From contig CALCCH010000227.1 in assembly GCA_937899855.1 (NCBI GenBank), forward strand, positions 1 through 35,491: a stretch of DNA of 35,491 nt. Reading direction: 5' to 3'. A program made the position numbers and the translations under genes. Within the stretch, counting starts at the first letter, position 1, and the number at the start of each line of letters is the position of its first letter. The notes under the pieces are model-generated. The model had not been told where the DNA came from and did not search any database. It saw only the letters and a list, made by a program, of their open reading frames with translations. Source of the stretch: an uncultured Saprospirales bacterium (GTDB lineage: Bacteria > Bacteroidota > Bacteroidia > Chitinophagales > Saprospiraceae). Below are positions 1 to 35,491 of this stretch, one piece after another.

Positions 1-245
1 ATACAGGATAGTGGTCGCTCAAACTCGTCGACGGTTTCCAATATCTGCGCATCGCCTTTTTCGTTGGAGTTGTGAATGTCGTTGGGGCTGCGGAAGAGCT
101 GGGGGCTGGCCATGATCGTATCGCTCTTGCTCGGGGGCGCTGGATCGTCGCCATTGTGGGCCAACTGATCATTGGCGGCGAGCATCACTAGGGGGCTACT
201 GACGAAAAAAGCCAGTACGTACAGAAACATCGAGTATCTTTTCAT
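1..245 (-). CDS. Secreted protein, N-terminal part only (hypothetical)
   Basis: An open frame starts with ATG at 245 and runs off the left edge of the window, giving at least 81 residues. It begins MKRYSMFLYVLAFFVSS and continues through a hydrophobic stretch to about residue 24, which looks like a Sec signal peptide. The following part is polar and low in complexity, rich in Asn, Asp, Ser and Pro, as in the linker after a signal peptide. No domain can be recognised in the visible part. The absence of stops over 245 bases and the signal peptide make a real gene likely. Its function is unknown. Confidence 0.6.
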   Translation of the reverse strand, partial: MKRYSMFLYVLAFFVSSPLVMLAANDQLAHNGDDPAPPSKSDTIMASPQLFRSPNDIHNSNEKGDAQILETVDEFERPLSC

Positions 246-609
246 AATCATTTCTTTAGCCAGTTCTTGTCTGAACCAAATGGTCCCGCTCTCTCACCGG
301 GGGAAGTATTGGAACGGCTCGGTGCCCGTCTTCTAGTGCCCCCACGGCGTACTTTTTCTGGGTTTGATCCCTTAAAAATAGGAAAAAACTGCCGGGCGAA
401 CTGCTCGTGGGCCAACAAAAGTCAATTTTAACAAGTCTGAATTCGTTGAAATATATTGAGGATCAACGGTTTTCATTTGTAGAAAATTAATAATGCGTCA
501 GGGAGGGTGATGAAAATCATGCCGCAGGTTGAGCGAGGTCACTACCGGCGAGGGAGAAATCCACGAGCTTTGGAGTATTCGTTTATAACCTACAAAAATC
601 ACACCCATC
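246..609. other. Intergenic region, no gene seen
   Basis: This stretch separates the minus-strand secreted protein from the plus-strand small membrane protein and should hold both promoters. I see no convincing coding frame. The sequence is AT-rich from about 410 to 490. There is a TTCATTTG (472-479) that resembles the Bacteroidota -7 box TAnnTTTG, but it is more than 130 bases from the next start. Nothing else is supported. Confidence 0.4.
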
Positions 610-867
610 ATGTTGAAAGTAGAAGTCATGAACCTCAGCCCCGGACGGATTGTCCTGCGTTTTTACCTGATGATGGCCGTCGTCCTCCTCGCCGGCTTTA
701 CGGGAATCTGGTTACTGGGTTTGTTGGCCCTGCCCATCTTCCTAAGCGCCATCCTGGCGGTCAAAGTCCGTTTGCCCATCACCAAGACCGCCAAGCGGGT
801 CCCATTGGAGCGCCAACGCGAGGCGGCGCGTCCCCAAGCCAGTACACCGCCTAGCGTACGCGCCTAG
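610..867 (+). CDS. Small two-helix membrane protein, hypothetical
   Basis: This 85-residue frame starts at 610; a second ATG at 628 is possible. Residues 14-52 form two hydrophobic segments separated by only a few residues, so a membrane hairpin is likely. The C-terminal 30 residues are basic and Arg/Pro-rich and probably cytoplasmic. It ends with TAG, 9 bases before the stop codon of the convergent hydrolase gene. No family is recognised. A 348-base open frame overlaps it in another phase (507-854), but that frame is Arg/Pro/His-rich and has no sensible protein features. The clear hydrophobic pattern favours this frame. Confidence 0.5.
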   Translation: MLKVEVMNLSPGRIVLRFYLMMAVVLLAGFTGIWLLGLLALPIFLSAILAVKVRLPITKTAKRVPLERQREAARPQASTPPSVRA

Positions 868-876
868 CGTGTGGGA

Positions 877-2037
877 TCAGTCGATCAAGTCGTTGTCCCG
901 GAGAAAGCGAATCAGCGCCACCTTGAACTGAGGCGAGATGCGAAAAAAGCGCCAGTAGCTCCCCTTATTGGGCAGCTCGCGGTACCCTTCTTCCGTCTCC
1001 GTACTGTGCCCCGCCCCGCGCGCCACGACCGTCGTCAACCACCGCTGCCGATCGCCGGCGAACAAGCGCTGCAAACGCGCCACGTTCTCGCGGTGGGGAA
1101 CGATCCAGTCCTTTTCACCGTAAATGGCCAAAAAAGGCCGCTCGAAGCGCCCCAACGAGGGGCCGGGATCGTACGCGTGCCGACGGACCCACAGCGAGTC
1201 GATGGCCGCCGCACTCGCCGGGATATCCGTACCCTCCAGCAATTCCTTCCAGCCATTCTGATCGCCCCGCCGCAGCAACTCCTCAAAGCGTTGAAAATTG
1301 GCCGGTGTCGCTTCGGCCTCTAGCATCAAATTGGTGTACTCCGTGATTTCCGCCCGCGCCGTTGCCGATAATTTGAACTCCTCCAGCCCGTAGTCCATCG
1401 ACTGCAATTGTTGGTCCGCCACCGAAGTAGAGGGGCCCACCACACTCACCATAAAATCGAAATCCGTCTTTTCCGCCGCCTTGGCAATCACCCAGCCCCC
1501 CTCGCTAGCGCCCAGAACGCCGATGTGCTCGTAAGCATCGACCCTTCCCCGCAAGTAAGCTTTGATCGCCACCAAGTCATCGGCCAAATCCTCCAGGGTG
1601 GCCGTCGAGCAATCCCCGGTCGATTGTCCCGTTCCCCGTTTGTGGTACGCGAGTACCGACACGCCGTAGGGGTGTAGGGTCCGGGCGTACAAATCGTATT
1701 TCGTATTGCCCGCGTAGCAGCCGCGTCCCCCCACGATGATGAGCGCCGTCCGGGAAGGGCGGTACTTGGGGCGGTGCAGGTGGCCACGGAGGCTCACCTC
1801 CCCATTGTCGACGCTGATGGCCTCCAGTTCATAATCGGGAGCCGGTGGCTCGGGGACCTTATTGAGGTGGACGTAAACCGTCGGATTGGTATTGGGAAGG
1901 AAGCCGTGGATTTCCGTGGACTTGGAATCCAACTGGAGTATCGCCTGACCGTAGCCCGTGTTGAGCCGCAGCTGGCCGACGGAATCCACCTTTACCGGGA
2001 TGAGGAATTCGCCGAATTGGGGATGCCATTCCTCCAT
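877..2037 (-). CDS. Alpha/beta hydrolase (dienelactone-hydrolase/BAAT-like), 5' end interrupted
   Basis: The product is an alpha/beta-hydrolase-fold esterase or acyl hydrolase of unknown substrate. Counted from the ATG at 2037, the nucleophile elbow is GASEG with Ser178. The acid is probably Asp310 in YGEKDW and the base His344 in GAGHS. The oxyanion region is IIVGGRGCYAG near residues 100-110. The first 70 residues are beta-rich and look like the rest of a longer N-terminal domain. The frame stays open and protein-like upstream to 2205, where it meets an in-frame TAG at 2206-2208. Upstream of that is ATG 2244 and the first half of a signal peptide. The ATG at 2037 is the first one after the TAG, so a protein from it would lack export and part of a domain. 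The gene may be a pseudogene, or the TAG may be a recent mutation or a sequence error. Confidence 0.75.
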   Translation of the reverse strand: MEEWHPQFGEFLIPVKVDSVGQLRLNTGYGQAILQLDSKSTEIHGFLPNTNPTVYVHLNKVPEPPAPDYELEAISVDNGEVSLRGHLHRPKYRPSRTALIIVGGRGCYAGNTKYDLYARTLHPYGVSVLAYHKRGTGQSTGDCSTATLEDLADDLVAIKAYLRGRVDAYEHIGVLGASEGGWVIAKAAEKTDFDFMVSVVGPSTSVADQQLQSMDYGLEEFKLSATARAEITEYTNLMLEAEATPANFQRFEELLRRGDQNGWKELLEGTDIPASAAAIDSLWVRRHAYDPGPSLGRFERPFLAIYGEKDWIVPHRENVARLQRLFAGDRQRWLTTVVARGAGHSTETEEGYRELPNKGSYWRFFRISPQFKVALIRFLRDNDLID

Positions 2038-2244
2038 GATTTGCAGCGATTGCCACTGTCCCTCCGCTTGGTAAAAACGGAGGTCAATCCTCTGGTAGCT
2101 GTTATTTTTGACAAAGGCGCCCTCCCAGTAGCCCGTGAGGGTAGTCGCAAAGGAATCTTCACCGGCTTGGGCGACTCCCGTTTGGGATGGAAAGAGCAGG
2201 GGGAGCTAAAGAAAGAACCAGGGTAAAAAGTGGGTACTAGCCAT
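2038..2244 (-). other. Broken signal peptide and N-domain of the hydrolase (in-frame TAG)
   Basis: Reading from ATG 2244 gives MASTHFLPWFFL, then TAG (2208-2206), then LPLLFPSQTGVAQA followed by an acidic mature start. If the TAG is read as Leu (TTG differs by one base), the whole is a textbook signal peptide with an AQA cleavage site. The next 48 codons are beta-rich and in frame with the hydrolase. This shows that the original start was at 2244 and that a single nonsense change separates it from the body of the gene. Confidence 0.65.
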
Positions 2245-2411
2245 TGTTATGTGGTTAAAGGGTAAGGGGCCTTCTCCCGGGGGAAAATGGCCATTGGGTT
2301 CGTTCTAAATACGGATGGACCCCGCATTTGGATTTCCGGGGGTAAATTTTTGTTTTTACAATGGGGCGCTAGCGGGTTTCGGAATGGGACTACCGAGCGG
2401 AGCGGAGCCGA

Positions 2412-3458
2412 TCAGCCGGGCAGGTCTTCCAATTGCTGCTGCCGGAGCAGGTGGATGGCGCCACCTTCCACGGCGATGAGCCCCTCCGTCTTAAAATCGG
2501 ACAGGGTGCGAATAACGGATTCCTTGGCGGTACCCACCAGGGCGGCCAAATCCTCGCGCCGGATGCGGATGGGCGCCGCCGCTTCCCCCCGTTGGGCCAG
2601 CCGGAGCAGGGCTTCCGCCACCCGTTTGCGGATTGAGTCGTAGGCCAGGCTGAGTAAGCGTTGTTCTTTTTCTACGACGTTGCCCGCCAGGAGTTTGATG
2701 AATTTGGCGGCCAAATCCCGGTCCCGGTAGAGCAGGTCCAGAAAGTCCGCTTTGGGAATGAGGCGGACCCGAGTCGGCTCCGTGGCGACTGCGGATTCGG
2801 CGTAAGGCTTGTCCCGCAGGAGGGCCTCGTAGCCCAGAAAATCGCCCGCGCGGTAGAGTTGGTTGATGTATTCCTTGCCCCACTCGTTGCTACAGAAGGT
2901 CTTGATTTGTCCCGTTTCGATCAGGAAGAGGTAGCGCGCCGTATCGTCTTCCTGGAACAGAAAATCCTTCTTGCCGTAGTGTCGTTCCTCGCGATTGGCG
3001 GACAGAGCGGCGAGAGCTGCTTCGCCCTTTCCCTCCCGGGCAAAGGCCGACCAGGTGCCTTCGGCGGTGGGCTGGTCCCGCTGCTGGCGTTCGCTTTTTT
3101 TTAAGCGCATCTCGATGGCGTCGAGCAGTTCGACGTCGTCGAAGGGTTTGGTGAGGTAATCGTCGGCGCCGAGGTTCATACCCTTGCGAAAATCGACCCG
3201 TTCGGCCTTGGCGGTGAGGAAGATAAAGGGGATGTCGCTGGTCTCGGGCTTTTTTTCCAGGATGCGCAGTACGCCAAAGCCATCGAGCTCCGGCATCATG
3301 ACGTCACAGAGAATCAAATCGGGGGGGCTTTGTAGGGCTTTTCCCACCCCCACTTTGCCATTTTCGGCGGTCTCCACTTCGTAGTCGGATAGCTCTAGCA
3401 GTTCCGCGAGGTTCTCGCGGACCTCGGTATTGTCTTCGATGATGAGGATTCTTTTCAT
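2412..3458 (-). CDS. Response regulator fused to CRP/FNR-type transcription factor
   Basis: This 348-residue protein joins a receiver domain to a CRP/FNR regulator. The receiver (1-122) has the acidic pair Glu8/Asp9, phospho-acceptor Asp52, Thr82 and Lys104. A cyclic-nucleotide-binding-type beta roll follows (about 155-245), then a CRP-type winged helix (about 275-340). The recognition helix KESVIRTL keeps the Glu and Arg that contact the TGA core in CRP/FNR proteins. The FNR iron-sulfur cysteine cluster is absent, so direct oxygen sensing through Fe-S is unlikely. In this respect it resembles FixK. Its start codon overlaps the kinase stop codon (ATGA, 3455-3458), so the two are translated together and are surely cognate. 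It probably activates targets when phosphorylated. Confidence 0.9.
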   Translation of the reverse strand: MKRILIIEDNTEVRENLAELLELSDYEVETAENGKVGVGKALQSPPDLILCDVMMPELDGFGVLRILEKKPETSDIPFIFLTAKAERVDFRKGMNLGADDYLTKPFDDVELLDAIEMRLKKSERQQRDQPTAEGTWSAFAREGKGEAALAALSANREERHYGKKDFLFQEDDTARYLFLIETGQIKTFCSNEWGKEYINQLYRAGDFLGYEALLRDKPYAESAVATEPTRVRLIPKADFLDLLYRDRDLAAKFIKLLAGNVVEKEQRLLSLAYDSIRKRVAEALLRLAQRGEAAAPIRIRREDLAALVGTAKESVIRTLSDFKTEGLIAVEGGAIHLLRQQQLEDLPG

Positions 3459-4738
3459 GGGGTCTGATCAATTGGTAGTTGCACTATAAACACCGAACCC
3501 CGCCCCTCGGTGCTGCGAAACGTTATTTTTCCCCCCATCATTTCTACGTAACCCCTCACGATGTGCAAACCCCCCCCGGTACCCTGAATGTTGCTGACGT
3601 TGGTGGCGCGGAAAAAGCGGCCAAAGAGGTGCTCCTGATCCCGTTGGGGGATGCCCATCCCCTCGTCGCGAACCTCGAAGCGGAGTAGCTTTTCCTCCGG
3701 AGTGCAGCGGTAGTAAATCGACTGATGGTCCGCGGAATATTTGCTGGCGTTGGAGAGTAGGTTAAACAGGATGTGCTTGAGCAGGCGAGGATCCAGGTGG
3801 ACCTCCAGGTTGCTCGGAGGGGGCTGGTAAACGATGCGCTGGCCCGGCAGGAGGAGGACCAGCATTTCTTCGATGACTTCCCGGTTGAAGCCGTCTACCG
3901 AAAAGCGCTCCGCTTGCTGGGCCAGTTTGCCTTCTTCCAATTTACTGAGGGAGAGAAAATCGTTGAGAATATCGGTGAGCAAGCCAACGGCGGTCTTGAT
4001 GCGGTCGATGTGTTTTTGTCGCTTGTCCTGCTGGTCGCTGCTGGGGTAGCGCCCCACCAGGGCGGCCGAGGACAGGATGGTGCTCAGGGGGGTGCGAAAC
4101 TCGTGCGAGGCCATCGAGACGAAGCGGGACTTGAGTTCGCTCAGTTCTTTTTCCTTTTCTAGGGCCTGGCGGGTTTCCCGTTCGGACTGGCGCAGGGCAT
4201 TTTCGGCGCGTTTGCGTTCGGTGACTTCGTGTTCGAGCTGCTGGTTGGTGCGCAGCAGTTGGTTGACCGTTTCGGAAAGCTCTTCGGTCCGCTTTTGTAC
4301 GATGCGCTCCAGCGACTGGTTGAGCTCGCGAATCTGACTTTCGATCCGCTTTTGTTCGCTCAGGTCGTGGACGATGCCGGTGTAGATCGTTTTGCCCTCC
4401 AGTTGTACTTCCGCCACGCTGAGGTAGAGGGGGAAAACGTCCCCATCCTTGCGTTTGCCCCGCACCTCGCGACCGCTCCCAATAATTTTTTTGCGCCCCG
4501 TCGCTTGGTAGTGCTCCATGTACTCATCGTGTTCGGAATGGTAGGGCTCGGGCATCAGCATATTGATGTTTTGCCCCTGGACCTCTTCGGCGGAGTAGCC
4601 AAACAAACGCGCCGCCGCCGGGTTGATGCTCTCGATCCGGCCCCGCCGATTGATGGTGATGATGCCGTCAATCGCGGTCTCCCAGATCGCCTGGAGGCGA
4701 CGGGCATCTTCGGAGCTGGCGGAGGGCTTGGCATTCAC
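3455..4738 (-). CDS. PAS-domain sensor histidine kinase, FixL-like
   Basis: A soluble 427-residue kinase without membrane segments. It has a PAS domain (14-130), a coiled coil (about 130-200), the phospho-accepting His212 in SHEFRTP, and an ATPase domain with N box NLLSNASKYS, G1 DEGMGIP and G2 GTGGGL (an unusual Gly in place of Leu). The PAS domain carries the FixL-type stretch MLMPEPYHSEHDEY, with His70 where rhizobial FixL has its proximal haem ligand. Arg90 lies 20 residues later, as His200 and Arg220 do in Bradyrhizobium FixL. Two other haem-contact positions differ: His76 for Arg206 and Lys84 for His214. Haem binding is therefore plausible but not shown, because this motif also occurs in PAS domains without haem. 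It is the partner of the overlapping REC-FNR gene. Confidence 0.88.
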   Translation of the reverse strand: MNAKPSASSEDARRLQAIWETAIDGIITINRRGRIESINPAAARLFGYSAEEVQGQNINMLMPEPYHSEHDEYMEHYQATGRKKIIGSGREVRGKRKDGDVFPLYLSVAEVQLEGKTIYTGIVHDLSEQKRIESQIRELNQSLERIVQKRTEELSETVNQLLRTNQQLEHEVTERKRAENALRQSERETRQALEKEKELSELKSRFVSMASHEFRTPLSTILSSAALVGRYPSSDQQDKRQKHIDRIKTAVGLLTDILNDFLSLSKLEEGKLAQQAERFSVDGFNREVIEEMLVLLLPGQRIVYQPPPSNLEVHLDPRLLKHILFNLLSNASKYSADHQSIYYRCTPEEKLLRFEVRDEGMGIPQRDQEHLFGRFFRATNVSNIQGTGGGLHIVRGYVEMMGGKITFRSTEGRGSVFIVQLPIDQTP

Positions 4739-4784
4739 TGGACGCTGAGTTAGGGTACTTTAAAGCGGGCAAAACGACTCGGGG

Positions 4785-4798
4785 TTGATAAAAGTCAC
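4785..4798 (+). promoter_or_regulatory. FNR/FixK-type dyad candidate (TTGAT-N4-GTCAC)
   Basis: TTGATAAAAGTCAC keeps the TGA-N6-TCA core of CRP/FNR sites. The left half is a perfect FNR half-site. It lies in the divergent region between the kinase gene and the CBS/USP operon, 47 bases upstream of the kinase ATG and 94 upstream of the CBS ATG. It could serve either promoter. It shares the pattern TTGAT-N4-GTCA with the site upstream of the cco operon. About nine TGA-N6-TCA matches are expected by chance in a window of this size, so position is the main support. Confidence 0.35.
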
Positions 4799-4892
4799 CG
4801 CGTCGGGTGCGGCAAGTCATTTTTCACCGGTCCTAAAAATAAGAACTTGCTAGTGAAAAGTAATTATTCCTTCACCAATTCATCCGCCAATC

Positions 4893-5327
4893 ATGGATAT
4901 CCTCGCACCCATCTCCAGCATCATGACCACCATCCTGATTACCGTCAACCCGGAGGACAGCCTCTACCAGGCCAAAAAGCTGATGGACCAATACCGGATT
5001 CACCACCTGCCGGTCGTTCGCTATCGGCGCATCGTTGGACTCCTCAGCTACAGCGATCTGCTCTACTTCCTCAAGGGCCTCCGCCACGACCGCACCGAGG
5101 ACCTGATGAACGAAATTCGCCTGAAAAACTACAAAGCCAAAAGCATCATGACCACCGGCTTGGCCAAGGTAGAACCCACCGACCGGATCAACGTGGCGCT
5201 GGAAGTGTTTAAGACCAATCGCTTTCACGCGCTTCCCGTGGTGGCGGACGGCGAGCTGGTGGGGATTCTCACGACCTACGACATCATCGTCGAACTCGCC
5301 AAAACTCAAAATCGCCTTGCCGTATGA
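4893..5327 (+). CDS. Tandem CBS-domain protein
   Basis: A 144-residue protein made almost entirely of a CBS pair (Bateman module). CBS1 is about residues 8-62, with HHLPVV and GLLSYSDLL. CBS2 is about 84-138, with FHALPVV and GILTTYDII. Such modules bind adenine nucleotides and sense energy state; as stand-alone proteins they act by binding partners. It is the first gene of a five-gene run and overlaps the next gene by ATGA (5324-5327), so it is translationally coupled to a USP gene. A second CBS gene closes the same operon. The start is the first ATG; an alternative in-frame one is at 4923, within CBS1. Confidence 0.88.
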   Translation: MDILAPISSIMTTILITVNPEDSLYQAKKLMDQYRIHHLPVVRYRRIVGLLSYSDLLYFLKGLRHDRTEDLMNEIRLKNYKAKSIMTTGLAKVEPTDRINVALEVFKTNRFHALPVVADGELVGILTTYDIIVELAKTQNRLAV

Positions 5328-6445
5328 AAGCCATTCAATCTATCCAGATCGTCGGAATCAAAGGGGACCAGACCTACGAACGGTGGAAAGCCAAGGTACT
5401 GCAAGCCCTCCAGGAGCTCTATCTCCCCCTGGAATTGGAGGAGATCAACCAGGTAAAAGCCATCGTCAAGACTGGCCTGGGCGCCATTCCGGCACTCTTG
5501 GTAGATGGACGGGTCCTGATCGAACGGGGTCCGAACCAATTGGAAGCGGACAATATCGTGGCCAGCCTGCACCAGTACTTGGAGACGGGTTGGCCCGAGG
5601 GTAAAAAAATCATCGTGCCCACCGATTTTTCCCGGGCCTCCCGCAATGCCTACGCCTACGCTTCCGACCTGGTGGCGGAGTGGGGGGGAGAGCTGCAACT
5701 GCTCCACGTTTGTCATCCCGGTACCGAGTCGATCGACGGCCTGCCGCTGTTGGCGGTGGAGGACTTGATTCGGGATCGGGAGGAAGAATTGGCTCGTTTT
5801 CAGCTCGATGAGGCGGGGGCCAGTATGAAGCAAACGGTGGTGGACAGCTTGGTCGACCGCGAAGTGGTGGTGGGCCTGGCCAGTGATGAGCTGATCCAAC
5901 GCTCCGCCTCGGCCGCCACGGACCTGATCGTGATGGCTACGCGGGGCAAGGGCAATGTCTTGGACCACGCCTTCGGCAGCGTATCCAGCCGGGTCTCTCA
6001 AGGGGGCCACTGCCCGGTCTGGTTGGTGCCCCCCCGGGCGCGTTACCGGGGCATTCGCAACATCCTCTACGCCAGCAACTACACCTCGGCCGACGAACGA
6101 ATGGTGCAGAAAATACTCCGCCTGGCCCAACCCTTTGGGGCCGACGTACACCTCGTACAGGTCAACGACAACAGCGATGGCAACCAACAGGAAATGGACG
6201 AGTTGGCCATTGATCGCCTGTTTGCCCAAACCACTTTTCAAAATACCCTCTACCTCAGTACCATCCGGCACAATCGCATCTGGGAAGGCCTCAATGGCTA
6301 CGCTCAGGAAAACGATATCGACCTGATTGTACTGGTGACCCGCCACCGCAATTTCTGGCAGGGGCTACTCCACCGCAGCATCACCAAACAGATGGTATTC
6401 CACGCCAAGTTGCCCCTACTGGTCCTCCACCTGGACGATCAATAA
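5324..6445 (+). CDS. Tandem universal stress protein with N-terminal thioredoxin-like domain
   Basis: This 373-residue protein has three parts. Residues 5-88 resemble the small thioredoxin-like proteins of the Thioredoxin_3 type: beta strand, helix, beta strand, then AIPALLVDG with a cis-proline position at Pro56, then a short strand and helix. The domain has no cysteine at all; the place of the CxxC is taken by GIKGDQTY. Residues 94-235 are a USP domain with A205-T-R-G208, nine residues, then G218-S219, a good ATP loop except for Ala in place of the first Gly. Residues 250-370 are a second, degenerate USP domain without the loop. The gene overlaps the CBS gene upstream. The thioredoxin-like assignment rests on fold pattern only. 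Confidence 0.8.
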   Translation: MKAIQSIQIVGIKGDQTYERWKAKVLQALQELYLPLELEEINQVKAIVKTGLGAIPALLVDGRVLIERGPNQLEADNIVASLHQYLETGWPEGKKIIVPTDFSRASRNAYAYASDLVAEWGGELQLLHVCHPGTESIDGLPLLAVEDLIRDREEELARFQLDEAGASMKQTVVDSLVDREVVVGLASDELIQRSASAATDLIVMATRGKGNVLDHAFGSVSSRVSQGGHCPVWLVPPRARYRGIRNILYASNYTSADERMVQKILRLAQPFGADVHLVQVNDNSDGNQQEMDELAIDRLFAQTTFQNTLYLSTIRHNRIWEGLNGYAQENDIDLIVLVTRHRNFWQGLLHRSITKQMVFHAKLPLLVLHLDDQ

Positions 6446-6469
6446 ACCCAGCGACAAATCATCGCGACC

Positions 6470-7321
6470 ATGAAAAAGACCATTCTCGTTCCCATCGATT
6501 TTTCCCCCAGTGCCCAAAACGCCCTGCATTACGCCCTGGCCTGGGCCGTCGAGCTGGAGGCCCGCTTGGAAGTCCTGCACGTATACGGGGGTACGTTTAG
6601 CTTGGAGGAAATGCCTGCCTTCCAACTGGGGCAGGGCCGGGAGGAAGCCCTGCTACAACGCCTCACCGAGTTCAGTCAAATCCCCGCGGGAGTACCCGGG
6701 GCCAACTTGGTGCTGAGCCGGCAACTGCGTCTGCATCCCACCGTGGCCGATGCGATCGTGGAACGTTCCAAAGAAATGGCGGCGGATTACATCGTCATGG
6801 GCACCAAAGGGAGCCACGACCCGTTCGAACGCTGGTTGGGGAGCGTTTCCTCGACGGTCGCCCAACGCGCCCGCTGTCCGGTTTTCCTCATCCCCAAGCC
6901 CTCCCGATTCCAAGGATTTAAGCATTTGCTCTACGCCAGCAATTTTGAGTCGGTGTCTCCCCCACTGATTGACCAGATCAGCGCCTGGGCGCAGCGGTAT
7001 CAGGCCAAGGTCCACTTTATTCACGTCGACGACATTCCCGGGCGTCCGGCGGAGGAATTCGCTACGCTGGAAGACGAGCTCTACCAACGGCTTTTTAAAA
7101 ATGGTGATCCCCCCTTCCCGCTCAACCTGGCTACGGTGCGGGCGTCCAGCGTGAGTAAGGGCCTGCGCCAGTACGCCAGCGAGAACGACATCGATCTACT
7201 GATCCTGGTCAACCGGCAACGGCAATTTTGGGACAACGTACTCGGCGAAAGCCTGACCAAGGATATGGCCCTGGGTACCACCGTTCCCCTGCTCGTCCTT
7301 GATTACGACACCCCCCAATGA
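6470..7321 (+). CDS. Tandem universal stress protein
   Basis: A 283-residue protein with two USP domains. The first (1-143) begins with the usual KTILVPIDFS and has a complete ATP-binding loop G111-T-K-G114, nine residues, G124-S125. The second (about 150-283) keeps the fold (LLYASNFES at its start, VPLLVLDYD at its end) but has lost the loop. The second domain shares the pattern NRQRQFWDN with its operon neighbours, where RQR/RHR precedes an aromatic residue, so the domain is conserved among these paralogues. It starts 24 bases after the previous stop and overlaps the next gene by ATGA. Confidence 0.88.
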   Translation: MKKTILVPIDFSPSAQNALHYALAWAVELEARLEVLHVYGGTFSLEEMPAFQLGQGREEALLQRLTEFSQIPAGVPGANLVLSRQLRLHPTVADAIVERSKEMAADYIVMGTKGSHDPFERWLGSVSSTVAQRARCPVFLIPKPSRFQGFKHLLYASNFESVSPPLIDQISAWAQRYQAKVHFIHVDDIPGRPAEEFATLEDELYQRLFKNGDPPFPLNLATVRASSVSKGLRQYASENDIDLLILVNRQRQFWDNVLGESLTKDMALGTTVPLLVLDYDTPQ

Positions 7322-8136
7322 GTACCGCCATGAAAATCATCGTTGTACCGACCGACTTTTCCGATGTTGCCCGCTGTGCGCTACACAGTGCGGCCCAGTT
7401 GGCCAATCACTTTGGGGCGCGCATCCACTTGGTGCACTTTTACCAGGTTCACAGTCGGGCGGGGATGTTGATGAGTATCCGCAATTTTATGCAGCGCGCT
7501 GCGGAAGAAAATTTAGCGGTGGAGGTGGCGGCGGTACGGACGGACCTCAAGGAGCGTACGAGCTTGGTGACCCGAGCGTTGGAAGCCGGGGTAATTGATG
7601 GGATCGTGGCCTACGCGGGTGCCCTGCACGCCGATTTGATCGTGATGGGGACCCAGGGCGCCAACCGCTTCCCCGACATTTTTCTGGGCACCATGGCCAC
7701 GGCAACCATCCGTCGGAGTAGCCTACCGGTGCTGGTCGTACCCCCGCAGTGGACCTACCGGCCCCCGACCCGCTTGGGGCTCGCCGTCGAAAATCAAGTG
7801 AAGTACGAAACCGACCAACACACGACCCTCAACGCACTCGCAGCCGCCTACCAAGGCCAAGTGGAGCTCCTCCACGTCGACGCTCCCGGCCGACCGGCCG
7901 CCGTCCTTGATCCGGCCTACGAGATCGTCCTGGGGCAGTACCTGCACCGCACCCACCGACTGGCGGAGGCGGACCTCCACCGCGGCCTGCAACAGATGGT
8001 TGAAGAACCGGGGATTGACCTGCTGGTCATGATTCGTCGCCAACGCAGTTTTCTCGAACGGCTGTTTCAAGGGAGCCGAACCCTCCGGGAAGTTTTTTCC
8101 AGTAGCGTTCCCCTGCTGATTTTGCCCGAAGCCTAA
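7318..8136 (+). CDS. Tandem universal stress protein
   Basis: A 272-residue protein with two USP domains. Domain one has the ATP loop G111-T-Q-G114, nine residues, G124-T125. The second domain lacks it but ends with the paralogue signature RRQRSFLERLF and VPLLILPEA. The start at 7318 overlaps the stop of the preceding gene by four bases; the internal ATG at 7330 (MKIIVVPTDFS) fits the usual USP start better and may be used as well or instead. Together with its two upstream neighbours it makes a set of divergent paralogues that probably arose by tandem duplication. Confidence 0.87.
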   Translation: MSTAMKIIVVPTDFSDVARCALHSAAQLANHFGARIHLVHFYQVHSRAGMLMSIRNFMQRAAEENLAVEVAAVRTDLKERTSLVTRALEAGVIDGIVAYAGALHADLIVMGTQGANRFPDIFLGTMATATIRRSSLPVLVVPPQWTYRPPTRLGLAVENQVKYETDQHTTLNALAAAYQGQVELLHVDAPGRPAAVLDPAYEIVLGQYLHRTHRLAEADLHRGLQQMVEEPGIDLLVMIRRQRSFLERLFQGSRTLREVFSSSVPLLILPEA

Positions 8137-8170
8137 CCCATTTTTGAGATCATCTTAAACCACCACTATC

Positions 8171-8599
8171 ATGAAACGCGATACGCCACTGTCGGAACTG
8201 ATGACCACCAACCTGGTGACCCTCCGCGCTCGCGATACCCTCGCCACGGCCGAGGACTTGTTTGAGGCCCACGCCTTTCACCACCTCCCCGTGGTGGATG
8301 AGCAGGGGCACCTGCTGGGCATCATCAGCAAATCGGACCTCTACCTGCTGTCCGACCGGATGACCCTCTTCCGAGCGGAGGCAAATCCCGATCACAACGA
8401 TCGGTTTTTCCGCAGCCTCTTTGCCGAAGAAGTCATGGTGCGTCAGGTCGTCCACCTGGCCCCCACGGCTACCCTGGAGGCCGCCGCGGCTCTGTTTCGC
8501 CAAAATAAATTTCACGCCCTCCCGATCGTCGATGCCACCGGTCGCCTCCGCGGCTTGGTGACGACCTTTGACCTACTGGAGTTGGCGTACCCCGACTGA
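8171..8599 (+). CDS. Tandem CBS-domain protein
   Basis: A 142-residue Bateman module, a relative of the protein encoded at 4893. CBS1 starts with LSELMTTNLVTL and contains FHHLPVVDEQG and GIISKSDLYLL. CBS2 contains EVMVRQVV, FHALPIVD and GLVTTFDLLEL. The gene starts 34 bases after the last USP gene. A strong terminator follows 48 bases after its stop, so it closes the operon. The symmetrical order CBS-USP-USP-USP-CBS suggests that both kinds of protein respond to adenine nucleotides in one process. Confidence 0.88.
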   Translation: MKRDTPLSELMTTNLVTLRARDTLATAEDLFEAHAFHHLPVVDEQGHLLGIISKSDLYLLSDRMTLFRAEANPDHNDRFFRSLFAEEVMVRQVVHLAPTATLEAAAALFRQNKFHALPIVDATGRLRGLVTTFDLLELAYPD

Positions 8600-8647
8600 G
8601 GATATAGTTTTAATTTAGTAGTTATATCAATTGGGAATTTTGTGAGG

Positions 8648-8679
8648 CTGCCCCGTACACTTACGGGGCAGTTTTTTTT
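8648..8679 (+). terminator. Rho-independent terminator of the CBS/USP operon
   Basis: A perfect 10-bp stem, CTGCCCCGTA with TACGGGGCAG, and a four-base loop (CACT) are followed by eight T. It works for the plus strand only; the minus strand has no T-run after the stem. It lies four bases before the end of the convergent USP gene. Confidence 0.93.
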
Positions 8680-8682
8680 GGT

Positions 8683-9537
8683 TTAGGAGCTTGCTGAAGT
8701 TTCCGGCACCACGATGGACAAGACCGGAATTTGGGCGTGGTTGACGAGGGCTTCGACGTTGCTGCCTACGAGCAATCGCTTGAGGGGATGTTGGTACTGA
8801 TTGGAGATGCCGATCAACTGGGCGTCGATGCTGGTGGACAGGTTGCGGATGCCGGCATCCACGCTCCAATCGCGGAAAAAGTGCTGGTGGCAGACGAAGC
8901 CTTCGGCGGCGGCTTCGAAGTCGTTCATGGCGTCGCGGACCAGCACGCGGGGTTGGCTAAACCAACTGGCGGTATCGATCTGAACCAGGTGGATTTCGGG
9001 TTGGAAGGGGCGCAACAGGTCGAGGAGGTAGTGGAAGGCGGGCATTTCGTGGGCGTCAAAATTGGAGGTGAAGATGACCCGCCGTAAGACGTAGTCGCTG
9101 ATGTCTTCCTTGATGATGAGTACGGAGTGGCGCAGGGTGCGGACCACCTTCTGGGTATTGGAACCGATCAGGTAATCCCGTTTGCCACTGGCCCCGTGGG
9201 AGCCCATCACCACAAAGTCGATGCCTTGCTTGGCCACGTAGTTTTCGATCAGGGGTAGGAGGGGCCCCGTGGCCCAGTGGGTCCGCAGCTCGACGCCCCG
9301 TTGCTGGGCGCGGCTCTGCCATTCGGCGAGCAGTACTTGGGCATTGTGGATGCGCTGTTCCCGCTCGGGGTTGACCGGGCTCGAAGCCGAGGCGAGGGGG
9401 GAGGGCCAGTGGCTGGGCGTCTCGATACGGGTGAGCAAGTGCAGGCGCCCGCGGAAGCGTTCGGCCAGGTCCAGGGCGACCTGGGTAGCATTGTTGGCGC
9501 AGGCGGAAAAATCGGTGGGTACGAGGATTTCTTTCAT
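8683..9537 (-). CDS. Tandem universal stress protein
   Basis: A 284-residue protein on the opposite strand to the operon. The first USP domain (1-145) begins KEILVPTDFS and has a full ATP loop G112-S-H-G115, nine residues, G125-S126. The second domain (about 153-284) is degenerate but keeps a loop-like HPLKRLLVGSN and ends IPVLSIV. It is less like the three operon copies in its second domain, which lacks their RQR signature. A terminator-like hairpin ends 17 bases upstream of its ATG (9555-9576), which is odd for a leader and may limit its expression to readthrough or attenuation. Confidence 0.87.
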   Translation of the reverse strand: MKEILVPTDFSACANNATQVALDLAERFRGRLHLLTRIETPSHWPSPLASASSPVNPEREQRIHNAQVLLAEWQSRAQQRGVELRTHWATGPLLPLIENYVAKQGIDFVVMGSHGASGKRDYLIGSNTQKVVRTLRHSVLIIKEDISDYVLRRVIFTSNFDAHEMPAFHYLLDLLRPFQPEIHLVQIDTASWFSQPRVLVRDAMNDFEAAAEGFVCHQHFFRDWSVDAGIRNLSTSIDAQLIGISNQYQHPLKRLLVGSNVEALVNHAQIPVLSIVVPETSASS

Positions 9538-9554
9538 GAGTGGGTGGTCATTTT

Positions 9555-9576
9555 AAAAATCCCCCGGCTCGGGGGA
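9555..9576 (-). terminator. Terminator-like hairpin upstream of a USP gene
   Basis: On the minus strand a 7-bp GC-rich stem (9560-9566 with 9570-9576, CCCCCG against CGGGGG plus an A-T pair) with a three-base loop is followed by TTTTT. It lies between the decayed gene at 9617-9825 and the USP start at 9537. It probably terminated transcripts of the decayed gene. Because it ends only 17 bases before the USP ATG, it may instead act as an attenuator. Confidence 0.6.
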
Positions 9577-9616
9577 GACCGTGGCCAGGGGATCGAGAAT
9601 ACTTGAGATAGTTGGA

Positions 9617-9825
9617 TTATGGAGGGTTGGAAAATGTGTGGACGGTCGACTGACGGCCCTTGGCGTTTTGTTGGGTCAGGATCCAGTCGTCGGTCGAAGT
9701 GGTTTGGAGCCAGCTGGTGCCGGAGCGGCGTGCTGGCCCTGGTAAAATTCGATTTTGAGGTGGGGAAATTGCAGTTGGAAGCTGTGCTGTAAATCCCGCG
9801 GTAAGCTACTGTCGGTGATCATCAT
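9617..9825 (-). pseudogene. Remnant of a small conserved protein, internal deletion and frame change
   Basis: From ATG 9825 the frame reads MMITDSSLPRDLQHSFQLQF, then PHLKIEFYQGQHA, and soon loses sense. From about 9732 another frame reads RRSGTSWLQTTSTDDWILT, then QQNAKGRQSTV, to TAA at 9617. Both halves are protein-like and together recall a Bacteroidota family of about 110 residues that I remember from USP neighbourhoods. That family begins with a segment like FPYLKLEFF and ends with a segment like SGNxWLxTTxTDDWTLxEQN. About 45 residues between the two are missing here, and the frames do not join. I read this as a deletion derivative that is no longer functional. The family match is from memory and unverified; the two-frame structure is seen directly. 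Confidence 0.5.
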
Positions 9826-9898
9826 TGGGGCTCCATTTTTTTAAATAAATTCACTTTTTAGGTCCTCCATAAGTTGCGTCATTTTTGAGGAGAAATCA

Positions 9899-9912
9899 CT
9901 GATGCGAATCAG
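9899..9912 (+). promoter_or_regulatory. FNR-like palindrome CTGAT-GCGA-ATCAG
   Basis: A perfect palindrome in both five-base arms that differs from the FNR consensus TTGAT-N4-ATCAA only in its outermost bases. It sits 110 bases upstream of the USP gene at 10023. A box CTAATTTG follows at 9956-9963; the dyad centre is then roughly 63 bases before the presumed transcription start, close to a class-I activator position. It is nested at the left end of a longer inverted repeat, AAATCACT (9893-9900) with AGTGATTT (9920-9927). Assignment is inference. Confidence 0.35.
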
Positions 9913-10022
9913 AGGGAGAAGTGATTTTGGTCAGCGGAAAGCGGGGGAGAAAGTGCTAATTTGGAGTAGTTCAGCAAGCGCAATACACGCGCGGAACGGA
10001 TTCCTAACTTAATACAGATACA

Positions 10023-10802
10023 ATGACCAGTACGGCAAAAAGCAAGAAGATTTTATTTCCCACCGACTTTTCGGACGCGGCTCAAAACGCCTTTGAATAC
10101 ACCCTGCAATTGGCAGCGGAATGGGGCGCCACCGTCGAGTTGTTGCACGTGGTTTATCCCCAACTGGAAGCCTTGGATTACCCGGTGTTCGTCTCGCGGG
10201 CTACCCAAGAATTGGTGGACACCAGTCGGGAGGTCTTACAGTCCTTTATCGCCAAAGGCCAGGCCGCAGTCCAGGGCCGTCTGGCGGGCGAGGTGGACCT
10301 ACTTACCGACATCGAAGTGGGCCTGCCCGAGCGCTCAATCGTGGAGGTGGCGCGGCGCGACAGCATTGATTTGATCGTGATGGGAAGTCGGGGTGAGAAT
10401 CGCACCTTGGTGGAAAAGTGGCTGGGCAGTACTTCACTGGGGGTGATTGAAAAAGCCCACTGTCCGGTGATGGTCATTCCCCTGCGGGCGGCTTACGAAA
10501 AACTGCGTCGGATTGCCTACGCCACCGATGGCCACGCCGCCGATGCCTTCGAAATCTGGGAAAGCCTCCAACTGTTCAAAGCCGGGCCCCAGGTCTGCAT
10601 CGACCTGGTCCACGTCAATACCAAGCCCCGAGGAGACGACCAGGCCTGGAAAAGGATGGAACAGGTCGCGGAGTTTCTACGCAGCCAGACCAATGCCCCC
10701 CAAGTCGAGCTACACCACCTGGCGGGTCGCAGCATCGCCGAAGCCCTCAACACCTACGTCGGTACCCATCCGGTCGATTGCTTGGTGATGTACCGGGCCT
10801 AG
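10023..10802 (+). CDS. Tandem universal stress protein, shortened by a TAG
   Basis: A USP of 259 residues up to TAG at 10800-10802. Domain one (about 8-150) has G121-S-R-G124, ten residues (one more than usual), then G135-S136. The second domain stops at VMYRA. The same frame continues for another 30 codons after the TAG and ends in TGA at 10893-10895. The continuation, HDGGDRRFRQSQTRRMAWKT then QVPLLIQKEN, matches the end of the other USPs here (Thr-Arg/Lys, Met-Ala, VPLL). A CAG to TAG change at a position where the paralogues carry Gln or Arg explains this. The last strand and helix of domain two are therefore lost unless the stop is read through. The gap to the convergent gene is only four bases after the TGA. 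Confidence 0.82.
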   Translation: MTSTAKSKKILFPTDFSDAAQNAFEYTLQLAAEWGATVELLHVVYPQLEALDYPVFVSRATQELVDTSREVLQSFIAKGQAAVQGRLAGEVDLLTDIEVGLPERSIVEVARRDSIDLIVMGSRGENRTLVEKWLGSTSLGVIEKAHCPVMVIPLRAAYEKLRRIAYATDGHAADAFEIWESLQLFKAGPQVCIDLVHVNTKPRGDDQAWKRMEQVAEFLRSQTNAPQVELHHLAGRSIAEALNTYVGTHPVDCLVMYRA

Positions 10803-10899
10803 CACGATGGAGGGGATCGGCGCTTTCGCCAGAGTCAGACCCGTCGGATGGCCTGGAAGACGCAGGTCCCCCTCCTGATTCAAAAAGAAAACTGAAGCA

Positions 10900-13800
10900 T
10901 CATTTGGCCCGTGCCTCCTCCTCCGCAATCCACTTTCTGATTTGTTCGTCAATCGCGGGATCTTTGCTGTTCCCATCCCAGGGCGTTCCCTGCCAGTTGA
11001 CCAAATCGTCGCTAAATTGCAGGTCGGGCCCACTGCCCGAAAAAGGACCCGCGATCCCCCAGTACACGGAGGTAGGTTCGCTATCCGTCACCCCCTCGGG
11101 AAAGTCGAACTGGAGGAGGTACACAGTTTGGTCCTTCCCCAAATAAGGATACTGGCGTTTTCCGATCACCCGGACCCGGGGCGGGTAGCGCGACACGTCC
11201 ACCGCGTAGTAGTAGAGCATTTGCTCGGCCAGATAGTCGGGGCGGAAGTACCGGTCGGCCACGAGTGATTGTAGCTGATGGTTATTGAGCAACTCCAGCG
11301 TCGGGTAAATGTAGATGGAATCGTCGAGCAGGGGAGTTACCCATTCCTTTTGGATCGCAATCCCGTTTTCCGCAAAATATTCGACCATGGCCCAGCGCCC
11401 CCACGATCGCAAGTCCGGGTGCTCAAAAATTCGGCGCATCTGTACTTGCCGCTGAGGGGCGGGCTCCAGGCGTCGGTAAAAGTCCAGGATTTCTTCCAAG
11501 AGGTAAACCTGTGTCGCCCCCCGATCCGCAATGGCCCGTTCGACCCGTTGGTGGAGATAGTCCAGGTCCTGGCGAAGGTATTGGGAAGAGAGCTCCGCAT
11601 CCTCCAAAACGGAGGCCCCCATCAGAAATAGGACGGTGGCGTAAACCGGATTTTCCGCTAATTTTTTCAAAGCGGGATAATAGGTTTCAAACAAGGCCAG
11701 ACTGTCGACGAGGGCTTGTTGGAGGGGGAAATCCAAGTCCTCCTCCCGCCGCAACTCCCCGTCGCGGTACAGCAACTCCAGAAAATATTGCGTACCCTTT
11801 TCGCTCTTCAAGCGCAGCAAACTTTGGAGCAAGGCGATCCGCGTTTCGCGATCTTGTTCCGGGCGGTAGTACTCCCGTAAAAATTCGGGCGACCGTTGGT
11901 CCGAAGTGTAACGAAACTCTTCGAGTAAAACCAACTCTACGGCTTGGGGTAGATCGGAGCGATCGCTCAGAATCTGGTAAATCCGCGGCAGGTCGTCAGT
12001 AGCTGAAAAGTACTGGTTGTCCATCGCCAGGATGGCTTCGGCCCGCTGGTCGGGATCGTCGGAGAGCAATCGCTCCAGTATGAGGCTTGCCTTGGACTCA
12101 AAAATCCCGCCGTGTGGAGAAAGTGGGTTTTGGAGTTGAAAATTTCCAAAGTAGGTGGCAATCCGTTCGTCGTTGACCAGCTCGGGGGCCAGGTGGGCGT
12201 AGAAGGCGTAGAGGTAGTTGTTGTGCAGGAAGAGGCGAAAACGAAGCTGGAGGTGGCTTTGGTGGGGCTGCACCACAAAATCCAGCACCCGGGGCCCCTG
12301 GAGCAGGACGTCGAAGGCCGACCACAAGATTTTCCCCTCCCAGGTCTCTTCCAGATTGCTCGCAATCAGAAGGAGCAGGCTATCGTAGGGCGTTTCTCCA
12401 TTGAATTGAAAAAGCGGCGAATAGCGGGTCGACTCAAAGGTAAACAGCGTTCCAGTTTGGGGATCGGTAGCTCCGACGACGTGCTCCTTTCCCAGGTCGC
12501 TGATGTCTTCTTGGTTCGTAAGCTGATTGATGGTCCGCTCGGTCACGCGGGCCAGGGTGTCCGCGGGCAGGCGAATTTGAATGGAGCCATCGGCCACGTG
12601 GAAGGTCTGGTAGTCAATGGGCCGGTAGGGCAAAAATTCGAAGGAGTCAAAAAAGCCATCCTGACCGTCCGCCGTTCGCGAAATGGCCAGTAGCAGGTAA
12701 AAGCGTTGTCCGCGGAGGACGGCCATGCCGCGGATGTAGCCTTCGTCCAGTTCGAGGCGAAAATCGAGGGCGGGATAATCGCGGTATTTAAAGACTTGAG
12801 TAGTAGTGCGGGCCTTGGGGTAGCGGCGTTTAAATTGGTAGTAGTACTGCCACAGGGTAATCGAATCCGATTCGAGGTAGAGCCCTTTGGGCAGGTCGTT
12901 GTAGCGGAAGAGGTAGGTGTCTTCCCCAATGGTCCCCTGCATCATTTTGATGTGGTACTCATTGCCGGTATCGTCGTTGGCGCGTTTTTCGGAAAAGGTA
13001 GCGTTGCTGGGAAGCAGGAGTTGGCAGGCAGCCTCGGCACTGCTCCATTCGGTCAGTTGGCTGGTCGATTCCAGCAGCTCGACGGACGCAAAGTACCGCT
13101 CCGCAACGGGTGAAAACAACATTTTTTTATTTATCGAACCAAACTGTAACAGCAGCATTTTTCCCTCGCGTTGGATGAGGCGAAAACGCAGGTAGGGCAC
13201 GCTTTCCCAGGGCTGGAAATAACTCAATTCCAAGGCGGGTTGGCCCCGATAGTCCTCCTCCCGACGTTCGAGCAGTTGGTATTCCTCCGACAAAAAGCGC
13301 TGTACGATTTGTTCGCCGTAGCTGGCAAAATCCCACAGTTTATCGGAATCGGGAATAAACTCGAAGAGGACGTAAAAGGTCCCGGTGCCCAGGTCGAGGG
13401 TCAGGTAACCTTCCTGCCCAATCCCCATATCCATGGCAATGGGTTTTTGGGGCGTACGGAAGCGGTAGCTGGCCCCTTGATTACGGTATGCTCCCCAGTT
13501 CTCCGCGGGCTGGTAGATGTCCGGTAGATTCGCTGGCTTGGCCCCGTAGGTGGCCTTTACCGGCCGCAGCCGAAAGCCCCGGTCGCGCAGCAGTTGGAGA
13601 ACGCCCTGGGGGCCCGGCAAGTGGGCCACACCGACGACGCTGAACAAGGACTGCTCGCGGATGATGCGCGCGATGCTATTGGCCTGGATGCGGTTGCGAC
13701 GCGTCAGTTCAATATCCGCCTCAAACTTCACCTTATTGCTTTGGACGTAGCGCTCGACCGCCTCCAGCGATCCCACGCGGTAGATGGATTCCATCTCCTT

Positions 13801-14334
13801 AAATTCCGCGCTCTGCCGGAAAAGCCGCCCCATGTCCAGGTCCAGATCGTCTTCCTCCAATTGCGCCAAGTTTTCCTCGATGTTTTCCAAGCCCCACAGC
13901 TGCTTGCCCCACAATTTAGCGTGCTGCATCAGATAGGCATCGAGCACGGTGGGCATGTCCTCCAGGGCCGCCGCCCGCAGGCTATCCCCCGCCGAATAGG
14001 CCGCCGCCGGTTCTTCCTCCACCGTTTCGCTCTGGGGCCCATCATTAGCCACCATTTTTTCCACCATCAGCAACATGGCCGAGTCGAGGTGAATTTCGTT
14101 GGCCAGGCCCTCACAAGCGGCTAGGGCGAGCCAGAGGGAATCGGGCAGCTTGAAAATGGAGGATTCTTGGCTGTGCATCGACCCAAAGAGGTAGCTCGGC
14201 TGGCTCAGGCCATTGCCGGTGATTTCCCACAAAAGTTCGTAGTCAGCGGTAGTAGATTGGGCCTGGCCCGGTGGGGGAGAGAGCAAAAATAGGGCCGTGC
14301 CAAGCCAAAGGATAGAGCGGAGCGTAGTCATCAT
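10900..14334 (-). CDS. TraB/GumN-family secreted protein with long C-terminal extension
   Basis: A 1144-residue protein with a signal peptide (1-25, cleavage after GQAQ). Residues about 32-260 are a TraB/GumN (TIKI-like) domain. It has YLFGSMH with His54, ANEIHLD with Glu80, a GLEN motif near 148-151, RRN at 212-214, and VVGVAHLPGPQGV with His238. These are the conserved acidic and histidine positions of this putative metallopeptidase fold. The family is usually near 280-300 residues, so about 880 residues are extra. The part from 290 to 740 looks beta-rich, with repeated blocks resembling one another (two stretches read like FYLLLAIS and FYVLFEF strands). The part from 760 to 1040 is helical and HEAT-like. 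A role in the envelope or periplasm is likely; the substrate is unknown. Confidence 0.7.
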   Translation of the reverse strand: MMTTLRSILWLGTALFLLSPPPGQAQSTTADYELLWEITGNGLSQPSYLFGSMHSQESSIFKLPDSLWLALAACEGLANEIHLDSAMLLMVEKMVANDGPQSETVEEEPAAAYSAGDSLRAAALEDMPTVLDAYLMQHAKLWGKQLWGLENIEENLAQLEEDDLDLDMGRLFRQSAEFKEMESIYRVGSLEAVERYVQSNKVKFEADIELTRRNRIQANSIARIIREQSLFSVVGVAHLPGPQGVLQLLRDRGFRLRPVKATYGAKPANLPDIYQPAENWGAYRNQGASYRFRTPQKPIAMDMGIGQEGYLTLDLGTGTFYVLFEFIPDSDKLWDFASYGEQIVQRFLSEEYQLLERREEDYRGQPALELSYFQPWESVPYLRFRLIQREGKMLLLQFGSINKKMLFSPVAERYFASVELLESTSQLTEWSSAEAACQLLLPSNATFSEKRANDDTGNEYHIKMMQGTIGEDTYLFRYNDLPKGLYLESDSITLWQYYYQFKRRYPKARTTTQVFKYRDYPALDFRLELDEGYIRGMAVLRGQRFYLLLAISRTADGQDGFFDSFEFLPYRPIDYQTFHVADGSIQIRLPADTLARVTERTINQLTNQEDISDLGKEHVVGATDPQTGTLFTFESTRYSPLFQFNGETPYDSLLLLIASNLEETWEGKILWSAFDVLLQGPRVLDFVVQPHQSHLQLRFRLFLHNNYLYAFYAHLAPELVNDERIATYFGNFQLQNPLSPHGGIFESKASLILERLLSDDPDQRAEAILAMDNQYFSATDDLPRIYQILSDRSDLPQAVELVLLEEFRYTSDQRSPEFLREYYRPEQDRETRIALLQSLLRLKSEKGTQYFLELLYRDGELRREEDLDFPLQQALVDSLALFETYYPALKKLAENPVYATVLFLMGASVLEDAELSSQYLRQDLDYLHQRVERAIADRGATQVYLLEEILDFYRRLEPAPQRQVQMRRIFEHPDLRSWGRWAMVEYFAENGIAIQKEWVTPLLDDSIYIYPTLELLNNHQLQSLVADRYFRPDYLAEQMLYYYAVDVSRYPPRVRVIGKRQYPYLGKDQTVYLLQFDFPEGVTDSEPTSVYWGIAGPFSGSGPDLQFSDDLVNWQGTPWDGNSKDPAIDEQIRKWIAEEEARAK

Positions 14335-14426
14335 GCTTTCTCATTGTTGTATGTTCAGTAAGGTCCACAAAGTTACGGAAGGTCGGGGAGAGATGCAATG
14401 CGAGGCGCGGGGGGATCGGTCCGGCC

Positions 14427-14753
14427 CTAGCGCTCGTACTGTTGGGCAAAACGGGCCATCGCCGCGATGAGGGGGGCAACGTGCCGGCCCTTGTCGGTGA
14501 TGGTATAACCCACCCTCGGCGGCACCTCGCCGTAGTTTTTCCTGCTGACCAGCCCGCTGATCCCCATCGTCTTCAATTCTTGGATGAGCATCTTTTCACT
14601 GATGTCCGGGATCAGGGACTTGAGTTGACTCAGACGCAGCTCTTCCCCCGTCAGCAACTGCTGTAGGATGACGAGTTTCCACTTGCCGCCCACCAGCTCC
14701 AGGGTGGTTCGGATGGGGCAGCGTGGAGTGATGTAGATTTTTTCTTTTTCCAT
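14427..14753 (-). CDS. HxlR-family transcriptional regulator
   Basis: A 108-residue winged-helix protein from the ATG at 14753 (MEKEKIYI). An earlier in-frame ATG at 14798 would add 15 residues that do not belong to the family and would cover the divergent promoter. The family core is complete: CPIRTTLELVGGKWKLVIL, the recognition helix near IPDISEKMLIQELK, and the wing PPRVGYTITDKG. Cys12 matches the N-terminal cysteine used by YodB/HypR-type members to sense quinones, aldehydes or oxidants. It is divergent from an NAD(P)-binding oxidoreductase gene, an arrangement common for this family, and probably controls that gene. Confidence 0.9.
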   Translation of the reverse strand: MEKEKIYITPRCPIRTTLELVGGKWKLVILQQLLTGEELRLSQLKSLIPDISEKMLIQELKTMGISGLVSRKNYGEVPPRVGYTITDKGRHVAPLIAAMARFAQQYER

Positions 14754-14769
14754 ACCCACCAAAAGGTTA

Positions 14770-14794
14770 GTACCGCTAAAGTAGTAAGCGGGAC
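14770..14794. promoter_or_regulatory. Inverted repeat, candidate HxlR operator
   Basis: GTACCGCT and AGCGGGAC are inverted copies (seven of eight bases pair) around a nine-base spacer that contains TAGTA. The repeat lies in the 90-base divergent region and covers the -33 area of the oxidoreductase promoter. Binding by the adjacent HxlR protein is inferred from position. Confidence 0.4.
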
Positions 14795-14804
14795 CCATTG
14801 TGCC

Positions 14805-14812
14805 TAATTTTG
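14805..14812 (+). promoter_or_regulatory. Bacteroidota -7 box (TAATTTTG)
   Basis: This matches TAnnTTTG exactly and lies 31 bases before the oxidoreductase ATG, giving a leader of about 26 bases. No clear TTG is seen at the -33 position. Confidence 0.5.
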
Positions 14813-14843
14813 CCGGTACAAATCAATCAAATGTCTACCGAGT

Positions 14844-15482
14844 ATGAGCAAAACCATCGCATTACTGGGCGCCACTGGGCAAACTGGTCGTCTTTTTTTA
14901 AAAACCGCCCTGGAGCAGGGCTACCGGGTCCAGGCCCTGGTCCGCAATCCCCAAAAGTTGACCTTTTCCCACGATCAGCTGCGGGTCATCCAGGGAGATG
15001 TCCTCCAAGCCCGCGACGTAGCGGAACTCGTAAGGGGTACGCAGGTGGTGGTGAGTTTGTTTGGACACGTCAAGGGCTCTCCCGAGTGGCTCCAAACCAC
15101 TGGCACCAAAAACATCGTCGCGGCCATGAAAGCCGCCTCGGTACGGAGAATCATTTCCCTTTCCGGTGGGGGGCTTCCCTTCCCGGAAAAGGACCAACCC
15201 AAATTGGTCGACAAAGCCATTCGCTTTTTAATGAAGGTGGCCGTACCCAAAGTATTGAACGATGCCATCGAGCATCACCGGGTACTCGCGGAGAGTGGAC
15301 TGGACTGGACCATCGTACGTGGCCCCCGCTTGGTCAATGCTGCTCCCAAGGGAGCGTACCGCGTGGGTTGGGTGGGCGTCAATACGAGTACGGTAATCAC
15401 CCGCGGCGACCTGGCCGATTTCCTCCTCACCCAGGTGGAATCCGAGGAATTTCTCGCCCAAATGCCCTTCGTCAGCAACTGA
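14844..15482 (+). CDS. NAD(P)-binding protein, atypical SDR/NmrA type
   Basis: A 212-residue Rossmann-fold protein. The dinucleotide-binding loop is GATGQTG (9-15), followed by the expected LVRNPQKL after strand two and VIQGDVLQ after strand three. Later come VRRIISLSGG at the strand-five position and LDWTIVRGPRL, typical of the NmrA/SDR_a5 type. The usual catalytic YxxxK is not evident, so it may act as a reductase on quinones or as a redox sensor rather than a classical dehydrogenase. It is controlled from the intergenic region shared with the HxlR gene; QorB with its HxlR-type regulator is a known parallel. Confidence 0.87.
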   Translation: MSKTIALLGATGQTGRLFLKTALEQGYRVQALVRNPQKLTFSHDQLRVIQGDVLQARDVAELVRGTQVVVSLFGHVKGSPEWLQTTGTKNIVAAMKAASVRRIISLSGGGLPFPEKDQPKLVDKAIRFLMKVAVPKVLNDAIEHHRVLAESGLDWTIVRGPRLVNAAPKGAYRVGWVGVNTSTVITRGDLADFLLTQVESEEFLAQMPFVSN

Positions 15483-15514
15483 GGCTTGGCCCCCTGGCGG
15501 GGATGTCCGCCGTC

Positions 15515-18013
15515 CTATTTCTTTCCCTTCTTGGGTCGCTTGGCCTTCGTCTTGGGAGCGGGCTTTTTCGGAGGGGCCGGAGTGGCGATTTCGGGTGGAT
15601 TTTCGTACCAATCTTTGAGTCCCAAACCCAGGATGGCCAGGCTACCCAGTAGGATGAGTAGGGAAAAAATCAGGGTGATCGTTTCTCCACGGTAGTAGGA
15701 GCTGGGTTCAAATTTAAACTCGATTTGGTGTTCCCCCGCCGGAATTTTTAGGGCGCGTAGCAAGTAATTGACCCGAATGTGGTCGACCGCCTGTCCGTCG
15801 ACGTAGGCTTGCCAGCCCTTGTCGGGGCCGTACCAGACTTCGGAGAATACGGCCAGCTCCTCGCTCGTAGCCTTGCTCTGGTAGCTGAGGTGATTGGGGC
15901 GGTAGTCGGCGAGTTGGACCGTTCCCGTGCCGCTGGGCTGTAGGCCCTGCAGATAGTCGGCGTACTCCTGGTGTACCACCGCTACTTTGTCCGGTTCGAG
16001 TCCCGTGAGGGCATCGATTTCCTCGTTGGGCGTATCGACCATTTTGAGGCTGCTGACGGTCCAGGCGTTGCCGAGTCCGGGAAAGCGCTGGGCCTGTTGC
16101 TCTTGGGTGATCACGTACTTGGTATTGAGCATGGCCAGTACCCCCTGGTTGCCTTTCGTCAGGTGGTAGTCGATCATATCCTGAAAGCGCTGGAGCTTGG
16201 CGGCGTTGTAGCCACCGATGGTCTTGTGGAAAAAGGAACTGCTGGCGTCGTTGAAGGTATTGATGCTCAGATCGAAAACGCGGAAGTGGGGGTCGGTATC
16301 CTTGAGAATTTCGTTGTCGACGGCGCGGGCCTGGTGGCGATTTTCGTAGCGGGAGGGCGTCTCGAATTTGCCTTCGTCGACGTAGCGTTTGGCCACCATC
16401 CAGGTATCGCCGATGGCCAGTACCCCCAGCCCGACGAGGAGCAGGCTGGCCTGTAATTTTTGTTGTACAAAAGCCCAGAGTAAGCCACCGGTGGCCAGGA
16501 TGAGGGCCAACGAACGCAGCGCATCGGAGCGCATCAGGGCTTGTCGATCGGCGGCGAGGGCATCCAGGTTGTAGCCGCGCTGTTCCAGGCGGGCATCGCC
16601 GGGGCTGCTGAAATCAAACATCGAGGGGCCCACCAGGGCAAAAAAGAGGCAGATGCCGCCGCTGATGCCCAGGGCGATGTACAAATTGCGCAGGACCTTT
16701 TCCTTTTCCAGCTTGCCCTGCATGATTTCCGATACCGTGTATACGCCCAAAATGGGCACGAAGAAGCCCGCTACGACCAGGATGCTATTGGGCGTTCGAA
16801 ACTTATTGAAAAGCGGAAAGTAATCGAAGAGGGGGCGGTTGAGCAGGGCAAAATGTTTGCCCATCGATGCCAACAGCATCAGCAGTACCACGATGCCCAG
16901 CCACCACTTGAGGGGCCCCCGAATGAGGAGTAGCCCGAGGATAAAGAGAAAACAGAAGACGGCCCCAAAGTAATTGGGACCACTCGTAAAGGGCAGCGAT
17001 CCCCAGTACAGGGGTGCCCGAAAATCATTCCCCACGTTGGCTCCCCGCCGTTTTAGGTCTTGGTAGTGTTGGTTATCGGTGCCCAATTCCTCCTGCGTAC
17101 TGCCCCCCGCCACTCCGGGATTCATCACCGAAAACAAATCGACGGTGCCGTTGCTCCACTGCATGGCGTATTCCCATTCCAGTCCGTCGGTTTCGCTAGA
17201 AGACTGGGGCCCATTGCTACCACTGCTCTCCAGGATGGGGGCACCCCGCATGGAATCTTTTCCGTATTCGTAAGTCGTCCAGAGTTTGGAGGACGAAGAA
17301 CCCACCCCCAGGAGTGTTCCCAGGGCCAGAAAGCCGAAAGCCTTGCCAAAATGAACCCAATCCGCGCTCTTAAACTGAAAGGCAATTTCCGTCAATACGT
17401 AGACGCCCAGGCCCAGAAAAAAGTAATAGGTCATCTGGACGTGGTTGGCATAGAGGCTCAGGCCTAGCCCTAGGGCAAACAGCAGGCTACCCCGCAGGTA
17501 GTCTTTGCGAAAGACCATCAGCATTCCGATCACCATCAGCGAAAAGGTGGCGATGACCCGCAATTTGGTCATGTGGCCGGCCTCGAAGAGTGTCATATTG
17601 CCCGCCGAGAGGCCAAAGGCCAGTCCTCCAATGATGCTGAGCCAGGGGCTAGCCCCGAGGTAGAGCATCAGGAAGTAGAACAAAAAAGCCATCGAAAAGA
17701 AGTAGCCGATGGGGCGGGCGGTAAACAATTGAGTCGCCTTTTCGACGTAGTTCAGCACGTTACTCGGTTGCGAACTGTCGATCTGGTAGGTGGGCATCCC
17801 GCCAAACATCGAGTTGGTCCACAAGCTGCGATCGCCGGTTGATTGGCGGTAGTCGTTGATCTCGCGGGCCATGGATTCGTACGATACGATGTCTCCCGCC
17901 GGGATGATGCGTCCCTGCAACTGGGGCAAGAAGTAGAGTACCACGGCCAGCAGGATGATAAAAAAGGCCGCCAAATGCGGCATCAGGCGTTGGGCAAGGG
18001 TTGGGTTAGCCAT
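15515..18013 (-). CDS. YfhO-family multi-pass membrane protein
   Basis: An 832-residue integral membrane protein. The N-terminal helix (about 12-32) is followed by a periplasmic loop with RIIPAGDIVSYE and SLWTNSMFGGMPTYQI, the typical start of Bacteroidota YfhO proteins. About a dozen more hydrophobic segments follow to near residue 550. A soluble domain of about 190 residues follows (HFRVFDLSINTFNDA, SYFHKT-like IGGYNAAKLQRFQDM) and then a last helix. The tail is very basic (KKPAPKTKAKRPKKGKK) and cytoplasmic. YfhO proteins are GT-C-like and in Bacillus act in lipoteichoic-acid glycosylation; the role in Bacteroidota is not settled. The stop is TAG. Confidence 0.87.
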   Translation of the reverse strand: MANPTLAQRLMPHLAAFFIILLAVVLYFLPQLQGRIIPAGDIVSYESMAREINDYRQSTGDRSLWTNSMFGGMPTYQIDSSQPSNVLNYVEKATQLFTARPIGYFFSMAFLFYFLMLYLGASPWLSIIGGLAFGLSAGNMTLFEAGHMTKLRVIATFSLMVIGMLMVFRKDYLRGSLLFALGLGLSLYANHVQMTYYFFLGLGVYVLTEIAFQFKSADWVHFGKAFGFLALGTLLGVGSSSSKLWTTYEYGKDSMRGAPILESSGSNGPQSSSETDGLEWEYAMQWSNGTVDLFSVMNPGVAGGSTQEELGTDNQHYQDLKRRGANVGNDFRAPLYWGSLPFTSGPNYFGAVFCFLFILGLLLIRGPLKWWLGIVVLLMLLASMGKHFALLNRPLFDYFPLFNKFRTPNSILVVAGFFVPILGVYTVSEIMQGKLEKEKVLRNLYIALGISGGICLFFALVGPSMFDFSSPGDARLEQRGYNLDALAADRQALMRSDALRSLALILATGGLLWAFVQQKLQASLLLVGLGVLAIGDTWMVAKRYVDEGKFETPSRYENRHQARAVDNEILKDTDPHFRVFDLSINTFNDASSSFFHKTIGGYNAAKLQRFQDMIDYHLTKGNQGVLAMLNTKYVITQEQQAQRFPGLGNAWTVSSLKMVDTPNEEIDALTGLEPDKVAVVHQEYADYLQGLQPSGTGTVQLADYRPNHLSYQSKATSEELAVFSEVWYGPDKGWQAYVDGQAVDHIRVNYLLRALKIPAGEHQIEFKFEPSSYYRGETITLIFSLLILLGSLAILGLGLKDWYENPPEIATPAPPKKPAPKTKAKRPKKGKK

Positions 18014-18044
18014 AAGTGATCGACAACTTTTGGTGTTTGGTCTG

Positions 18045-18052
18045 CAAATTTA
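18045..18052 (-). promoter_or_regulatory. Bacteroidota -7 box (TAAATTTG) for yfhO
   Basis: On the minus strand TAAATTTG matches TAnnTTTG and lies 31 bases before the YfhO ATG. The -33 element is not obvious. Confidence 0.5.
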
Positions 18053-18103
18053 ATCTTTTATACAAGAGTTTGCGAAACCCATTCCAATTGTTTTGTCCCC
18101 TGA

Positions 18104-18670
18104 CTACACCACCCAATTGCTCTTAAACAGCTTGATGGCAATGGCCAGGAGGATGATTCCAAAAACTTTGCGGAGTACCGAGGCTCCCCCCTTGCCCAAT
18201 TTGCCTTGGATCCAGCCCGAGGAGCGCAGTACGACGTAGACGATCAGTAGGTTGACCGCGATGCCAATCCCGATGTTGAGCTCCTGGTATTCGGCCTTGA
18301 GCGACAGGATGGTGGTGAGCGTACCGGCTCCGGCGATCAGGGGAAAGGCCAGCGGCACGATGGAGCTGGACTGGGAAGCGTTTTCCTCCTCCTTGAACAG
18401 GGTAATCCCCAGGATCATCTCCAGACCGATCACGAAGATGACGAAGGCCCCGGCCAGGGCGAAGGAAGCCACGTCGATCCCGATGAGGTGGAGGATGGAT
18501 TCACCCGCAAATAAGAAGAGCACCATCAGCAAACCCGCCGCCAGTGTGGCTTTGCCCGATTCGATGATTTTTCCCTGCTCCTTGAGGGTCAAAATGACGG
18601 GAATATTTCCCAAAATATCGATTACCGAAAACAAAATAAGGGTGACCGAAATGATTTCTTTGACGTTCAT
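18104..18670 (-). CDS. MarC-family inner-membrane protein
   Basis: A 188-residue protein with six hydrophobic segments. MarC hallmarks are present: VIDILGNIPVIL in the first helix, a conserved FALAGAFVIFVIGLEMILG block, and the re-entrant-like IVPLAFPLIAGAGTLTTIL. The related MarC/YhgN/SnatA proteins have been linked to small amino acid transport, but the substrate here is unknown. It ends in TAG. It is divergent from the kinase-fold gene, with 107 bases between the starts. Confidence 0.88.
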   Translation of the reverse strand: MNVKEIISVTLILFSVIDILGNIPVILTLKEQGKIIESGKATLAAGLLMVLFLFAGESILHLIGIDVASFALAGAFVIFVIGLEMILGITLFKEEENASQSSSIVPLAFPLIAGAGTLTTILSLKAEYQELNIGIGIAVNLLIVYVVLRSSGWIQGKLGKGGASVLRKVFGIILLAIAIKLFKSNWVV

Positions 18671-18749
18671 GTTATCCAGATTTTACGATCAAAGTGGGGG
18701 AAACGAATGAAGGGCCAAAAAGGTGCCCTCAGAATGAAAAAAAATTGGT

Positions 18750-18757
18750 TAATTTTG
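18750..18757 (+). promoter_or_regulatory. Bacteroidota -7 box (TAATTTTG)
   Basis: This exact TAnnTTTG match lies 20 bases before the ATG at 18778 in an AT-rich context. The -33 element is not clear. Confidence 0.5.
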
Positions 18758-18777
18758 AAGATTAATCCATTCCACAC

Positions 18778-19833
18778 ATGCGCGGCGATATCCCTTCCAA
18801 GAAAAAAGTCCCCTTTCCCATCCCCAACCAACTCTGGGGCTACCTGCGGCAGTACGATCGCCAGACCCAACTCCCCCTCCAGTACCAGGATCTGGTCCGC
18901 TATTCGACCAGCCTCCCCCTCATCGATCAAAACGGTGTGGATACCCTCTGGGAAACCGTCTACTACACCGAATCCGAACGCGAAGAACTCCACCGCTCGC
19001 TGACCCAAATTTACGCCCTGCTCAAAACCGATGGGGACCTCACCGTTCTCGCACACCTCAGCGTCGCCCGGGTCGATTTTTGTACCTTCGGCAATACCCA
19101 GCCCTTCCGCGTCCGGATCATCAACCGCCTCAACGACAACTACGACCACTTCTACGTCAAACGCACCGATGCCTCGCGCGTTTTTGGGCTCGAACTGGAG
19201 GAAATCCTTTCCCCCAACCACGTCTCCTACCTCGTCGACGGCAGTACCCTGATCGAAGAACACATCGCCGGCATTCCGGGGGACGACTTTATGCGGCGCA
19301 ATCTGGAAGATAATACCTTCAACCTCATCCGTATCGCCAAGGAGTTCGTCAAATTCAACGAACGCTGTTTCGTTCGCCTGCTCGGCGACATGCGTTCCTA
19401 CAACTACGTCATCGACATCACCCCCGATATCGAAGGCTCCCAATTTCGCATGCGCGCCATCGATTTCGACCAGCAATCCTACGAGGGGCGCAAAAGTTTT
19501 TACCTCCCGCAGTATTTTAAGGACAACAACCCCATCATCTTTCTGGGTATTGAGCACATGAATGACCAGACGGTGCGGCAGTACCAGATGGAGGAACGTA
19601 GCCTGATTGCGATGCGGGCCAAAAGCTCGCGGGCCCGCCTCCGTCTGGTGCTCGACTTGATGAGCAGCACCCCCCTGTCCGCTCCCGAAAAAGTAATTCG
19701 CCTCCGTCAGGAGCTGGCGCAGCACCACAAAAACGACGACTTCCTAAGCTGCGAAAATATGGGCTCCATCGTTCGTACCAATATCCAGCTCGTCCTGCAA
19801 AAAGACTTCCGTCAAAGCATCAACACCCTTTGA
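18778..19833 (+). CDS. Conserved-type hypothetical protein, possibly with a kinase-like fold
   Basis: A 351-residue soluble protein with no signal peptide; I do not recognise the family. Several features recall a protein-kinase-like fold. Lys128 (FYVKRT) is followed by Glu160/Glu161 (LIEEHIAG). LGDMRSYNYVID has Asp204 and Asn209 in the D-x4-N spacing of a catalytic loop. RAIDFDQQ has Asp229-Phe-Asp231 where DFG would be. The glycine-rich loop and the HRD histidine are not apparent. The gap between the catalytic-loop Asn and the DFD is longer than in classical kinases. It is highly charged and has one copy here. An element with terminal inverted repeats begins six bases after its stop. Confidence 0.75.
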   Translation: MRGDIPSKKKVPFPIPNQLWGYLRQYDRQTQLPLQYQDLVRYSTSLPLIDQNGVDTLWETVYYTESEREELHRSLTQIYALLKTDGDLTVLAHLSVARVDFCTFGNTQPFRVRIINRLNDNYDHFYVKRTDASRVFGLELEEILSPNHVSYLVDGSTLIEEHIAGIPGDDFMRRNLEDNTFNLIRIAKEFVKFNERCFVRLLGDMRSYNYVIDITPDIEGSQFRMRAIDFDQQSYEGRKSFYLPQYFKDNNPIIFLGIEHMNDQTVRQYQMEERSLIAMRAKSSRARLRLVLDLMSSTPLSAPEKVIRLRQELAQHHKNDDFLSCENMGSIVRTNIQLVLQKDFRQSINTL

Positions 19834-19838
19834 TTTCC

Positions 19839-20027
19839 AGAAGCCATCTCAAAATGTTTTTGCCGGCGAGGGAGTGGTCATTTACGTTCCAACGAGGCGC
19901 CAAAACGGAGCATAGCTGTAGCTACGCGACGCTTTTGGCAACGAAGTAGGGGCGAAAATGACCCTGCCGCAGCCCAAATCGACGCAGGAGATTCACGCCA
20001 GTAAAGTATATTTTTGAGATGACTTCT
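19839..20027 (+). repeat. MITE-like palindromic element, copy 1
   Basis: A 189-base non-coding element. It starts AGAAGCCATCTCAAAA and ends with the inverted match TTTTTGAGATGACTTCT. Inside it folds on itself: GGTCATTT (19875-19882) against AAATGACC (19957-19964), and GCCAAAA against TTTTGGC around a TAGC/GCTA centre. A nearly identical copy lies at 27806-27967 in the opposite orientation. This copy has 27 extra bases near its right end. The right end carries TATTTTTG (20009-20016), an exact -7 box match, pointing at the receptor gene that starts at 20114. No transposase is seen, so it would be moved in trans. Confidence 0.8.
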
Positions 20028-20113
20028 AAAACCTTCTGGGCCCCTTCCCGTTTCCCATGGGTACTTTGGCCCAACGGCAGGCCGCTATTCAGATCACAAC
20101 TCAAGCCTCATCA

Positions 20114-22570
20114 ATGAAGCAACGCTACGCTTTGATTGCCCTACTCCTCTGTTTTCTCTGGACCACCAAGGGCTCCGCCCAACCCGGCTCCCGACCGGGA
20201 GGCCCTCCCGCACGCTCGGTAAAGGGACAGGTGATCGATGCCGATTCCGGCCGGCCCCTCGAATACGCTACCCTCACCCTCTACGCCCTCCGCGACAGCA
20301 GTATGGTCACCGGTGGCATCAGCGACGCTAGTGGTCAGCTCAATATCCAGACGCGGCCGGGGCGCTACTGGGCCCGAATCGAGTTTTTGGGCTACCAGAC
20401 CCTCGACATCCCGCAAATCGATCTGGGTAAGGGCAAAACGATGGCGGATTTGGGGAAGCTAAGTCTGCTTCCCGATGCCCAGGTACTGGCCGAGGTGGAG
20501 GTGCGGGCCGAAAAAAGCGAACTGCAATTTGCCTTGGACAAAAAGGTATTTAACGTCGGTAAGGACCTGGCCAATACCACCAGCTCGGTGGCCGAATTGC
20601 TGGACAACGTTCCCTCCGTAGCAGTCGACATCGATGGGGGGGTCACCCTCCGGGGGAGTGGCAACGTCCGCATCCTGATCGATGGCAAGCCCTCGGGACT
20701 CATTGGGGTGGGGGATACGGATGGCCTCCGCGCCATTCCCTCCAACCTGATCGAACGGGTGGAAGTGATCACCAACCCCTCGGCGCGTTACGAGGCGACC
20801 GGGACCACGGGTATCATCAACATCGTACTGCGCAAGGAGCGCAAGAAGGGGCTCAACGGCTCCTTCGACGCCACGGTGGGGGTACCCGCCCAATTGGGGG
20901 CCGCCATCAACCTGAACTACCGTCGGGAGTCGGTCAACCTGTTTTTTAACTACGGCTTGCGGTGGAACAACAATCCCGGTGGTGGCTCGTCGGTACAGGA
21001 ATTTTTTCGCGGGGATACCACCTTTTTGAGCCAGCAGAATCGCGGGATTGACCGCTCGGGTTTGTCGAATAACTTTCGCTTTGGGGCGGATTATTTCTTG
21101 GGGAAAAAGAGTACCCTCACCGCCGCCTTTACCTACCGCCTGGGCAACGAAGACAACCTGTCGGAACTGGAATACCTCGACTTTATCAACAGCTTGGACA
21201 ATCTCATCCTCCGTACCGATCGCAGCGACGACGAGCTGGAGGACGAGCAAGACGGTATGGGCTCCCTCAATTTTCGGCGTACTTTTGACCGCGAGGGACA
21301 GGAGCTGACCGTCGATTTTCAGTACGAGCGCAGTGGGGAGATCGAAAGCTCCGAGCTGACCGAGCGGTACTTCAATCCCGACAACTTGGCCAGTGGGGAT
21401 CCCAACTTGCAGCAGCGGACCTCGATCGACGAGAGCAATACCGAATGGCTGCTCAAGGCGGATTACGTTCATCCCTTCGGGGGGGAGGGTAAATTTGAGG
21501 CGGGTTATCGCGGCTCGCTCCGTCAGATTCGCAACGATTACAAGACCGAGGAGCGAAATGACGAGGGCTGGCAAACCCTCGAACGGTTTACCAACAGCCT
21601 GATTTACGACGAAAACATCCAGGCCGTATACCTGAGCCTGGGCAACAAACACGGGAAGTTTTCCTACCAGGCGGGCTTGCGGGCGGAATATACCGATATC
21701 CAAACCCGACTCCTCAAAACGGGGGAGACCAACCCCCGCGATTTCCTCAACCTCTTCCCCAGCGCCAACCTCACCTACGACCTACCCGCCCAAAATGCCA
21801 TACAGTTCAGCTACAGCCGCCGCATTACCCGGCCCCGCTTCTGGTACCTCAATTCTTTTTTGACCTTTAGCGACGCTCGCAACCTTTTTCAGGGCAATCC
21901 CGACCTCAATCCCGAGTTTACCCACGCCCTCGAACTGGGCCACCTCAAATACTTTGGCAGTGGCTCCATCAGCTCCAGCATTTACTACCGCTACACCGAT
22001 GGGAAAATCGATCGAATCCGGGATGTAGAAAGCAACGTCACGGCCTTCATCACGCCGGAGAACCTGTTGTCCGAAAATGCCTTTGGACTGGAATTTACCT
22101 ACAATTTTACCCTCGCCAAATGGTGGCGGACCAACGGGGATTTCAACTTCTTCCGCTCCATCGTCGATGGCAGTAATTTTTCGGAAAACTTCTCCCACGA
22201 CGACTATTCCTGGTCTACCCAGGTCACCAACCGCTGGACCATCGGCAAGGGCTTTAGCTCCCAATTGCGTTTTCGTTACATCGGCCCCATCGAAACCACC
22301 CAGGGCCTCCGCAAGGCGATTTACAATTTCGACCTGGGGATCAGTCTGGACGTCTTCCGCGGCAAGGGGACCCTCACCCTCAACGCCCGTGACCTGTTCA
22401 ATACCCGTGTCCGTCGCTACATTACCGAAGGTGACAATTTCCGCGTGGATGGGGATTTCCAGTGGCGCTCGCGACAGATTTCCCTCAACCTCAACTACCG
22501 CCTCAATCAAAAAAAGAAACGGGGCCGCCCCCGGGGCAATTACGGCGGTGATGGGGGTGGTTTTTACTAA
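20114..22570 (+). CDS. Outer-membrane beta-barrel receptor, TonB-dependent type
   Basis: An 818-residue outer-membrane protein. The start at 20114 gives a clean signal peptide (MKQRYALIALLLCFLW, cleavage after GSAQ); an ATG at 20057 would add 19 polar residues before it. Residues 36-115 are a carboxypeptidase-regulatory-like domain (VKGQVIDADSGRPLEYATL). The plug follows (about 130-225), with LLDNVPSVAVDIDGGVTLRG and SNLIERVEVITNPSARYEA. The rest is a barrel of the Bacteroidota outer-membrane beta-barrel family, with many aromatic-rich alternating strands. No neighbouring SusD gene exists, so it is not a Sus-type pair. The ligand is unknown. The C-terminal tail is Gly/Arg-rich. Confidence 0.87.
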   Translation: MKQRYALIALLLCFLWTTKGSAQPGSRPGGPPARSVKGQVIDADSGRPLEYATLTLYALRDSSMVTGGISDASGQLNIQTRPGRYWARIEFLGYQTLDIPQIDLGKGKTMADLGKLSLLPDAQVLAEVEVRAEKSELQFALDKKVFNVGKDLANTTSSVAELLDNVPSVAVDIDGGVTLRGSGNVRILIDGKPSGLIGVGDTDGLRAIPSNLIERVEVITNPSARYEATGTTGIINIVLRKERKKGLNGSFDATVGVPAQLGAAINLNYRRESVNLFFNYGLRWNNNPGGGSSVQEFFRGDTTFLSQQNRGIDRSGLSNNFRFGADYFLGKKSTLTAAFTYRLGNEDNLSELEYLDFINSLDNLILRTDRSDDELEDEQDGMGSLNFRRTFDREGQELTVDFQYERSGEIESSELTERYFNPDNLASGDPNLQQRTSIDESNTEWLLKADYVHPFGGEGKFEAGYRGSLRQIRNDYKTEERNDEGWQTLERFTNSLIYDENIQAVYLSLGNKHGKFSYQAGLRAEYTDIQTRLLKTGETNPRDFLNLFPSANLTYDLPAQNAIQFSYSRRITRPRFWYLNSFLTFSDARNLFQGNPDLNPEFTHALELGHLKYFGSGSISSSIYYRYTDGKIDRIRDVESNVTAFITPENLLSENAFGLEFTYNFTLAKWWRTNGDFNFFRSIVDGSNFSENFSHDDYSWSTQVTNRWTIGKGFSSQLRFRYIGPIETTQGLRKAIYNFDLGISLDVFRGKGTLTLNARDLFNTRVRRYITEGDNFRVDGDFQWRSRQISLNLNYRLNQKKKRGRPRGNYGGDGGGFY

Positions 22571-22582
22571 AAGTGACCTCCA

Positions 22583-23239
22583 TTACTCCACCAAGCCATG
22601 GAGAATGGCGAACTTGATGAGGCCCACGACCTTGTTGACTCCCAGCTTTTTCATGATGTTGTTGCGGTGGGAATCCACCGTACGGGCGCTGATGTAAAGC
22701 CGTTGCCCAATCTCCCTACTCGAATAGCCCTCGGCAATCGCCCGCAAGACTTCGATCTCCCGCTCGGTGAGCGTACTCAGCTGGGCGCTGGGCGACTCGT
22801 TGGTGCTGGCGACGGCGGAGCCATCGTTGGGGCTGTTGAGGGCGATCGTCACGGCGCTGGAGAAATAGCGCTTTCCACCGGCCACGCTTTGTATGGCAAA
22901 AATGACTTCCGCCTTGTCCGAGTCCTTCACCAGGTAGCCATCCACCCCGATCTGGAGCAAATGCCGGATGATCGATTGCTCAAAATGTAGGGAGAGCATG
23001 ATGATTTTAAGCGCTGGGAAATCCCGTCGCAATTCTTGGGCCGCTACCATTCCATTCATCACGGGCATGTCGATATCCATCAGGACCAGCTCGGGCTGGA
23101 GGATGCGGACGGCGCGAATGGCTTCCCGGCCGTTTTTGGCCTGCCCGACAATGTCGAAATGAGGGTGGAGAAAGGCTTCGAGGCCGTCGAGAACGACCTG
23201 GTGGTCATCGACCAGGAGGACTTTGGTGTTGGTTTTCAT
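22583..23239 (-). CDS. NarL/FixJ-type response regulator
   Basis: A 218-residue regulator starting at the ATG at 23239 (MKTNTKVLLVDD). The frame is open further upstream, but that part overlaps the kinase gene and has no protein character. The receiver (1-125) has Asp11/Asp12, phospho-acceptor Asp55 in LMDIDMP, and a Lys after strand five (YLVKDSD). The LuxR-type helix-turn-helix is at about 150-215: LTEREIEVLRAIAEGYSSRE, then SARTVDSHRNNIMKKLGV. It follows the TPR-kinase gene by 25 bases and is its obvious partner. The targets are unknown; the convergent receptor gene ends 12 bases away. Confidence 0.92.
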   Translation of the reverse strand: MKTNTKVLLVDDHQVVLDGLEAFLHPHFDIVGQAKNGREAIRAVRILQPELVLMDIDMPVMNGMVAAQELRRDFPALKIIMLSLHFEQSIIRHLLQIGVDGYLVKDSDKAEVIFAIQSVAGGKRYFSSAVTIALNSPNDGSAVASTNESPSAQLSTLTEREIEVLRAIAEGYSSREIGQRLYISARTVDSHRNNIMKKLGVNKVVGLIKFAILHGLVE

Positions 23240-23264
23240 ACGGTGCTGCTTGTCGTTTATTGTT

Positions 23265-25115
23265 TTACAATGGGCCGCTTTCCTGCCCATTTGGGGGAGC
23301 TGCCGCCCGGAGCGGGATGCGGAGGTTGACGACCGTACCCCGCCCCGGTTCGCTGCTAAAATCGACCCGACCATCCAGGGCCCGGACCCGCGAATTGATG
23401 TTGAGCATGCCCTGACTGTGGGGATCCACCTCATCGGGGGCAAACCCCCGTCCGTTATCCTCCACCACGACCACCAACTGATCCTCCCGCCGCAACAACT
23501 GCAAGTCGACCTCCGTGGCCTCGGCGTGTTTGAGAATGTTGTTGAGCAGCTCTTGTAAAATCCGGTAGACGTTGATTTCCACCACTTCGGGTAGGCTCCG
23601 GTCGAGGCGGTGTTGTTGCCATTCAACCTGGATACCACTGTTGCGAAAACTGGTGGCGAGTAAGTCTTCGAGGGCCGCTACGAGTCCCAGCTCGCTCAGG
23701 GCCCGTGGCATCATCCGGTGCGACAGCTCGCGCACCTCCCGGGCGGTACCATCGAGGACTTGGCCCAGGTCCCGCAGTTCCCGACGGGCTTGGGGCCGTT
23801 GGGGGTTTAGCCCGTCCTCCAGGTGCTGCCAGGCCATTTTTAAGCCCGTGAGCTGTTGGCCAATCCCGTCGTGGAGGTCCTTGGCGATGCGTTTGCGTTC
23901 GCGCTCCTGTACATCGAGCGTATTCTGCAGCAATTCCCTTTGGAAGCGCAGTTGTTTTTCGCGGAGTTGGCTGCGTTGTTGGTGGCGGTAGTTCAAAAAG
24001 GCCAGGGCCCCCAGCAGGGCCAGTACCAATAGGGCGGCCAGGGCCAGGGCGAGGCGGGGCCGGTACTGCTGTTGGCGCAGGGCCATTTCCTCCTGTTGCC
24101 AGGCAATCTGTCGTTCTTTTTGCTCGGTTTCGTACTGGGTCTCCATCTTGGCCAACTCGGCGATTCGCTCGGCGGACAGGAGGCTATCCTGGAGGGCGTA
24201 GCTCTGCCGGAGGTAGTCCAGGGCGCGCTCGGTTTCCCCTAATTTGGCGTAGGACTTGGAGGCGTATTCGAGGTTCCAGCGGCTCAGGTCGAGGTAGGCG
24301 AGGCGGCGCGATTGCTGTAGGCTGCGCTCGAAATGTTCGGCGGCTTGGCGGTACTGCCCCCGTTGGAAGTACAGCTCGCCCATATTGGTGATGTTGATGG
24401 TCTGACCCACGGTATCGCCCAGCGACTGCCGGATCAGGGTAGAGGCTTCTACCCACTGAATGGCCCGTTCGAAGTCGCCCCGGACGGCAGCGACTTCGCC
24501 GAGGTTGTTGTAGACGTAGCCCAGGCCGACGGAATCGCCGATGCGTTGGCGGATGTCCAGGGCCCGGAGGTAGTTGGTCTCCGCTTCTTCCCAGCGTTGG
24601 AGTTTGCTCAGTACGATGCCGCGGTTGTCGTAGCTGGTGCTCAGTCCGGTGGAGTCGCCGCCGCGGCGGCAGTATTCGGCCGAGCGATCGAGGTAGTCGA
24701 GGGCCCGTTCGCGGTCGTTTTGTTTGCTGACCAGAATGGCCATTTCGTTGTAGCAGCGGCCGAGGCCGGCCCAATCTTCCTGGCTTTCGTAGCGTTGGAG
24801 GGCCATTTGGTAGTGTTCGAGGGCGCGGGGCAGGTCGCCGGCGTAGTAGTGGGCGATGCCGAGGGCGACGTTGATGGCGGCTTCGCCACTCCAGAGCTGG
24901 CGGTCGCGGAGGAGGGTCCGGGCGGTTTCGAGTAGGGGGATGCGTTCTTCCAGGGGAAGGTTTTGGGCGTATTGCTGGACGCGTTGGGCTTTTTCGTAAG
25001 CGCTGCCGCCCGTGAGGAGTTGTTCGAGGACCGCATTGGGGGGCGCTTGGCCAAAGACCGGGAGCAGATACAGCAGTAGCCCCAAAGTACTCAGATACTT
25101 GGAAATCGATAACAT
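23265..25115 (-). CDS. TPR-containing sensor histidine kinase, NarX/DegS-like
   Basis: A 616-residue membrane kinase. A signal peptide (1-23, ending FGQ) places residues 24-352 in the periplasm, where about seven TPR-like repeats occur between 80 and 310 (pattern LGxxYxxxGDxxxALxxxxxAL). A short coiled coil follows, then a transmembrane helix (355-375), and a HisKA_3 domain with phospho-acceptor His415 in RIAKDLHDGIGQQL. The ATPase domain has the N-box-like NILKHAEAT, G1 EDNGRGF and G2 GMLNINSR. This layout is common in Bacteroidota. The signal is unknown; it partners the NarL-type regulator downstream. Confidence 0.92.
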   Translation of the reverse strand: MLSISKYLSTLGLLLYLLPVFGQAPPNAVLEQLLTGGSAYEKAQRVQQYAQNLPLEERIPLLETARTLLRDRQLWSGEAAINVALGIAHYYAGDLPRALEHYQMALQRYESQEDWAGLGRCYNEMAILVSKQNDRERALDYLDRSAEYCRRGGDSTGLSTSYDNRGIVLSKLQRWEEAETNYLRALDIRQRIGDSVGLGYVYNNLGEVAAVRGDFERAIQWVEASTLIRQSLGDTVGQTINITNMGELYFQRGQYRQAAEHFERSLQQSRRLAYLDLSRWNLEYASKSYAKLGETERALDYLRQSYALQDSLLSAERIAELAKMETQYETEQKERQIAWQQEEMALRQQQYRPRLALALAALLVLALLGALAFLNYRHQQRSQLREKQLRFQRELLQNTLDVQERERKRIAKDLHDGIGQQLTGLKMAWQHLEDGLNPQRPQARRELRDLGQVLDGTAREVRELSHRMMPRALSELGLVAALEDLLATSFRNSGIQVEWQQHRLDRSLPEVVEINVYRILQELLNNILKHAEATEVDLQLLRREDQLVVVVEDNGRGFAPDEVDPHSQGMLNINSRVRALDGRVDFSSEPGRGTVVNLRIPLRAAAPPNGQESGPL

Positions 25116-25141
25116 GGAAAGCTGATTCGTCTGTATTGGTG

Positions 25142-25198
25142 GCGCCGGGGGCTCAGTCGGCCCGTTGCTCAGTTTTGGGCAAGCCTGGGCTCCGGCGC
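25142..25198 (-). promoter_or_regulatory. Strong stem-loop in the leader of the TPR kinase gene
   Basis: GCGCCGG (25142-25148) pairs perfectly with CCGGCGC (25192-25198). The pairing continues inward (GGCTCAG against CTGGGC, with wobble and one bulge). On the minus strand it lies 26 bases before the kinase ATG, so it would be in the mRNA leader. No T-run follows on that strand, so it is not a terminator. No known riboswitch pattern is recognised. Confidence 0.4.
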
Positions 25199-25491
25199 TA
25201 CTTTTGTTACGTAAAATTACGTAGAAGTTTTCATTTGTTTTGCGGATTTCGGAGGAGCGTACCCCGAGCTACCTTGCGGTATTCGCTCAAAAAACCAAAG
25301 AATAGGGCCCTGCGGTGCCCCAAATGTTTTGGAAGCCCCGAGCTGTACGCTTCTTAGACGGTCCCCGGTGAGTGGAGAAAGCCGGTGGGCCGGGATGATT
25401 AATCATCGAGGAGTGGCAGTTTACGGGGCTTTTTCGTGATTTTAACTCAATCAGGGCTTGAAAATTAGTCAGGACTGTTTATTTTAGAGTG
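25199..25491. other. Intergenic region, no gene seen
   Basis: This part of the gap between the TPR kinase and the small Cys/Lys-rich protein has no supported gene. An open frame at 25136-25357 is Arg/Ser/Leu-rich with no domain and is probably chance. The only structure noted is a perfect 14-base palindrome, GATGATTAATCATC (25394-25407), which could be an operator for the gene at 25522. Confidence 0.35.
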
Positions 25492-25514
25492 TTATTTGAA
25501 TTTAGTCCAAATAA
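25492..25514 (+). promoter_or_regulatory. Inverted repeat upstream of the small Cys/Lys-rich gene
   Basis: TTATTTG and CAAATAA form a perfect 7-bp inverted repeat with a nine-base spacer. It ends seven bases before the ATG at 25522. It could be an operator or a weak leader hairpin that affects ribosome access. Confidence 0.35.
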
Positions 25515-25521
25515 TAATACA

Positions 25522-25677
25522 ATGATCAAGTCCAACCTAAAACCCTTGCTGGGGATTTCCCAGCCTGGTCGTCTAGCCTTTCCACTACCCGTTATTGAGG
25601 GGAAAAAGCTCAAAAAGAAATGCTGTAAGAAATACAAAAAGGGCAAGCGTTGCAAACGCTGCCCCGGTGCGGGATAA
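25522..25677 (+). CDS. Small Lys/Cys-rich protein, hypothetical
   Basis: A 51-residue protein from the ATG at 25522 (MIKSNLKPLLG). The C-terminal third is extremely basic and holds four cysteines: KKKCCKKYKKGKRCKRCPG. The pattern CC-x7-C-x2-C suggests a small metal-binding or disulfide-linked peptide. Short proteins ending in a similar KKCC-KRC-KxCP motif are, as I recall, frequent in Bacteroidota but uncharacterised. It is followed by a convergent DsbA-like gene, which may matter for its thiols. An ATG at 25489 is in frame but would add residues encoded in the inverted repeat, so 25522 is preferred. Confidence 0.55.
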   Translation: MIKSNLKPLLGISQPGRLAFPLPVIEGKKLKKKCCKKYKKGKRCKRCPGAG

Positions 25678-25701
25678 GGAAGTTTTTTGGAACGGTAGCC
25701 G

Positions 25702-26382
25702 CTACGGCTCCACCATCGTACCGATGCTTTGTAGGATGCGTTCGGCACGGAGATAACCATTTGATACCAGCAGATAATCCTCCCCTCGCTTCAGTACCAG
25801 CGAGGGAAAGCCCCGTACGCCCAAGTCCGCTGCGAATTGAAAATCCGCTTTGATTTTGGTCTTCATTTCCTCCGATTCGAAGGCCCGCTGGAAATCCTCC
25901 GCGCTGATGCCGTAGGGAGCTACCAGCGGGAAATAGGTTTCCGCCCGGTGAACGTCCTGGTTGTGGAAGTAAAAGGCTTTTTGGACGGCTTTAAAAAACT
26001 CAAAGGCCGCCTCGGGCCGCAGCTCGCGGACCACCAGGACGGCGCGGGAAGCGGGCTCGGTATCGTACACAAAACTGTGGTCCTTGAGAATCCCGTGATT
26101 GAAAACCTGGCCGCTGCGCTTTTCCACATCGTGCCAGTGGTGCGCCAAAAAATCTTCCAGATCGGCCATCGTTTCCCGGTTGTACGGCCGGAGGCCGCCC
26201 ATTACCAATTGAAAGTCCAGGCGATCTCCCAGTTGTGCCCTGACCTTGCTGATCTCGGGGGCAAAGCCGTAGCACCAGGAACACATCGGATCGCCGACGT
26301 AGATGAGGGTCGCTTTTTCTTGTGCCATAAGTTGGAGGGTAAAAAAGAAGGTTACGATTATGAGTGGAAGTTTTTTCATCAT
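25702..26382 (-). CDS. DsbA-family thiol-disulfide oxidoreductase
   Basis: A 226-residue protein from the ATG ATG pair at 26382/26379 with a signal peptide (MMKKLPLIIVTFFFTLQLMA). A DsbA/FrnE-type thioredoxin fold follows, with the active site C34-S-W-C37 in DPMCSWCYGF, a long helical insertion, and the cis-proline loop VRGFPSLVL. Location is probably the periplasm. An in-frame ATG at 26433 would add 17 residues before the signal peptide and overlap the divergent gene. Substrates are unknown; the neighbour is a small cysteine-rich protein. The stop is TAG. Confidence 0.87.
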   Translation of the reverse strand: MMKKLPLIIVTFFFTLQLMAQEKATLIYVGDPMCSWCYGFAPEISKVRAQLGDRLDFQLVMGGLRPYNRETMADLEDFLAHHWHDVEKRSGQVFNHGILKDHSFVYDTEPASRAVLVVRELRPEAAFEFFKAVQKAFYFHNQDVHRAETYFPLVAPYGISAEDFQRAFESEEMKTKIKADFQFAADLGVRGFPSLVLKRGEDYLLVSNGYLRAERILQSIGTMVEP

Positions 26383-26394
26383 GATTATTGTCCT

Positions 26395-26402
26395 TAGCTT
26401 TG
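26395..26402 (+). promoter_or_regulatory. Bacteroidota -7 box (TAGCTTTG) next to a start codon
   Basis: This exact TAnnTTTG match ends only four bases before the ATG at 26407. If used, transcription would begin at or near the A of the ATG and the message would be leaderless. The whole divergent gap is 24 bases. Confidence 0.35.
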
Positions 26403-26406
26403 AGCC

Positions 26407-27144
26407 ATGAACTTGGAACAGGCTTACCAGCAATATCTACTCCAGTTGGAAAACATCCCCCACCGGGTAAATGTTTTTTTCGAGGCGCACTCCTGGGGGC
26501 GCTTTCGCTTGCTGACCAATGAGGTGGAATTGTTTTCGGACCCCCAGGGTTACCGCCCCTACGCCCAAATTCAGTCCCCACCCTACGACCAGTGGCTCCT
26601 CCTGGACCCCACCCGGGAGCACATCCTCCTGCGCCACGGCGACGATGCCGATCCCGTCGCGGTCGCCACCAGCCTTGAGGAATTCTGGACCCCCAGCGAT
26701 TGGGAAGGAGCCGTCGCCGCCGCCCAGCCCGAATTCTATTTCGATCGCCGCGTGTCCCTGGAGCAACTCCTTCCCCCCGACAGCTTTCTCCACACCCCCT
26801 TCCGCGACCCGGAAGCCTTCGAAACGCCCGAAGCCTACGTCCAACTCCTGCAGCTCGTCGCCCAAGTCAGCCAGCAAAGCGTCGCCTTTGACGAAGTCCA
26901 TCCCGAAATCCGGGGCCACCAGCAAGTCTTTCGCCTTCGCCGTACCGATCGGACCCGGGAAATCATCGTTTCAAGAACCCTCTTTGACCAGGATTTTATC
27001 CATCAACTCAACCAACTCATTGGGGAGCTGGCGCTGAGCGACCGTCGTTTGGCCACCAGCATCAGCCCCGATCTGACGATGATCCTCCTGTGGCTACTCC
27101 CCGACCAGCGGGCCCGGCTCCAAAGTCGTGGGATGTTGCTTTGA
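26407..27144 (+). CDS. Hypothetical soluble protein
   Basis: A 245-residue protein without signal peptide or membrane segments. It is acidic, rich in Leu, Gln, Asp and aromatic residues, and has no motif I recognise. Its start is 24 bases from the divergent DsbA-like gene. It ends seven bases before the stop of the convergent cupin gene. The reading frame is supported by clear third-position GC bias and an even amino-acid composition. No function is proposed. Confidence 0.72.
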   Translation: MNLEQAYQQYLLQLENIPHRVNVFFEAHSWGRFRLLTNEVELFSDPQGYRPYAQIQSPPYDQWLLLDPTREHILLRHGDDADPVAVATSLEEFWTPSDWEGAVAAAQPEFYFDRRVSLEQLLPPDSFLHTPFRDPEAFETPEAYVQLLQLVAQVSQQSVAFDEVHPEIRGHQQVFRLRRTDRTREIIVSRTLFDQDFIHQLNQLIGELALSDRRLATSISPDLTMILLWLLPDQRARLQSRGMLL

Positions 27145-27151
27145 TGCCGCG

Positions 27152-27802
27152 CTAGCTCCGCCCCAATACCAGCAGCCTACTCGCCATACTGGCCTTCACC
27201 CGCAAGCGCCGCCGCCCCTTGAGCACCAGGGCCGTATCGGGCGTCAGCCACTGATCCTCGCAGCGGATCCGTCCGCGCAGCACCTGTACAAAGAGCTCGC
27301 TGGCTACCGGCCATTCCCCCTGCCAAACCGTCCCCGCTTCCGGCTGTACGACCCACAAATCCGGCAGGCCGGGAGCCGTTTCCAATTGGGCTTCCGTACG
27401 TGCCACCGGTACCGACCAGTGCCGTTCGTCCAGCAACAGTTGGGTCCGCTGCTCCCCCAGTTGGATTTGCAGGGAGGAGTAGGTGGCCGGTTCGTCGCCC
27501 GCGGCGCGGTTCAGTAGGATGGAGGTGATCTCCAAATCATCGTGGGCATTGGCCCGAAAGCCATTTTGAAAAAAGACGTTGCGCTGTACCTGAAGCAGCC
27601 AACGCAGCGGGAAGCTCGCGGCCCCCTCCGTGGCGGACGGGAATTGGAGAATCCCGTGCCGGATTTGGGGAGCGGCCTCCGCCAGCAGGATGCGCTCACC
27701 GGAAGTTCCGGGTAGCATCCACTGCGCCAGGCCCAACTGGGGAAGAGCCGTTGCGGCCAATCCTCCCCAGCTCAGTCGTTGCATAAAAATTCGGCGTTTC
27801 AT
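27152..27802 (-). CDS. Cupin-like protein resembling degenerate YhaK-type pirin, Tat-like signal
   Basis: From the ATG at 27802 this is a 216-residue protein beginning MKRRIFMQRLSWGG, then a hydrophobic stretch ending LGLAQ. The RRIFM start and following hydrophobic stretch look like a Tat signal. An upstream in-frame ATG at 27814 adds MASK, but those bases belong to the terminal repeat of the mobile element. The body is beta-rich. NGFRANAHDDLEITSILL recalls the HPHRDMEIISYVLEG strand of YhaK pirins, but with the iron-binding histidines mostly lost. The end, LFVQVLRGRIRCEDQWL, recalls the C-terminal cupin. A true pirin gene lies upstream, so the two may have been one operon before the element inserted. 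The family call is tentative. Confidence 0.6.
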   Translation of the reverse strand: MKRRIFMQRLSWGGLAATALPQLGLAQWMLPGTSGERILLAEAAPQIRHGILQFPSATEGAASFPLRWLLQVQRNVFFQNGFRANAHDDLEITSILLNRAAGDEPATYSSLQIQLGEQRTQLLLDERHWSVPVARTEAQLETAPGLPDLWVVQPEAGTVWQGEWPVASELFVQVLRGRIRCEDQWLTPDTALVLKGRRRLRVKASMASRLLVLGRS

Positions 27803-27805
27803 TTT

Positions 27806-27967
27806 AGAAGCCATCTCAAAAATATACTTCGGGCTGCGGCAGGTTCATTTGCGCTCCTACTTCGTTGCCAAAAGCGTCGCGTAGCTACGGCTATGCTCCG
27901 TTTTGGCGCCTCGTCGGAACGCAAATGACCGCTCCCTCGCCAGCAAAAACATTTTGAGATGGCTTCT
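27806..27967 (-). repeat. MITE-like palindromic element, copy 2
   Basis: A 162-base copy of the element at 19839, in reverse orientation and without the 27-base insertion. The ends AGAAGCCATCTCAAAA and TTTTGAGATGGCTTCT are near-perfect inverted repeats flanked by T and A, consistent with a TA target duplication as in IS630/mariner-type elements. The element fills the whole gap between the pirin and cupin genes. It supplies two bases of the pirin stop codon, a TATTTTTG -7 box (27817-27824, minus) and an extra ATG in frame with the cupin gene. Confidence 0.82.
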
Positions 27968-28844
27968 AGTCAAATTTTTCTTCCAGGGTTCCCATCTTCC
28001 CCAGTTGGTAATCGCGCATGGCCTGCATGATTTCCGCCTGGCTGTTCATCACGAAGGGACCGTAGGTAGCCAGCGGCTCACCGATGGGCTCCCCGGCCAG
28101 TAGGATGGCCCGCGTTTGCTCAGTAGCCCGCAGGCGGATCGTTTCTCCGTCATTGGCCAATTGTGCCAAGTCTTTGGCTTGGAGCGAGGTCTGGTCGTTG
28201 AAAACCAGGCCACCGTCGAGCAAGTAGACAAAGCCATTGTAGGACTGGGGGATGGGAATATCGACCGTCCCGTCGGCCTCAAAATTGAGCCGCAGGGCCA
28301 GGATATTGGTAAAGGTGTTGATCGGGCCGGACAAAGAGCCAAAGCTACCGGCCACCACGCCCACTTCCACCCGGTCCTGATCGACTAGCGTGCTGGGCGT
28401 ATCTTCCTTTTGCAGGGGGTGGTAATGGGGATCACTCATCTTGTGGGCGGCGGGCGTATTGACCCAAAACTGGATCAACTCCCAGTTGCCTCCCTTTTCC
28501 GCGATTTCTTTGGGTGGCCGTTCGCTGTGGACGATGCCCCGGCCCGCGTGCATCCACTGGGTGCCTCCGGCGTGAACGATGCTGCTAACGTCGGTAGAAT
28601 CCCGATGGGGAACCGCCCCCTTTAACACAAAGGTAACGGGCGCAAAGCCACGGTGTGGGTGGGGGGGGACCCCCAGGTCCTGCGCTCGGGCCCCTCCGGC
28701 TTGGTGGATTTCGAGGTGGTGAACCAACAAGAAAGGATCGATCTGATCAATCCGTTTGTGGGGCAGGGCCTGATCGATGAGGATGCCGCCCATATTGACT
28801 TTGAAAGCCGGTAAAACGGCTTGGATAGAACGTGGTGCAATCAT
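27966..28844 (-). CDS. Pirin family protein
   Basis: A 292-residue bicupin. The iron ligands are present: His62 and His64 in PPHPHRGF, and His106 and Glu108 in GRGIVHSE, equivalent to His56, His58, His101 and Glu103 of human pirin. The C-terminal pirin domain follows (YNGFVYLLDGGL). Bacterial pirins are linked to quercetinase-like activity or redox-dependent regulation; the role here is unknown. The start ATG at 28844 has a -7 box nine bases upstream. The stop TAG straddles the boundary with the inserted element, so the original C-terminus may have been changed; the last residues are KMGTLEEKFD. Confidence 0.9.
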   Translation of the reverse strand: MIAPRSIQAVLPAFKVNMGGILIDQALPHKRIDQIDPFLLVHHLEIHQAGGARAQDLGVPPHPHRGFAPVTFVLKGAVPHRDSTDVSSIVHAGGTQWMHAGRGIVHSERPPKEIAEKGGNWELIQFWVNTPAAHKMSDPHYHPLQKEDTPSTLVDQDRVEVGVVAGSFGSLSGPINTFTNILALRLNFEADGTVDIPIPQSYNGFVYLLDGGLVFNDQTSLQAKDLAQLANDGETIRLRATEQTRAILLAGEPIGEPLATYGPFVMNSQAEIMQAMRDYQLGKMGTLEEKFD

Positions 28845-28852
28845 TGGATATT

Positions 28853-28881
28853 CAAAATTAATGTAGGTACATTTAATGTAG
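28853..28881 (-). promoter_or_regulatory. Pirin promoter with repeated operator-like sequence
   Basis: On the minus strand TAATTTTG (28853-28860) is an exact -7 box. It is followed upstream by a palindrome TACATTTAATGTA (28868-28880). On the plus strand TTAATGTAG occurs twice (28858-28866 and 28873-28881), 15 bases apart. Binding by an HxlR- or MarR-type repressor would block the promoter. Which regulator is not known. Confidence 0.42.
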
Positions 28882-28914
28882 TCACAATGTATTGACTCTT
28901 TGGCAAAAATGCAA

Positions 28915-28944
28915 GGGCTCGGCTGGGCTCGGCTGGGCTCGGCC
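28915..28944. repeat. Short tandem repeat, three units of 10 bases
   Basis: Three units of GGGCTCGGCT (the last ends in C) lie in the gap between the cco cluster and the pirin gene. It is non-coding and may vary in copy number. Confidence 0.75.
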
Positions 28945-28985
28945 GGAGGGGAGGCAAGGGTTGTGGGGGTTAAGACAGGATAGTC

Positions 28986-29684
28986 CTAGTGGCAGAGGAT
29001 GGGAAAGGCGGTTTCGAGGGTAAACCGCAGGTTGAGGGGCAGTTCGACATTGAGGCCGCGGGCGATGAGGAGGACGCCCATTAGGAGGAGGCTGAGGGGG
29101 TAAATGCGCTGGAGGTAGGGGCGCCAGCTATGGCCCAGGCGTTTGCCGATTAGGGAGGCGCCGAGCATCATGGGGAGGGTCCCGAGGCCAAAGCAAGCCA
29201 TGTAGAGCATGGCGTGGAGGATACCCTCCTGGCTGACCGCTCCGGCCAGGGCGAGGTAAACGAGTCCGCAGGGTAGGAAGCCGTTGAGCAAGCCCACGCC
29301 GAGAAAGCGCAGGGGGTGATTGGAGCGGAGGAGTTGCCCCAGGTTTTGCTGAATCCAGTTTTGCCAGGGGAGGCCAGTTTGGCTCCGGGTGCTGCTCCGC
29401 CAGGACCGTCCGCTTAGTAGCCCGGCCAGGAGTAGGACGATGCCCAGCGTCAGTGCGAGCCCTTTTTGGTAACCTGCGAGTAGGAAACCCAGGCCCAGCA
29501 TCCCGGGTAGGATACCGATCAGGGCGTAGCTGCCGATGCGGCCCAGTTGGTAGCTGACGATGTAAAAGTAGCTCTGCCAGGGGCGGTGACCCCGGTAGGG
29601 CAGCAGCAGGGCGATGGGGCCACACATGCCTACGCAGTGTAGGCTACCCAGGAGGCCGAGGCTAAAGGCGGTCCACAGTCCCAT
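28986..29684 (-). CDS. TauE/SafE-type membrane protein of the cco cluster
   Basis: A 232-residue protein with about six membrane helices. The first helix carries GSLHCVGMCGPIALLLP, a conserved Cys/His motif of this group (also called the sulfite exporter or DsbD_2-like family). The middle has LNGFLPCGLVYLALAGA. The gene follows ccoH with one base between, as in many Bacteroidota cbb3 clusters, and the motif suggests a role in handling copper for oxidase assembly. That role is inferred from position and the Cys/His motif. The C-terminus (PILCH) holds one more Cys-His pair. The stop is TAG. Confidence 0.82.
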   Translation of the reverse strand: MGLWTAFSLGLLGSLHCVGMCGPIALLLPYRGHRPWQSYFYIVSYQLGRIGSYALIGILPGMLGLGFLLAGYQKGLALTLGIVLLLAGLLSGRSWRSSTRSQTGLPWQNWIQQNLGQLLRSNHPLRFLGVGLLNGFLPCGLVYLALAGAVSQEGILHAMLYMACFGLGTLPMMLGASLIGKRLGHSWRPYLQRIYPLSLLLMGVLLIARGLNVELPLNLRFTLETAFPILCH

Positions 29685-29685
29685 C

Positions 29686-30123
29686 TTACAAGCTCAGTTC
29701 GTTTTCCTGGAAATAGGCCACGCCCCGACTTTCCCAATCGACGCGCACCCGCCAGTAGCCGGATTGGATTCGGGCGGTGGGGATCAGCATCTGCCCCCGG
29801 TCGTCGATACGGATGGGGTAACTCAGGTCCTGCCGGTGATCCGAAGGCCGGTAGAGGAGCACTTCCCCCCGCAGCGATTCGGGGGTCTCGAATTGGAGGC
29901 GCAGTTGCTGAGACTCGGGGAGTTGGTCGACGCGGAGTTGGTTCTGGTTCAGCTGACCGTTTTGACGCTTCTGGCGGAAGGTTTCGTAGTCCAGGTCGTG
30001 TTGGTAGTAATTGTCCTGCACCAGTTCGATGTCGATCTGGGTGGAGCGAACGGCCATGCTGACCATGGCGATGACGAAGGCGGTATAAAACAGGGCGATA
30101 CCCGTTCCCCAGTGGAATTTCAT
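29686..30123 (-). CDS. ccoH: FixH/CcoH cbb3 oxidase assembly protein
   Basis: A 145-residue protein with one N-terminal membrane helix (about 6-27, GTGIALFYTAFVIAMVSMA) and a periplasmic domain. The sequence VQDNYYQHDLDYE after the helix and the beta-rich remainder match FixH. The family helps assembly of cbb3 oxidase, probably through CcoI-dependent copper delivery. It lies 11 bases after ccoG. Confidence 0.87.
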   Translation of the reverse strand: MKFHWGTGIALFYTAFVIAMVSMAVRSTQIDIELVQDNYYQHDLDYETFRQKRQNGQLNQNQLRVDQLPESQQLRLQFETPESLRGEVLLYRPSDHRQDLSYPIRIDDRGQMLIPTARIQSGYWRVRVDWESRGVAYFQENELSL

Positions 30124-30134
30124 GTGCGTCGTAT

Positions 30135-31610
30135 TTAGTGAGCCGGTCCCAAAAAGTTGGTTTTGACTCGGTCAATTAATTGCCCCCCGGCGTACACCTC
30201 GATGGCCAGTCTGGTCTTTCGGCCGGTCAGTTGGGCGCGGGGGAGGATGATGAAAAAGGCCCCTTCGGAGAGTTCCTGCTTGGGGATGTCGGGAATGTTT
30301 CCCACCAGTTCGATCCGACCGTAGTCCGCTTGTAGCCGGAGCTCCAGGTCTTGGATGGTCAGGTTGGTCTTATTGATGAGTTGGTAGTTGTACAAATTGC
30401 TCAGGTGTTGTTCGTCCACCTCTTGGTACAACATACCCGGCGTTCGCAAAATCAGGGTTTCGACTTCGCTGCGGGTGCTAAAGAGAAGCACCTGAAAAAC
30501 GAGCAGCAAGCCCAGAACCACGCTGTAGTCCAGCTCGCGGGGGGTAACTATTTTCTGTTGTCCTTTTTTGATTCCATGCTCCGAGTCTTGCCGAATCAAA
30601 CCCTCGGCGCGATTGATTTTGCGCCTCACCCCATCGCAAGCGTCCATACACGCCGTACAGTTGACGCATTCCAACTGGGTACCGTTGCGGATGTCGATGC
30701 CCGTGGGGCACACCTGTACGCAGAGCCGGCAGTCGACGCAGTCGCCCAGTTTGGGCACCGAGATGACGTCGCTAGCGGTGTACCCGTCGCTGTAAGGAAT
30801 GGTCGCCCCCGCCAGCGCAGCGGGCCGTGGGGCCCGGCGTTTTTTCTTCATTTTCCCCCGCGGCTCCCCCCGTACCCAATCGTAAATGACCACGATGGAA
30901 TCCTTGACCAACAGGACATCTTGCAAACGCCCGTAAGGACAAACCGCCAGGCAGACCTGCTCGCGAAAGAAGGCAAAGACCCCGTAAAACAAACCCGAGA
31001 AAACGAGCATGGCGACGAAGCCGCCCAGGTGTTGGTGAATCGGTTCGCTGATGATTTTACCCACCTCGTCCACCCCGATGAGGTAGGAGAGAAAGGCATG
31101 GACGATGAGGACAGCGATGGCGAAAAAGAGAAAATGCTTGAGTGCTTTTTTTCGCACCTTGGTAGCCGTCCAGGGGCCCCGATTGAGTCGTCGCTGCTGG
31201 TTGGCATCCCCTTCGATCCAGTATTCGATCTTGCGAAAGACCATTTCCATAAAGATGGTCTGCGGGCAAACCCAACCACAAAACAAGCGACCAAAGACCA
31301 CGGTAAACAGCACGACGAAGAGCATCAGGGTGATCATCGCCAGGGCAAACAGGTGGAGGTCCTGGGGGGTAAAGACGATGCCAAAGATGATGAAGCGTCC
31401 TTCCAGCACGTTGAACAGCAGGATGGGGTCTCCGTGAACTTTGACGAAGGGTAACCCAAAGAGTAGCAGCAGCAAAAAGTAGCTCAGGTAGCTGCGCCAG
31501 CGGTAGAATTTGCCACTCGGTTTTTTGGGGTACAGCCACACCCGGCTGCCACTCCCATCGACGGTGGAGAGGTGATCGCGGTACGTTTCGTGCGGTGGGA
31601 GTTGGCTCAT
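30135..31610 (-). CDS. ccoG: CcoG, cbb3 oxidase accessory iron-sulfur protein
   Basis: A 491-residue membrane ferredoxin with five or more helices. Cysteines occur as C111-GWV-C115 and C220-LAV-C224 in the membrane part. Two 4Fe-4S motifs follow: C291-x2-C294-x2-C297-x3-C301-P and C315-x2-C318-x2-C321-x3-C325. The C-terminal 100 residues form an Ig-like domain (FixG_C type). CcoG/RdxA-type proteins are proposed to reduce Cu(II) for cbb3 assembly. It follows ccoP by 13 bases and belongs to the same transcript. Confidence 0.93.
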   Translation of the reverse strand: MSQLPPHETYRDHLSTVDGSGSRVWLYPKKPSGKFYRWRSYLSYFLLLLLFGLPFVKVHGDPILLFNVLEGRFIIFGIVFTPQDLHLFALAMITLMLFVVLFTVVFGRLFCGWVCPQTIFMEMVFRKIEYWIEGDANQQRRLNRGPWTATKVRKKALKHFLFFAIAVLIVHAFLSYLIGVDEVGKIISEPIHQHLGGFVAMLVFSGLFYGVFAFFREQVCLAVCPYGRLQDVLLVKDSIVVIYDWVRGEPRGKMKKKRRAPRPAALAGATIPYSDGYTASDVISVPKLGDCVDCRLCVQVCPTGIDIRNGTQLECVNCTACMDACDGVRRKINRAEGLIRQDSEHGIKKGQQKIVTPRELDYSVVLGLLLVFQVLLFSTRSEVETLILRTPGMLYQEVDEQHLSNLYNYQLINKTNLTIQDLELRLQADYGRIELVGNIPDIPKQELSEGAFFIILPRAQLTGRKTRLAIEVYAGGQLIDRVKTNFLGPAH

Positions 31611-31623
31611 GGCTGGGGGCGGC

Positions 31624-32559
31624 TTACTGTTCTTTGAGTTTCATGCCCAGGACTTTGCTTTCTTCCTCGTGGTCGGGCGTGGTTCGTTCTTCCGCTTGGT
31701 AGAGTTCCCCCTGAGGGGCTTTGGGGTTGGGGGGGCTGGTGCCACGCAGGCTGAGGACGTAGCTTGCTACTTTGTGGATGTCGGTGGGGCGCATGTAGCT
31801 TTTCCACGCAATCATCCCCCTCTCGGGTACTCCGTATTTGATGGTCTTAAAAACGTCTTGGATTCTGCCCCCGTGGAGCCAGTAGTTGTCGGTGAGGTTG
31901 GGGCCTAACGCGCCACCACCTTGGGGGGCGTGACAGGCGGCGCAGTAATCCTGGTAAATCTCCTGCCCTTCGGCCAGGGCGATTTCGTCTTGTAGGAGAG
32001 TGACGTTGGTTTCGTCCACCAGGTTGGCTTGGCGGGCGAGGAAGGCGGCTTGGGCCTTTTTGGCGGCCGCTACCTCCTGGGCGTACTGCTCGGAGGAGCT
32101 GGTGGCATGATCCGAAAAGTGCCAGATGCCGATGTAGGTGACGGCGATGACGATGGAGAGGTAAAAGCCGTAGAGCCACCAGGGGGGAAGTCGGTTGTCC
32201 AACTCCCGGATTCCGTCGTAGTGGTGATCGAGCATGATGTCCTGCTCCTGCGCCACGGGAACGGCCCTGGTGAGGGCCCGGCTGAGCCGCGCCCAGATGG
32301 ATTCGCGGTGGAGTTCCTGGACGTTGAGGGATGTTTCGATGCCCTGTTCTTGGTAAAGCTTCAACTCCCGTACCTTGATGATGGTATTGAACAGTCGGAA
32401 CAAAGCGCCGATGGCGAGTACTACCGTGACGACGGTGGCCCCAATCATCCCGCGTTCGGCAAAGTCGACGTAGAAGTTGGGGTCGTAAGCTACGGCCTGA
32501 GTGCTGAACAGCTGGGCCAGGCTGACCAGGCCCAAATTTTTGGGGAGAGACCTATTCAT
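31624..32559 (-). CDS. ccoP: Cytochrome c oxidase cbb3-type, subunit III (CcoP), single haem
   Basis: A 311-residue protein with two membrane segments (about 36-60 and 128-148, the latter in the FixP_N-type PPWWLYGFYLS region) and one cytochrome c domain (about 192-275). The haem motif is C206-A-A-C209-H210. The axial Met is likely Met249 or Met256. Proteobacterial CcoP has two haem-c sites, so this is the shorter form. The C-terminal tail is charged. The start overlaps the ccoQ stop by eight bases (32552-32559). Confidence 0.9.
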   Translation of the reverse strand: MNRSLPKNLGLVSLAQLFSTQAVAYDPNFYVDFAERGMIGATVVTVVLAIGALFRLFNTIIKVRELKLYQEQGIETSLNVQELHRESIWARLSRALTRAVPVAQEQDIMLDHHYDGIRELDNRLPPWWLYGFYLSIVIAVTYIGIWHFSDHATSSSEQYAQEVAAAKKAQAAFLARQANLVDETNVTLLQDEIALAEGQEIYQDYCAACHAPQGGGALGPNLTDNYWLHGGRIQDVFKTIKYGVPERGMIAWKSYMRPTDIHKVASYVLSLRGTSPPNPKAPQGELYQAEERTTPDHEEESKVLGMKLKEQ

Positions 32560-32749
32560 GACCAGTGGTTTTTACGGTGGTGGCTACGGGGTCGCGCTCA
32601 AGTGGCAATTGCTCCATGTGTTGGACGTAGCTGCGCGAACTGCGCAGGGCCCAGATGAACACTCCTAAAAAGAAGAGGAAGAAAACCAGGAGCGGGACAA
32701 TAGCCAAATTATGAATGTTTTCTACGGATTGCAACAAGTATTTGTACAT
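32552..32749 (-). CDS. ccoQ: CcoQ-like small cbb3 oxidase subunit
   Basis: A 65-residue protein with one membrane helix (about 15-36, IVPLLVFFLFFLGVFIWALR), followed by a charged tail, between ccoNO and ccoP. Size, topology and place match CcoQ, which stabilises the oxidase; sequence similarity in such short proteins is weak. It starts 18 bases after ccoNO and overlaps ccoP. Confidence 0.82.
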   Translation of the reverse strand: MYKYLLQSVENIHNLAIVPLLVFFLFFLGVFIWALRSSRSYVQHMEQLPLERDPVATTVKTTGHE

Positions 32750-32767
32750 GAGGAATTGGTTGTGGGT

Positions 32768-34909
32768 TTAATTACTGGCGCTGGGCCGATCCATTTTTTT
32801 AATATCTGTTCCCAAACGTTGCAAGTAGGCGATGAGGGCAATGATCTCTTTTTGCTCCAGGGCCTCCCCCTTGATGCCATCCTGACGGAGGTTCTTTACA
32901 ATCTGTGCCGCTTGCTCGCGCAGGTCCTCGTTGGCCCGTTGGGCAAATCCAGCGGGGGAGGGGGTGCCCAGTTGTTGTAAGACCCGAATCTTGGCTTCGG
33001 TATCGGAAATATCGAGGTCGTCGGTGATCAGCCAGGGGTAGGGCGGCATGATGGAGCCGGGCGACATGCTTTCGGGGTCGAGCAGGTGATTGTAGTGCCA
33101 GGAATCGGGATACTTTCCCCCTTGCCGATGCAAATCGGGGCCGGTCCGTTTGGAGCCCCAGAGGAAGGGCCGATCGTAGATGAATTCCCCCGACTTGGAG
33201 AACTCGCCGTAGCGCTCGGTCTCGGAGCGGAAGGGTCGGATCATCTGCGAATGACAACCCATACAGCCTTCGCGGATGTAGAGGTCGCGGCCTTGTAATT
33301 CCAGTGGGGTGTAGGGTTGTACGGTAGCGATCTTGGGTACGTTGGATTCTACCCACATCATCGGTACAATTTCGACCAGGCCCCCAATGGCTACCGCCAC
33401 GACGGCGAGTGTGGTGAGGAGGACCGAACGCCGCTCCAACCAGCGGTGCCAGTATTCGCCGGTGTGGGCCACGTGGACCTGCCGTGGTGGGGCCTCGGCC
33501 GTTTCGGTGGCTTGCAGCTGACCCGAGCGTACGGTGCGCAGCAAGTTATAAATCATCACGAACAGCCCCGCAAAGAAGAGGAAACCGCCGAAGGCCCGCG
33601 TGGCGTACATCGGAATGATCTGGGTGACGGTTTCGAGGAAGTTGCCGTATTTCAAAAAGCCTTCGGGCGTAAATTGCTTCCACATCAACTGCTGGGTGAC
33701 GCCCCCCCAATACAGGGGAATGGCGTAAAATAGGATGCCCAGGGTGCCCAACCAAAAGTGGACATTGGCCAGTTTGACGGAATACAGCTGGGTGTTGTAG
33801 AGGCGGGGCATCAGCCAGTACAGGACGCCAAAGGTGAGCATGCCGTTCCAACCCAGGGCGCCAACGTGAACGTGGGCGATGGTCCAGTCCGTGTAGTGGG
33901 TGATGGCGTTGAACGATTTGATCGACATCATCGGCCCTTCGAAGGTCGACATCCCGTAAGCGGTGACGGCTACGACCATAAACTTGAGGATGGGATCTTG
34001 GCGAACGCGGTCCCAAGCGCCCCGCAGGGTAAGTAAGCCGTTGAGCATCCCCCCCCAGGAGGGCGCAATGAGCATGAGGGAAAAGACCATGCCGAGGGAT
34101 TGCGCCCAATCTGGTAGCGAGGTGTACAGTAAGTGGTGAGGTCCCGCCCAGATGTAGATGAAAATTAGGGCCCAGAAGTGAATTATGGAAAGCCGGTAGG
34201 AATAGACGGGCCGGTTGGCGGCGTTGGGCAGGAAATAGTACATCATTCCCAGATACGGGGTAGTGAGGAAGAAGGCTACGGCGTTGTGGCCGTACCACCA
34301 TTGCACCAGGGCATCCTGAACGCCGGCAAAAACCGGGTAGCTTTTGAAGAGGCTAACGGGAATGACGAGGTTATTGCAGACGTGGAGCAGGGTGACCGTC
34401 GCCCAGGTAGCAATGTAAAACCAAATGGCGACGTAGAGGTGGTTTTCGCGGCGGCGGGTGATCGTCCCCATGAGGTTGATCCCAAAAACGATCCAGACCA
34501 GGGCGATGGCAATGTCGATGGGCCATTCCAGCTCCGCGTACTCGTGACTGCTGGTGATGCCCAGGGGTAGGGTAATGGCGGCCGCCAGGATGATGGCTTG
34601 CCAACCCCAGAAGTGGACATTGCTCAAAAATTTGCTGTACATCGGTGTTTTGAGCAGTCGCTGCAAAGAGTAGTAGACCCCCATAAAAATGCCATTGCCC
34701 ACGAAGGCAAAGATGACGGCATTGGTGTGCAGGGGGCGCAAACGGCCAAAGGTGGTGTAGGGCAAGCCAAAGTTGAGACTGGGAAAAACCAGCTGCAGGG
34801 CGATCAGTAAGCCCACCAGCATCCCGACGACGCCAAATATCACGGTAGCTAGGGCAAATTTTTGGACGATCGCATTATCGTATTGAAATTTTTCGACGGT
34901 CGGCATCAT
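32768..34909 (-). CDS. ccoNO: Fused cbb3 oxidase subunits I and II (CcoN-CcoO)
   Basis: A 713-residue fusion. Residues 1-460 are CcoN, with twelve or so helices. Low-spin haem ligands are probably His61 (RPLHTNA) and His348 (AHVHVG); high-spin haem is His346. Copper-B ligands are His208 (WYGHNA), His258 and His259 (AGPHHL), and the crosslinking Tyr is Tyr252. Glu324 (FEGPMM) is the conserved calcium- or proton-path Glu. Residues 490-700 are CcoO: a helix (about 497-518), the haem motif C549-M-G-C552-H553 and Met621 in IMPPYPW. It is the proton-pumping high-affinity terminal oxidase for low oxygen. Such fusions are usual in Bacteroidota. Its start overlaps the stop of a small upstream ORF. Confidence 0.95.
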   Translation of the reverse strand: MMPTVEKFQYDNAIVQKFALATVIFGVVGMLVGLLIALQLVFPSLNFGLPYTTFGRLRPLHTNAVIFAFVGNGIFMGVYYSLQRLLKTPMYSKFLSNVHFWGWQAIILAAAITLPLGITSSHEYAELEWPIDIAIALVWIVFGINLMGTITRRRENHLYVAIWFYIATWATVTLLHVCNNLVIPVSLFKSYPVFAGVQDALVQWWYGHNAVAFFLTTPYLGMMYYFLPNAANRPVYSYRLSIIHFWALIFIYIWAGPHHLLYTSLPDWAQSLGMVFSLMLIAPSWGGMLNGLLTLRGAWDRVRQDPILKFMVVAVTAYGMSTFEGPMMSIKSFNAITHYTDWTIAHVHVGALGWNGMLTFGVLYWLMPRLYNTQLYSVKLANVHFWLGTLGILFYAIPLYWGGVTQQLMWKQFTPEGFLKYGNFLETVTQIIPMYATRAFGGFLFFAGLFVMIYNLLRTVRSGQLQATETAEAPPRQVHVAHTGEYWHRWLERRSVLLTTLAVVAVAIGGLVEIVPMMWVESNVPKIATVQPYTPLELQGRDLYIREGCMGCHSQMIRPFRSETERYGEFSKSGEFIYDRPFLWGSKRTGPDLHRQGGKYPDSWHYNHLLDPESMSPGSIMPPYPWLITDDLDISDTEAKIRVLQQLGTPSPAGFAQRANEDLREQAAQIVKNLRQDGIKGEALEQKEIIALIAYLQRLGTDIKKMDRPSASN

Positions 34910-35016
34910 TCAAAAGTTTGACGAGGAGTGGAGGAATTGGTGAGCTTGGCGAAGCTTAGCATGGCCGAAAAGGCCAGGATAAAAGCGAGGTAAAAGCAAA
35001 TCTGTACAAAAATCAT
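34906..35016 (-). CDS. 36-residue membrane microprotein between ccoS and ccoNO
   Basis: The frame starts with ATG at 35016, overlapping the ccoS stop by ATGA, and ends with TGA at 34906-34908, overlapping the ccoNO start by ATGA. Both junctions are typical of translational coupling. The product begins MIFVQICFYLAFILAFSAML and ends in a short polar tail with KLTNSSTPRQTFE: one membrane helix and a tail. Size and topology resemble CcoM, the 36-37-residue extra subunit of Pseudomonas stutzeri cbb3, but no sequence relation is claimed. Without this frame ccoS and ccoNO would be separated by more than 100 bases, which is unlike the rest of this tight operon. Confidence 0.62.
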   Translation of the reverse strand: MIFVQICFYLAFILAFSAMLSFAKLTNSSTPRQTFE

Positions 35017-35171
35017 TTCGAGTTGGTTTGTTGTGACTCCTCGAAAAGAATGCGTACCGCCGGCGCGTAGTCGTCGTCGTACTGGCCATCGCGAATGGCC
35101 CAGAAGAAGGCGACCAAAAAGCCCAGGGCAAGCAATAAACTGAGTATGATAAGGAGTACAATGATGAGCAT
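35013..35171 (-). CDS. ccoS: CcoS, cbb3 oxidase maturation protein
   Basis: A 52-residue protein from the ATG at 35171 (MLIIVLLIILSLL) with one helix (2-24) and the CcoS signature FFWAIRDGQYDDDYAPAVRI. CcoS is needed for insertion of cofactors into the oxidase. An upstream in-frame ATG (35219) would add 16 residues from the promoter region and is rejected. It overlaps the microprotein gene by four bases and is the first gene after the promoter region at 35190-35232. Confidence 0.9.
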   Translation of the reverse strand: MLIIVLLIILSLLLALGFLVAFFWAIRDGQYDDDYAPAVRILFEESQQTNSK

Positions 35172-35189
35172 TGGTGTATTATTTATTCG

Positions 35190-35232
35190 CAAATTAGAGG
35201 ATGTGCCGCCGCTCCACAATGACCCCCATCAA
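35190..35232 (-). promoter_or_regulatory. cco operon promoter with FNR/FixK-type dyad
   Basis: On the minus strand TTGATGGGGGTCAT (35232-35219) has a perfect left FNR half-site and the TGA-N6-TCA core. A TTG (35219-35217) follows, then 19 bases, then CTAATTTG (35197-35190), close to the Bacteroidota -7 box. With a start about six bases further on, the dyad centre is near -41.5, the class-II activator position of FNR and FixK. The ccoS ATG is at 35171. The sequences are seen; their function is inferred. Confidence 0.45.
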
Positions 35233-35246
35233 AGGGGAGGGTGATT

Positions 35247-35491
35247 TTAGTCATTCCCGCGGCCCAGCCCCATCCAACGGGCCAGAAGTTCGGTGCCGGC
35301 GATGCCAAATAGGACGATGCTGACCGAGCTGAGGGGCATGAGAATGGCCGCGATGACGGGGGAGAGGAGGCCCTGAACGGCAAAGCTCAGTCCGATGACA
35401 TTGTAGCAAAAGGCGATGCCGTAGGCTGCGTAAACGAGGCGGATACTCCGCCGGGCAAAGTGCATCATCCGGGGCAGTTCCGTCCACCGGG
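35247..35491 (-). CDS. ccoI: CcoI/FixI copper P-type ATPase, C-terminal end only
   Basis: The frame enters from the right edge and ends with TAA at 35247, giving 80 residues. It holds the last cytoplasmic helix region (ELPRMMHFARRSIRLVY) and the last two membrane helices, with AFCYNVIGLSFAVQGLLSP and VIAAILMPLSSVSIVLFG. This pattern (YNxxGLxFAxxGLLxPxxAAxxMPxSSxxVVxN-like) is the end of P1B-type copper ATPases. Next to ccoS and ccoNO it must be CcoI, which supplies copper to the cbb3 oxidase. It is 75 bases from ccoS. Confidence 0.82.
   Translation of the reverse strand, partial: RWTELPRMMHFARRSIRLVYAAYGIAFCYNVIGLSFAVQGLLSPVIAAILMPLSSVSIVLFGIAGTELLARWMGLGRGND

Follow-up and report, generated by a model that had tools for sequence, protein, structure and literature searches.

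Oxygen control of high-affinity respiration is poorly described in Bacteroidota compared with proteobacteria. DosS/DosT-DosR consists of a haem kinase with a GAF haem domain and a response regulator of the NarL type. In Mycobacterium tuberculosis its hypoxia regulon is rich in USP genes (PMC2914252). The NmpR hypoxia regulon of Myxococcus xanthus, which has been characterised by experiment, includes CBS, USP, Cu-ATPase, cbb3 and HemN genes (PMC11841059). FixL-FixJ-FixK of rhizobia and hFixL-FxkR-FixK (PMC7888657) each comprise a haem-PAS kinase, a response regulator and a CRP/FNR-type factor.

We analysed a window of 35,491 nucleotides. It is one of the 807 contigs of a draft assembly from Bacteroidota, which totals 6.77 Mb. 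Its minus strand carries a sensor kinase of 427 aa (3455-4738), with a PAS domain (aa 14-126), a long coiled-coil linker, HisKA with His212 and HATPase_c with Asn330. Downstream of it is a response regulator of 348 aa (2412-3458, minus strand), in which Pfam recognised a receiver joined to CRP/FNR effector and winged-helix domains. The kinase stop and the regulator start overlap by 4 nt (ATGA, 3455-3458, minus strand), which suggests translational coupling. Divergent from the kinase, on the plus strand, Pfam identified a CBS-domain gene (4893-5327), three USP genes (5324-6445, 6470-7321 and 7318-8136) and a second CBS gene (8171-8599). Two further USP genes follow at 8683-9537 (minus strand) and 10023-10802 (plus strand), also by Pfam. 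A cbb3 cluster (the ccoI 3′ end, ccoS, a ccoNO fusion, ccoP, ccoG, ccoH and a DsbD-like gene; about 28986-35491, minus strand) lies some 25 kb from the pair, outside their operon, and is truncated by the window end. The first-pass annotation had reported the overlapping genes and the cco operon, and both were recovered. No paralogues of the pair were found in the host genome. At 22583-25115 (minus strand) there is a separate two-component pair, in which the gene of a TPR-type histidine kinase overlaps that of a LuxR-type response regulator.

The PAS, HisKA and HATPase_c domains of the kinase all exceeded the Pfam gathering scores. The best PDB sequence matches of the PAS domain (4361-4699, minus strand) were all FixL, with E values around 1e-31 (1dp6, 9e-32; 1d06, 2.8e-31), followed by the haem PAS of DosP at 1e-19 and by all others at 2e-8 or worse. 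The domain shared 49% identity with Sinorhizobium FixL and 48% with Bradyrhizobium FixL (BjFixL); both of these are crystallised haem domains, and they are 59% identical to each other. In the alignment, His70 (codon 4529-4531) and Arg90 (codon 4469-4471, both minus strand) correspond to His200 and Arg220 of BjFixL and show the 20-residue spacing expected of a FixL kinase. At full length, the score against the NCBIfam FixL equivalog was 164 bits for a cut-off of 850, and the protein is therefore classed as a FixL-like PAS kinase and not as FixL. The haem His was kept in 43 and the O2-gating Arg in 42 of 44 cognate kinases, most of which also had similar residues at the Ile215, Leu236 and Ile238 positions. 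Conservation also covered the glycines of the pocket and its hydrophobic distal positions, and the phosphotransfer residues were invariant.

Two haem contacts differ from BjFixL (Arg206 is His76 and His214 is Lys84), with smaller pocket differences at Ile218 (Ser88) and Ile238 (Val108). Sinorhizobium FixL (SmFixL) has an Arg where the window kinase has Lys84. An R200H variant of SmFixL, the same change as in His76, retained wild-type haem spectra, and SmFixL variants including R200H had altered signalling energetics and easier autoxidation (PMC10765370). Since the two deviant contacts are found or tolerated in SmFixL, they do not disqualify the domain for haem. Both the FixL pocket pattern and the two deviations had been read from the sequence in the first-pass annotation, which also called for a structure prediction with a pocket comparison. 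The predicted kinase structure had a mean pLDDT of 86, and its PAS fold matched FixL (8js5) at 1.5 Å over 137 columns with 43% identity. Given the FixL-like sequence, the conserved His and Arg, the tolerated contacts and the FixL-like predicted fold, this PAS domain is likely to bind haem. Some cognate kinases (L038, L042-L045) seem to carry the haem-type PAS twice in tandem, judging by two overlapping PAS-region matches within one longer ORF.

In the regulator, Response_reg (aa 4-116), cNMP_binding (PF00027, aa 158-244) and HTH_Crp_2 (PF13545, aa 278-346) were all above the gathering scores, which places it in the CRP/FNR superfamily; the fusion architecture is easily recognised by domain databases. 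The receiver (3111-3449, minus strand) has the acidic pair, Asp, Thr and Lys of a response regulator, and Asp9, Asp52, Thr82 and Lys104 were invariant in 109 of 109 relatives. Its score was higher with PhoB/OmpR-type models (95.6 bits) than with FixJ (68.1 bits). The CRP/FNR part (effector fold plus HTH, aa 158-346; 2421-2987, minus strand) contains the recognition helix GTAKESVIRTLSDFK, which retains the Glu and the Arg used by FNR and CRP. The protein has just two cysteines, Cys51 and Cys189, so it has no Fe-S cysteine set and lacks the cluster ligands of an FNR, as the earlier reading of a receiver fused to a CRP/FNR module without such cysteines had it. The CRP part was free of cysteines in 68 of 110 relatives, and in the alignment the four cysteines of the Bacteroidota FNR family were replaced by other residues in the fusions. 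The output domain is CRP/FNR and not the LuxR-type GerE HTH of FixJ (68 bits for an NCBIfam cut-off of 255). FixK is a CRP/FNR protein that likewise lacks Fe-S cysteines but has no receiver, and the fused protein scored 74 bits against its equivalog cut-off of 300. The CRP part matched FixK models weakly, and FixK2 was matched in the PDB. The closest relatives of the regulator were from Saprospiraceae (up to 65% identity). A single-sequence structure prediction of the fusion had a pLDDT of 38.5 and was left out of use.

A survey of genomes for such fusions beside FixL-like PAS kinases, proposed in the first-pass annotation, was carried out on 395 genomes sampled across the phylum. Full-length receiver-CRP fusions were present in 56 of them (59 genomes were listed as matches, three of which matched by the receiver only and were excluded). 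A kinase was located directly upstream of the fusion in 79 of 110 loci, overlapping it in 39, and 31 loci had no homologous kinase in that position. With these frequencies, the combination of a receiver-CRP protein and a kinase is not a chance arrangement. CBS and USP genes adjoined the pair in most large loci, often divergently, and cco genes did so in several. The literature covered, which mostly excluded subscription journals, gave no account of such fusions paired with FixL-like kinases in Bacteroidota. Compact and widely conserved in Bacteroidota, the pair is probably a low-oxygen sensor.

An inverted-repeat search detected TGAT-N4-ATCA upstream of the pair in 41 of 99 relatives (1.2 expected). 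Across the loci of relatives (1.48 Mb) there were 91 pairs of dyads spaced at 22 bp, whereas no other spacing had more than 6. Of the 86 pairs in the larger loci, 77 were intergenic, in DNA of which the intergenic share is 12.9%. The pairs preceded kinase, regulator, CBS, USP and ccoN (ccoS-ccoN) genes, and other dyads in fusion loci were found before hemN/ccoI, hsp20 and dnaJ (the name hemN is based on a radical-SAM match and on the N-terminal sequence). The predicted operator, two TGAY-N4-RTCA dyads at a spacing of exactly 22 bp, is new here. Perfect pairs occurred in 38 of the 56 genomes with a fusion and in 13 of the 339 without one. For the whole phylum the odds ratio was 53. Within the class it was 12.7, which is the safer figure because the p-values ignore shared ancestry. 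A reversed control pattern gave one match in all genomes. Since 18 of the 56 fusion genomes lacked a perfect tandem dyad and 13 fusion-free genomes had one, the link between dyad and fusion is not strict, and the sites could be bound by another CRP/FNR protein. One locus (L141, G007 C2:2518584-2518639) has three successive dyads, each spaced at 22 bp from the next.

Four tandem pairs with at most one mismatch were found in the host genome, three of them in the window, which makes up 0.5% of the 6.77 Mb. A perfect pair, TGATGCGAATCA-N10-TGATTTTGGTCA (9900-9933), lies 90 nt upstream of the USP gene at 10023-10802. The second perfect pair (35220-35253) is at the junction of ccoI and ccoS, with ccoS and then ccoNO following about 50-80 nt downstream, and relatives have a dyad in the same place. 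The third, with one mismatch (508-541), is upstream of a small ORF (610-867, plus strand). For the fourth, outside the window (C148:16942), no clear target gene could be assigned. The divergent kinase/CBS promoter has a degenerate tandem dyad, TGATAAAAGTCA-N10-TGCGGCAAGTCA (4786-4819), consisting of a good dyad at 4786 and a poor partner 22 bp on at 4808, in a place that is conserved in relatives. Single dyads with one mismatch numbered 25 in the window, against 8 expected. Many were in coding DNA, and they are therefore uninformative alone, the signal being the tandem spacing. The ORF at 610-867 encodes 85 aa, is predicted to be a membrane protein and had no Pfam match; it is a possible new low-oxygen gene.

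Genomes with dyads and without the fusion mostly had a stand-alone protein of the FNR type, about 240 aa long. It was about 35-40% identical to the CRP half of the fusion and had a near-identical recognition helix. Its four conserved cysteines (positions 10, 13, 59 and 112 in the G150 protein) probably hold an Fe-S cluster; of the 69 sequences included in the tree, 53 had the full set. In two genomes, G273 and G320, the stand-alone gene was located close to ccoN, next to a tandem dyad. The cysteine set of the FNR family found by ccoN and the dyad in these genomes (L167 and L245 in G273 C23; L164 and L248 in G320 C2) is unusual, with an N-terminal CxxC, one cysteine mid-protein and one close to the position of Cys122 in E. 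coli FNR. Tandem dyads in fusion-free genomes were also seen before nrdD (L244:4671-6794), the NiFe hydrogenase small subunit (L242:2699-3829, by Pfam; L247:3529-4659, by its look-alike N-terminus) and hsp20 (L249:4251-4697).

A quick unrooted tree had the 45 sampled fusions all together on one side of a branch with SH-aLRT support of 99, next to four-cysteine FNRs. By sequence, the DNA-binding half of the fusion belongs to the Bacteroidota FNR lineage, with a receiver in place of the cysteine sensor. Across six families the fusion and the four-cysteine FNR were largely mutually exclusive, the tally being 2 with both proteins, 28 with the fusion only, 8 with the FNR only and 3 with neither (p = 7e-5, uncorrected for ancestry). 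Replacement of the FNR by the fusion is not universal, since in family f5 the two often coexist. We give even odds to a swap of sensors, in which the cysteine (probably Fe-S) N-terminus would have been exchanged for a phospho-receiver and a haem-PAS kinase, with the helix, the 22-bp operator and the low-oxygen regulon retained. If so, the same regulon would answer to a cluster sensor in one set of genomes and to a haem two-component system in another, a clear natural case of a regulon changing its O2 sensor from iron-sulphur to haem and phosphorylation with its DNA code kept.

We propose that the two proteins form an oxygen circuit. The soluble kinase would bind haem through His70, and O2 on the haem, gated by Arg90, would keep the kinase off. 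A drop in O2 would lead to autophosphorylation of His212 and transfer of the phosphate to Asp52 of the regulator. The phosphorylated receiver would then allow the attached CRP/FNR module to bind the two dyads. As 22 bp is two helical turns, these are on the same DNA face, and two cooperating dimers would probably be involved. The bound regulator would activate transcription of its own operon, the divergent CBS and USP genes, further USP genes and the cbb3 cluster, together a putative low-oxygen survival regulon. We put the probability of this circuit as a whole, from haem sensing to the dyad-driven regulon, at about 0.7.

A His at the haem position is also present in related PAS domains without Arg220, so this residue alone is not diagnostic of haem; together with the two altered propionate contacts and the change at Ile218, it would suit a kinase that responds to another small ligand or a redox state and resembles FixL by descent only. 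We consider such a non-O2 sensor unlikely, as Arg90 is conserved along with the glycines and the distal hydrophobic positions of the pocket, the nearest solved relatives are all haem proteins, SmFixL tolerates the variant contacts and the predicted targets are low-oxygen genes. The kinase may also be a haem sensor of NO or CO. A separate doubt concerns the dyads, which could serve another CRP/FNR protein while the fusion binds elsewhere. The 13 fusion-free genomes with dyads point in this direction, and most of those within the class have the four-cysteine FNR, with dyads close to its gene and ccoN in two cases. However, the host genome has kept its dyads without a close stand-alone homologue (the best separate CRP-type match was 28% identical, and in the search for stand-alone FNRs the fusion alone passed), three of its four pairs are in the window that carries the fusion, and dyads sit in the kinase/regulator promoters of relatives. 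The recognition helices of the two proteins are also nearly alike, and it is quite improbable that the fusion binds elsewhere.

The first-pass annotation had proposed an O2-responsive kinase and a single protein standing in for FixJ and FixK. The functional part of this idea is retained: the PAS is FixL-like, the phosphotransfer residues are intact and dyads precede both the pair (degenerate here) and ccoS-ccoN, from which we infer direct action on cco. The FixL resemblance and the FixK matches of the CRP part would also fit a literal rhizobial origin, with a FixJ receiver fused to FixK and transferred along with FixL. That origin is very hard to credit and was dropped, because the CRP half groups with the four-cysteine FNRs of Bacteroidota in the quick unrooted tree and the receiver is best matched by PhoB/OmpR-type models; the fusion family is, moreover, spread through the phylum.

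A named sensor, a named regulator, a concrete 22-bp operator and a target list make the proposed O2 circuit directly testable in cultured strains. Like the FixL-FixJ-FixK chain, it would act on cbb3 oxidase through FNR-like half-sites. Unlike that chain, it has the receiver and the CRP module in one protein, and therefore no intermediate transcription step. It also differs in a receiver that is not FixJ-like by score, a tandem-dyad operator, the prominence of USP and CBS genes among the targets and a kinase without a predicted membrane part. With the stand-alone Bacteroidota FNR it shares a near-identical recognition helix, the same dyad in many genomes and low-oxygen targets, but that protein has a CxxC, two further cysteines and no receiver, whereas the fusion lacks all four cysteines. 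Similarly to NmpRSTU of M. xanthus, it would combine a haem-dependent kinase with a hypoxia regulon and self-regulation, but NmpRSTU has a protoglobin sensor, a multi-component phosphorelay and an NtrC-like regulator (PMC11841059). The presence of USP, CBS, hemN and chaperone genes beside cco resembles the mycobacterial DosR and myxobacterial NmpR regulons. The sequences give good support to a conserved variant on a familiar type of system and yield a new operator prediction, and the variant most likely operates like FixL-FixJ-FixK minus one step, with a CRP half of the FNR lineage.
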